DNA from: Branchiostoma lanceolatum
Lineage: Eukaryota > Chordata > Leptocardii > Amphioxiformes > Branchiostomatidae
Direction: 5' to 3'
DNA length: 64,000 bases
Assembly (NCBI RefSeq): GCF_035083965.1
Contig: NC_089738.1
Location: forward strand, 13,356,734-13,420,733
Shown here: positions 1 through 64,000 of the stretch, piece by piece
Layout of the letters: each line of letters begins with the position of its first letter
Position numbering within the stretch: the stretch's first letter is position 1
Program-made: the position numbers and the translations under genes
The notes under the pieces: generated by a model
What the model was told of the DNA's origin: nothing
The model's database searches: none
Seen by the model: only the letters and a program-made list of their open reading frames with translations

Positions 1-1022
1 TTGTCATTGCCTTCATGAAAAATAGAGGTATATTGTTTTTGGTGTGTCTGTGTGTTTGTTTTTGTTTCCGGATATTTGTGGTCACCATAATTGAGAGCCT
101 CTAGATGACCATAGATTATAATGATATTCGATTGATACGTTGGTAGGTGTTGGAAACACATAGGTGCAGGTCGATTAGGGGCGCCCTGGTGTGTGCCTTT
201 GGTACTGCAGCAGAACGTACGGTTTTCATATCTCGTGGTCTGGATTCACGATTCCTCGATAGTAGATTTTAGTAGGATTTTGATACATTTACCATTTATA
301 ATTTATGGCAGGTAGAACATTTAACAGATACAAGCTATGCAAATATTGGCTTAATCTATATGATTAAGTCAAAAGTGCCATAATTTATCTAAACTGTAAA
401 TTACAGCAGTTTCATACTTGCGACAATGTTTAAGGCAACCAAAGCAATATTAGGGCCAAAAATGGACAGTAAAAAATGCTGAAATCTTTATGGTAGTGAC
501 ATTTACTAACATTCCTTAGCACATTTGCGTAATAACTTCATACTTTTAGGATTTTAAAACCGCGCTAAATCGTGCCGTACGATAATCCCCTTAGTTTAGC
601 GAGCCTACAAACGCTTCGGCCACGATTTTTAGTTCTCACATCACAACTACGTCGTAGTTTTGCATCATGGACGTTGCTATACATTGTGATAGTGTTGTTT
701 GAACTAATCATGTATTAGTAGTATCATTACTAAATAAATTGACTTTCAAAATCCAAATTTTCGGACCCTTCTATTGCTTCGGGTTTCTTCAATTAGTTAA
801 ATGTGTACATAACAATGCATAGATTATGTAAATGTGTAAGTAATTTGTAAAATTGAAATATTTTATGGAGGTGTGAGGTTTGCAAACTCTTATTTATAGA
901 GTTTAAAGTTTTGGCATGCTCTTCGTCCACCAGTAACAGTTCTTCATGCATTGAGAATTATTGCCCTTTTGATTAATGATTGTATTTCCAATATGCAGTG
1001 CCTTCCCTACTAGCGAAACAAA
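1..1022. other. 5' flank of the first sialyltransferase copy
   Basis: No coding exon was recognised. The stretch is AT-rich and matches 11701-12709 with a few small indels and substitutions. An in-frame TAG ends ten bases before the start codon at 1023. It sits in a pyrimidine-rich stretch ending in CTACTAG, so it could be a splice acceptor that joins an unseen 5' UTR exon to the first coding exon. Confidence 0.5.
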
Positions 1023-4000
1023 ATGACCAGACAACAGCGACTTTGGGCATTGCTGTTATTTCTACAAGCAGTTCTTTTCCTGCTGTATTACTACAAACCA
1101 GAACGTTTGATTCCTGGTAACATGCTGCACTGGAAAATACTGGAAACTCGCGTATATACAAACAGGTGGGCAACAGCAAGCGCGAAGTCATGTTTCCTTC
1201 TGAAGCTATCCTATAAACTGATTATCTGGTTTATTTTGGGAACAAAAATCATTGGGATCAAATAACTGAGGTCGGCAGTTGCATAAAGCAGTATGAATTT
1301 ATAATTTGCTTTGCATAAAGAAATTCATTAACACGTCTGTCCATTGCATTGGTGTAACACTGTAAAAGACAACAAGACACATAAGCATTGGAATCGCATT
1401 TTTGGGCGACGCTCTCAGGGAGTGAGCGAATAATTATACTTATTATTTATTGCAGATAGTGTCCTCGAGTTGTTTTGATTTTAAAACGCATGATATGTCT
1501 GACTGTCGAGAATGGAAATTGTATTCGCTTACCTAAGTTAACGTTGATTTCATGTGTCTATCATGTATCCGTTCTGAAGAACGATTGTATCTTAAACTTG
1601 GCTACGGATGATAAAAAATCTGTTTCTAGAAATGATGCCGTCTCGTTTTCAGCTCCTCTATAGGGCTCGAAGAAGCAGGCAATGGCCAGAATGAAGCTGA
1701 TGTAACCAAGGAGGATAACGACCAGCGCAGCATGCTGCACTGGAAAATACTGGAAACTCGCGTACATACAAACAGGTGGGCAACAGCAAGCGCGAAGTCA
1801 TGTTTCCTTCTGAAGCTATCCTCTAAACTAATGATCTGGTTTATTTTGGGAGCAAAAATCATTGGGATCAAATAACTGAGGTCGGCAGTTGCATAAAGCT
1901 GTATGAATTTATAATTTGCTTTGCATAAAGAAATTCATTAACACGTCTGTCCATTGCATTGGTGTAATACTGTAAAAGACAACAAAACACATAAGCATTG
2001 GAATCGCATTTTTGGGCGACGCTCTCAGGGAGTGAGCGAATAATTATACTTATCATTTATTGCAGATAGTGTCCTCGATTTGTTTTGATTTTAAAACGCA
2101 TGATATGTCTGACTGTCGAGAATGGAAATTGTATTCGCTTACCTAAGTTAACGATGATTTCCTGTGTCTATCATGTATCCATTCTGACGAACGATTGTAT
2201 CTTAAACTTGGCTACGGATGATAAAAAATCTGTTTCTAGAAATGATGCCGTCTCGTTTTCAGCTCCTCTATAGGGCTCGAAGAAGCAGGCAATGGCCAGA
2301 ATGAAGCTGATGTAACCAAGGAGGATAACGACCAGCGCAGCATGCTGCTCTGGAAAATACTGGAAACTCGCGTACATACAAACAGGTGGGCAACAGCAAG
2401 CGCGAAGTCATGTTTCCTTCTGAAGCTATCCTCTAAACTAATGATCTGGTTTATTTTGGGAGCAAAAATCATTGGGATCAAATAACTGAGGTCGGCAGTT
2501 GCATAAAGCTGTATGAATTTATAATTTGCTTTGCATAAAGAAATTCATTAACACGTCTGTCCATTGCATTGGTGTAATACTGTAAAAGACAACAAAACAC
2601 ATAACCATTGGAATCGCATTTTTGGGCGACGCTCTCAGGGAGTGAGCGAATAATTATACTTATTATTTATTGCAGATAGTGTCCTCGAGTTGTTTTGATT
2701 TTAAAACACATGATATGTCTGACTGTCGAGAATTGAAGTTGTATTCGCTTACCTAAGTTAACGTTGATTTCCTGTGTCTATCATGTATCCGTTCTGAAGA
2801 ACGATTGTATCTTAAACTTGGCTACGGATGATAAAAAATCTGTTTCTAGAAATGATGCCGTCTCGTTTTCAGCTCCTCTATAGGGCTCGAAGAAGCAGGC
2901 AATGGCCAGAATGAAGCTGATGTAACCAAGGAGGATAACGACCAGCGCAGCATGCTGCACTGGAAAATACTGGAAACTCGCGTACATACAAACAGGTGGG
3001 CAACAGCAAGCGCGAAGTCATGTTTCCTTCTGAAGCTATCCTCTAAACTAATGATCTGGTTTATTTTGGGAGCAAAAATCATTGGGATCAAATAACTGAG
3101 GTCGGCAGTTGCATAAAGCTGTATGAATTTATAATTTGCTTTGCATAAAGAAATTCATTAACACGTCTGTCCATTGCATTGGTGTAATACTGTAAAAGAC
3201 AACAAAACACATAACCATTGGAATCGCATTTTTGGGCGACGCTCTCAGGGAGTGAGCGAATAATTATACTTATTATTTATTGCAGATAGTGTCCTCGAGT
3301 TGTTTTGATTTTAAAACACATGATATGTCTGACTGTCGAGAATGGAAGTTGTATTCGCTTACCTAAGTTAACGTTGATTTCCTGTGTCTATCATGTATCC
3401 CCGTTCTGAAGAACGATTGTATCTTAAACTTGGCTACGGATGATAAAAAATCTGTTTCTAGAAATGATGCCGTCTCGTTTTCAGCTCCTCTATAGGGCTC
3501 GAAGAAGCAGGCAATGGCCAGAATGAAGCTGATGTAACCAAGGAGGATAACGACCAGCGCAGCATGCTGCTCTGGAAAATACTGGAAACTCGCGTACATA
3601 CAAACAGGTGGGCAACAGCAAGCGCGAAGTCATGTTTCCTTCTGAAGCTATCCTCTAAACTAATGATCTGGTTTATTTTGGGAGCAAAAATCATTGGGAT
3701 CAAATAACTGAGGTCGGCAGTTGCATAAAGCTGTATGAATTTATAATTTGCTTTGCATAAAGAAATTCATTAACACGTCTGTCCATTGCATTGGTGTAAT
3801 ACTGTAAAAGACAACAAAACACATAACCATTGGAATCGCATTTTTGGGCGACGCTCTCAGGGAGTGAGCGAATAATTATACTTATTATTTATTGCAGATA
3901 GTGTCCTCGAGTTGTTTTGATTTTAAAACACATGATATGTCTGACTGTCGAGAATGGAAGTTGTATTCGCTTACCTAAGTTAACGTTGATTTCCTGTGTC

Positions 4001-7000
4001 TATCATGTATCCCCGTTCTGAAGAACGATTGTATCTTAAACTTGGCTACGGATGATAAAAAATCTGTTTCTAGAAATGATGCCGTCTCGTTTTCAGCTCC
4101 TCTATAGGGCTCGAAGAAGCAGGCAATGGCCAGAATGAAGCTGTTGTAACCAAGGAGGATAACGACCAGCGCAGCATGCTGCTCTGGAAAATACTGGAAA
4201 CTCGCGTACATACAAACAGGTGGGCAACAGCAAGCGCGAAGTCATGTTTCCTTCTGAAGCTATCCTCTAAACTAATGATCTGGTTTATTTTGGGAGCAAA
4301 AATCATTGGGATCAAATAACTGAGGTCGGCAGTTGCATAAAGCAGTATGAATTTATAATTTGCTTTGCATAAAGAAATTCATTAACACGTCTGTCCATTG
4401 CATTGGTGTAATACTGTAAAAGACAACAAAACACATAACCATTGGAATCGCATTTTTGGGCGACGCTCTCAGGGAGTGAGCGAATAATTATACTTATTAT
4501 TTATTGCAGATAGTGTCCTCGAGTTGTTTTGATTTTAAAACGCATGATATGTCTGACTGTCGAGAATTGAAGTTGTATTCGCTTACCTAAGTTAACGTTG
4601 ATTTCCTGTGTCTATCATGTATCCGTTCTGAAGAACGATTGTATCTTAAACTTGGCTACGGATGATAAAAAATCTGTTTCTAGAAATGATGCCGTCTCGT
4701 TTTCAGCTCCTCTATAGGGCTCGAAGAAGCAGGCAATGGCCAGAATGAAGCTGATGTAACCAAGGAGGATAACGACCAGCGCAGCATGCTGCTCTGGAAA
4801 ATACTGGAAACTCGCGTACATACAAACAGGTGGGCAACAGCAAGCGCGAAGTCATGTTTCCTTCTGAAGCTATCCTCTAAACTAATGATCTGGTTTATTT
4901 TGGGAGCAAAAATCATTGGGATCAAATAACTGAGGTCGGCAGTTGCATAAAGCTGTATGAATTTATAATTTGCTTTGCATAAAGAAATTCATTAACACGT
5001 CTGTCCATTGCATTGGTGTAATACTGTAAAAGACAACAAAACACATAACCATTGGAATCGCATTTTTGGGCGACGCTCTCAGGGAGTGAGCGAATAATTA
5101 TACTTATTATTTATTGCAGATAGTGTCCTCGAGTTGTTTTGATTTTAAAACACATGATATGTCTGACTGTCGAGAATTGAAGTTGTATTCGCTTACCTAA
5201 GTTAACGTTGATTTCCTGTGTCTATCATGTATCCCCGTTCTGAAGAACGATTGTATCTTAAACTTGGCTACGGATGATAAAAAATCTGTTTCTAGAAATG
5301 ATGCCGTCTCGTTTTCAGCTCCTCTATAGGGCTCGAAGAAGCAGGCAATGGCCAGAATGAAGCTGATGTAACCAAGGAGGATAACGACCAGCGCAGCATG
5401 CTGCACTGGAAAATACTGGAAACTCGCGTACATACAAACAGGTGGGCAACAGCAAGCGCGAAGTCATGTTTCCTTCTGAAGCTATCCTCTAAACTAATGA
5501 TCTGGTTTATTTTGGGAGCAAAAATCATTGGGATCAAATAACTGAGGTCGGCAGTTGCATAAAGCAGTATGAATTTATAATTTGCTTTGCATAAAGAAAT
5601 TCATTAACACGTCTGTCCATTGCATTGGTGTAATACTGTAAAAGACAACAAAACACATAACCATTGGAATCGCATTTTTGGGCGACGCTCTCAGGGAGTG
5701 AGCGAATAATTATACTTATTATTTATTGCAGATAGTGTCCTCGAGTTGTTTTGATTTTAAAACGCATGATATGTCTGACTGTCGAGAATGGAAGTTGTAT
5801 TCGCTTACCTAAGTTAACGTTGATTTCCTGTGTCTATCATGTATCCGTTCTGAAGAACGATTGTATCTTAAACTTGGCTACGGATGATAAAAAATCTGTT
5901 TCTAGAAATGATGCCGTCTCGTTTTCAGCTCCTCTATAGGGCTCGAAGAAGCAGGCAATGGCCAGAATGAAGCTGATGTAACCAAGGAGGATAACGACCA
6001 GCGCAGCATGCTGCTCTGGAAAATACTGGAAACTCGCGTACATACAAACAGGTGGGCAACAGCAAGCGCGAAGTCATGTTTCCTTCTGAAGCTATCCTCT
6101 AAACTAATGATCTGGTTTATTTTGGGAGCAAAAATCATTGGGATCAAATAACTGAGGTCGGCAGTTGCATAAAGCTGTATGAATTTATAATTTGCTTTGC
6201 ATAAAGAAATTCATTAACACGTCTGTCCATTGCATTGGTGTAATACTGTAAAAGACAACAAAACACATAACCATTGGAATCGCATTTTTGGGCGACGCTC
6301 TCAGGGAGTGAGCGAATAATTATACTTATTATTTATTGCAGATAGTGTCCTCGAGTTGTTTTGATTTTAAAACGCATGATATGTCTGACTGTCGAGAATG
6401 GAAGTTGTATTCGCTTACCTAAGTTAACGTTGATTTCCTGTGTCTATCATGTATCCGTTCTGAAGAACGATTGTATCTTAAACTTGGCTACGGATGATAA
6501 AAAATCTGTTTCTAGAAATGATGCCGTCTCGTTTTCAGCTCCTCTATAGGGCTCGAAGAAGCAGGCAATGGCCAGAATGAAGCTGATGTAACCAAGGAGG
6601 ATAACGACCAGCGCAGCATGTCGCCAGGGTCCTCCATTGGTAAAACAAGGTACGCAGAAAGCAGGACAAGTAACATAACATTTGAAGCTGTGTCTCTTGG
6701 TGTTAAAAAGACTATGTGTAGCCTGGGAAAACAATAGGGTTATTGTAGGCACAATGTGCTCCGAGATGTGGATTCGATATGAACATGACCTTGGCTTGAA
6801 GATGATTTCGTGTTGTTTTTCAAGTCCACTGAAGAAGTTCAAATCTTATGCTCGACACATACCGAATGAGAAGGTTGCTCAGGAGAAGTTCTTGGCCGAC
6901 CAGGCAGCTGTGCAGGCCATACCGACGGAAGCACCTGGATGGGTCTATAACAAAACAGCTGCGGATTTATTTCGGTAAGGGTCACCTTCGCGAGACACTG

Positions 7001-9888
7001 TCTATAAACGGATCCCAAGGGATGCTGAGAGTCGCGGGGCACTATGGGTAGCTCAAGGGGCAGACAGAATCATTTCAATGACAACATGCATACAGTGCAG
7101 GCGTACTGTGTCAGGTTTGTGTTGTCATGGTAATGATTTCGCTCTCTGGGATATCAATAATGCCAGAATCTGCCAGCATCGAATGACTCCATGAAAATGG
7201 CCGTTTGTGATCTTTTGGCTATGACGTCATTGAGTGTCCGCCATTGTTTGGTTTAAGGACGCGTGGGAAATCATTAGTTAAACAGCTGATATCTTGGGCT
7301 CAGCCGCAGAACACTATGATTATGAATCTTTCTTTAAATTCCATCTCCTTTCGCCAATGGTGACTGATTTCTTTTTCTTGATACTGTCACAGGAAACGGA
7401 TTGTGTCCGACAGTCGCTTTGCGAACGGGAGTTTTGTGGTCACGCAAGGGCTACCAATGAATTTTGGACTAACCCCTCATACCAAGTCATCCAAGACGTT
7501 CGATAGGCCAGAAGTCACGAAGAACTTTCCTAAGGTAGAGACTTATTTTCCCCTCTTAACAAGATTCCTGATCCCTCTGCATATGCTGCTACTCCCTACC
7601 ATGTAATGCTGCTCAGTGTCCAAACTCTCCTTCATTCAATCCCTTATATGTTTGGATTGGAGCTCTATCTACCAAAATTACCTTATTCATATACAACACG
7701 AATTAAACTTCACCATATTACACATCGTCACAAATGGGTTTTAAACGGTAATCAGAATACAAACCCATGTGTATGTGTATTCTTGACCATATATATACAT
7801 ATATATATATATATATATTTTACACAGGAAAGCCCGTTTAAGAACAGACACTTCAGTACTTGCAGTGTAGTGGGGAACGGTGGGATACTAAAGGGAAGCA
7901 GCTGTGGAAAAGAGATCGACGCTTCCGAGTTTGTGTTCAGGTGAGGTACTATGGGGTAATGTTGATTTGACTATATTATGGATGACACCCGCACATCAGT
8001 TTTCGTTATTACCTAGCCTATAGTTCTAGCCCGCATGGGCTCATTTCACCTGGTTATGCTGATTAATATTACCTGGTACTGTTGATGAGTATTGCCTGGT
8101 TATGTTGGTGAGTATCACCTGGTTAGGTTGGTAAGTATTACCTGGTACTGTTGATGAGTATTGCCTGGTTACGCTGAGGAATATTACCTGGTTATGTTGA
8201 TGAGCATTACCTTATGTGTATGAGTATTACTTGGTTATGTTGATGAATACTGCCTGGTTATGTTGATGAGTATCACCTGGTTATGTTGATGAGCATTACC
8301 TGGTTAGGTTGGTAAGTATTACCTGGTTATGTTGATGACTATTACCTGGTTATGTTGATGACTATTACCTGGTTATGTTGATGAGTATTACCTGGTAATG
8401 GTGATGAGTATTGCCTCATTATGTTGATTAGTATTTTATTGTTCTGGTGATGAATATTACCTGGTTATGTTGATGAGTATTACCTGGTTAGGTTGATGAG
8501 TATTACCTGGTTAGGTTGATGAGTATTACCTGGTTATGGTGATGTACCACTACAACAGGCAGTCAAATCTGGTCTTATTGTCACTTTCCTTCCGAGGCGA
8601 TGTATGACCAATGACAACCTTATTTCTGAACAACCCGTTGTAAAATGAGTTGAGTTTATTGAGATACCCTTTAGCCCCTCTAGGGGGCTAATCTTCCAGG
8701 CAACGACATGAAGCAATAAAGAATGTATTTTTTAAACTTTTGCCCATAATTTGCAGGTGCAACATGGCTCCAATGGGCGATAATTATATGAAGGACATTG
8801 GGAATAAAACCAATCTGATCACTATGAACCCCTCCATGATCAAATACAGGTACTTTTTATGTCTAGTGCACATTGGTGGCAAACTCTGAAACTTGAAAAA
8901 ATGCAGCACAGCCTAGCATCACTATTTTACTACTGAATACACCTTTCATTTGATATGATATCAGAGAAATACATCTTAAATGCAATATCTACCTGCATTG
9001 TCTAAAATCTATTTCTTGCTTTGGTCTCTATCTATATCTCAATTGCTATTTTTACAGAACAATTATCACCAGTTAATTGTGATGTAACTTAAAAAAAACT
9101 TTTTTTAGTCTATGAGTTTTATCTAATATATCTTTACTGTCTTCTTGTAAGTTTTGTAGCCTGGAATCCAGACCTATTATAGCTCACTCGGGAGCTATAA
9201 TAGGTCTGGATTCCAGGCTATAAGTTTCGTACATGTGAAAGCTGACTAACTTTGAAATAATTCTCTCTTATGTTTCATCTAGGTACACCAACAAGAAACA
9301 AAAGTTATTAAACGTTAAAGCCTTGATGCATGACCTCTCTGTGTACGGAGACAGCTACCTGTTGATCTGGGCCCTTCTCTCCGGACGTAACACAAGACGC
9401 CCCGGGAACGTATTTCAAGCTCTGAAGGAAAACAACGCCACTAACCAAGTTATCATCCCATTGCCATACGTCAAAACATCGATGACCTCGTTTTGGAAAG
9501 AGAATGGTTTAGGGGCTCAGCGGCCGTCGACAGGTAGCCATTATAGCATTCAAATTTTAGATTAATGAATTGATCTTATTTTGTATGATTAATTTCAGAT
9601 TTCGTACCATTCTTGTATATGTATCTCATTCTGGTGTATTTCCCTCTTCTTTACTTTTGTGATTATCTAGGGCTATTCCTGGTCGGTCTGGCCACACAAA
9701 TCTGCGAGGAGGTGCGGTTGTATGGCTTCTGGCCCTTCCACGCCGACAGGAGCAACAGACGCCTGACTGAGCACTACTACGACAATGCTCTTCCCGGGAA
9801 AGTCCACAGTGTACCCGATGAGTTCAGACAACTACAGCGTCTCCACAACACAGGAGTTCTTCGTCTCACCACCCACGCGTGTCAATAA
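1023..9888 (+). CDS. ST8Sia-like alpha-2,8-sialyltransferase, copy A, with expanded stem-exon array (~734 aa)
   Basis: This would be a Golgi type II glycosyltransferase (GT29) moving sialic acid from CMP-Sia onto sialylated glycans. Exons: 1023-1165; eight 123-bp exons starting at 1653, 2263, 2873, 3485, 4097, 4707, 5319 and 5929; 6539-6649; 6825-6974; 7393-7534; 7828-7940; 8757-8849; 9283-9533; 9671-9888. All phases agree. Residues 6-24 are a signal-anchor. Sialylmotif L starts [12 protein letters not shown] and runs into RCNMAP and DIGNKT. Motif S spans the last intron (RPSTG joined to the exon beginning LFLVGLATQ). Motif III is HYYDN and motif VS is HSVPDE (H-x4-E). The RPSTG/EIDA/RCN details fit ST8Sia better than ST3Gal or ST6Gal. 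Without the eight extra repeats the protein would be 406 aa, the usual family size. The acceptor at 6824 (TTCAAG) is weak but required by phase. Whether every repeat exon is spliced in is unknown. Confidence 0.88.
1121..6616 (+). repeat. Nine-unit ~610-bp tandem array carrying repeated stem exons
   Basis: Units begin with CATG at 1121, 1731, 2341, 2951, 3563, 4175, 4785, 5397 and 6007, and the array ends at 6616. Units are 610 or 612 bp; the 612-bp ones carry a 2-bp CC insertion in the intron. They differ at only a few positions. Each unit holds the 3' part of exon 1, an intron (donor CAG/GTGGGC, acceptor TTTTCAG) and the 5' part of exon 2. The eight internal junctions create 123-bp phase 2-2 exons, all open. 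A single 609-bp equivalent exists in copy B (12809-13417), so the expansion came after, or was restricted to, copy A. One internal exon variant changes Asp to Val (4097 unit), and His/Leu varies at the codon after MetLeu. Confidence 0.93.
1653..1775 (+). CDS. Chimeric stem exon, first of eight (exon-2 head fused to exon-1 tail)
   Basis: This is the type copy of the repeated exon. It is 123 nt, enters in phase 2 and leaves in phase 2, so including or skipping it never breaks the frame. Its peptide starts [12 protein letters not shown], is acidic in the middle ([11 protein letters not shown]), and ends [11 protein letters not shown], the same tail as exon 1. The split codon AG/C gives Ser after Asn, so each splice creates an Asn-Ser-Ser sequon. 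There are no cysteines. Confidence 0.85.
8048..8543. repeat. 23-bp minisatellite in a copy A intron
   Basis: Degenerate tandem copies of a 23-bp unit, typified by TACCTGGTTATGTTGATGAG, fill most of the intron between the motif L exon (ending 7940) and the exon starting 8757. The corresponding tract in copy B (15107-15625) has a different arrangement of variants. Non-coding. Confidence 0.85.
9157..9220. mobile_element. Short perfect palindrome (MITE-like hairpin) in copy A intron
   Basis: Two 29-base arms (9157-9185 and 9192-9220) are perfect reverse complements around a 6-base loop. The arms begin TAGCCTGGAATCCAGACC. It also occurs at 16245-16308 in copy B, so insertion predates the gene duplication. 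Confidence 0.8.
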
Positions 9889-11700
9889 GCAAAGTCTATA
9901 ATCTAACATACATGTAGATATCTAAACTTTGTTCCAACTTTGTAGTCGCATTATTCTAATCGTCCTGTCACTAATATCGATATCGTTCAAAGCTTGATGT
10001 TTTTAGATACCTGCCTGTTCTTTTAACTATGTTTTAATACCCGAGTGTGTGAGATTGATCGTTATGTGTATTACAGATGATGTTGTTTGCATGTTCGCAG
10101 CTAGAACTCGCGATTACGTTGTTGCATTGGGGTGTAATTTGGAAAATCGTCTGCTAGGTTGCGTGTGATGATGCACGTTGTCTATTTTAAACCGTAATTA
10201 CAGTGTGAGTTTGCGTGGAAGAAGAAAGTGCCTAACATCATCAGTTAGTATGATATCATACGTGAAATATATGTTGGATTTGTCGGTGTGTGGTACGTTG
10301 ATGTGTGCGTACGTTCACAGCATTTGCTTTGTAGGGCTTAGCCACAATGTACACACTATAAATACTTCACGGATAATTGTGTCCTACGGACTCTTGTTGT
10401 GAATTTAGTATCCTGACTTGTTTTGATTTTGTAAGGGCTCCCTTGGAAATCAGTTACCTAGATAGCTGAAAGGATCACCCTAAAGATTAATAGATAGATA
10501 AATTCGGCACCACCGAAGGACTACTGGATGTCGTCATAGGCCTATATCCTCCCTGATGTTTATAGTTAACCGACCCCCCCCCTCTCCGATAGCCGAGCGA
10601 GGTCATCGTCGGCAAAGCCGAAGGGCATCCTCAGTGTGCAATCAGGCATGCACAAGCTTTAGCTGCACTGTTGCCTAACTACCACTTTGTGACATATTAT
10701 GGCACCTTGTTCGACGACTTTTGATGCAGGCACTGGCAGCCATTGTCTGTGGCAAGCTCACAAAACAAGGTCGGACGGACTAGAGAATGTTTTGACAGTT
10801 CTGTCGTAGCGTTTTGCCGTACACTGGTGACCATTCATGCCCAACACCGTTTGTCGGCATCTGCAGCTTTTGACACTGATGAGGTAAGGACAATTGATAA
10901 CATAATATCAGTTCTGCGTTTACCTGCAACAAAGGTAAATTCTCTACAGCATTTTCTAGCAGAAGCTGATGTGTTACGCCGAATGGCGGTTATACCGGCT
11001 ATATATGTAGATAGATATATAGAGAAACAGAAAATGTCCTCCGTGGTCCCTCCTTTGTATCGTTTTGTGCACTGTTCCTTCTAGATAACCCCAAAGGTCA
11101 GATGCAGAGCTTTAAGAACACTTCAGTAGACGAGAGGACAAACCTCTCGCGTATGTGTCGATAGCTATTTGAAATATTGCGGTAATGTAGTCGTTTGTTT
11201 TTGGCATTCAGTTATGCATTCAGTTGTGCCATTGTGCCGATGCCAAAGACGTAGAATTGTTTTTTTTGTTGCTTTTTTTGTTTCTGGCAGGACCTAAGAG
11301 TACAACTGTTACGCAGTCATGATTTCTGATCAACATGTACTCTTGTGTGTTTAAACCGCGACCAAGGCCGCCACCGCCCCCCCCCCCATCTACAATACTC
11401 TCGTGTCACGTGACCTAGTGACCTCTCGTAGGTCACCTGACAACCCAACTCAGAGCTGATGAAGGAGTGGTGGATGCCACCCGAAAGCTACTCAAGCTGC
11501 AATATTTTAGTCGTGAGTATCAGTTTAATTCCTCAACATGTACTCTTGTTGTGTGTCGGAATAACCAGTAACCCTTACGATCTTCCCTCCCAACATTTGC
11601 GTTAAGCTTACACTCCAGGAAGGAGACTCGATTATCTGGAGGGGTTGGAAAGTGACGCCATGGCATGGTTCTAAACTAGTCGAACGGGTCAATATCGCCA
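9889..11700. other. Spacer between the two sialyltransferase copies, with retroelement debris
   Basis: No convincing gene. The first ~190 bases are 3' flank weakly similar to that of copy B. Positions 10432-10505 match, in inverted orientation, 53880-53950, and resemble a LINE 3' tail. Positions 10969-11010 share a 40-base block with 58157-58200 (GTGTTACGCCGAATGGCGGT), which lies just downstream of a reverse-transcriptase remnant. A 113-codon open frame at 10743-11084 overlaps that block and has no recognisable domain. C-rich runs at 10567 and 11379 are simple sequence. Confidence 0.55.
10432..10505 (+). mobile_element. Probable LINE 3'-tail fragment
   Basis: The segment starting GTAAGGGCTCCCTTGGAAAT and ending in a short ATAGATAGATAA run recurs reverse-complemented at 53880-53950. 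Copies sharing one fixed end and a simple-sequence tail are typical of 5'-truncated non-LTR retrotransposons. The family was not identified. Confidence 0.45.
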
Positions 11701-12709
11701 TTGTCATTGCCTTCATGAAAAATAGAGGTATATTGTTTTTGGTGTGTCTGTGTGTTTGTTTTTGTTTCCGGATATTTGTGGTCACCATAAGTTAAGAGCC
11801 TCTGGATGACCATAGATTATAATGATATTTGATTGATACGTTGGTAGGTGTTGGAAACACATAGGTGTAGGTCGATTAGGGGCGCCCTGGTGTGTGCCTT
11901 TGGTACTGCAGCAGAACGTACGGTTTTCATATCTCGTGGTCTGGATTCACGATTCCTCGATAGTAGATTTTAGTAGGATTTTGATACATTTACCATTTAT
12001 AATTTATGGCAGGTAGAACATTTGACAGATAAAAGCTATGCAGATATGGGCCTAATCTATATGATTTAGTCAAAAGTGCCATAATTTTCTTAACTGTAAA
12101 TTACAGCAGTTTCATACTTGCGACAGTGTTTAAGGCAACCAAAGCAATATTAGGGCCAAAAATGGACAGTAAAAAATGCTGAAATCTTTATGGTAGTGAC
12201 ATTTACTAACATTACTTAGCACATTTGCGTAATAACTTCATACTTTTAGGATTTTAAAACCGCGCTAAATCACGATAATCCCCTTAGTTTAGCGAGCCTA
12301 CAAACGCTTCGGCCACGATTTTTAATTCTCACATCACAACTACGTCGTAGTTTTGCATCATGGACGTTGCTATACATTGTGACAGTATTATTTTAACTAA
12401 TCATGTATAGAGATTACTAAATAAATTGACTTTCAAAATCCAAATTTTCGGACCCTTTTATTGCGTCCGGTTTCTTCAATTAGTTAAATGTGTACATAAC
12501 AATGCATAGATTATGTAAATGTGTAAGTAATTTGTAAAATTAAAATATTCTATGGAGGTGTGAGGTTTGCAAACTCTTATTTATAGAGTGTAAAGTTTTG
12601 GCATGCCCTTCGTCCACCAGTAACAGTTCTTCATGCATTGAGAATTATTGCCCTTTTGATTAATGATTGTGTTTCCAATATGCAGTGCCTTCCCTACTAG
12701 CGAAACAAA

Positions 12710-15700
12710 ATGACCAGACAACAGCGACTTTGGGCATTGCTGTTATTTCTACAAGCAGTTCTTTTCCTGCTGTATTACTACACACCAGAACGTTTGATTC
12801 CTGGTAACATGCTGCCCTGGAAAATACTGGAAACTCGCGTATATACAAACAGGTGGGCAACAGCAAGCGCGAAGTCATGTTTCCTTCTGAAGCTATCCTA
12901 TAAACTGATTATCTGGTTTATTTTGGGAACAAAAATTATTGGGATCAAATAACTGAGGTCGGCAGTTGCATAAAGCAGTATAGATTTATAATTTGCTTTG
13001 CATAAAGAAATTCATTAACACGTCTGTCCATTGCATTGGTGTAATACTGTAAAAGACAACAAAACACATAAGCATTGGAATCGCATTTTTGGGCGACGCT
13101 CTCATGGAGTGAGCGAATAATTATACTTATTATTTATTGCAGATAGTGTCCTCGATTTGTTTTGATTTTAAAACGCATGATATGTCTGACTGTCGAGAAT
13201 GGAAATTGTATTCGCTTACCTAAGTTAACGATGATTTCCTGTGTCTATCATGTATCCATTCTGACGAACGATTGCATCTTAAACTTGGCTACGGATGATA
13301 AAAAATCTGTTTCTAGAAATGATGCCGTCTCGTTTTCAGCTCCTCTATAGGGCTCGAAGAAGCAGGCAATGGCCAGAATGAAGCTGATGTAACCAAGGAG
13401 GATAACGACAAGCGCAGCATGTCGCCAGGGTCCTCCATTGGTAAAACAGGGTACGCAGAAAGCAGGATAAGTAACATAACATTTGAAGCTGTGTCTCTGG
13501 GTGTTAAAAAGACTGTGTGTGGCCTGGGAAAACAATAGGGTTATTGTAGCCACAATGTGCTCCGAGATGTGGATTCGATATGAACATGACCTTGGCTTGA
13601 AGATGATTTCGTTTTGTTTTTCAAGTCCACTGAAGAAGTTCAAATCTTATGCTCGACACATACCGAATGAGAAGGTTGCTCAGGAGAAGTTCTTGGCCGA
13701 CCAGGCAGCTGTGCAGGCCATACCGACGGAAGCACCTGGATGGGTCTATAACAAAACAGCTGCGGATTTATTTCGGTAAGGGTCACCTTCGCGAGACACT
13801 GTCTATAAACGGATCCCAAGGGATGCTGAGAGTCGCGGGGCACTATGGGTAGCTCAAGGGGCAGACAGAATCATTTCAATGACAACATGCATACAGTGCA
13901 GGCGTACTGTGTCAGGTTTGTGTTGTCATGGTAATGATTTCGCTCTCTGGGATATCAATAATGCCAGAATCTGCCAGCATCGAATGACTCCATGAAAATG
14001 GCCGTTTGTGATCATTTGGCTATGACGTCATTGAGTGTCCGCCATTGTTTGGTTTAAGGACGCGTGGGAAATCATGAGGTAAACAGCTGACATCTTGGGC
14101 TCAGCCGCAGAACACTATGATTATGAATCTTTCTTTGAATTCCATCTCCTTTCGCCAATGGTGACTGATTTCTTTTTCTTGATATTGTCACAGGAAAGGG
14201 ATTGTGTCCGACAGTCGCTTTGCGAACGGGAGTTTTGTGGTCACGCAAGGGCTACCAATAAATTTTGGACTAACCCCTCATACCAAGTCATCCAAGAAGT
14301 TCGATAGGCCAGAAGTCACGAAGAACTTTCCTAAGGTAGAGACTTATTTTCCCCTCTTAACAAGATTCCTGATCCCTCTGGATATGCTACTACTCCCTAC
14401 CATGTAATGCTGCTCAGTGTCCAAACTCTCCTTTATTCAATCCCTTATATGTTTGGAGCTCTATCTACCAAAATTACCTTATTCATATACAACACGAATT
14501 TAACTTCACCATATTACACATCGTCACAAATGGGTTTTAAACGGTAATCAGAATACAAACCCATGTGTATGTGTATTATTGACCATATATATACATATAT
14601 TTATATTTTACACAGGAAAGCCCGTTTAAGACCAGACACTTCAGTACTTGCAGTGTAGTGGGGAACGGTGGGATACTGAAGGGAAGCAGCTGTGGAAAAG
14701 ATATCGACGCTTCCGAGTTTGTGTTCAGGTGAGGTACTATGGGGTAATGTTGATTTGACTATATTATGGATGACACCCGCGCGCACATCAATGTAGTAGT
14801 ATGCCAAAGCAAACTCCATAGTCAAAGAAGAAGATGTGAAAGGAAAAAAAAGGAGACTCTGTTCATTTAATCCTGACGACGTAGTTTTCATAATGAAGGC
14901 AACTTTTTCCACGACTTTTATTTATTCGCCCGCTCGCATCAGTTTTGGGGTTCCCAGAGGATGTCATCCATATGATGAAATCAACATGGCCTAAGAATAC
15001 AGGTTCTGATTCAATTGCTGTATGATAGGCCATCAAATTGAACTGTATACTTAATTTAGAAACGTTATTACCTAGCCTATAGTTCTAGCTCGCATGGGCT
15101 CATTTCACCTGGTTATGCTGATTAATATTACCTGGTACTGTTGATGAGTATTGCCTGGTTATGCTGAGGAATATTACCTGGTTATGTTGATGAGCATTAC
15201 CTTATGTTTATGAGTATTACTTGGTTATGTTGATGAATACTGCCTGGTTAGGTTGGTAAGTATTACCTGGTTATGTTGATGACTATTACCTGGTTATGTT
15301 GATGAGTATTACCTGGTAATGGTGATGAGTATTGCCTCATTATGTTGATAAGTATTTTATTGTTATGTTGATGAATATTACCTGGTTATGTTGATGAGTA
15401 TTACCTGGTTAGGTTGGTAAGTATTACCTGGTTATGTTGATGACTATTACCTGGTTATGTTGATGAGTATTACCTGGTAATGGTGATGAGTATTGCCTCA
15501 TTATGTTGATTAGTATTTTATTGTTATGTTGATGAATATTACCTGGTTATGTTGATGAGTATTACCTGGTTATGTTGATGAGTATTACCTGGTTAGGTTG
15601 ATGAGTATTACCTGGTTATGGTGATGTACCACCACAACAGGCAGTCAAATCTTGTCTTATTGTCACTTTCCTTCCGAGGCGATGTATGACCAATGACAAC

Positions 15701-16976
15701 CTTGACCATATTTCTGAACAACCCGTTGTAAAATGAGTTGAGTTTATTGAGATACCCTTTAGCCCCTCTAGGGGGCTAATCTTCCAGGCAACGACATGAA
15801 GCAATAAAGAATGTATTTTTTAAACTTTTGCCCATAACTTGCAGGATCAACATGGCTCCAATGGGCGATAATTATATGAAGGACATTGGGAATAAAACCA
15901 ATCTGATCACTATGAACCCCTCCATGATCAAATACAGGTACTTTTTATGTCTAGTGCACATTGGTGGCAAACTCTGAAACTTGACAAAATGCAGCACAGC
16001 CTAGCATCACTATTTTACTACTGAATACACCTTTCATTTGATATGATATCAGAGAAATACATCTTAAATGCAATATCTACCAGCATTGTCTAAAATCTAT
16101 TTCTTGCTTTGGTCTCTATCTATATCTCAATTGCTATTTATACAGAACAATTATCACCAGTTAATTGTAATGTAACTTTAAAAAAACTTTTTCTAGTCTA
16201 TGAGTTTTATCTAATATATCTTTACTGTCTTCTTGTAAGTTTTGTAGCCTGGAATCCAGACCTATTATTGCTCACTCGGGAGCTATAATAGGTCTGGATT
16301 CCAGGCTATAAGTTTCGTACATATGAAAGCTGACTAACTTTGAAATAATTCTCTCTTATGTTTCATCTAGGTACACCAACAAGAAACAAAAGTTGTTAAA
16401 CGTTAAAGCCTTGATGCATGACCTCTCTGTGTACGGAGACAGCTACCTGTTGATCTGGGCCCTTCTCTCCGGACATAACACAAGACGCCCCGGGAACGTA
16501 CTGCAAGCTCTGAAGGAAAACAACGCCACTAACCAAGTTATCATCCCATTCCCATACGTCACAACATCGATGACCTCGTTTTGGAAAGAGAATGGTTTAG
16601 AGGCTCAGCGGCCGTCGACAGGTAGCCATTATAACATTCAAATTTTAGATTAATGAATTGATCTGATTTTGTATGATTAATTTCAGATTTCGTACCATTC
16701 TTGTATATGTATCTCATTCTGGTGTATTTCCCTCTTCTTTACTTTTGTGATTATCTAGGGCTAATCCTGGTCGGTCTGGCCACACAAATCTGCGAGGAGG
16801 TGCGGTTGTATGGCTTCTGGCCCTTCCACGCCGACAGGAGCAACAGACGCCTGACTGAGCACTACTACGACAATTCTCTTCCGACGCAAGTCCACAGTGT
16901 ACCCGATGAGTTCAGACAACTACAGCGTCTCCACAACACAGGAGTTCTTTGTCTGACCACCCACGCATGTCAATAA
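12710..16976 (+). CDS. ST8Sia-like alpha-2,8-sialyltransferase, copy B (406 aa, compact form)
   Basis: Eight exons: 12710-12852, 13340-13450, 13626-13775, 14194-14335, 14616-14728, 15845-15937, 16371-16621 and 16759-16976. All junction phases agree (2,2,2,0,2,2,1). Predicted features: signal-anchor at residues 6-24; short stem; motif L from Cys194; motif S at about 331-353 ending YGFWPF; motif III at His369-Tyr370-Tyr371; motif VS His380 to Glu385. Sequons include NSS at the exon 1/2 junction, NKT, NGS and NAT. Differences from copy A include Ile for Cys in the RCN triplet after motif L, Asp for Glu in GKEID, Gly for Arg at KRIV, and Leu-Pro-Thr-Gln for Leu-Pro-Gly-Lys before motif VS. It appears intact. 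The exact acceptor substrate (GD3-type, oligo- or polysialic) cannot be read from sequence. Confidence 0.88.
14781..15062. mobile_element. ~280-bp insertion present only in copy B intron
   Basis: Copy A reads directly from GATGACACCCGC into ACATCAGTTTTCGTTATTACC (around 7990). Copy B has about 280 extra bases between the equivalent points. Part of the flanking text (CGCACATCA / CGCATCAGTTTT) is repeated at both sides, compatible with an insertion and a short target duplication. No coding or terminal repeat was recognised. Confidence 0.5.
15107..15625. repeat. 23-bp minisatellite in copy B intron
   Basis: Same repeat as 8048-8543. A roughly 180-bp block of variant units (including GTATTGCCTCATTATGTTGA) occurs twice inside the tract, indicating an internal duplication not seen in copy A. 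Confidence 0.85.
16245..16308. mobile_element. Short palindrome, copy B counterpart
   Basis: Same position as the 9157-9220 hairpin, with one mismatch now present between the 29-base arms. Confidence 0.75.
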
Positions 16977-17237
16977 GCAGACCATGTCCGCGATTTCATA
17001 CCAGCAGCATTAGTGACGATGATTATGATGACGACTGTAATGACTAGCAGTAGATAGCTGAACTTCGTTCTAACTTGGTGGCCATGGTCGCATTCTATTC
17101 GTCCTGTTGAAAGCTTAACGGTTTAATACCTGTCTAGTATTTTAAACATGTTTTAAGGCGCGTGTGTGAATATCAATGAACGATAGTTATGCTTTTATTT
17201 TACACTTTTTATTCACAACTGTGCAACTATTTCCTTC

Positions 17238-20140
17238 ATTATCTTCGCCGAGTACTTGTACTCGGGAAGATTATGTTTTCGGTTGAAAAATCTGTTAGGT
17301 GGGTCTGTATGTATGTCAGGCACATAACTCAAGAAAGCTTCGATGAATCTTTATGATTTTTGGTAGGTGTGTAGTGGTTGTGCAAAGGAAAGTCAAGTTC
17401 GAAAATGGTTCATCTTGCGTTTTTCAACAGTACTGCAGCGGACTTTGAATTTTTTTGTGTTTGTATGTAGGCAAAAAAAGTGACGGAAACGTTGATGGAT
17501 CTTCATTATTTTTTGCAGGTGTGTAGATGTTGTAAAAACGGAGGTCAAGTTCAAAAATGGTTCTCCTGGCATTTTCCGTCGGTACTGCAGCGGGCTTTGT
17601 TTCGATGTGTATTTCTTGTGGACAAGATAACTCGAAAAGCTGTCGATGGTTCTGCATGATATTTAGTGGATGGGTAGGGTTTACAAAAAGGAAGGTCAAG
17701 TTCGATAATGGGCATTCTAGCGGGTACCTAAGGTACTGCAGCCGAGCTTCAAAATTTGAGGGCATGTTTTCTACAAGTGCTATGGTCATGATTTTTGTGT
17801 GGTAGATAGTCCATGTTATAGGAAGTAAGTTGTAAAAGTTTGGGCCCCCTAGTGTCTTGTTTGGAACTGCAGTGGGTGTTATTGTTTTGACCTTCGGACA
17901 GGAATAACTTGAGAAGGGGTCGACAGATCGTCGTGACGTTTGGCATTCAGATAGCTCAGATGATGCTTTACATAATAAATGACTAATTACGCGAATCAGG
18001 ATATAATTTGCATAATTAGTAAGGAAAGTTTGATGCATTTCATATTGGGACTCTTAAACATGTGACGGTTTCCCCGAAAACAGGTCTTACAAACAGATGG
18101 CCTGGGAAAGTAGGTCAAACTAGAGTTCCACGACCTCATACCTTCGCCGACTGATGTTAACCTTTTCGAGTGAATGCTTATCACTCAGTATGTAAATAAG
18201 GTCCTCGATTGCATGAATTTCAAGTGATCCTTTTCTCTACACTAAACACAGCATTAAAGTAAAATCTTAGAAAAGAGGGCCATTGTAGCATTTCCTCATA
18301 TATCATGTAAATGAGGCCATCATGATTTATGTCTGATAACATCCACATTTGATTATCTCCCAAACGCCACAAGAATGAAATCCCATCATTTACCACTCTG
18401 GAATTATAGTATTTTGTCATAAATTATGCAAATTAGGTATTCGTTTGCATAATTGATATCTATCAATATTCCTCTATTTCTCGGTTACATGTCACGTGTT
18501 TGACTACAATGGAATGCAAGGGTTTGTATACTTTTTCACATCACAGATCCTGATTTGCATGATTCTTATACGATCATGTAAATCATCACTCAAACTATGT
18601 ACATCCCTACAAATCATGACGATCCGTCATCACCTTCTTGAGTTACTAGTATTCTCTTTCAAAGTTTAAAACAAACCCATACCTATACCTACACGAGTTC
18701 TCCCAAGAGTTATAAAAATAATCACTGTAAGAATATTTTTGCTTAATTGGTATCATAACTTTTATCTTTACTACAGAAAATAAGGCAATTTGTTGGCAAT
18801 GTATTTGCTTCAATTATGCCCATATTTTCATAGTCGACATATCAATCAGTTTTTATCAAACCTATACCTTCCAACAGGGAGAGCGTTAGATCGTTAGCCC
18901 GTGTGACCTCCCTGACCCCAAAACAGAGCCCTGCACCAGGCAAGTAAAGTATCACATGTGTCCTCCAGGGACGTCTCACAGGGAGCCTGCTCCGGTAAAC
19001 TAGGTCACCTGTCAGTGCAATTTAACCTGAATAAATAGACTTAAAAATAGCAAATTGAAAGGGAATTGTAGACATTTCCTTATAAATTATGTTAATGAGG
19101 CCTTGTCATGCATGATTTTTGTCTGATATTGTTCACCTTTACTTAGCTTCCTAATGATACAAGAATGAAATTCCAATCATTTACTATTGTGGTATTTTCA
19201 ATTAGTATTCTCTCATTAATTATGCAACATTGGTAGCTATTAGCATTATTGGTATCTATCGATACCTCTCTCTTTTTCAGCTATATATGTCACATGTTTG
19301 AGAGTCCTATTTTGAAAGGCAGCAGATTTATAAACTTTCCTTGCTAATTATGCAAATTAGCTCCTGATTTGCATAATGAATATTCAATCATGTAAATAAT
19401 TAATCGAGCTATCTACATACCATAAATCAAGACGATCCGTTGACCACAAGTCTAGTTATTCATGTCCAAAGGTCAAAACAAATAAATTAAAAACACCCGC
19501 TACAGCTCCAAACAAGCCGCTAGAGGGCCCAAACGTGCACAACTTACTTCATGTGGCATGGACTATCTACCACACAAAAATCATGATCGTAGCACTTGCA
19601 GAAAATTCGACCTCAAACTTTGAAGCTACACTGCAGTACCCAAAGTACCCGCTAGGAGGCCCATCATCGAACTTGACCTTCCCCTTTAATAAATCTACCT
19701 ATTCACTATATATTATGCACAACCATCAACAGCTTCTCGAGTCATCCTGTCAACAAACAAACACGCATACATAAACAGCCCACTGCAGTACCGCAGGAAA
19801 ATGCCAGGTGACCCATTTTTGAACTTGAGCTTTGTTTTCACAATCTCTACGTACCCACCAAAAATCTTGCAGATCCATCATCAATACGTCGAGTTATGTT
19901 GTCTACATACAAACACACTAACAAAAAAAGTCCACTGGAGCACTTTAGGAAAACGCAAGGTTAACCATTTTCGAACTTGACCTTCGTTCCCACAACCGCC
20001 ACTTACCTACCAAAAATCAGCAAGATCCGTCAAAGTTCTCTCGACTTATGATCTCGACATACATACGGACCCACTTTACAGCTGGCGTAACCGATAACAT
20101 AACCTTACCGCGAATGCATACATTCCCGGCGAAGGTAATA
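17238..20140. mobile_element. ~2.9-kb fold-back element with long inverted arms
   Basis: The left end (ATTATCTTCGCCG) is the inverse of the right end (CGGCGAAGGTAAT), and similarity continues inward on both sides (GGGTCTGTATGTATGTC against its complement near 20060). Each arm is built of degenerate sub-repeats pairing GTCAAGTTCGAAAATGG-type and ACTGCAG-type motifs. There is no transposase-like frame, so it is a non-autonomous fold-back/long-TIR element. A 204-codon minus-strand frame (17424-18038) lies entirely in the left arm and shows no domain. Related single arms lie at 41902-43010, in several introns of the mosaic gene, and at 59640-60210. Confidence 0.75.
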
Positions 20141-20161
20141 AACAAATAGAGCACAGCACTG

Positions 20162-20316
20162 CTCTCCAAGCAGAGGTGTGGGTCCGGCTGTTTTTCACAT
20201 GTTTAGTTTAGGCATGTTTGTCCAAAGCACGTTGGCGACATAACGAAAAGGGGACGAAATAGAAAGCCCGACAAAACACCTAAAAACACGTCAAAAACAC
20301 GGCTCTGCTTGGAAAG
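20162..20316. mobile_element. MITE with CTCCAAGCAGAG ends (about 155 bp)
   Basis: Terminal inverted repeats CTCTCCAAGCAGAGGTGT and an imperfect complement ACACGGCTCTGCTTGG flank a non-coding core. The same ends define the shorter copy at 24285-24376. Confidence 0.65.
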
Positions 20317-20880
20317 TACATTGCTCCAAAACTGCACCACTGCTAGGTACGGTAAAGTCACATTTACTATGTCTTTCAAAATGTGTATGACATGGAATAA
20401 AGATTTATTCTATTCTTATTCATATATATTGACTGCACCATTTCATCGTCACATTCAACTTACGACACTGCAATTTCAAACCTTTGAGGGCCCATAATTT
20501 CAACATACTGTACTCATTTTTTTCATGACCAGTTTTAACATATATCAGCAGACAAGACACTTACATTGTACACTAGTCCTGTACCAGCAAATGATTCTTA
20601 ACCCTATCCCCCCCCCCCCAAAAAAACAACAACTTACAAACAGCACATGGTGTATGATCAAATTTTCAGGGGGTGATATCAAAGCATGTAAGTATGAATT
20701 ACTATCCATAATAAGCCTTGATTATTTGGCGAAGATAATGTGTTCGAGGAACTCTAGTTGTATATGCAATTGGCACTGCGGGGCTCATATTTCAATAGAT
20801 AAAGTTGATGAATGAAATACACGCACCAAATTTCCGGCTGAAATTTGGCAGTCTTCCCCTGAATCGGCAACAACCAATCA
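20317..20880. other. Intergenic stretch without recognised feature
   Basis: AT-rich, with a mixed C/A homopolymer run near 20609-20630. The short open frames here show no domain or codon signal. Confidence 0.5.
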
Positions 20881-22297
20881 CTTAAGCCGGCGTCACAATT
20901 CATGCGAGCATCGGCCGATTTTGTAGATCGCCGGAAGCTCGCCGAATTTCAAATTCGCCCGAGTGTCGACCGTATTTTTCGCTGAAAACCTGCCCCGTCA
21001 CAAATTGAACGGAGCTCGGGCGACGTCCGTCGAACACTAATAATCATAAATCCCACATAAGACGGTACCATGTCTTGGACACGGACGAAGTCAGAATCAA
21101 CTGACCTGGTAACAAGCTCAAATTTGGACCAACTTTACTTTCTGAGTTGTGGCAAATCTGTCGGGCATGAGTGAAGTTGGTTGGCACACTAAAAATAATA
21201 ACCTAAACAGGAATTTTGTCATAAACCAATCCGAATACTAGCGCAGGAGCCACAAAGTCAACAGATAAGTCGTTTAACCCCGATCCAAACATTTTCAGCA
21301 AACGGAAATCGACCGAAGCTCGGGCGAACGCCGTCCGAGCTTCGGACGACCGTTGATAAGCCTATCGACGCCCTGCCGACGCCTGAGCGTGCCTCGGCAG
21401 ACAAACATAGATCTATAATGACTCATCAGTGGACTTTCAACTAGTCATTTTGTGGAGGTAAAACTCAGGAAGTCAAGTCAAGCCTCAAAAGTCGAGCCCA
21501 AGTTCATTGATACATATAAGTGAAACATCCAAACTAATACACAGCCTCATTACCCCTAAGGGTACCTACTGGCTGAGCTTCAAGGTGAATATTCAAGGTG
21601 AATATAATACCAAAAAAGAAACAAGAAGGATTGTCTTCGGAGTCCGCATTTTATTTATAATAAAATTGTTTCAATGAAATTCAACTTTGCAATTGACTTG
21701 TCTTTCATTGGAAAAGTTTGGCAGCATTCTTTGACAAGTTGATATTAGTATTAGTTAATATTAAAGTATTATTATACTATATGTTATAAACCAAGCTGTC
21801 GTTACCATTTATTTATAAACAAGAAGGAGTTCGGCCGGAGCCCGTCCAAGCTCCCATCGACACCAGTACAACGCTCGCCCGAAGCACGCCTTACTTTTCA
21901 TGAGTCGGCCGGAACACTGACGATGGTCGTCCGATTATTGTACAAAGCCCGTCCGAGGCTCGCACGAGGCCGAAGAGTTCGGGCGACCTCCGACCGACCA
22001 AAAATCGGGTCTAAAATCGTCGGATGCCCGCCCGAATATTGGCCGAGTGCTGGGCGTTGCTCGGGCGAGCTACGGGCAAACTGTTAACGAGCTGTGCGAG
22101 TTCAAAAATCGTCGCCGAGGCCTCGCTGAATTTAAGCGCAGCTTCCAGTGACACGCGAACGTCGGCCGAGCTCCGAAAATTCGCCCGAAGCCCGTAGAAT
22201 CGACAGGACGTCGGTCGAACTTCGCCCGAAAATCGCCATTTGGAGCTCGCCGACAAGTCGGCCGAGCTAAATTCTTGATTTGTGACGGGGGCTTTAG
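20881..22297. mobile_element. ~1.4-kb TIR element (GTCACAA-type termini), GC-rich arms
   Basis: The left end CTTAAGCCGGCGTCACAA is complemented at the right end by TTGTGACGGGGGCTTTAG. Both flanks inside the ends are unusually rich in CGGCCGA/CGCCCGA motifs, giving extended inverted similarity, while the centre (about 21420-21830) is AT-rich and could be a nested insertion. No transposase is visible. The minus-strand frames at 22011-22504 arise from the low-complexity GC-rich arm. Confidence 0.7.
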
Positions 22298-22779
22298 GAC
22301 ACATATATTCTGATACATTACGGCTACCTGCATGCAAAACTTCAGATGTCGATTTCTTTTATTTATTGACGTCTGCTGAAGGGACAACACTTTGTTACAA
22401 GATTTGATGGTGCCATGATATGACTGGCTCATCATAAGAAAAAATGCGGTGATTGTGATTGGCCTGCTCCTGACTAATGAGAAAGAAGCTAAACCAATGC
22501 TCATGATCTATTAACTTCAAAATGCCTTTGGCCAATAAGGGAAGCTGTAGTATTTGTATGCATTGTAGTATGTGTTATGCAGCGTTATGCCTGTATATAG
22601 GTCATCAGATGAAATGTACAACTCGCAATATCGATAATTAAAACACTGTGTACATCGTACTGTCTTTATTTCTTATTGTTATGAACCAGATGGCAGCAAA
22701 GATGGTAAAGCCATATCAGAACAGACGATCTGAACATTTAGAACGGCAAGGTGCTTTTTTGGTTATATAGGGCAAGGGT
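22298..22779. other. Intergenic stretch without recognised feature
   Basis: AT-rich DNA between the GTCACAA element and a SINE. Nothing coding or repetitive was recognised. Confidence 0.4.
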
Positions 22780-23132
22780 GTTACATATATAGGGAGCTAG
22801 ATCGTTCCCTTCGGATAAGTGTTTACGTAATTGACTCAGAATCTGTAGTTCCAGGGTTCGAATCCCTATGAGGCCCGTGTGGTGTGACCGTGATAGCCAT
22901 AGGGAAAGGCACTTCACACCAGCCTCAATCAAGTGGAAGTAAGTGCATAACTTATAAGAACGTCCTCACAAATAGCGTGTTTAAGCCGAAGATCCCACGT
23001 GTTTGATACTTTAATACTGTCATCACGGTGAGAGTCAATCAAACCTTATAACATACAATCCGGTTTCACGCAGGGACTTACTGCATTAAATTTCTAAAAT
23101 TACCGGTTATGTAAAACAAAAACAAACAAAAA
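22780..23132 (+). mobile_element. tRNA-derived SINE
   Basis: A polymerase III B-box (GGTTCGAATCC, 22855-22865) sits in a tRNA-like head. It is followed by a non-tRNA body and an A/C-rich tail (AAAACAAAAACAAACAAAAA). The 30900-31265 element shares the head and blocks of the body (CGTGTTTGATAC-like, GAGTCAATCAAACCTTAT-like), so both are one family. This is not a functional tRNA gene. Confidence 0.7.
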
Positions 23133-23532
23133 CATCGTCGTACTGACTTGATTCTTAGATTACACCCTCTGGACACCTAAACGTTGATGCAAGTAAGTGC
23201 TCAAAGAAAATGATCTGATGGGTGAGAGGTTAAATGAGGCATACTTTAAAGTTTCCTAGACCCGTTGTGTAACCATATATCTGCTGCTTTATAAATTTGG
23301 TAAACTGTGGGGCAGGGTCTACGTCCCTGTTTGCCTTTGTAGTTTTGAGGTCACACAGATTCCAAGCAGATGTGGAGGGGGGGGGGGGGCAAATCACCAT
23401 GGCCATTGGGGGTCCAAAAATATGGAACACCGTTATCAAAAGTAGCCTGATTTAACCGCTCTTTTAGCAGCCACTCGTAACCGGTCTGCGGGGAGGGGCC
23501 ATTACAGCCCTGGACAAATGGACCTTGCGTTA

Positions 23533-24136
23533 TACCAAGGAGGTTATAACCTCCTTGGCTATACCAAGGACATTATAAATATAATGTCCTTGGTAAAGTT
23601 GTTGGGCAGGGTGCCTCGGCTGCCTGCAAATCAGTTCTTTTCCGGTAGGTGATGCTGTTGCACTGTGTTTGTTTCGTCAGCTGGCTAAGTTGAGGTCATC
23701 TGCAGGTCACCGACTGCGCCACGGCCACTGGCGCGTCTTTACTGATCTTTATTGTTATCAGTCAAAGTGTTCTGAGTGCCGTGATCCCTCTTGTTCAGTT
23801 CATCTTGTATCATACGATCTGGACGCCTTACAGCTTGACCTTCGCACTCGAATGTGGTGTGAAGAGACCAATGAAAGGAAGGGAAGACAAAGATTTCTCT
23901 GGCGGAAGCAAAAACCCTGCCGGAGTTTCACTTTCAGGGAACGTTACGAAGTTCGCAGGTAACGTCACTCCATTGCATTTAGGCTTCGTACACCGAAGGA
24001 CATCCTTGTTACAGTGTATAGAATAGTTCTTTTCCCTACGGTATTCAGATCCATTTTGGCAATCTGTTGACACTCTGCTTTAGTGCTTACATTTGATTTG
24101 ACCAAGGAGGTTAAAATAGGATTTAACCTCCTTGGT
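23533..24136. mobile_element. Hairpin cluster with ACCAAGGAGG ends
   Basis: Three short palindromes lie at 23533-23558 (ACCAAGGAGG-TTATAA-CCTCCTTGG), 23563-23595 and 24101-24136. The outer two share the same arm, so they may be the two ends of one ~600-bp element. A similar hairpin occurs at about 40899-40930. The overlapping open frames (23669-24073) have no domain. Confidence 0.45.
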
Positions 24137-24284
24137 TCTACCAACCTGATGAAATTATTTTCGGTTATTGTAGCCGTAATTGATTAGTAAAGAGGTGTGT
24201 ACTTTTTTTGGATATCAGGGTTTTGAATCACTCCTGGCTGTGTTGACCTTTGACCTTCTTCTTTCCGTTGATGCCCACAATCAT

Positions 24285-24376
24285 TATTCTCCAAGCAGAG
24301 GTTGTAAACGGGTGGCCAACGTAAAAAAAAACCCGGCCACTACTACCCCCCGACCAAAACCTCTGCTTGGAGAATA
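24285..24376. mobile_element. 92-bp MITE, TATTCTCCAAGCAGAGGTT ends
   Basis: Perfect 19-base terminal inverted repeats flank a short core. The end sequence is shared with the longer element at 20162-20316. Confidence 0.75.
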
Positions 24377-24475
24377 CACAATCATTACACTGATTATTCT
24401 GGCATAGTGTCTACTATTAAACTGGAAAAAAATAGATCAAAGCCAAGTTAGATGTAACGGTTATTTTAGTTAAGG

Positions 24476-25998
24476 TAACGGAGGGTGCTGCAACTTCGGC
24501 ATACTCCCAACTTCGGTAGGATTTTTAATTGTCTCGTTCTGCAGAAGTGAGCCATCTTTTTTTTCAGCCACGGTGCTGAATAAAATCGTTAAGAACCCAA
24601 CTTCATGCATAGAGCTGTCGTCTGAATAAAACAGGGATTTGTGTACAATTAACTGATTTTGTGCCACGAAGAAAATGTGGCGATAAAAATGTCTACGTTC
24701 GATGCAAGGACACTGTGAAGTGGCAACTCTTACATAAAACATATTCAACCGTCGTCATGCAAACTTACATGTTGTACACATGAGGCATAAAGCAAAACAA
24801 ACACCAAAAAAACATGGGTCTTGGTTAGTTTATGTCGCGATTTAGCTTGTCTGAAATAACGAAATCAACCGCGGCTTCGAACGCCCTCCCCCTTTTACGT
24901 CACGGCCATTCCGTTGACCGCGATTCGAATGTGATACCTCGGCAAGGCATCTCTGCTACCGCTGTACATAAGTCAAGTCGGCTCCAAAACGGCAAACCTT
25001 ATCAATCTAGCTTGACTAGTATACGTCGGATAAACTTGCATTTGATAAGTTCCCTGTGGCAGGTTTGCACTACGTGGTTCCACACAAGCAAACTCATTGA
25101 TGTTGCAAACGTGTAACCTAACCCCGCATGTTAATTGAAATTGACAGGCCGCTTTGCTTTGATGTGGGCGGCACAGGTCGGAGATCTCTGAACGCATAAA
25201 CACGAAGTTCATTGATGTAAATGGCGATTTCTCATTGCTTGCTAAAAAAAAATCCAGAAATTCTTGAATAGCGAGCTCTAAAAACAATTGATGATCGTGT
25301 TTAGAATATGTCATAACTTTGCACTGAATTGACCGGAAAAAACAAGGAAGATTTGCCGCGTACTTTCTGGTCACATGCGGTGCTGTGCCGAGTGCAAATG
25401 TCACGATTTCAGTTTGCAGCGTTACAATGCTTGCTCGCCAGTTTTGGACGTACTTGTGGCACATTTGCGCGTTCATGCTATGGGACCATTTGTATGATAT
25501 GAAGTTTCTACTCTCATTGCCATACCAAAGAACGGATTGTCAACGTTGTCATGGCTTGGAACGCAACAAGCGGCGTAAACAGTCGCTTAGCCACAGCGCG
25601 CCCGGCATCGGTGAAGCCTTACGCACGGTCGAAAATCATTTACCAGAGGGAAGTTGAAGTTAGTTGACACGAAATTCTTCCTTCTGTTTACTTGAAATAG
25701 TACCAACGAATCAAAGAGATACAAAGATATTTTTATGCCGAAGTTACGGTACCCTAATCAGAATGGAACAATATGGAACGTTTTAATCAAAACAACATAT
25801 TTCTGGATTTACCGACTGAGATCGATGGCGTAAATCGTGCACGGACGACGAAAAATCAACTCTACAACGGCAAATCCTCAAACACCACCACTCTAATTTA
25901 TCATTAGTAAAAACGCAACACTTTTCAGACAACCGACACTGGTGCAATACGATGTCGAACTCATAGATTTACGTCCGAAGTTGCAGCACCCTCCGTTA
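24476..25998. mobile_element. 1.5-kb element bounded by 24-bp terminal inverted repeats
   Basis: TAACGGAGGGTGCTGCAACT at 24476 continues for four more bases, and its exact complement occupies 25975-25998 (24 bases in all). Sub-terminal variants of the same motif occur inside the right end (GCCGAAGTTACGGTACCCTA at 25738). The interior contains a 167-codon minus-strand open frame (24973-25476) with no recognised domain or DDE signature. Either a non-autonomous DNA transposon or an unknown family. Confidence 0.6.
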
Positions 25999-26457
25999 GC
26001 AGAACACAGTATTTCGCCTATGGGGATTGACATGGTTAAGGACCCCAAAGTGAGAAGGTTCGATGCTTCAATATTTATAGCAGGGTGCACAATGAAATTA
26101 GAAGAATTTGTTTGACTTCAAGGTATGATCTACAAAATATGTGAAAATTGAAGGTTGGTTGGTTGGTTGGTTGGTTGGTGTCAGTGGGTTGGTGTTGGTT
26201 GGTTGGTTGGTTGGTTGGTTGGTTGGTTGGTTGGTTGGTTGGCTGGCTGAACTCAACACAGTATGCATGCACCGCATACGCAATATCATGTAAATGTGTC
26301 GACTGCCCCCTAAATTACTAACATTTCTACAACCTGGAATATGAGGGTAACAACGATGTAGATGCAGATATGGCCTATTGATTGATATTGAGTGATTGAT
26401 TTATTCTTTGATTGATCAATTTTGATTTCTGCAGGGGGCTGCTGGCATCTTTGAGAA
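25999..26457. repeat. Upstream flank of SLC16-like gene 1 with (GGTT)n microsatellite
   Basis: GGTT tetranucleotide repeats run from 26153 to about 26248, interrupted by TGTCAGTGGGTTGGTG. Downstream, TTTCTGCAG at 26426-26434 is a good splice acceptor for the exon carrying the start codon at 26458, implying a 5' UTR intron. Confidence 0.75.
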
Positions 26458-29400
26458 ATGGCTAGCAGGAGTCAGAAGGTGCAGTACCGGGACCAGCCTC
26501 CAGATGGCGGTTGGGGTTGGATGGTGGTGTTCAGCAGTTTCCTGGTCCACGTTGTCGTGGTGGGGTCCATAAAGTCCTTCGGGGTGTTCTACGCCGCGTT
26601 CCGAGACGTGTTTGACGAGGGCGCTGGAGACACCGCCTTTATCAACTCAACGCTGGTGGGAATGATGTTGATTTGCTGTGAGAAAGAATTCAAATCTTTA
26701 ACCTTCTCCCTGCTGCCTAACTCTGTAACCAATAGAGAATGGGCTGCCGAATGGCTACTTTAGTGTGCTAAAGGTTAAGTTCTCTGGAGCTGTTCATATT
26801 AGAGCAGTAACAGTTATTGTATCATATCATTTCATCATATCATAGTGTTCGAATAAGAGTCAGTATTTTGCCAATAAGGTCCTAGTGTTACGCCAAAAAT
26901 AATTACTCAAGCAACTGGATAAAGTTTTGAAACAGTCAGACGTTTCAGACAGCATCCACTGTCTTTCGTCAGTGACTAGTGTTGTTAATTTTATTTCTGG
27001 ATTAGAAGTTCGTAATAAATCAAATCCAAGCCTACACCTTAAAAGGTGCTGAACCCTAAGTTATAAACTAGGATACAAGGGAAATTGATCAACACCTTTA
27101 GCCACCATATATCTTGAAAAGAGAACAGTTATCCCCTGGATAGACCCTAACCTTGATACTTTGAGATGTGCTTGAGATGTCCTCAAAGATGGGACCTATG
27201 GCTTTATGCCCCGTCCTTGTAGACGCCCCTAACCAAACTTAGGTACTCATTTTCACCTGATAGGGATTCGAATCCAGAACTTTCAGCTTGAATTCTAAGT
27301 CAACATCCCAAATCACCATAGCCTGGGTAACATTCTCCATAGTAACTGCTGGCTTAGTCTGTATAATGCAAACTACAGCTGTCCCAGGGTTTTATGTCCA
27401 CTGCCAGGCTGGCTGGTTACGGGCGGCTACTATAAGCCTAATTAAATCAGGCTACCGCTGGCTCATTCCTTTTGCTTGCTAATCTCTGTGGTTAGCAAGC
27501 GAAAAGATTGAGCCAGCGGTAAAATTTACTATTGAGAATGGTACCCAGCCTGAGTACCAGCCTCCGTAGTGACTGCTGGCTCAAAAAAAATTCGCTTGCT
27601 AACTTTCTTGAGCCAGCGGTCACTACGGAGGTTGGTACTCGGGCTAACCCAGGCTAGAAACATCATGCACCATATGCCACCTGGAGTTAAACTTCCTGCC
27701 TGTTTTATTTACTACAGCTCCCATAGCCAGCGCGCTGAGTAAGCTGACCAGCTGTCGCGTGATGGTGTTTACCGGAGGAGTGCTGGCAGCCGTCGGGTTC
27801 GTCATCAGCTCGTTCGCGACCAGCGTGATGTACCTACTGGTCAGCCTGGGAATTTTCACAGGTAAAACAAGATTTCTAAGTTCCGGAATATACTTAGTTG
27901 TTATACTTTCGGGTGTCCTGTATGTCTTGTTTGATTGTAGTTCATTAATCATGCAAATAAGGTTTTGATTACTAGTAATATTACATGTGTCTATTGATCA
28001 CTTTCTGTCCATTCCATTCCATATTGTTTCATTTTGTTCCATTTCGTTCCATTTCATTCTGTTTTGTTCCTCGGGACACGATTTTAAAAGCTAATGATAC
28101 ATTTGCTTGATAGTTTCAATTTGCATGAGAAAGACAGTTCAGTAGGACATACAATATGTCTCTCAGAACTAATACTGACAGTACTCAGATTTTGCCTTAT
28201 TACTACTGTTTTATTTATTTATTTATTTATTTGTTTGGCATGCATTGTATTTACATGCCAGGGTTGCCCAACTAGCTTAAGCTATTACAAAGGGCAACCC
28301 TGGGAGAAAAAAAATACTTATTCATATTAATGAGATTAGTTCCTTAAAATTGTTAGATATAAGCATAGCATTAGCAATGCAAATAACTTGCCATACATTG
28401 TACCTGTTACAATCGCCATGCAATTTAATTCTTCTTCTTCTTTTATCATCTGTTTTCAGGGTTCGCAATGTCGTTGATTTACTCGCCATGTCTGACAATG
28501 GTAGGGCGTTACTTCGACAAGAGGAGAGCGACAGCGAACGGAATCGGATTGTCGGGGAATGGGGTGGGAATGTTCGCCCTGTCACCTCTGTATCAAGTCC
28601 TGATTGACGAGTTTAGTTATCGAGGTGCGCTGCTAATAATCGCCGGCATCACTCTGCACGGGTGCATCTGTGGGGCCTTACTGAGGCCGATACATCTCAG
28701 GGAAGACCAGGAACACAAAGCTGTTCTGGACCAGAAGAAGCAAAACATGGTAGAAAATTCGCAGTCTTCATGCAGAATGACTGCTAGCAAGGTCTTACAC
28801 ATTTTTGATGTGTCGCTTTTGACGGACGTTCCCTTTGCGTTGTTTACTTTCTCTCATTTCGGTACGGTGCTCGGTTACTCCATCGTATTTGTTCACATGG
28901 CGAAACACGCGCAAAACATCGGAGTTGGCAAAACCGAGGCATCATTTTTGATCTCGGTGATGGGGATTACCGAGTTTGTATTCCGGCTGATTGGAGGCTG
29001 GTTCGCAGACTTAGGAGTCATCAGTAGACTCCACGTCTATATGATAGGAGTGGCTGGGGTGGGCGTGTGCAATCTATTCGTGCCTTTCTGTTCGTCGTAT
29101 GCCTCCCTTGTTGTGTACATGGCCTTCTACGGGCTGTTCTCCGGAGTGTTCCACGCCCTGATCACGGTGTTGGTCCGAGAGTACACGGGAGTGGCCCGAC
29201 TGTCCAGTGGAATCGGATGGACCTTCTTAGGAGGAGGAGTGGCTTATCTACTGGGCTCACCTATCGCAGGTATGGCAGCTTTTCACATATTTAGTTTCTT
29301 GCTTTTTTAAAAATCCATACTTAATAAGGCATTCATCATTCCCATCAGACATAACTTATGAGTCTGCATGGGGGGGGGGGGCACTATTCAATACTGGATT

Positions 29401-29826
29401 ATGAATGGTTCATTTCTTTGTTAGTGTGTTATGAAATTTTACAAACCTTGTTTGGTTTTGAATTTACAAAAATGTGTTGCTAAGTATTTTAGAAACTAAC
29501 CTTAGCTAATCTGCTGTTGAGTAACCCTTTAAGATTTCTACTTATAGCTAAAATTTTCCCAGTGTTTCCTGACTACAAATTTGTTCTTGCCTCACAATCC
29601 AGGCTGGCTGTACGATGTCACGGGGAACTACAACGTCTCGTTCTACTGCTCAGGCGCCATGGTCCTCGCGTCTCTCAGCATTCTCTTTTTTGAGAAGTGT
29701 GCCAAACACGACGGGCCTGACGGAGATACCACGGAAGACGATTCTACAACACAAGACATAAGTAGAGAAAGTATAGAGGGAACGGTAACAGAGCCAATGC
29801 TCACAGAGAGGGAGACAACAGTATAG
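26458..29826 (+). CDS. SLC16 (monocarboxylate transporter-like) gene 1, 465 aa
   Basis: A 12-TM major-facilitator protein that would move monocarboxylates or related small solutes across the plasma membrane. Exons: 26458-26677, 27718-27861, 28460-29269 and 29603-29826, all joined in phase 1. The family signature PPDGGWGWMVV opens TM1, followed by a lysine in GSIKSFGVFY at the position of the catalytic lysine of human MCT1. TM4-5 carries YFDKRRATANGIG. TM8 carries EFVFR (Arg at about residue 297, equivalent to the substrate arginine of MCT1), but the following Pro seen in genes 2 and 3 is Leu. A hydrophilic loop separates TM6 and TM7, and the acidic C-tail ends ERETTV. The initial Met follows an acceptor and a short 5' UTR. 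The family member and substrate cannot be named. Confidence 0.9.
27120..27325 (-). mobile_element. tRNA-derived SINE, minus strand, in SLC16 gene 1 intron 1
   Basis: Read on the minus strand it contains GGATTCGAATCC (B-box) preceded by AAAGTTCT and followed by GTGAAAATGAGTACCTA, both present in the + strand SINE at 30900-31265. Truncated at its 3' side. Confidence 0.6.
27319..27656. mobile_element. Nested-hairpin MITE, TAGCCTGGGT ends
   Basis: It begins TAGCCTGGGTAAC and ends with the complement GGCTAACCCAGGCTA. Inside are two further hairpins, including an inverted pair around 27558-27640 (AGTACCAGCCTCCGTAGTGA against its complement) and GCTGGCTCA/TGAGCCAGC repeats. It abuts the minus-strand SINE. 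Confidence 0.65.
28205..28310 (-). mobile_element. Retroelement 3'-end fragment with (TTTA)n tail, minus strand
   Basis: Reverse-complemented, the block reads GGGTTGCCCTTTGTAATAGC then GCTAGTTGGGCAACCCTGG, followed by an A/T simple tail (TTTATTTATTTA on the + strand). A close relative on the + strand lies at 62370-62420 (CCCTTTGTAATAGCC, GCTAGTTGGGCAG). A shared 3' end plus tail suggests a LINE family. Confidence 0.45.
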
Positions 29827-30899
29827 CATTCTCACTTGTATCTTGTGCAATTGCGATATGGACATTGTGAAAGAGAATGTCATATTGTTGTATAAAGATA
29901 TGGAAAATGTCGTCTCAAATGCCTTTCCATATGGTAGTATCATCATCATCATCAGTCGACGTGCTTACGCACTGTGGAGGTTATTTATGGGGTGACATAC
30001 TCTTTCGTTGGCAACTATTTAATTGGCAAGTAGATACTGGGATAAGGACACTGTGGTATATCATTTCCCATCTATCAAAAGCAGCAGAATTTCCGGTGGG
30101 GGGGAGTGGGTTAAAGCTAAAAAGCATTGTATGCACAGATTTGTAAATTGTCTTTTAGTAATCTTACTAATTTTTCATTAAAAAAACTTAATCTTGAATA
30201 TCTACCTCTAATTCTTGTCCAAACCAGTGGATATATTAGTACAATTAATTATATGAAGAAGTACAATTATGCTACTGCATTTGTAGAGAATATTTCTTGT
30301 TTCGAATGTTTAAAACTCAGAAGCCATATGTTTCTTTCCGTTAGATTTTACAAATAAATAAAAAAATGTGTGCACAGGAAGTACATATCAGGAAACATAC
30401 TGTGTAGAAACAAGGTTTTATGAAAGCAAGAAAGTGTTATTCTTGAATTTTTGCGGTGGTTTTATGTTAGCGGTTTTTGCGGTGACCACTTCGCTGCAAA
30501 CATAAAACCTTTGTTTTCATTACTGTGCAGTATAAGATGGTTTAAATATGACTACAGCGCTATCATGAACTTAAAACCTGCAAAATTAAATCACCACAAA
30601 CTTTAAGAAGGCACTAACAGTACCCTTGTAAGAAATAGAATACAACATATCAGCTACTAGTAATCATGATTAAGATTTGTAAGGCAAATACTGTGTAAAA
30701 CCAAAGTGGCGGCCTTAAAGCTAAGCAACTGTATGCTCAAAAATATTTTTCTGACAGTATTAAGAATGGCAAGTACCTATGTCTACCATTGCAATAAAAG
30801 TATTTGAATTTTTTATTGGTAACCATGTCTTGTATATAGTGTTTTATCTCCCAACTTGCTAGACGAGAGATTAACAATAAATGACTGAACTGTCTTCAA
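29827..30899. other. 3' flank of SLC16 gene 1
   Basis: AT-rich. Candidate polyadenylation signals AATAAATAAA (30353) and CAATAAAAG (30791) lie downstream of the stop; no other gene was recognised. Confidence 0.45.
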
Positions 30900-31265
30900 G
30901 GATGACGAGGTGGCCTTGTGGTTAGGGTTGTTGACCTAAATCTAAAGGTTCTGGGTTCGAATCCCTAGCAGGCCCGAATGCCGTACGTGTTTACACCAAA
31001 TTCCTCACTCTACTCGTGTGAAAATGAGTACCTAGCTTCGGTTGGGGACGTCCTCTTGGATGATACTTAACGCCGGAAGTCCCCAGTTTGACGACAGCTA
31101 CACCTCAAGCATGTTAAAGAACCCACCACACGTATCGAAAAGAGGGGGGGGGGTTCTCGGTATGAGTGGATCAAACCTTATAGTCTGGTCTTACGCAGTT
31201 TGTACGTACGGTACAAAACCTTTGTGTTACGCCTAAAGGCGGGTTACTGTTTCTGAAAACAAACA
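30900..31265 (+). mobile_element. tRNA-derived SINE
   Basis: Head with A-box-like GGTGGCCTTGTGGTTAGGG and B-box GGTTCGAATCC (30954-30964). A non-tRNA body follows and ends in CTGAAAACAAACAAAATCC. Same family as 22780-23132 and the minus copy at 27120-27325. A 9-bp G run sits inside the body. Confidence 0.75.
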
Positions 31266-32295
31266 AAATCCATGTCACTTTTAAAACCGGGTCACTATTC
31301 ATTAGTGCCTCTTAACGATGACAAATACCAAACTTTAACCACTTAACACATTTACAGCCAACTAATAGTCAAGGTTTCCCTCTAACCTTTGCCACTAATG
31401 GTTTTGTCTTGGGCGACCTTGTTTGATTGACTCACAGCTAACAAGACTTGGAATGTAGAAAAACTTGTTATGGCCAGGTTAGCAAGGGGTCACCTGAGGC
31501 AATCTGAGAAACTTTAACCTTTGACTGGGTGTTACGTTTGTAGAAAGATAGGGTGCACAAAAAAGTCTGTGAAACAATTGGAGTGCTGACGACCCGGATC
31601 TTGAGACATATTTTCACGTCACAGGACGAGAACGACTCAGAGATTAGTCTATCAGAGTCATACGCCGGACGTTTACCTTGAAGAGTTAAACACTCGGAGA
31701 TTTAAGACGATCGTACGTACGTCGGTAGTGGAGGGAAGAGTACGTATATGACCTTGGAAGGTAAGACAAATGTTTTTTTGGGAATTGTTATTCTTAACAG
31801 AAATCATCGCTGAATTTCTGATACATTTTGTACAACTGAATAGATAGCCCTTGTCCCATATAGCCGACCATGGCCATCCGACCGTCTCCAGACCATGCTT
31901 GGGGGCAAGTCGTGAGCAAGGTCATCTGTGGTTGGGAGTTGGAAGGCGAGGTTACCCACAAGTCTTTAAAAGTTGTCTGCGTCAGCCTAGCATGCGACTT
32001 TAAATTTGAAAAATGAAATTCCGGAAAGCCATATTCTGCTTGGATGCGATCAGAGGAGCGTTATTATATATGTAGCAAGTGGCAGGGCAGGGGCTGGTCA
32101 CCATATTTATGAATGTATGTGAATAAGAATAAACAGAGCAGTAGTTTGTTAGGCTAGACCATGCGAGTTTAAACAGTATGTCTTTGCCTACAAATTTTAC
32201 CTTTCTAGTTTAGCTACGTATTGATATAGTATTTTCTTTTTCACATAGAAAGAGGTGTCAAAGACGTTGTGTGCTAGCTATATCATCTCGAAGAT
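31266..32295. other. Upstream region and putative 5' UTR exon of SLC16 gene 2
   Basis: A consensus donor (GGAAG/GTAAGA at about 31760) and an acceptor (TTTTTCACATAG at 32249) bracket a ~490-bp intron directly before the start exon, a pattern also seen before gene 1 and gene 3. A short ATG at 31750 would read into the donor. No TATA box could be assigned with confidence. Confidence 0.4.
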
Positions 32296-34558
32296 ATGCC
32301 AAAAGTACGGTCCGTCGACAAACCACCTGATGGCGGGTGGGGTTGGGTGGTGGTCATCAGCACCTTCTTCGTGAACATGTTGGTGATTGGCAACATGAAG
32401 TCCTTCGGAGTTTTCTACACAGAGTTCCGAGAAGTTTTCCAGGAGAGTGCCGGGGTCACGTCCTTCATCAGTTCTATCCTAGGGGCTGCTGTCTTGATGT
32501 TTTGTGAGTATACAACATACACCGGCGGAGTATCAAAGCTTACTGATTTAAGGTCATTTTCACGATTTTAACCGTTGAATGTTTGGAAGATGATTTCATG
32601 AATCAAATTACAGCTGCCATTGCCGGTGCCCTGAGCAACCTGACCAGCTGCCGTACTGTCATCATCGCAGGAGGCGTCATTTCTGCCGTGGGACTTGTCG
32701 TCAGCTTCTTCGCACAGACGATGATACACCTGTTCTTCAGCGTTGGCATCTTAACAGGTCAGTGACTGTTTGTCTCGATTCATTTCTGATAACACTGCAA
32801 AGGCAAAGCATACATTTTGTTTCGTTTTCAATGAGCAAAGCTTTAAGTTATTTTTCCCGCTCATCTTATTTGAATATTATTATAAAGATATATGTCTTCT
32901 TCAGCTGTCTGACCCAATCGCTGCGGACACGTGACTTTCTACAAGTGTGACGTCATCAATGGGTCAGATGTTGTCGGAAGTCGATATCGCCCCTCGTCTC
33001 GGCTGAGAGAAGAATGATTCGCCCTGATGTATCTTCTTCTGACAACATTTGAACCATTGCCCACGTCACACGTGCAAAATTAATGTCACTTTTCCACGAC
33101 GATTGTGTCAGGCAACTGGAGAAGCCTGAGCGAGTCAGTTGAAACTTCGTTGAATGCTAATCAGTTGAATATAGCTTTGCGAGGTTGAATATTGCTCTGC
33201 CAAAGACTTGCTCTTCGTTATATTCTCTTCAGGATTTGGGTTCTCCCTGATGTACTCCCCAAGCCTGGCTATGATTGGACGCTACTTTGACAGGCGGCAT
33301 GCCACAGCCAATGGAATCGGAGTATGTGGAACCGGGATCGGCATATTCGTCTTTCCTCTACTGTACCGGTTCCTCATAGATGAATTCGGGTGGAGAGGGG
33401 CCTTATTGGTTGCCGCCGGTATACCCTTGCATGGCTGTGTCTGTGGTGCCCTTATGAGACCAATTCATCTTAAAGAGGATCGAAAGGAAGAAAAGAGTAA
33501 CATCCAACCCCGGGGTATACATAGTACTGAAACAGAACCAAAGAAAAAACTACTCCATTTCTGTGAGAAAATCATGGAAGCGTTTGACATGACCCTATTG
33601 AAACACCGCCCTTTCTTCCTTTATTGTGTGTCAACATTTGGAACTTCGCTGGGCAACACCATGATTTTTGTACACCTTGTAGCCCATGCTCAAAATATTG
33701 GAGTGGAGAAGACTCCAGCCGCTTTTCTACTGTCAGTTTTGGGCATCTCAGAGGCGGTGTCAAGGCCGTTACACGGGTGGCTGTCGGACAGAATACACAT
33801 CAGTAAGGTCTACTATTACATGATTGGCAATACCGGACTGGCCATACTTAACATCGCCATACCGTTCGGGAGAACCTACACGGACCTTGTAGCGTGCATG
33901 GTGTTCTATGGCTTGTTCTCGGCCAGTTTTAGCGCACTTATAGCTGTAATGGTGCGGATATACAGCAGTGCTTCCAGGATCTCCAGTGGGCTGGGGTGGG
34001 CGCTTGTTTTCGAAGGGACGGGCTACCTACTTGGGCCACCTGTTGCAGGTACGCATAGAGTTATCATTTGTCTCTTTTCCTTTATTTACACTCTCTAGTG
34101 TCAGTTACATTGTTCATATAGGTAAAGCGGTATGTCGTGAGCAAAGAAAAGACCTCATATAGGTAAATACATAGAGAACTCATTTTTTTCGAACGGCTAC
34201 AAATTAGCGGCTATATGTGTAGAACACGGCGCAATTCAACTCGACCACATCTGTACACAACACACATCTGTATGTTTAGATTAATTTTGTCCTTCGCCCA
34301 ATGGCAGGTTGGCTGTATGACGCAACAGGCGACTACGACATGTCTTTCTACGCAGCTGGCATCTTCGTCTTTCTGTCTGTGGTCGTGCTTTTCCTCATTC
34401 CCTGTTCAACAACAAGAAGGTCATTATCACTTGGTTCTGGCAGCGGTGAGCATAACCAGAACGGAATTAGGACAGTCGCCTTTAGAGATCTGGGGCAGGA
34501 TGGTAGAAAAACAAGCAGGACTGACCCAGGCCATGGCAACCCTGGTTTCCAGGCATGA
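32296..34558 (+). CDS. SLC16 (monocarboxylate transporter-like) gene 2, 472 aa
   Basis: Exons 32296-32503, 32614-32757, 33233-34048 and 34308-34558 share the phase-1 intron positions of gene 1. TM1 signature PPDGGWGWVVV and the lysine of NMKSFGVFY are present. TM8 has SEAVSRPLHGW, matching the D-x3-R-P of human MCT1 with Glu for Asp. The TM6-TM7 loop is Lys/Glu-rich (KEDRKEEK). The C-tail, rich in Ser/Gly/Arg, ends GFQA. The second half of exon 3 is nearly identical to gene 3, while the first half, exon 1 and the introns differ more. Intact; function beyond family level is inferred. Confidence 0.9.
32945..33071. mobile_element. 127-bp inverted-repeat element in SLC16 gene 2 intron 2
   Basis: Imperfect 36-base arms (32945-32980, starting GTGTGACGTCATCAATGGGT, and 33036-33071 ending CACGTCACAC) flank a 55-base loop containing GCCCCTCGTCTCGGC. 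MITE-like; absent from the corresponding intron of gene 3. Confidence 0.6.
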
Positions 34559-36665
34559 TGGCGTATATTATTGGTGTGTATCAGTGGAAACTACCAGTGG
34601 ACTAGCTCCTTGAAGTAGTGCTTGCACTACTGTGTGGCCCAAGGGCTGTACATATAGAAGAAAAGAGATAGACACCACCATATACACCTTGGTGTGAGGC
34701 GGGTTTGCACAACCGTCAAAATGGCATTAGGTACAGACAAATAAGATTATAATCTTATGCATTACCACCAGTGGGAGAATATGCACGTGTCTAGCGTTAG
34801 AAGACGTAAAACAATAGCTATCAGCTGGTGGAGATACAGTCACTTGTATCGTTTTGATGTACGTTGATTAGGATGAGGAAACAACAAGTTATCATTAGCC
34901 TTTGTTCATTCATGATGATATCACGAAAGCTAGAAGGTGAAAGAAAGGACTTATGTCAATGAAAACATAACAGGAACGTTACTTGGTCCTTTCTATTGTA
35001 GAAGCAATTAATACTCGTGGAATGTAATGGGTTTGAAAATTTGATATCATAACTATGCAGTTCAAAAGCCACTGACAGACAATACTTTTTGTTAAGTCTC
35101 AAGTGCTTTCATTTACAATGTGTGAACCCCGTGCGTTTCACCTCAGTGAGTGTGTTTTTCTTTTCGTATTTGGTCGAGTGGAAAGATGTACATATATCAT
35201 GTATGCACCGCTGGTTGTTTGCTTTATCAGGTGTTTACTTTCTGAAATATATGTATACATGTCTGTACTTCTTCAAGTTATATATAGTAGTAAGTGTCAC
35301 GTAAAAGTTTTGGAACATTCCAGCTGGCACATAGCATAAAGCTTGGCAGTGCATTAAGAAAAACAAGAACCAAAAGATAACAGAGCGGTGAAAAGTGCCT
35401 TATTGGACCTTGAAAGGCGTCTGGAATTTATGACGTGTTCCAAATGAAGTCAACTGTAGCCCCCAGAAAGGATATCTAGAATTCACATCACGTAGATTTG
35501 TATGTGCGGACTGTGCGGGTTGTGTGAAAGGTGAGTTGGTTGCACAGTTCATGTTTGCCAAACAACGTGTGAAAGTTTACATTTCTAAACCGTTGATATC
35601 AGTCATCTTGCTGCTAGCGCTGAGAATATGTGTTTTCTTAGGTGCCACATTTACATGGTCTGAAAACAAATTGTCAATTTGTCCTTAGAATTAATCCATT
35701 CCGTTGTGACAACGTCGTCAGTAACTGATTTTACCTAACTTTTCTATGTCTTTTAGAAGTCTACATTTGATGTTCCTAGAAGGACAAATTAAGATTAATG
35801 GCATAATTCCACCCGTACCAAGAGTATAAGAACGCGGGTCATGACACAGAAGATACCGTAGGGGTCACTGTATGTCAACAGGGGCAAAAGTGTAGAAAAC
35901 TGCTAGTCAAACAATGCGAGGCTTGTAGCAGGGCAAAGTCGTAAGCTTTGCAAGAAGTTGGTGTATCTTGTTTTCACCTTACTTTCAAAGAGATAGTCTA
36001 TTTACAGGCCCCTCCCCATAGGAAAAGACAGTTGTTTACTGAACAGGCACACAAAAACAGCGTTTACGAGCACTCAATCATCACGATGTTGTCACAAAAG
36101 GGGCGTTCGAGGGGACGTAAGTCACATCGGTTGATCTCTATGTCTGTGGATCAGCACAGTTATGGACTCGATAGAGAACATTTAGGCCTGGGTAATGAAG
36201 TGTGTTCTACAAAGTTGAGTTCATTATCATGTACAAAATGTCATTGTCTCACAACGTTTTTGTACAGCACAAGGTATGTCAGCCTGAAACACTTCATGCG
36301 AGTCATTCGAGAGGTCACAGTGGCAGGCATTGTAAAACCGGTTTTTGGAAAGGCTGCTGCGAATATTTAAAAGGGTAAACGGACGCGCGCACACAACCAA
36401 ATCCTCAGCTCGTTGTCCTCAACTGAGGTCAAGCAGTCCTGGTATTTGTTACGTTTGATAATAAAATTGATTCATCAACCATTATTTTGATCTGTCACCA
36501 ACTACCATCGGGGCTACTGCCGAGTCAACACCATTCTCGCATCTTAATTAAATATACATATACATATACAGTACATATTTGATATATTTTCCTCTCGGCG
36601 CTCAGGTGGTTTAAATCAGAGAAGAGCATCTGACGAGCATTACACTGCACCATCGTCTGGATGGG
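34559..36665. other. Intergenic region between SLC16 genes 2 and 3
   Basis: No gene recognised. A 140-codon open frame at 35948-36370 has no domain or hydrophobic pattern and is probably chance. The last 60 bases contain a T-rich tract and CGGCGCTCAG (36597-36606), a likely acceptor for the exon with the gene 3 start codon. Confidence 0.45.
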
Positions 36666-38867
36666 ATGGCAAAGATGCAGTTAACGGAAAAGCCACCAGA
36701 TGGGGGATGGCGTTGGGTGATTGTGGCCAGCACATTTCTCCTACACGTTGTCGTGGTCGGTTCCTTAAAGTCCTTCGGAGTGTTCTACACAGAGTTCCGG
36801 GAGGTTTTCCAGGAGAGTGCCGGAGTGACTTCCTTCATCAGTTCTATCTTAGGGGCTGCTCTGTTGATGTGTTGTGAGTATACAACCGTTTTGAAACTTG
36901 TAGATTGGTGCATGTTGTTCTGACAAGGTTATGAGCGATAATTTGCCAATTCTGAATTGTTGATAACCTTCACGCTTTCCTATGATGTTGATCACTGCAC
37001 TCAAAGTGAAGATGATGATGAACAAAGTTGGCATCATTGATTATCGTCTTGACTCCTGGTACAACGTTTTTAGAATGGATTAAAACATAAAACATACAAT
37101 AGGACGAATGACGATGGTGCTTTACATTCCAGCTCCTTTTGCCGGTGCCCTGAGCAATCTGACCAGCTGCCGTGCCGTGATCATCGGAGGAGGCGTCATT
37201 TCTGCCGTGGGACTTGTTGTCAGCTTCTTCGCACAGACAATGATACACCTGTTCTTCAGCGTGGGCCTCCTGACGGGTTGGTTTTTTCTATCTCGGTATT
37301 TCTTCGTCAACATTACTGCGGTAAAGGATAGATTTGGTTTTGTTTTCAGTGATCACGGGCTCTAGCAAAGCTGTTAAATTTTCTTATCCATCGCTGAAAT
37401 TTTCTTCTGCGAATGATTTGCATATCGTTATATCCTCTCCAGGATTTGGGTTCTCCCTGATGTACTCCCCAGGCCTGGCTATGATTGGACGCTACTTTGA
37501 CAAGCGGCACGCCACAGCCAATGGAATAGGAGGATGTGGAGCCGGCATCGGCACCTTCGCTTTTCCTCCACTCTTCCAGTTTCTCATAGATGAATTCGGG
37601 TGGAGAGGGGCCTTGTTGGTTGCCGCCAGCATACCATTGCATGGCTGTGTCTGTGGTGCCCTAATGAGACCAATTCATCCTAAAGAAGATCATAAGGAAG
37701 AAAATGTCAATATTGAACCCCAGGGTAGTACAGACAAACAAGAGCTCGTTACTTTCTTTGATAAAATCATGGAAGCGTTCGACGTGACCTTACTGAAGCA
37801 CCGCCCTTTCCTCCTTTATTGTGTGTCGTTATTCGGCACTTCGCTGGGCAGCTCCATGATTTTTGTACACATTGCAGCCCATGCTCAAAATACTGGAGTG
37901 GAGAAGACTCCAGCTGCTTTTCTACTGTCAGTTTTGGGCATCTCAGAGGCGGTGTCAAGGCCGTTACACGGGTGGCTGTCGGACAGAATACACATCAGTA
38001 AGGTCTACTATTACATGATTGGCAATACCGGACTAGCCATACTTAACATCGCCATACCGTTCGGGAGAACCTACACGGACCTTGTAGCGTGCATGGTGTT
38101 CTACGGCTTGTTCTCGGGAAGTTTCAATGCGCTGTTAGCTGTAATGGTGCGGATATACAGCAGTGCTTCCAGGATCTCCAGTGGGCTGGGTTGGGCGCTT
38201 GTCTTCGAAGGGACGGGCTACCTACTTGGGCCACCTGTTGCAGGTACGCATAGCGGAGAATCACTTATCCATTTGTCTTTATTTAAACTCTCAAGTGTCC
38301 ATTACATGATAGTTGAAGCGATACGTCGTTAGTAAAAAGATAATACTAGGTAACTGCATAGAGAGCCGTTTTTATTTCCAACGGCTTGTATTGCCTGTGC
38401 AAATTCCAAATTTTCGCCTTAAATGCATGTAGCTTTACCGTTTTTGTGCAAAAATGGACATATATAGCCACAACCTTGCAATCTTACCTCGATTCCATTG
38501 TTACCAAGTTTACCCCGGTTTCTATAAACCCCTTTAGCCATCGAACTTCGAGACAGTACATGTTGAACAGACAATAAATGTCGACTGTTTTGTCGTTCAT
38601 CTCCTGGCAGGTTGGCTGTATGACGCAACAGGCGACTACGACATGTCTTTCTACGCGGCTGGCATCTTCGTTTTTCTGTCCGTGGTCGTGCTGTTTCTCA
38701 TTCCCTGTTCAACAACAAGAAGGTCATTATCACTTGGATCTGGCAGCAGCGAGTCCAACCAGAACGGAATTGAGACAGTCGCCTTCAGAAATCTGGGGCG
38801 GAATGGAAAAGGAATTCGTAGGAGTGACTCAGTTTCAGGCCACAGAAACCCCGTTTTTCAGGCATGA
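36666..38867 (+). CDS. SLC16 (monocarboxylate transporter-like) gene 3, 469 aa
   Basis: Exons 36666-36873, 37133-37276, 37443-38243 and 38611-38867, phase 1 throughout. The donor after exon 2 is weak (CGG/GTTGGT) but is fixed by frame and by alignment to genes 1 and 2. The TM1 signature is PPDGGWRWVIV, with Arg replacing the second Gly of the otherwise invariant GWGW; the lysine of SLKSFGVFY and SEAVSRPLHGW of TM8 are kept. Its TM6-TM7 loop is five codons shorter than that of gene 2. It is most similar to gene 2, consistent with tandem duplication. Intron 2 is much shorter than in gene 2 because it lacks the 32945-33071 insertion. Confidence 0.9.
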
Positions 38868-39024
38868 TGGGTATATTTGCAATATAGTTAGCCTGACTAA
38901 ATCGTGCTCCTAGCGGCTCTTGGGGTAGGGGTCATTAACCTCCGCCAGCAGCGAGAGCGTGTAAACACAGGCTATGGTATGCAAAGGTGTATATCATTGT
39001 GTTGAATTTGTACTGTATTGTGTG

Positions 39025-40095
39025 TATGTATTCTAGAGTTGTTCAGTTTCCTGTTTTTTCTTGGGGGTTGTTAGACTGCATCCCACTGGAAGAATTTTAA
39101 ATTATTGACTATGCGTTGCTATGGCATCTATCCACTCGTCCGATTGGAAGAGCAGTATTGTACATCCATATCAGTAATGCGCCACTGACGACGTGCCCTT
39201 CTGTTTGTCCTTGAAGCACTGTAGAGTGTATTGTAGAGTTGTCCAGTTTCCTGTGCCTTTTGTGGGGGTTGTTAGACTACATCCTACTGGAAGAATTGTA
39301 ATTATTGATTATGAGTTGCTATGGCATCTTTCCACTCGTTTGAAAGAGCAGTATTGTACATTCATATCAGCATTGCGCCACTGACGACGTGCCCTTCTGT
39401 TTGTCCTTGAAGCACTGTAGAGTGTATTCTAGAGTTGTCCAGTTACCTGTGCCTTTTGTGGGGGTTGTTAGACTGCATCCTACTGGAAGAATTTCAATGA
39501 TTGATTATGCGTTGCTATGTCATCTTCCAACTCATTTGGAAGAGCACTTAGAGCAGTACTATATATATATTAATATCAGTAATGCGCCACTGACGACGTG
39601 CCCTTCTGTTTGTCCTTGAAGCACTGTAGAGTGTATTTTAGAGTTGTCCAGTTTCCTGTGCCTTTCGTGGGGGTTGTTAGACTGCATCCTACTGGAAGAA
39701 TTGCAATTATTGATTATGAGTTGCTATGGCATCTTTCCACTCGTTTGAAAGAGCAGTATTGTACATTCATATCAGCATTGCGCCACTGACGACGTGCCCT
39801 TCTGTTTGTCCTTGAAGCACTGTAGAGTGTATTCTAGAGTTGTCCAGTTACCTGTGCCTTTTGTGGGGATTGTTAGACTGCATCCTACTGGAAGAATTTC
39901 AATGATTGATTATGCGTTGCTATGGCATCTTCCAACTCATTTGGAAGAGCACTTAGAGCAGTACTATATATATACATCAATATCAGTAATGCGCCACTGA
40001 CGACGTGCCCTTCTGTTTGTTTTTGAAGCGCTGTATTTTGAGTTCTTAAGTTGTTAGATTTCCTGTGTCTTTCTAGGGGGTTGTTAGACTGCATT
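39025..40095. repeat. ~200-bp satellite with 405-bp dimeric higher-order period
   Basis: Homologous points occur at 39193, 39389, 39598, 39794 and 40003, giving alternating steps of 196 and 209. Units 1 and 3 are almost identical and units 2 and 4 are almost identical, so the current array amplifies as a dimer. Degenerate partial units flank it (39025-39190, 40003-40095). Each unit happens to read open for 63-76 codons on the + strand (starting MPFCLSLKHCRVY), but the frame is not in a gene context. The array ends about 170 bp upstream of the mosaic gene's start codon. Confidence 0.88.
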
Positions 40096-40267
40096 TCACA
40101 CACAAAATTCTGTTAGATTGGAATAACTTGCGAAAAGAAAAGCCGTCTACTGTAGGTGTCTGCGAGACATACAACATTTCTGTAACGACGCAGTCAAGGT
40201 AACGTTGCCTCAGCTCTATCGGCGGACACCGACAAACCACCCGCCCGGTCGGGCGCGGGTGGGCGAG

Positions 40268-40322
40268 ATGGGACGGCAACTTGTCACGGCTGGAATCGTC
40301 TGCTGGCTGCTGTGTGCCACAG
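40268..40322 (+). CDS. Mosaic gene exon 1: signal peptide
   Basis: Encodes [18 protein letters not shown], a hydrophobic leader ending at a phase-1 donor (ACAG/GTAGGG). The ATG follows GGGCGAG in a locally GC-rich stretch, and a phase-1 intron right after the leader is typical of modular extracellular proteins. Confidence 0.75.
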
Positions 40323-43300
40323 GTAGGGGCTATACCTATGTCTAGGCTCAACTTTTATTAATTTTATTATTTTTTTTTACCAAAGTACTTTATTTCAATA
40401 TACAATTCATAAAATGTACAAAATGTATATACAATGTATTACATGATGGTTAGGTATATCAGCTCACCCCATTTTTCCATTGCTTTTGTGCGGGACAGTT
40501 TATACTACGTTGTTAGCACATTTTCAAAGTCGCTGTAGAAAATTGGAAAACAGTCTATCTCATTATACCAGTCTTTTTCTTTATTTCTAACGGATCGAGA
40601 CATATAAACAGAGGGGTTCTTATTGAAATGGGTTTACAATTGAAATGGCAATATTTTTCAAAAGACAGACATGTTGCGATTGTTTTCTCTGTGTCACAGA
40701 TACTCAATGCACTTTTTAAGAGTGTTGAAACTTTTTCAATTAATACAGGTGATGAGTTCAGATTCAGTACATTGTAGAAAGTACAATAAATACATACATA
40801 AGTACATAAAATAAGGATCTGTTGATTCATAACTGTTGACGCTGTTCCAGGCTGTGCGTCTATCTTGGCTAACGTTACTCACAGCCGTGTACGTTTTTCC
40901 AAGGACATATATTGTATGATGTCCTTGGTTTTTCCAAATTGAATTGCGTTATCTAGTGACTTGGGTGGATTAAACAACCTTATTCTTTTTGTAAGCTTGA
41001 TAACGTGGTCTTATGATTGGCACTGGTTTATGCTAGGGTCACATTTCCAATCCGGGGCCCGACCGGGCTGTTTAAGAAAACAAAGAATAAAAGCTACATA
41101 TCAAGAATATACATAACGTATGGTAAGGAATAATTTTTTTAAAGTTTTGTGTCTTTTGTTGTCTTCTTTATCATAGTTTTCGTTCCCACAAGCTGCCCGG
41201 CCGGGCCCCGGATTGGAAATGTGACCCTAGCATAAGTGACGATGATGACGTTCCAGCTGAAACTGACGTGTATTCTTATGATTGTGTCTATTGTGTTTGT
41301 AGTGTGTACATCTAAGCCTGTATCATTTGCTGATGTCTTATCTGCATGTAAATGCATATTTTGATACCTGGTTATACGTTGTAATAGGAAAACCTTGTAT
41401 ATCTTACCGGCCTCATGAAGAAATCGACAATTTCCAGTTGCTTGAGTAACTGTTTTGGGCGTATCTACCCTATTGCAATTACCACTGGAAAATAAACATT
41501 GTTGCGTGACATTATTTGTTTGCCCCACCCACTATTTCTGCTAGTCAAGGACGGACGTATTCATAACTGCACGTAGCCACTATCGGCGAGAGGCCCTCTG
41601 ACGCCGTCAGTGCCTGGTCGCTGTATTTTCTGCATGAAAGCGTACACGTCCGACCTTCTGTAGTGCCGTTATTACCTATAATTATTACTGGATCCTTATT
41701 TCTTTTTGATTGTTTTCTGTCATTTCCTTGTATTTCTAATGTATGAACTGTGTTCTTACCTAATGTAATTGTTTTACATTTGATATTGATACTTATGTTT
41801 TTAAAGAAAAGGATTTTGTTCCATCCTAAATAGATAAATGTGACTATAGAAATGATGCAATTCATGTGCCACTTGCAGACTTTAAAGCATTGGTGAATCA
41901 TCACCTTCGCCAAGAAGGTTATGCATAGGGTAGCGTTTGTGTGTATGTGTGTGTGTAGTGGACCAGCATAACTCTAGAATGCCTGAATGGATTGTCTTGG
42001 TATTTGGTATGTTGGTAGGTTTGATCTGAAAACGGTTAGATTTTGGGCCCCCTAGCGGCCTCTTACTGCAGCGGGACTTCCTGTTGTGATATCTCGTGTT
42101 CTGGACATGCTATGGAACTGATTTCTTAGTGGCAGATAGCTCTTTGGACAGAGAGTAAGTGATATGGGTTTGGACCCCCTAGCTGTTTTTTTTGAACTGC
42201 AGGAGCAGGTTTTACTTAAGACTTTGAAAGCGAATAACTCAAGAAGGGCTTGGTTAATGGTCATGATTTTTGGTGAGTAGATAGCTTGAGTGATGATTGA
42301 CATGATTAGATACTTATCATGCAAATCAGTATCTAATTTGCATAACTTATGAGGAAAGTTTATACATCTCTCAAATTCCATGTTAGGACTCTCATACATG
42401 TGCCATATGTAACAGGAATAAAGAATTACTAATTGATATCAACTATGCTAATGAAGACCTCATTTAATTAGCATAATTTGAGAAATGATGCACTTGATGG
42501 ATGGTCATGATTATTGATATGTAGATAGTTTACGTGATGCTTTGTATGATTAGACGATAATTATGCTAATCAGATTCTAATTTTCATAATTACGGAGGCA
42601 ATTTTACAAACCCGATGTGTTCCATGATATGAATTTTCAAATATTTGACACTTGTAACTGAGGAAGAGAGGAATGTTGATACCGGTTGATAGAATTCATG
42701 CAACTGTATGCATAATTTGCATAATTAATGAGGAACTACTATAATTCCATACTGGTAAATGATGGCAATTTCATACTTGTGGCATTTGGAAGTAATGTGA
42801 ATGTGAACATCATCGAATCAAATTATGCTAATAAGGATCTTATTTGCAAAATTGATGATAAATATTAGCATAACCTTCTTTCTTAAGCTCATACTTTGGA
42901 TAACTTCTGTTATTTGGGTGGAGAATACGATCAACTGATATGATTTATACACTAAAAATCAATTGGCGATGGTATGAGGTCGTGGAACTCTAGTTCTGTA
43001 TATGAGGCACATGACGGCCAATATTGGGTCGCAGCCGCGTTTAAAGATATTGTTTGATTCCTGGAGAATCTTCTCCAGAAATGTATTTCTACCTTTTACT
43101 TTATTGCTTATTGATCAGCTAGAACTAACTTAAACCTGAAAGCAAATGTTGGGAGGGTGTATCGTTAAGTTTTATTCTTTCCCGTTTCAGCCCCAATCAT
43201 CGATTCCCAGTCCGATTCATCTAGCTCCTACTCCGATTCATCTAGTTCCTACTCCGATTCATCTAGTTCCGACTCCGATTACTCCTATAGCTATGATGAT

Positions 43301-43950
43301 GGTGAGTGGCAGAGCATTAAGAGTTTTATTCACTACTCACTAATGAATGTATATATCTTAAGCTTTATAGAATGAACATTAATTTGTACATCCGTGAATA
43401 TTTTCATGAGATATGCGCTGGAGTTCTTTGTACACAACTAAGTGTTGTATTGAAGCCGACCTTTCGGTGACCGTCTATCACCTTCCCCAGGACAATACTG
43501 GCTGGTTCTCATGATGATTATTAAGTTCCTTATATCTGTTTGCTTGTCAACATCTATGCCATATAATATCAATGCACTACTATACGTTTGGGACCACATT
43601 GTAAACTCAGCATGAACTACCGATCACATATATCACATAAATAATGCAAATGATTTCCAAAATTTACATAATTTATGCATGGTGATGTACACCTCAAAGT
43701 AACTTAAATGTCTCACAAGCATGGAATCCCATTATTTGCCACTAAGGAATCATCGTGTCATTTCTGCATTATCTATGGGATCTGTAAATGTTTCGCCTGC
43801 CATATCTTGCATACTTTGTTATGGGAAAAACATATGCAATTATCGATTTTCCTCATTAATTGTGCAAACCAATTTGTATCTCATAATGTACATCTATGTC
43901 TCCATCTATCCATCCAGAGGTTCTTAAGCCATGCTGACTAAAAATAACAG

Positions 43951-43993
<43 letters not shown>

Positions 43994-46900
43994 CACACAC
44001 ACACACTCACACACAGACAGACAGACACACCCAAAAGCAGCAGGCCGTTCAACCAGATCCAAACAACCCTGTACAAACTACAGGTGAAGGGATTTGACTT
44101 GCCCTCGAAACTTGTGTTTCTAATTCCACAGTGCCCAGTGCGACTGAATGTGGAGGTAACCTGACTGCTCCCTCTGGCGGTCCTGTGACATCACCGAACT
44201 ACCCCAATAACTATGGCAACAATGAGAACTGCGAGTGGTTAATCACCTTGCCGGCAGGAAGCGTCATTCGTCTTACGTTCGACAGTTTCAGAACTGAGGA
44301 CCGTAATGACGTTTTGGTCATCTACAATGGAGCCAGTGATAGTGCTTCAGAATTACAAAGGTAATATCATAAACATTTAAACAACACTGTGATAAGGACT
44401 TTTTATGTTAAAACCAGGGATATGTGGCGATAACATATCAGAGGGAGACATAGACGCTACCAGTTTGAAAGCTTCAATCTATTATGGAAATCAGAAAGAA
44501 GGCGCTTTTTGTGTCTAATCTTGATCGCTTATTTCTTGATGTCCAGGTTAGCAGGTTATGAGCCGCCAATCAGTACTAGTCCTATCACCAGCACATCTAA
44601 CACCATGCTCCTGAGGTTTACATCTGACCACAGTTCCACCCTCCGGGGGTTCCAGTTCTCCTACATAAGTAAGGCCTTTCATTACACTCCACGTTGTTGA
44701 GAAGATTAACAACGGTTTCAGATCTAATTGATGCAGATGAGGACCATGTTATATATCTCATACGAAACGTATTAAACCCTTTTAAGTCGAAAATTATGGA
44801 GGTTTCATATTTGTGACATATGTCATTTGGGTTGAAGTTATTATATGTAACGTTATATCACAAAACATGAGTCACTGACCTAGAGCATAGGGCATACCTG
44901 GCCCAAGTGTTGTTTAAACACCTTTCTTGTGTTTTTTTACTCCATGCTTTGTATGCTTTTAAAGAAGTGGTAATCCGGGAACTGTGAAGATAGAGACTAA
45001 ATTTTGCATTGGTTTTCCTTCAGGCAGTTCAGCAGGCCAGTGTCTGGATCCTGGTGTTCCCACCAATGGGAACAGGGATAACAATAGTAGCTTTACATCA
45101 GGAGAGACAGTCAGGTACACCTGTAAGGCCGGGTACCAGCTGTGGGGGACTGCCAATATAACCTGCCAGTCGAACGGGAAATGGAGTGATGCTACACCAT
45201 TTTGTGGAGGTGATGCATTGTGTTCTTAAGATCTTATGATGATGGTTGATTTCTATGAAGTTGCTGTTTACTTGTTTCCACTTCTATGTACTGTATGTCA
45301 GATCGAATGGATCTCGCAGTGATGTGTCTGAGTCTGGCCCGTGTGTATTATGTTTTTAGGACACAATGCCTTAATGTTGGTCTGAACATGAAAGTATATT
45401 GACCTTAATATGTGCCATATGGCCTAATGGTTACGGGCTGGCTAGACAAAGGACAAAAATAAGTCATCAGCAAAAAGTGCATTGTAAGCCTAAAAAAGGC
45501 CCAGAGAGGCCTGCTATGGAGGCTAGCTTTTCTCGACATGGACAACGTTACTCAGATGGGTAAAGATATAGGTAATGCATCTAATAAACGAACATCATCG
45601 TTGAAGATAGAGGTTTAGACTGTTCCGCACGACACATGTCGCTTGGTTAGAAGCTTTCCGACATCCTTCTCTGGCTGTGACTGGGTAGTCACGTGACCTT
45701 TTAGTTAAAGGTCACACAGGTCACATGACACGCCACACAGATCACGTGACACGAGAGTCACGTGAAAATCATGTACACGCAATTTCATGTGAAATATTGC
45801 TTTCACTTTGAAAATATCTTTTAACTATTGCATATTTCTGTGTATTTTGTAGTAGCATTTGAAAATCATAGTAGACTCTTGGAATCTTCTCGTTCTAGGA
45901 CTCAATACGAAGTCGCAGTACGACTGTGACTTCGAGGTAGGTCTGTGCAGCTGGACCCAGTTTGTGGGCGATAACTTTAACTGGATTCGGCATCAAGGAG
46001 GGACTGACTCTGGAGAAACAGGCCCAACTACTGATCACACCCTGGAAACAGGTAAAACTGGAGTTCCGCGACCCCATACCTACCTGATGTTACCCTTTAC
46101 GAATGACGTATTACAAAGGTTTCTCATTGAATATTCTAATAAGGTCCTCATTTGCCAGTGTTATATATCAGTTGACGATCTTGTCTACCCAACAAACCAC
46201 AACTTGGTCAAAGTCTGGAAGTCCTATCTTAGCAAAGCAGGTTACGCTAGCATTTTCTCCTCAATTATGCAAATGATTTGCATATTTTATGTTTGATGAT
46301 GTTCACTTCCCATTAACTTCCAAATGCCTCGGGTATCAGCGTCCCGCCATTTACCACTTTGGAATTATAGCATTTTCTCATTGATTTTGGAAATGATTTG
46401 CATATTTGATGTCTAGCGATGTTCCTCTCTTCATCAGTCACTGTACATATGGGGCATGTTTAAAGAACGCAGTGGTCCACTGCCACCTGTGGACCAGCTG
46501 TTCCTTCAGCCCTGGTGACGAACAGCTGGTGTCCTAGAATGTAGGTCGTCTTCACCTAGTATAGTACACTGCAACGGAAAATGAGAATTCCTGATTAATT
46601 GGGTTAATTAGGCCCTGCTTTGCGTAAAATACATCTCATCGTGTTAATCAACAGTTTCAGCATCAAAAACAAGGAAAGTCCAACAATCCCTGCGTATATT
46701 ATTCTCATCCAAAGTTTTCAACGAAAAAGCCCACTGCAGTTGCAAATCAGACGCTAGGGGGGCGAACTTATACTACTTCCTCCTTGCCCCGAGAGCTGTC
46801 TTCCACTTAACAAATCATAGCACTTCGAATTCCAGAAAACTACATCTCAAACTTGGAAGCTGCAGTACCGTAGGTAGCCGCTGCAGTACCGTTGTTGGCC

Positions 46901-49900
46901 GCTAGGGGTCCATTATGAAACTTGACCTTCGCTTTGTCGACCCCTACTGGCGACACTCCAGTAATTGACGCAGGCGCAGAAGGCCAACTTTTAGGAAATA
47001 GGTTTGGTACCCTTGGTAAAAGTAGCTATAAAGGGTTATTTTCTAGGATATGTTGGTATTTCTGAGCTGGACGTTACAGGTAATGGTTTCTACCTTCTAG
47101 TTGTGTTGAAAAATCAGACTTGGATCCATGTTTGTGGTGTCTGTAGGCTGTAGAAGTTTGGTGTTTTTGTGTGATTATCAGGTAGAGAAGGAGGTCAGAG
47201 GTCAATTTTTATAAACACGGCTGGATTCGTAGGGGTTGTGCCGATTAGAAAGTTGAAATTATGCTCCAGATTGAAACTTTAGAGGCCTGACACCCCTGCC
47301 AATGCATGTTTTTCATGGACTAAAACTCAGGAAGGTGACTTTTGATAGCTTCTTTCTTACATGATTGCCATATATTAAGATAGGAAGCTTCATTACGCTT
47401 CTGTGGCCTACTAGATATAATGAAGATCCATCCACAGCTTACGCTGATTGTGCTATCCTTATTTTCCACGTAACACATGTAGCTGTAGAGATGCTGAACT
47501 CGTGAAAGAAATATCCAATTCTACTTCTTACTCAGACCAAGGCTGGTACATCTACATTGAGACTTCGTCACCTCGGATTGCAAACGACACCGCCGTCCTT
47601 CTGAGTGCAAACGTCCCGGCCAACCAAACCAAGTGTCTACAGTTCTGGTACCACATGTACGGCGACGATGTGAATGTTCTAAACATCAAGCTGTACGCCA
47701 ATCAGACCTTTACCCAGCCCATCTGGACCAGGCAGGGGAACCAATGGAAGTCATGGCGACAGGCTGATGTGTCTTTCGATGGTTTACGTTCTCAGTACAG
47801 GGTAAGGCACTCGTTTACCAAAAGGACTTCACTGTAGTCCTTGGTACTGATTTTTGTTGATTGCTATATGTCAACTTGTTGTTAACATGCATGGTTTTGA
47901 ATAATCCAACTTGTTTTAAATGTAGATACGATCAACTAAGCACTGTGACCTATATGTTCTTGCTGGTTGTAACGTTACTCATAGCAAAATCAACTCGTTG
48001 TAACAATAACATTTCTTTTTTCATAAAAAGATTGCTGTGGAGGCACTAAGAGGTCAGAGTCATCGAGGTGACATCGCGGTGGATGACATCACGGTGACAG
48101 ACGGAACCTGTCCTTCTCCTGGTGAGACGGCTTTGAGATGCTTAGGCATTGATAACGTATTCCAAGTTTCAGAAGCTGACACGTGTGCCCCCGTTAAGAA
48201 GACATCGTTTTCTGAGGGGGGGAGGGGTAGGCTGAGGCTATGTGTGTAACCAACTCATGGAATCATTAGTACATTTTCTTGTGATTTCGTGTATGGACAA
48301 GTCTTGCTTTAAAAAATAGCCGATTCGAGATTGAAACATTGAAGGTAGCCATTTGGACTACACAGCAGAATACACAACCCCCCCCCCCCCACACACCAAT
48401 TTTTCGGGGTAAAACGGTGGAATGACTTCTCCCAGACCTAGCGTGCGAAAGTCAGAGTTTCACGCGTCGGTTCTGCTTTAAAAGTACAGTTTGCATGGGT
48501 TATAAATTTCCACGAACGAATTCCTCTTGTAGTTGTTAATGCTAAGAGATTAACAACATGTCGAACAGAATTCTTGTTACCTTCGTCATCAAGGTTACGT
48601 TTTCGGGTCTTTGTGTCGGTGATGGTTTTTTTAACAAGTTTTTAGCCAGTTAGCTGACCTCTGTAGAGATCCTTATTCGCCAGTGACATCGAACACCAGC
48701 TGTGGAGGTAACCTGACTGCTCCTTCTGGCGGTCCTGTGACATCACCGAACTACCCCAGTAACTATGGCAACAATGAGAACTGCGAGTGGTCAATCACCT
48801 TACCAGCCGGAAGCATCATTCGGCTCATATTCGACAGTTTTAACGTTGATCAATACTTTGACTTTCTGACCATCTACGATGGAGCCAGTGATAGCGCCGC
48901 TCAGATGGAGAGGTAATGTTCCAAACAAATATGAACTTATATGAAACAACTCTTAAATATTACGTTAAGCAATTTATGAATTTTGCAATTTAACCAGAAC
49001 TCGTTCTGACCGATCAGTATGTGACGTGCAAGCCGTCCATCTCAAAGCTTAATCATAATCATAATCACCATCTTTTGGATAATTAACTTAACAGAGCCAA
49101 GAAGTGCATTTTGTCTTAAATAGCTACTCCTTGTCTAGGTTAACAGGCCAACCGTCAGTCAGCTCAATCACCAGCACATCTAACATGATGTTCCTGAGGT
49201 TTACATCTGACAGCAGTGTCACGGCTCAAGGGTTCAACTTCTCCTACATAAGTAAGGTCTTTGATTATATTTCTTGACAGTGACCATGTTATCCTAGCTT
49301 TGTTGCGCTGTTCAATAATAACCTCCTTCGTTTTCTTTTTGAGTCTGTCCCCAGGCTTTTTACATTTTAAACTAGAGTTCCATGACATCATACCTTCGCC
49401 GACTGATGTTAGTCTTTTCGAGCGAATGCTTATCATGTGATATATTGCTTTCACTGTGAAAATATTTGATAACTATTACATATTTCTGTGTATTTTGTAG
49501 TAGCATTTGAAAATCAAAGTAGACTCTTGGAATCTTCTCGTTCTAGGACTCAATACGATGTCACAGTACGGCTGTGACTTCGAGGTAGATCTGTGCAGCT
49601 GGACCCAGTTTGCGGGCGATAACTTTAACTGGATTCGGCATCAAGGAGGGACTGACTCTGGAGAAACAGGCCCAACTACTGATCACACCCTGGAAACAGG
49701 TAAAACTGGAGTTCCGCGACCCCATACCTACCTGATGTTACCCTTTACGAATGACGTATTATAAAGGTTTCTCATTGAATATTCTAATAAGGTCCTCATT
49801 TGCCAGTGTTATATATCAGTTGACGATCTTGTCTACCCAACAAACCACAACTTGGTCAAAGTCTGGAAGTCCTATCTTAGCGAAGCAGGCTATGCTTGCA

Positions 49901-52900
49901 TTTTCTCATCAATTATGCAAATGATTTGCATATTTTATGTTTGATGATGTTCACTTCCCATTAACTTCCAAATGCCTCGGGTATCAGCGTCCCGCTATTT
50001 ACCACTTTGGAATTATAGCATTTTCTCATTGATTTTGGAAATGATGATCTCATTTGCATATTTGATGTCTAGCGATGTTCCTCTCTTCGTCAGTCACTGT
50101 ACATATGGGGCATGTTTAAAGAACGCAGTGGTCCACTGCCACCTGTGGACCAGCTGTTCCTTCAGCCCTGGTGACGAACAGCTGGTGTCCTAGAATGTAG
50201 GTCGTCTTCACCTAGTATAGTACACTGCAACGGAAAATGAGAATTCCTGATTAATTGGGTTAATTAGGCCCTGCTTTGCGTAAAATACATCTCATCGTGT
50301 TAATCAACAGATTCAGCATCAAAAACAAGGAAAGTCCAACAATCCCTGCGTATATTATTCTCATCCAAAGATTTCAACGAAAAAGCCCACTGCAGTTGCA
50401 AACAAGACGCTAGGGGGGCCGAACTTATACTACTTCCTCCTTGCCCCAAGAGCTGTCTTCCATTTAACAAATCATAGCACTTGGAATTCCAGAAAACTAC
50501 ATCTCAAACTTGGAAGCTGCAGTACCGTTGGTAGCCGCTGCAATACCGTAGGTAGCCGCTAGGGGTCCATTATCAAACTTGACCTTCGTTTTGTCGACCC
50601 GGCCCCTACTAGATATAATGACGATCCATCCACAGCTTACGCTGATTGTGCTATCATTATTTTCCACGTAACACATGTAGCTGTAGAGATGCTGAACTCG
50701 TGAAAGAAATATCCAATTCTACTTCTTACTCAGACCAAAGCTGGTACATCTACATTGAGACTTCGTCACCGCGGGTTGCAAACGACGCCGCCGTCCTTCT
50801 GAGTGCAAACATTCCGGCCAACCAAACCAGTTGTCTACAGTTCTGGTACCACATGTACGGCGACGATGTGAATGTTCTAAACATCAAGCTGTACGCCAAT
50901 CAGACCTTTACCCAGCCCATCTGGACCAGGCAGGGGAACCAATGGAAGTCATGGCGACAGGCTGATGTGTCTTTCGATGGTTTACGTTCTCAGTACAGGG
51001 TAAGGCACTCGTTTACCAAAAGGACTTCACTGTAGTCCTATGTACTGATTTTTGTTGATTGCTATATGTCAACTTCTTGTTAACATGTATGGTTTTGAAT
51101 AATCCAACTTGTTTTAAATGTAGATAAGAGTAACTAAGCACTGTGACCTATATGTTCTTGCAGGTTGTAACGTTACTCGTAGCAAAATCAACTCGTTGTA
51201 ACAATAACATTTCTTTTTTCCTAAAAAGATTGCTGTGGAGGCACTTAGAGGTCAGGGTTATCGAGGTGACATCGCGGTGGATGACATCACGGTGACAGAC
51301 GGAACCTGTCCTTCTCCTGGTGAGACGGCTTTGAGATGCTTAGGCATTGATAACGTATTCCAAGTTTCAGAAGCTGACACATGTGCCCCCGTTCAGAAGA
51401 CATCGTTTTCGGGGGGGGGGCGTAGGCTGAGGCTATGTGTGTAACCAACTCACGGAATCATTAGTACATTTTCTTGTGATTTCGTGTATGGACAAGTTTT
51501 GCTTTAAAAAATAGCCGATTCGAGATTGAATAGCCATTTGGACTACACAGCAGAACACACAAACCCACACACACACCAATTTTTCCGGGTAAAACGGTGG
51601 AATGACTTCTCCCAGACCTAGCGTGCGAAAGTCACACTTTCACGCGTCGGTTCCGCTTAAAAAGTACAGTTGGCATGGGTTATAAATTTCCACGAACGAA
51701 TTCCTCTTGTAGTTGTTAATGCTAAGAGATTAACAACATGTCGAACAGAATTCTTGTTACCTTCGTCAACAAGGTTACGTTTTTGGGTCTTTGTGTCGGT
51801 GATGTTTTTTTTACAAGTTTTTAGCCAGTTAACTGACCTCTGTAGCGATCCTTATTCCCCAGTGACATCGAACACCAGCTGTGGAGGTAACCTGACTGCT
51901 CCCTCTGGCGGTCCTTTGACATCACCGAACTACCCCAGTAACTATGGCAACAATGAGAACTGCGAGTGGTTAATCACCTTACCAACCGGAAGCTTCATTA
52001 GGCTCATATTCGACAGTTTTAACGTTGATCAATATTTTGACTTTCTGACCATCTACGATGGAGCCAGTGATAGCGCCGCTCAGATAAAGAGGTAATGTTC
52101 GAAACAGATATGAACTTATATGAAGCAACTCTTAAATATAACGTTAAGCAATTTATGAATTTTGCAATTTAACCAGAACTCGTTCTGACCGATCAGTACG
52201 TGACGTGCAAGCCGTCCATCTCAAAGCTTAATCATAATTATAATCACCATCTTTTGGATAATTAACTTAACAGAGCCAAGAAGTGCAATTTATCTTAAAT
52301 AGCTACTCCTTGATCTCTAGGTTAACAGGCCAACCGTCAGTCAGCCCAATCACCAGCACATCTAACATGATGTTCCTGAGATTTACATCTGACAGCAGTG
52401 TCACGGCTCAGGGGTTCAACTTCTCCTACATAAGTAAGGTCTTTGATTATACTTCATGACAGTGACCATGTTATCCTAGCTTCGTTGCGCTGTTCAATAA
52501 CCACCTCCTTCGTTTCCTTTTTGAGTCTGTCTCCAGGCTTTTTATGTTTTAAATTAGAGTTCCACGACCTCATACCTTCGCCGACTGATGTTAGCATTTT
52601 CGAGCGAATGCTTATCACTCAGTATGTAAATAAGGTCCTCATTTGCAAACATTTCAAGTGATCCTTTTCTCTACACATTTCTTGCGTCTATAAAAAGCTG
52701 CCTCGAAAACATCAGTACCATAGCACGTCCGCAACAAAATGTTTCTCAAAGTAGTTTCATTGCTCATACATGCTTTTCTGACAGGATTTGAAGGTCAAAC
52801 CAAACTACCAAACAATCTACCTAGCTACCAACTTAAAGCTACAAAGCTACCAGATATAGGGCTCTCCCCATTACGTCTATTTTTGATGCAGCGTTAAAGA

Positions 52901-55900
52901 TATTGAGCTATTACCTTCAACCTCCGTGCTCCTTCCTCACACAGGAAGCGATGGCCCTGTATACAACAGCCTGGGCTGCTGGAGGGACGTTACTTCTGAC
53001 CGCGCCATTCCGACACTCGAGGGGACAGATCCACGCCTAGATGGCAGCGACTACAAGACAAGGGTCAACGCTATTGAGAAGTGCTACCAGGTCGCACTTT
53101 CTCGTGGTTTCGCCGTGTTTGCTCTACAGAATGGCGGGCAGTGTTTCGGGTCTGCTAATAACACCTACAACAAGCACGGACCTTCCACAGCTTGTGCAGC
53201 GGACGGCGAAGGCGGGCCTGTGGCAAATGAGGTTTACCAGATTACAGGTCAGACCCCTGTATTTATGAAGGGTATAGAAACCAAAAGAAGGCGGTTTGCT
53301 ATATTGCCGTGTAAGAAAAATAGCTGATTTATGCTAATGACCTTTATATCATTATACATGAATTATGCACTGACCTAGGGCATACCTGGTTTAAACAACT
53401 TTCTTTTATTTTTACTCTGTCTCCATGCTTTTAAAGAAATGATAATCCGATAACAGTAAAGATGGAGACTCAACTTTGCATTGATTTCCTTTCAGGCAGG
53501 TGTCTGGATCCTGGTGTTCCCACCAATGGGAACAGGGATAACAACAGTAACTTTACATCAGGACAGACAGTCAGGTACACCTGTATGGCCGGGTACCGGC
53601 TGTGGGGGACTGCCAATATAACCTGCCAGTCGAACGGGAGATGGAGTGATTCTACACCATTTTGTGGAGGTGATGCATTTTGCTAGAATTTAATAATGGT
53701 TCATTTCTATGAAGTTGTCATTTTGCTATTTCCACCTCTATGTACTGTACATGTCTTCGAATCTAAAGGATCTCGGAGTGATGTGTCTGAGTCCGGCCCG
53801 TGATATGTTTAAGGACATAATGCCGAAATGTTGGTCTGAAAATGAAAGTATAATGACCTCATCTGTGCAATATTTATTCAATTTTATTATTAATCTTTAG
53901 GGTAGTCCCTTCAGTTATCAAAGTAACTGATTTCCAAGGGAGCCCTATGTTACATATAACAAATCATAACAAATCAGGATACAAAAGGAATAGCTTAACA
54001 TAAACCTCATTAGTGATCAATTACACAATCATATAACATAAAATAGGAATGATCAAACATAGGAGTAATAATTCAAAACAATAACAACTCAAAATCGCAA
54101 ATGTCACACAATATGGGCTAATGTTTACGGACTGGCTGCACAAATGACCCAGCACAAAAAGAAGTCATCAGCAAAAGTGTATTATACGCCCCCAAAAAGG
54201 TCCAGAGAACATGCTATGGAGACTAGCTTTTTACGACATGGACAATGATACTGAAATGGGTAAAGATAAACAAAGATCTAAAGCTACAAAATGTATCTCA
54301 ATTGACTATCTGACACTGGGAGATGCTTTCATGGCTGTATCTTTAAGTTATTTGCAATAAAAAGACAAAGGGTATTTTGCAGTAGCATTTGAAGATCACA
54401 GTAGACTCATGGAATTCTCGTTCTAGGACTCAATACGAAGTCGCAGTACGACTGTGACTTCGAGGTAGACCTGTGCAGCTGGACCCAGTTTGCGGGCGAT
54501 AACTTTAACTGGATTCGTCATCAAGGAGGGACTGATTCTTTAGAAACAGGCCCAACTACTGATCACACACTGGAAACAGGTACAGCTAGAGTTTCACGAC
54601 CCCATAACTTCACGAAATGATGTTTCGGGTGTGATGACATGTTTGAAAGAACGCAGTGGTCCACTGCCACTTGTGGATTAGCTGTTCTTCAGCCCTGGTG
54701 ACGAACAGCTTGTGTCATAGAATGTAGATCGTCTTCACCTAGTATAGTACACTGCAAACATAAGGAAAATGAGTATTCCTAATTAATTAGGTTACTTAGG
54801 CCCTGTTTTGCACGTAATCAACAGATTCAGCACCCCAGACAAGGCAACTTCACCAATCCCTGTTTATATCATTCTCAGGCAAAGTTTTCAACAAAAAAGT
54901 CCACTGCAGTTGCAAACAAGACGCTAGTGGGCCGGAACTTTTACTTCTTCCTTCTTGCCCCAAGGGCTGCCCTCCACTAAAAAAAATCATAGCACTTCCA
55001 GAATCCACATCTCAAGCTTTAAACTTACGCTGCAGTGCTGTAGGTAGCCGCTAGGAGGTCCATTGTTGAACATGACCTTCGTTTTCTCGACCACTACAAG
55101 ATATAATGACGATTTATCCACAGCGTATGCTGATTGGGCTATTACTATTTTCCACATAGCACATGTAGCTGTAGAGATGCTGAACTTACGAAAGAAATGT
55201 CCACTTCTATTTCTTACTCAGACCAAGGCTGGTACATCTACATTGAGACTTCGTCACCTCGGGTTGCAAACGACGCCGCCGTCCTTCTGAGTGCAAACAT
55301 CCCGGCCAACCAGACCAAGTGTCTACAGTTCTGGTACCACATGTACGGCGATAATGTGAATGTTCTAAACATCAAGCTGTACGCCAATCAGATCTTTTCG
55401 CAGCCCATCTGGACCAGGCAGGGGAACCAATGGAAGTCATGGCGACAGGCTGATGTGTCTTTCGATGGTTTACCTTCTCAGTACAGGGTAAGGCACTCGT
55501 TTACCAAAAGGACCTCACTGTAGTCCACGTACTGATTTTTGTTGATTGCTATATGTCAACTTCTTGTTAACATGCATGGTTTTGAATAATCCAACTTGTT
55601 TTAAATGTAGATAAGATTAAATAAGCACTGTGACCTATATGTTCTTGCAGGTTGTACTCATAGCAAAATCAACTCGTTGCAATGATATCATTTCTTTTTG
55701 TACCAAAAGATTGCTGTGGAGGCACTAAGAGGTCAGGGTTGGCTAGGTGACATCGCGGTGGATGACATCACAGTGACAAACGGAACCTGTCCTTCTCCTG
55801 GTGAGACGGCTTTGAGACGCTTAGGCATTGATAACGTATTCCAAGTTTCAGAATCTGACCCATGTACCCCCGTTCAGAAGTCATCGTTTTCTGGGGGGGG

Positions 55901-58900
55901 GGGGGGATGCGTAGGCTGAGGCTATGTGTGTAACCAACTCACGGAATCATTAGTACATCTTCTTGTGATTTCGTGTATGGACAAGTCTTGCTTTAAAATA
56001 TAGCCGATTTGAGATTGAAACATTGAAGGTAGCCATTTGGAGTACACAGCAGAACACAAAAACCCCCCCACACACCAATTTTTCCGGGTAAAACGGTGGA
56101 ATGACTTCTCCGCTCCCAGACGTAGCGTGCGAAAGTCAGTGTTTCACGCGTCGGTTCTGCTTTAAAAGTACAGTTGGCAAGGGTTATAAATTTCCACGAA
56201 CGAATTCCTCTTGTAGTTGTTAATGCTAGGAGATTAACAACATGTCGAACAGAATTCTGGTTACCTTCGTCAACAAGGTCATGTTTTCGGGTGTGTGTGT
56301 CAGTGGTGGTTTTAACAAGTTTTTAGCCAGTTAGCTGACCTCTGTAGCGATCCTTATTCCCCAGTGACATCGAACACCAGCTGTGGAGGTAACCTGACTG
56401 CTCCCTCTGGCGGTCCTTTGACATCACCGAACTACCCCAGTAACTATGGCAACTATGAGAACTGCGAGTGGTTAATCACCTTACCAGCCGGAAGCATCAT
56501 TCGGCTCATATTCGACAGTTTTAACGTTGATCAATACTTTGACTTTCTGACCATCTACGATGGAGCCAGTGATAGCGCCGCTCAGATGGAGAGGTAATGT
56601 TCAAAACAGATATGGATTTTTATGAAACAACTTTTAAATATAAGGACTTTATAAATTTTGTAATTTATCCAGAAATCGTGCTGACCAATCAGAATGTGAC
56701 TTGCAAGCCGTCCATCTCAAAGCTTAATCATAATCACCATCTTCTGGATAATCAACTAATCCGAGTCAAGAAGTGCAATTTGTCTTAAATAGCTACACCT
56801 TGATCTCTAGGTTAACAGGCCAACCGTCAGTCAGCCCAATCATCAGCACATCTAACATGATGTTCCTGAGATTTACATCTGACAGCAGTGTCACGGCTCA
56901 GGGGTTCAGCTTCTCCTACATAAGTAAGGTCTTTGATTATATGTCTTGACAGTGACCATGTTATCTTAGCTTTGTTGCGCTGTTCAATAATAACCTCCTT
57001 CGTTTCCATTTTGAGTCTATCTCTAGGCTTTTTATGTTTTAAAAAAAGCGATGAACCAGTAACTGTGAGGAAGGATATTGGAGTTTTCTTTTTACACAAC
57101 CAGTACTGTCTTACCTGCTGACGCTTTGGTGTCTGTCAGACACCTTCTTCAGAGATTCTGACTGGAGTACTGCTTCTCGCTGCTATAAGTAGCTGAAGTA
57201 GGTGGCGCTTTTGCTGAGAGAACACAATCCCATTTGCAAACGCAAAAGCGCCACCTACGTCGGCTACTTAAAGCGACGAGAAGCAATACTCCAGTCAGAA
57301 GCTCTAAAGAAGGTGTCTGAAACGTCAGCAAGGTAAGACAATGCTGGTTATGTAAAAAGAAAACTCCAATATCCTATCTTCTACCTACCTGATGAAATTA
57401 TCTTCGGATGTGAGGAAGTAGATTCATAATTATACTTTATTTTTCTGTCAGGCCGTGCCGCAGGTCATTGCTGGGATCCTGGTGTTCCTGCCAACGGAAA
57501 CAGGGATAACAACAGTAGCTTTACATCAGGTACAGTCAGGTACACCTGTATGGCCGGGTACCGGCTGCGGGGGACTGCCAATATAACCTGCCAGTTGAAC
57601 GGGACATGGAGTGATGATATACCAACATGTAAAGGTAAAATAAAAATCATTTAAGTTGGGCTTAGAACTTATTGGTTAATTGTACCTATAGCTACATGTA
57701 TGTACAATTGAAGTACTGAAGCTATTGGAAGCTTGAGACATGAATTGTATTCAAACTTTGATTGTGATTGTTACACAGGGGGAGTCAGCGGTGCTAGTGT
57801 CACCAAAATGAAAACAGATCTGCAGTGGATGTCACTCGATGAGAGAAGGAAAATGTCCAGACTATGCATGATCATGATGTACAAAATGACTAATAAACTT
57901 GTGGACGCAACGACTTATAAGAATCTAATACCAGCTCAAAAAAGGACAAGAATAACAATAGCCATGCCTTTAAATATCAGACTTTTCAACCTAGGATTGA
58001 TGTGTTCAAAAATTCGTATTATCCTAGAACGATCGTAGAGTGGAACTCGTTGCAACCAAGTACCGTGGAAGCATCCTCATTAGACGGCTTTAAACAATGC
58101 ATGCATTTAGATATGCGAAGGTTAGACGTGACAGGTCGTTCCGCGTGCCTGCGAAGCTGGTGTGTTACGCCGAATGGCGGTTATACCGGCTATATAGATT
58201 CAGATACAGATATACATCCTGTGACAACACCCTGCCACTGCGCCATCGTTCTTGAGATATTGCAACGGAACCGCACGCACAGACGTGACGAAGGGAAAAT
58301 TATACCTCCATTAATACAAAAAATTATACCTCTATACAAACTACAGTCTCCCTCTACAAAGAGACGGGATTCAACCTGCCCTCGTATCTTTATATTTCTT
58401 ATTTCACATTGTACACAGGATGTGGAGATGACCTTACCGCTCCCTCTGGAGGTCCTGTGACGTCACCGAACTATCCCAGTAACTATGGCAACAGTGAGAA
58501 CTGCGAGTGGTCGATCACGGTACCAGCAGGAAGCATCATACGTCTCACGTTTGACAGTTTCAACACTGAGGAACTTTATGACTCTCTGTCCATATACGAT
58601 GGAGCCAGTACTAGTGCTGCAAGGCTGCAAAGGTAATGTTCTAAACACAACAAACAACATTCTGATGAGGGCTTTGTATTCAATGGTGCAATCAGAAATG
58701 GGTTTGACCGATTAGCGTGGGACATCCAAGCCACCTGACTGAAAGCTTCAATTTATTCTATGTTGGATACCCAAAAGAAATCTGGCCTAAATCCAGGAAA
58801 TGTTATAAAAGAGTGGGTGTCTGAGTTTGACGTCTTATTCCACACTGTCCAGGTTAACAGGTCGGTCGTCAATCGGCCCTATCACCAGCACATCTAACAC

Positions 58901-61900
58901 AATGTTCCTGAGGTTTACATCGAACGCATTTGTCACTCATCAGGGATTCCAGTTCTCATACATAAGTAAGGTCTTTGATTATACTTTTCACAATTGGCAC
59001 GTTTTATGTGTACTGTTCAACTAGATAAACTCCCATAGTAAATGATTGTTCCCTTCTGACATGCTGGCAATGGCTCTCATCGCAAATTTCCCGTCGTACT
59101 AATGTAATTATCATGATGGCAGAAATCAATTTACGGGATAATCCGCCAATGGAACATGCATGGTGAATTTAAACTGTATTCGACGACGGTTTCTTTTAAA
59201 GAAATCATAAACCAGTGACTGTGAGGTTGATACATCTGCATTTATTTTCTCTCATGACTCAGGCAGTACGGCAGGCCAGTGCTGGGACCCCGGTGTGCCT
59301 GCCAACGGCAACAGGGATAGAAATAACTTTACATCAGGAGAGACTGTCAGGTACACCTGTACGGCCGGGTACCAGCTGTTGGGGACTGCCAACATAACCT
59401 GCCGGTCTAACGGGACATGGAGTGATGCTACACCAACTTGTGGAGGTAAAATGAAGATCATTGAAGTTAGGGTTATGATTTCTTTGTTAAGTGTACGTAC
59501 ACGTACACGTACACCAATACGTTGCTGAAGCAATTGGAAGCTTTAAGGCATGGATTCAACCCAAATGTTGATTTTGATTTTCATGCCTTAGCGCTTGAAG
59601 TCCCTGTTTATTTTTAAATCACCCAATGTCGGTATTGTTTGGTGCAGCTGATCTGAATATGCTAGGCTCATTATGTATGCAAATTAGGCCTCATTTACAT
59701 AATTTATATCTATCAATGTTACCCTCTTTCTCAGTTGCATATGTCACATATTGTGAAGTCCTATCGTGGAAAGCAGAGGGTTTATAAAATGCCCTTATCG
59801 ATTATGCACCTTGGAATCTGATTTGCATTATTGATATCTTGTCATGTCAAGCATCACTTAAGTTATTTATCCGCCAACCCAATCTCGAGTTATTCTCCTT
59901 CAAAGTCCCAAACAAAACCGGCTCCTGTAGTTCCAACATAGCTGCTAGGGGGCCCAGACCTACGTTACTTACTCTCTGCTCCAAAGCTATCTACCACACA
60001 TAGTAAATCAAATCATAGCATTTCCAGAAAAGATGCTATCGAAACCGGATAAAGACCCTTATCATTTCCAGGTATCACCAGTTTCTACCCGTATACCAAA
60101 TATCAAGACAATCCATCCAGGTCTTTGCGGGTTATGCTATTCATCCACATGCATACATACAATCATACAAACGTTACCAAAAACATAACCATCTTGGCGA
60201 AGGTAATTATCTTGTTCTTAACAAATAAAGTTCCCTAACCCGAGTGTCATTAAAATGAATATCTTTAGCTCCCAGCAGAATCCGCCTTGTTGGAGGTTCC
60301 GGCCCAAACGAAGGGCGTGTGGAAGTCCGACCGGCTGACAGTTTCATATGGGGGACCGTCTGTCAGGACCATTTCGACATACAGGATGCAGACGTTGTAT
60401 GCAGAATGCTGGGCTATCACAGGGCCAATCAAGTTCGGACATACATGTATGCTTTTGTTGCCGCAGGTAGATTTAACTTCTTGTCTCACGTAACTACTTT
60501 CTTTACATATTAGTATTCAAAAACTCATCAAGCCTTTTGTTAAATGGTTTTGCAATGACTGCAGTTTTAAAATCTTTCAACAATCGCTCTTTTTATATCA
60601 AGGAACAGGGCCAATTTACATGGATGACCTGCGATGTGAAGGGAACGAGAGTAGCCTGTTTAACTGCTCGTACTCTGGATGGGGTATTCACGACTGCAGT
60701 CATAATCAAGATGTCGGAGTTCTCTGCGGTACATTGAGTATTTGTTCATTTTAGTATAAATATTAAAAGATTGCATCAAATGAAACAACGAATTATAACT
60801 CTTTAGGAACCCATATGCATGCTGGCTACACAACACTGATAATTCATATTCGACTTAATTATAATATAAGATTTAAGACTTTAAACCTTACGCCTTACGT
60901 GGACGTAATTAATCATGCATATACATGACAAGTTCTAAAATCAACTGTTCTAAAAGCAATTTCCATAATGTATATTTGTACTTATATCTAGATCCAAGCA
61001 GAATCCGTCTTATTGGAGGTTCCGGTCGAAACGAAGGACGTGTGGAAGTCCGGCCGGCCGGCAGTTTGAACTGGGGCACGGTTTGTCTAGACCAATTCGA
61101 CCTGAGGGATGCAGAAGTTGTTTGCAGAATGCTGGACTATCCCAAGGCTTCCCAGGTTCGCACGGATGCCTATTTTGGCCAAGGTAATACATATCTAGTA
61201 CCCTTTTCCTGTTTAACATCAAATTCTGTGCAATATTATGTGTTTATGATCGATATTTGGCGACTTACTAATTAGCACTATTACAACACAGGAACAGGGC
61301 CAATCTATATGGATGACCTACGGTGTGATGGGAACGAGAGTAGCCTGTTTGACTGCTCGTACGCAGGGTGGGGGACTCACGACTGTGATCATGGCCAAGA
61401 TGCAGGCGTGGTCTGCCTTACAAGTACGTTCATTTAACACGATACATGGATGGAGATGTTCATCTAATATGGACAAACATGGACTGTTTCCTCTTTTTTT
61501 ATGATATCAATGTGTACGCATAATCATAGAACTTGAAAAAAACGTGAACACTGCGTCCTGGGTCCCTGTAGCACAAGTGGTAAGTGACCCTACTGCTTCG
61601 CGACAGAGAAGGGTAGGGTTGATCCGCTGTTCTTTGCTAAAAAAAGTATTGGCCTACCTATTGCACTACTTGCTATCAAACAAATATTTTGCTCCGCCTG
61701 AATCTGAGAAAGGGCGCTTATCATTTAACCACCCTCTATCAGTCCTCTGGACAAGAACGAAAATTGAACCTAACACATGCTACCAATATGTGCATCTTCC
61801 AATAGTTAGATATTGTTGCATGACATTGAGATAAATTTAAAAGTGGGACTTACTGGAGACAACAAGGGCTTGCTAGATGGGTCTGGCGGTTTACTTGCAT

Positions 61901-64000
61901 ATAATTAAATTAATATTGCTATTTAGGATGAATTTGACATTTAGACATGACTTTGATTTATGCATGTACACACAGTAGAAGTAAAACGGACAAAACCCGA
62001 TAGCTAGTGAAATTGTCTTTTGTAATTGGATGTGCACACCAATGGATGCTTTATTGTCTAGTATAAAGACACGCACCTTTCCATTTTGTTACTTATTTCT
62101 AATTGCTTTGTTTGAAGTAGTAACCCAAGAAAGACGCAGACACGCGTTGGCTGCGCTCTATCAGCTCAAAATGGACAAACGCAATTTTCGTGAAAACATT
62201 ACAAAATTAAAGACTTACACACTTGTATGAAACGTCTCATGTTTGGAAATAGTGAAAATGACGCTGTCTTAGACCAGTTATATACAATAATAGTTTTATG
62301 TACTCAGAATATTGATGTAGATTGTTATGCTGTCCATTATGCTAATGCCATTGTGATGTCTTTGTCAGCAGGGCTAGCCCTTTGTAATAGCCATAGGCTA
62401 GTTGGGCAGTCCTGGCTGTGCGTCCCGAACAGCTAAACCAAATGTACTTAAATTGTACTACTTCATCAATTAGGAGAATCGTTCCTGTTGGTAACCGTTA
62501 TGGGGGGAATTCTCCAAATTGATGTCAAAGACGGGTCAAAGATCACGGTCGCTTCATCTTCGTCGCAAGCATATCGGAGGCCCAGTCGGACCCTGGACTA
62601 CGACCCTATGACTGACTTCGTGTACTGGGTAGGAATGGAGGGCACCAAACGAGTTCGTCGTGATGGACGTAGGGTGGAGACCATCATGGAATCTCATATC
62701 AATTGTGGGTGATATTCTGCCTTTTACTTTATTTGTTACTGTCTATCATTCTGTGTACAGTATATCGTATGGAATTTCAAATATATAAACTAGTGCTACC
62801 GTAGCATTCACTGATATTGTAGATTACACATATTCTGATAATGCTAATAAAAGTCAATGTTATATGTGCTTCCTTGTTGCCATGGTTAAACATCCACCAT
62901 AACGCTTTCAGTAAAATGTCGCTGTCGTTGAAATTATAATCTTAACGTTATTGGAAAAAAGTGCTTTTCACTCTTTTCTGATTTTTTTTTACTGCAACTT
63001 ATGATGATATATATTTAGCCTATGGCCTGAGATTGGACCATGCTGGGGGGAATATCTACTGGAACGACTACGGTTCTCAAAATATCTTAGTAGCCCGGAA
63101 GGACGGATCGTTCGCCAAGACACTTCTGACGTCGCGCATCGAGAGGCCTCACGGGCTGGTCTTGGACCCTAGAAACGGGTGATTCTATCAGACACAAGCA
63201 TGACTTGAAAAAAGTGGCGTGCATGCCATCGTTTAAGACTTAGGGTGTCCACACCACATGTTATGTTCAATGCTTTCCATTCCAATACTTTGCCACCAAT
63301 TGATCAACAGAAGACGTGCACAAAGACATGTTGGAGCTCTTGTCACCCTTTCTAAAATCTGTTTCTTTTATCCCGCTCAGTATATTGCTCAAAGGAAACT
63401 ACTTTCCTGAACATCTGTGAACTAATAGGTCACAGTGTTGAGAAACAGGTAGCATTTCCCCAGCTATGAAAGAGTTTCCTTTTCCCATTGTGCGATGCAA
63501 GCTTAACATATGTCAATGATTATGCAAACGAATTGTTTGCTGACTGGATACAATTCTGCTTGCTTGGGTACCATCCAGCATACTGGCTCTCCCTTTTCGC
63601 TTGCGTACCACGTGGACAAAAAATGAGAGCCAGGGGTACAGAGCCCGGACTTTTGAGGCACTTATGACAGAACTATGACTTAGGTACTGTTATCTGAGGA
63701 CAGTACCTAAGCCATAGTTCTGTCATAAGTGCCTCAAAAGTTAGGTGGCAGCTTTATTATTCTGCTCTCCAGATAAAAAGTGTTTCTTCTGTTTCCCGAC
63801 ATTTATTTTCACAGACTCATGTACTTGACGAGCAGGGGTGATAACCCCAGAATTGACAGAGCTGCGATGGACGGCAGCAACCTCACTACCATCATCAGCA
63901 ACCTGACTTCCCCCTCGGCCATTACAATAGACTACGAAGGTGATCGGTGATACATACATTATGGAAACCACCCATCCGTACAAAGAGGACAAAATGTGTT
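40268..64000 (+). CDS. Large mosaic CUB/CCP/MAM/WSC-like/SRCR/YWTD protein, 3' end beyond window
   Basis: 33 exons, all phase-compatible, give about 1866 residues before the sequence leaves the window. Order: signal peptide, Ser/Asp-rich linker, CUB1, CCP1, MAM1, CUB2, MAM2, CUB3, WSC-like, CCP2, MAM3, CUB4, CCP3, CUB5, CCP4, SRCR1, SRCR2, YWTD repeats. Every domain border is a phase-1 intron; CUBs are split by phase 2 and MAMs by phases 1 and 0. This is the classic layout of exon-shuffled extracellular proteins, so it is probably secreted or a type I cell-surface protein in adhesion or non-self recognition. No transmembrane segment is visible yet. CUB2-MAM2 and CUB3-MAM3 arose by duplication with their introns. 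I do not recognise a named vertebrate orthologue. The last visible exon is 63815-63946. Confidence 0.85.
41029..41234. mobile_element. 206-bp MITE, TATGCTAGGGTCACATTTCC ends
   Basis: Terminal inverted repeats of about 31 bases, starting TATGCTAGGGTCACATTTCC and extending into GGGGCCCG, flank a non-coding AT-rich core. Sits in intron 1 of the mosaic gene. Confidence 0.8.
41902..43010. mobile_element. Single arm of the CTTCGCC fold-back family
   Basis: It starts CACCTTCGCCAAGAAGGTTA and continues with the GGGCCCCCTAGCGGCC / ACTGCAG sub-repeats seen in the 17238-20140 element. The block around 42960-43000 (ATGAGGTCGTGGAACTCTAG) is also shared with that element. No matching right arm is present nearby, so it is a half element or decayed. 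Confidence 0.6.
43191..43301 (+). CDS. Mosaic gene exon 2: Ser/Asp/Tyr-rich linker
   Basis: Phase 1-1 exon of 111 nt encoding an acidic low-complexity segment. Its core is a 21-bp tandem repeat giving SDSSSSY three times, followed by [10 protein letters not shown]. Disordered, possibly phosphorylated or sulfated; length polymorphism is likely. Just outside the domain array. Confidence 0.75.
43952..44030. repeat. (CA)n microsatellite
   Basis: An uninterrupted CA run, then CACG, CACTCA and ACAG variants, ending in GACAGACAGACAC. It lies in the intron before CUB1 and is a likely length-variable locus. Confidence 0.9.
44132..44668 (+). CDS. CUB domain 1 (exons 3-4)
   Basis: Exons 44132-44360 and 44547-44668, split in phase 2. 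[38 protein letters not shown] and VLVIYNGAS are diagnostic CUB strands. Only the first disulfide pair of the canonical four cysteines is present; the second pair expected after the IYNG turn is missing. TED after the FDSF strand retains the acidic position of calcium-binding CUBs. Confidence 0.88.
45024..45209 (+). CDS. CCP/Sushi domain 1 (exon 5)
   Basis: Single phase 1-1 exon. Four cysteines in the C-x-DPG, Y-T-C-x-AGY-x-L, I-T-C-x-SNG-x-W, P-x-C order, with the invariant Trp in [10 protein letters not shown]. Short insert [12 protein letters not shown] carries an NSS sequon. Confidence 0.88.
45210..45898. other. Intron between CCP1 and MAM1
   Basis: No exon recognised. A stretch of TCACGTGAC-type motifs at 45690-45760 forms short palindromes. 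Parts of this intron recur between CCP2 and MAM3 (53670-54426), consistent with a duplicated module. Confidence 0.5.
45899..48121 (+). CDS. MAM domain 1 (exons 6-8)
   Basis: Exons 45899-46051, 47536-47801 and 48031-48121 (phase 1 and phase 0 inside). [49 protein letters not shown] and [16 protein letters not shown] are the MAM landmarks, with all four cysteines present. MAM domains usually mediate adhesion and dimerisation. The exon 7 acceptor (CTTACTCAG) lies inside an open frame that continues upstream; the domain pattern favours the acceptor. Confidence 0.85.
46240..47000. repeat. Interspersed repeat in MAM1 intron, related to the fold-back family
   Basis: Contains CCACTGCAGTTGCAAA, GCTGCAGTACCGTAGGTAGC and GCTAGGGGTCC motifs followed by AAACTTGACCTTCG, which are the sub-repeats of the 17238-20140 arms. 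Nearly the same sequence sits in the MAM2 intron (49880-50600) and partly in the MAM3 intron (54630-55090), carried along by duplication of the domain. Confidence 0.6.
48684..49251 (+). CDS. CUB domain 2 (exons 9-10)
   Basis: Exons 48684-48912 and 49139-49251. Same strand landmarks as CUB1, but the putative calcium loop reads NVDQYFDF instead of RTEDRNDV, shared with CUB3 and CUB4. Two cysteines only. It is followed directly by MAM2 with no CCP exon between. Confidence 0.87.
49547..51319 (+). CDS. MAM domain 2 (exons 11-13)
   Basis: Exons 49547-49699, 50734-50999 and 51229-51319. It differs from MAM1 by few residues (Asp-Leu for Gly-Leu in the first strand, Ser for Gly in DQSWYIY, an Asn-Gln-Thr-Ser sequon in place of Asn-Gln-Thr-Lys). 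Introns are also highly similar to those of MAM1, so the duplication is recent. Confidence 0.86.
51863..52433 (+). CDS. CUB domain 3 (exons 14-15)
   Basis: Exons 51863-52091 and 52321-52433. Nearly identical to CUB2 and CUB4; distinctive changes are TGSFIRL for AGSIIRL and QIKR at the exon end. Two-cysteine CUB with the NVDQYFDF loop. Confidence 0.87.
52945..53247 (+). CDS. WSC-like cysteine domain (exon 16)
   Basis: A single 303-nt phase 1-1 exon. Pattern: [63 protein letters not shown], with four cysteines. The GCW-RD start, A-x-x-KC helix and GGQC resemble WSC/WSC-related carbohydrate-binding modules. I cannot assign it to a defined family with certainty. It is present once, only after CUB3. 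Confidence 0.65.
53496..53669 (+). CDS. CCP/Sushi domain 2 (exon 17)
   Basis: Phase 1-1 exon, four residues shorter at its N-side than CCP1 but otherwise very close ([10 protein letters not shown]). Contains NSN-F-T and NIT sequons. Confidence 0.87.
53880..54120 (-). mobile_element. Probable LINE 3'-tail fragment, minus strand
   Basis: On the minus strand it reads AGGGCTCCCTTGGAAATCAG, then ACTGAAGGGACTACCCTAAA and an AT simple tail, matching 10432-10505. Its far side runs into unique-looking AT-rich intron sequence, so the 5' limit is uncertain. Confidence 0.5.
54427..55800 (+). CDS. MAM domain 3 (exons 18-20)
   Basis: Exons 54427-54579, 55222-55487 and 55710-55800. It retains all MAM landmarks; TDSLET replaces TDSGET and the intron is about 840 bp shorter than in MAM1. 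Sequons NQT and NGT are kept. Confidence 0.86.
56365..56923 (+). CDS. CUB domain 4 (exons 21-22)
   Basis: Exons 56365-56593 and 56811-56923. [11 protein letters not shown] replaces [11 protein letters not shown]; otherwise close to CUB2/CUB3, with NVDQYFDF and only two cysteines. Confidence 0.87.
57072..57375. mobile_element. 304-bp nearly palindromic MITE in the CUB4-CCP3 intron
   Basis: The left end starts AGGATATTGGAGTTTTCTTT and the right end is its complement AAAGAAAACTCCAATATCCT. Arm-to-arm pairing continues through GTGTCTGTCAGACACCTTCT / AGAAGGTGTCTGAAAC and AAGCGCCACCTAC to a short loop near 57225. It interrupts intron sequence that is continuous in the CUB1-CCP1 and CUB5-CCP4 introns. 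Confidence 0.82.
57452..57634 (+). CDS. CCP/Sushi domain 3 (exon 23)
   Basis: Phase 1-1 exon. [10 protein letters not shown] opens the domain; SGTVRYTC lacks one residue that the other CCPs have (SGETVRYTC). Cys, Trp and Gly positions are intact and the domain ends IPTCKG. Confidence 0.85.
57780..58210 (+). mobile_element. 5'-truncated LINE, C-terminal end of reverse transcriptase
   Basis: Two overlapping frames read a typical non-LTR RT C-terminus: [21 protein letters not shown], then after a frame change [16 protein letters not shown] and SLDGFKQ. The frame change and the missing 5' portion show it is dead. The downstream block GTGTTACGCCGAATGGCGGT is shared with 10969-11010. A non-LTR element of jockey/CR1-like type is likely; the clade is not resolved. 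Confidence 0.7.
58419..58965 (+). CDS. CUB domain 5 (exons 24-25)
   Basis: Exons 58419-58632 and 58853-58965. Shorter N-side than the other CUBs (starts directly CGDDLTAP). The loop is NTEELYDS, resembling CUB1 rather than CUB2-4, and the pair CUB5-CCP4 parallels CUB1-CCP1. Two cysteines. Confidence 0.87.
59263..59445 (+). CDS. CCP/Sushi domain 4 (exon 26)
   Basis: Phase 1-1 exon; [20 protein letters not shown], then [27 protein letters not shown]. All four cysteines and the Trp are present. Confidence 0.88.
59640..60210. repeat. Right-arm copy of the CTTCGCC fold-back family in intron
   Basis: AT-rich GCAAATTAGGCCTCATTTAC-type text runs through GCTAGGGGGCCCAGACC and ends GGCGAAGGTAATTATC, which is the right terminus of the 17238-20140 element. 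No left arm adjoins it. Confidence 0.55.
60269..60728 (+). CDS. SRCR domain 1 (exons 27-28)
   Basis: Exons 60269-60466 and 60603-60728, divided in phase 1. [71 protein letters not shown]. Six cysteines, i.e. group A, although the two-exon split is more usual for group A than the single-exon group B. SRCR modules bind ligands in scavenger and innate recognition receptors. Confidence 0.87.
60992..61423 (+). CDS. SRCR domain 2 (exons 29-30)
   Basis: Exons 60992-61183 and 61292-61423. It parallels SRCR1 ([59 protein letters not shown]) with six cysteines. The exon ends three codons later than in SRCR1 at A/GTACGT. Confidence 0.87.
62100..62440 (+). mobile_element. Probable retroelement 3' fragment
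   Basis: Contains a short frame ending [14 protein letters not shown], then CCCTTTGTAATAGCC and GCTAGTTGGGCAGTCCTGG, the block shared in inverted orientation with 28250-28310. Lies in the intron between SRCR2 and the YWTD exons. Confidence 0.4.
62474..63946 (+). CDS. YWTD (LDLR class B) propeller blades, exons 31-33; domain continues beyond window
   Basis: Exons 62474-62704, 63019-63178 and 63815-63946 (phases 1, 2, 2). Blade motifs: [14 protein letters not shown] with [20 protein letters not shown] with ILVARKDG and [21 protein letters not shown] with IDRAAMDG and [15 protein letters not shown] is degenerate (YWVG, YWND, MYLT), as often in these propellers. Three to four of the six blades are inside the window. 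The second donor in GAAGGTGATCG/GTGATA is preferred because it keeps the family's D-x-E-G-D-R run. Confidence 0.8.
63649..63741. mobile_element. 93-bp hairpin element in last intron
   Basis: 42-base arms (63649-63690 and 63700-63741) starting ACTTTTGAGGCACTTATGAC, with one mismatch and a 9-base loop. It adjoins a decayed palindrome at 63560-63640 (GGCTCTC ... GAGAGCC). Confidence 0.8.

Follow-up and report, generated by a model that had tools for sequence, protein, structure and literature searches.

In the window, a 64,000-nucleotide stretch of Branchiostoma lanceolatum DNA, one of two sialyltransferase genes (gene A) carries nine near-identical tandem units between its first and second exons, and these create eight complete, in-frame predicted exons that would lengthen the stem of the enzyme. 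The unit count, the frame, the splice-site sequences and the variation among units can be read directly from the DNA. In lancelets, tandem repeats across splice boundaries have been named mirages and are described in globin, Adh3, TnC and PGBD5 genes (PMC3087553, PMC3902484). The array in gene A is most likely young, probably length-variable, of the mirage type and at least partly spliced in. Taken as a whole, we lean towards a reading in which unequal exchange built a mirage-type array whose exons are mostly spliced in, with a stem of up to eight repeats and a variable number of units.

A tandem array containing complete predicted exons

Comparison of the window with itself by BLAST resolves the array into nine units of 610 or 612 bp, starting at positions 1121, 1731, 2341, 2951, 3563, 4175, 4785, 5397 and 6007 (Table 1). 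Tandem Repeats Finder, with a longest period of 500, did not list it. Pairwise identity among units is 97.4–99.7%, which places the array far beyond chance. All nine units differ from one another, a 2-bp insertion is common to units 4, 5 and 7, and four gametes occur in 8 of 28 column pairs drawn from eight hand-chosen variable columns. Within the one haplotype available, the introns of units 1 to 9 differ from the array consensus at 10, 7, 2, 1, 1, 2, 2, 1 and 0 positions, respectively; homogenisation that spares the cluster edge is a mirage trait, and these counts fit it at the 5' edge of the array but not at the 3' edge.

These features bear on whether an assembler multiplied a genome sequence of one or few units, which we judge very unlikely. 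The count of nine comes from one haplotype of a single assembly, and the BflGb6 mirage of one haplotype was apparently misassembled in the amphioxus draft (PMC3087553). However, the units are all distinct, and their mosaic combinations and shared insertion are predicted by unequal exchange and not by simple stutter.

The acceptor (CG)TTTTCAG occurs nine times in the array. Eight copies are followed by 123 nt up to the donor CAG/GTGGGC, while the ninth, at 6539, opens the original exon 2. With an exon 1 of 143 nt and chimeric exons of 123 nt (41 residues), both boundaries of every chimeric exon fall after the second base of a codon (phase 2-2), and any subset can be left out with the frame kept. 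Full inclusion gives a frame of 734 aa and omission of all eight (the skip form) one of 406 aa, both without an internal stop. The earlier note had described nine units of about 610 bp and eight open, phase-symmetric exons of which any number could be skipped without frameshift; its account of these predicted exons agrees with ours base for base.

The sequence CATG is present in both exon 1 (...AACATGCTG) and exon 2 (...AGCATGTCG), and in each its ATG is a codon. Unequal exchange between the two exons at this 4-bp match would have duplicated part of exon 1, intron 1 and part of exon 2, and later unequal exchange and conversion would have brought the array to nine units. As the unit holds the whole intron with both splice boundaries, every added unit would make a complete 123-nt exon. 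All eight chimeric exons descend by copying from a single founding junction and do not represent eight independent coincidences, and the number of units should vary between individuals.

Table 1. Features of genes A and B and of the array, in window positions
Feature	Position	Strand	Remarks
Gene A exon 1	1023..1165	+	start codon, hydrophobic stretch at about residues 7-24 (by eye), start of stem, donor CAG/GTGGGC
Array of nine units	1121..6616	+	unit = 3' part of exon 1, intron 1 and 5' part of exon 2, joined at CATG
Chimeric exon 1 (predicted)	1653..1775	+	123 nt, 41 aa, His variant
Chimeric exon 2 (predicted)	2263..2385	+	123 nt, Leu variant
Chimeric exon 3 (predicted)	2873..2995	+	123 nt, His variant
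Chimeric exon 4 (predicted)	3485..3607	+	123 nt, Leu variant
Chimeric exon 5 (predicted)	4097..4219	+	123 nt, Leu variant, Asp to Val
Chimeric exon 6 (predicted)	4707..4829	+	123 nt, Leu variant
Chimeric exon 7 (predicted)	5319..5441	+	123 nt, His variant
Chimeric exon 8 (predicted)	5929..6051	+	123 nt, Leu variant
Gene A original exon 2	6539..6649	+	111 nt
Gene A exon 3	6825..6974	+	
Gene A exon 4	7393..7534	+	
Gene A exon 5	7828..7940	+	first part of sialylmotif L
Gene A exon 6	8757..8849	+	end of sialylmotif L; Cys of FRCN retained
Gene A exon 7	9283..9533	+	
Gene A exon 8	9671..9888	+	sialylmotif S, HYYD, C-terminal Cys, stop
Gene B, single-unit paralogue	12710..16976	+	406 aa, eight exons
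Gene B exons 1-4	12710-12852, 13340-13450, 13626-13775, 14194-14335	+	
Gene B exons 5-8	14616-14728, 15845-15937, 16371-16621, 16759-16976	+	

Enzyme identity and the predicted stem

By sequence similarity, genes A and B are both GT29 sialyltransferases with ST8SiaIII as the nearest solved structure. Pfam GT29 (PF00777) matches the skip form of A at E=5.4e-60 (203.5 bits) and B at E=1.3e-59 (202.3 bits). Among solved sialyltransferases, A scores 149.8 bits against the alpha-2,8-sialyltransferase structures 5bo8/5bo6, which we take to be ST8SiaIII, and 47.2 against the next enzyme, beta-galactoside alpha-2,6-sialyltransferase 1; the equivalent scores for B are 143.9 and 48.4. Alignment to 5bo8 places sialylmotifs L, S, III and VS in A, with the letters of each motif presumably where we have set them. 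These four motifs are described as common to all animal sialyltransferases (PMC2564942). B has FRIN where A has FRCN. Residues N188, E211 and C221 of A are identical to 5bo8 and differ in B, while elsewhere in the printed alignments the similar-residue marks go both ways. The idea of A as a decaying copy is unsupported, given that it outscores B for both GT29 and ST8SiaIII; against ST6Gal, ST6GalNAc and ST3Gal structures A lies slightly below B (for example 47.2 versus 48.4 bits).

A candidate type II anchor in A is an 18-residue hydrophobic stretch found by eye, and the repeats sit between this N-terminal stretch and the GT29 match. Our gene models and matches bear out the earlier proposals of an ST8Sia-like enzyme with predicted repeats in its stalk and of a single-unit paralogue with a 406-aa product. 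An NSS sequon is present once per repeat junction, and sequons total 13 in the full form of A compared with 5 in B. Single-sequence prediction makes residues 13-40 of the 41-residue repeat helical, with a mean pLDDT of 66.5-76.3 across five models and 76.3 for the best of them, and a Pfam search with two joined repeats matched no family at E 0.1. The enzyme would then be a type II sialyltransferase reaching 734 aa, its stem lengthened by as many as eight extra 41-residue units in which a short linker bearing an N-glycosylation sequon precedes a predicted helix.

Predicted splicing and the question of selection

The chimeric donor ranks second among the seven distinct donors of gene A (4.67 in a range of 0.72–7.31). 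With 10 pyrimidines in 12 positions the chimeric acceptor has the most in the gene, where the others have 7–9, and one other acceptor, in gene B, also reaches 10. Over the compared stretch, the array's nine donors do not differ from one another, nor do its nine acceptors. Since these sites compare well with the others of the gene, most or all of the chimeric exons are expected to be included, as nearest-neighbour splicing would do. We infer inclusion in mRNA, and any effect on the enzyme, from genomic sequence.

Conversely, exon 1 may be joined directly to the original exon 2, with the eight exons spliced out together inside a single long intron and gene A yielding 406 aa, an outcome that we consider possible though rather doubtful. 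It would match, by analogy, the lancelet mirages in Adh3, globins and TnC, which are reported not to disturb normal splicing, and in PGBD5, for which the same is suggested (PMC3087553, PMC3902484), and these precedents count against inclusion. The skip form is also in frame and of the same length as B, and constraint on the chimeric exons is undetectable. However, the BflGb6 repeat comprises an intron 3' end and an exon 5' part, and the BflGb9 repeat the 3' boundary of exon 2 (PMC3087553), so that on our reading each carries a single boundary and offers no complete exon to define. In gene A, each copy has both sites, comparable in quality with the others of the gene and separated by a normal distance of 123 nt, and the first donor would have to bypass eight identical nearer acceptors.

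Purifying selection on the chimeric exons was not detected in a comparison of variable sites in exon (3/123) and intron (17/487; p=0.78), nor was constraint when the exon, widened by 30 nt at either end, was set against the intron interior (3/183 versus 17/427; p=0.21). All three exon changes among units alter an amino acid. Between A and B, dN/dS is approximately 1.05 (NG86) or 1.29 (YN00), resting on only 28 differences; this ratio and the undetected purifying selection speak against inclusion. In a neutral simulation, where eight copies were mutated independently at the mean intron rate of the array and stops but not splice sites were scored, all eight exons stayed open in 84% of 20,000 runs, and we therefore rejected the reading of selection from open frames. 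Openness and symmetry weigh little for function, since both are consequences of the array being young and of its single in-frame CATG junction.

The same results make it very unlikely that the array is a selected, regulated device by which cells vary the number of symmetric exons included, the fullest form of the graded stalk lengths inferred in the earlier note. Such a device would draw on a frame kept by any exon subset and on exons that each bring a sequon and a predicted helix, and for one plant Golgi enzyme a stem motif is described as controlling self-association (PMC10715278). Against it stand the lack of detectable constraint, the frequency with which neutral copies remain open, the youth of the units and their exchange of sequence, and identical splice sites that would seem to give no obvious regulatory handle.

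Returning to a mirage-type array whose exons are mostly spliced in, we suggest tentatively that membrane-to-active-site distance might be a heritable, perhaps splice-tuned, length polymorphism. Gain or loss of a 610-bp unit would then change the stalk by one glycosylated helical 41-residue segment, and with zero to eight (or more) extra segments the enzymes of different individuals or tissues may differ in reach, Golgi position or shedding. Should the exons be used, gene A would offer a natural stem-length series within a single Golgi enzyme, for which B and the skip form serve as ready controls, and could test what a glycosyltransferase stem does. It would also represent a splice-boundary repeat becoming coding exons in a single step, which lies near the path to new exons and introns put forward in the study of globin mirages (PMC3087553). 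If they are skipped, it is a stringent and informative case of the spliceosome passing over eight complete, well-formed exons.

Relation to known repeat systems

The closest precedent is the lancelet mirages, which the earlier note missed. As in gene A, a splice boundary is copied in tandem within a gene, and the units are similar with signs of homogenisation; the mirage of one globin gene has 6 units in one haplotype and 3 in another (PMC3087553). Mirage units are described as 10-72 bp in Adh3, 150-160 bp in BflGb6, and 60 and 108 bp in PGBD5, whereas the 610-bp unit of gene A spans the whole of intron 1 and both boundaries and so yields a complete, in-frame, symmetric coding exon. Gene A also resembles the ST8Sia family in its GT29 domain, in ST8SiaIII as nearest solved structure and in tandem gene copies; the family includes the EX group of Branchiostoma floridae and sea urchin, which is described as basal in the ST8Sia phylogeny. 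The main text of PMC2564942 on this family contains neither 'stem region' nor 'exon' and accordingly gives no account of repeated stem exons. The earlier view that the arrangement was undescribed stands narrowly, as none of the 12 matches listed out of 92, judged by title and start of abstract, concerned repeated stem exons in a glycosyltransferase; it fails more broadly, since mirages and the LPA KIV-2 arrays were already described.

LPA kringle IV-2 likewise forms arrays of near-identical units with complete in-frame coding exons (98-100% alike), which lengthen a secreted protein (PMC7613587). Each LPA unit, of approximately 5.55 kb, encodes a kringle in two exons, and these units are known to be variable and translated; the unit of gene A contains a single predicted 123-nt exon for a linker and a predicted helix.

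Structure and proposed origin of the array

The array in gene A, a sialyltransferase gene, is real, unusual and correctly described by the earlier note, whose units, 123-nt exons, phase and open frames were all borne out at their positions when rechecked. Nine head-to-tail units of 610 or 612 bp place eight added exons, exactly 123 nt apiece, between exons 1 and 2, each of these chimeric exons being bounded by a TTTTCAG acceptor and a CAG/GTGGGC donor. As exon 1 is 143 nt long, both ends of every added exon fall after the second base of a codon; all eight are free of stop codons. The predicted product is 734 aa with all eight included (long form) and 406 aa with all skipped (short form). Gene B, the adjacent paralogue, has one unit and a 406-aa product.

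Each unit begins with 45 nt from the 3' end of exon 1, takes in the entire intron (487 or 489 nt) and runs 78 nt into exon 2. Units join at CATG, found in exon 1 (AACATGCTG) and exon 2 (AGCATGTCG), whose ATG is a codon in both. A chimeric exon is therefore the front of exon 2 fused in frame to the back of exon 1, with the acceptor of exon 2 and the donor of exon 1. A random join has about a 1 in 3 chance of being in frame. We propose one founding in-frame join, after which copying would have passed openness, symmetry and splice sites to all later units.

Both genes match the GT29 sialyltransferase family (A 203.5 bits, B 202.3 bits). Among solved structures, both score highest (A at 149.8 bits, B at 143.9) against an alpha-2,8-sialyltransferase, human ST8SiaIII (5bo6/5bo8). 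Alignment to 5bo8 spans the L and S motifs, HYYD and the C-terminal cysteine, with FRCN in A and 5bo8 and FRIN in B. Against ST6Gal, ST6GalNAc and ST3Gal structures, A scores slightly below B. A and B may belong to the ST8Sia EX group, whose genes occur in tandem duplicates in Branchiostoma floridae, according to the available text of PMC2564942.

Features of the window (window coordinates)
Feature	Position	Detail
Gene A exons, eight-exon frame	1023-1165, 6539-6649, 6825-6974, 7393-7534, 7828-7940, 8757-8849, 9283-9533, 9671-9888	
Array in gene A	1121-6616	nine units
Gene B	12710-16976	
Single unit of B	12808-13417	compared with 1121-2340
3' flanks	9889-10288 (A), 16977-17376 (B)	
Intron 5 minisatellite, 23 bp	8048-8544 (A), 15107-15626 (B)	21.7 copies (A), 22.7 copies (B)
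B intron 5 segment	about 14780-15062	~280 bp, no match in A
Intron 6 inverted repeat	9154-9223 (A), about 16242-16311 (B)	
Apparent tandem transporter gene copies	26455-38900	three
MFS_1 ORFs (Pfam)	28429-29307, 33175-34095, 37325-38329	
ORF without Pfam match	26455-26760	
196-bp tandem array	39027-40094	5.3 copies, 85% matches
Second tandem duplication	45785-57043	45785-49435 repeated at 49433-52617 (two blocks, 95-96%)
Weaker copy of 45785-49435	54638-57043	89-92%

Age of the array and its relation to gene B

The array is probably young, exchanging and variable in unit number. Unit identity is 97.4-99.7%, and at least 99.0% among units 3-9; differences from the array intron consensus number 10, 7, 2, 1, 1, 2, 2, 1 and 0 for units 1 to 9, and all nine units are distinct. 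Among eight variable columns of our choosing, 8 of 28 column pairs show all four combinations, as expected of repeated exchange between units. We expect unit number to vary since the mirage of the globin BflGb6, a lancelet tandem repeat spanning a splice boundary, is described with 6 and 3 units in two haplotypes (available text of PMC3087553).

The single unit of B is a left/right mosaic of array units 1 and 2. Its intron region agrees with unit 1, and differs from units 2-9, at left sites 1155, 1213, 1220, 1223 and 1242, and agrees with unit 2 alone at right sites 1469, 1544, 1571 and 1578. B could thus be a contracted two-unit array rather than the ancestral state, or else older sequence may have been kept at the 5' edge.

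Up to the stop codon, aligned segments of A and B differ by 0-4%, the intron 5 minisatellite excluded, whereas homology is far lower in the 3' flanks (59 mismatches over 173 aligned sites; the local alignment scores 52.5, and the best of 200 two-base-block shuffles reaches 24.0). This contrast suggests an older tandem duplication with recently homogenised gene bodies.

The minisatellite differs in internal arrangement between the genes, and the additional B segment lies ahead of it. The near-perfect inverted repeat in intron 6 (TAGCCTGGAATCCAGACC... and its complement) looks like a small hairpin element. Elsewhere in the window, 10 of 129 listed ORFs were scanned for domains, and 8 of the 10 matched. 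For the transporter copies, a recurring PPDGGW(G/R)W stretch suggests the SLC16 monocarboxylate group. In the 44-61 kb stretch around the second duplication, the domains matched are CUB, Sushi, MAM and SRCR, with WSC below cutoff.

Proposed inclusion of the chimeric exons and its expected consequences

Several features favour inclusion. The chimeric donor ranks second of seven distinct gene A donors (weight-matrix score), the acceptor has the highest pyrimidine content in the gene (10/12), and 123 nt falls within the range of its other internal exons (93-251 nt). Both sites are those that intron 1 itself needs. Against inclusion, splice sites are likewise duplicated in lancelet mirages, and the available portions of PMC3087553 and PMC3902484 report no interference with splicing. 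However, the two globin mirages described involve a single boundary and no complete exon, whereas the units of gene A make complete exons. Giving weight to this difference, we lean modestly towards at least some of the predicted chimeric exons being included in mRNA.

Open frames do not bear on function in either direction, given that no constraint was detected and that all eight exon copies stayed stop-free in 84% of 20,000 neutral simulations, run at the mean intron rate of the array. Substitution-variable sites, hand-counted from the unit alignment, were 3/123 in exon and 17/487 in intron (p=0.78), and none of the three exon changes is synonymous (His/Leu, Tyr/His, Asp/Val). Between A and B, 28 of 1,221 coding bases differ (dN 0.0236, dS 0.0224 by NG86; dN 0.0246, dS 0.0191 by YN00). 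The graded stalk lengths proposed in the earlier note are possible, their one support being frame symmetry, which a single in-frame join explains.

Each included exon would add 41 residues, with an NSS sequon at each junction (13 sequons in the long form against 5 in B). In the best of five models predicted from the single sequence of one unit (mean pLDDT 76.3), residues 13-40 are helical after a loose start. Sequons and predicted helix together tentatively suggest a stalk in which short linkers open to glycosylation would alternate with helices. That stem segments can matter is exemplified by tobacco GNTI, where a nine-residue stem motif is described as needed for efficient self-association (available text of PMC10715278).

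Comparison with known repeat systems

Among the matches listed in targeted literature searches, no repeated stem exons in a glycosyltransferase were found. As tandem repeats across a splice boundary, the gene A array falls within the basic definition of mirages, known from lancelet globins (BflGb6, BflGb9), Adh3, TnC and PGBD5. It differs in its far larger unit and in forming complete exons, and agrees with mirage edge behaviour at the 5' side only. In functional terms the nearest parallel is the kringle IV-2 repeat of LPA, described in the available text of PMC7613587 as units of ~5.55 kb with complete exons 98-100% alike.
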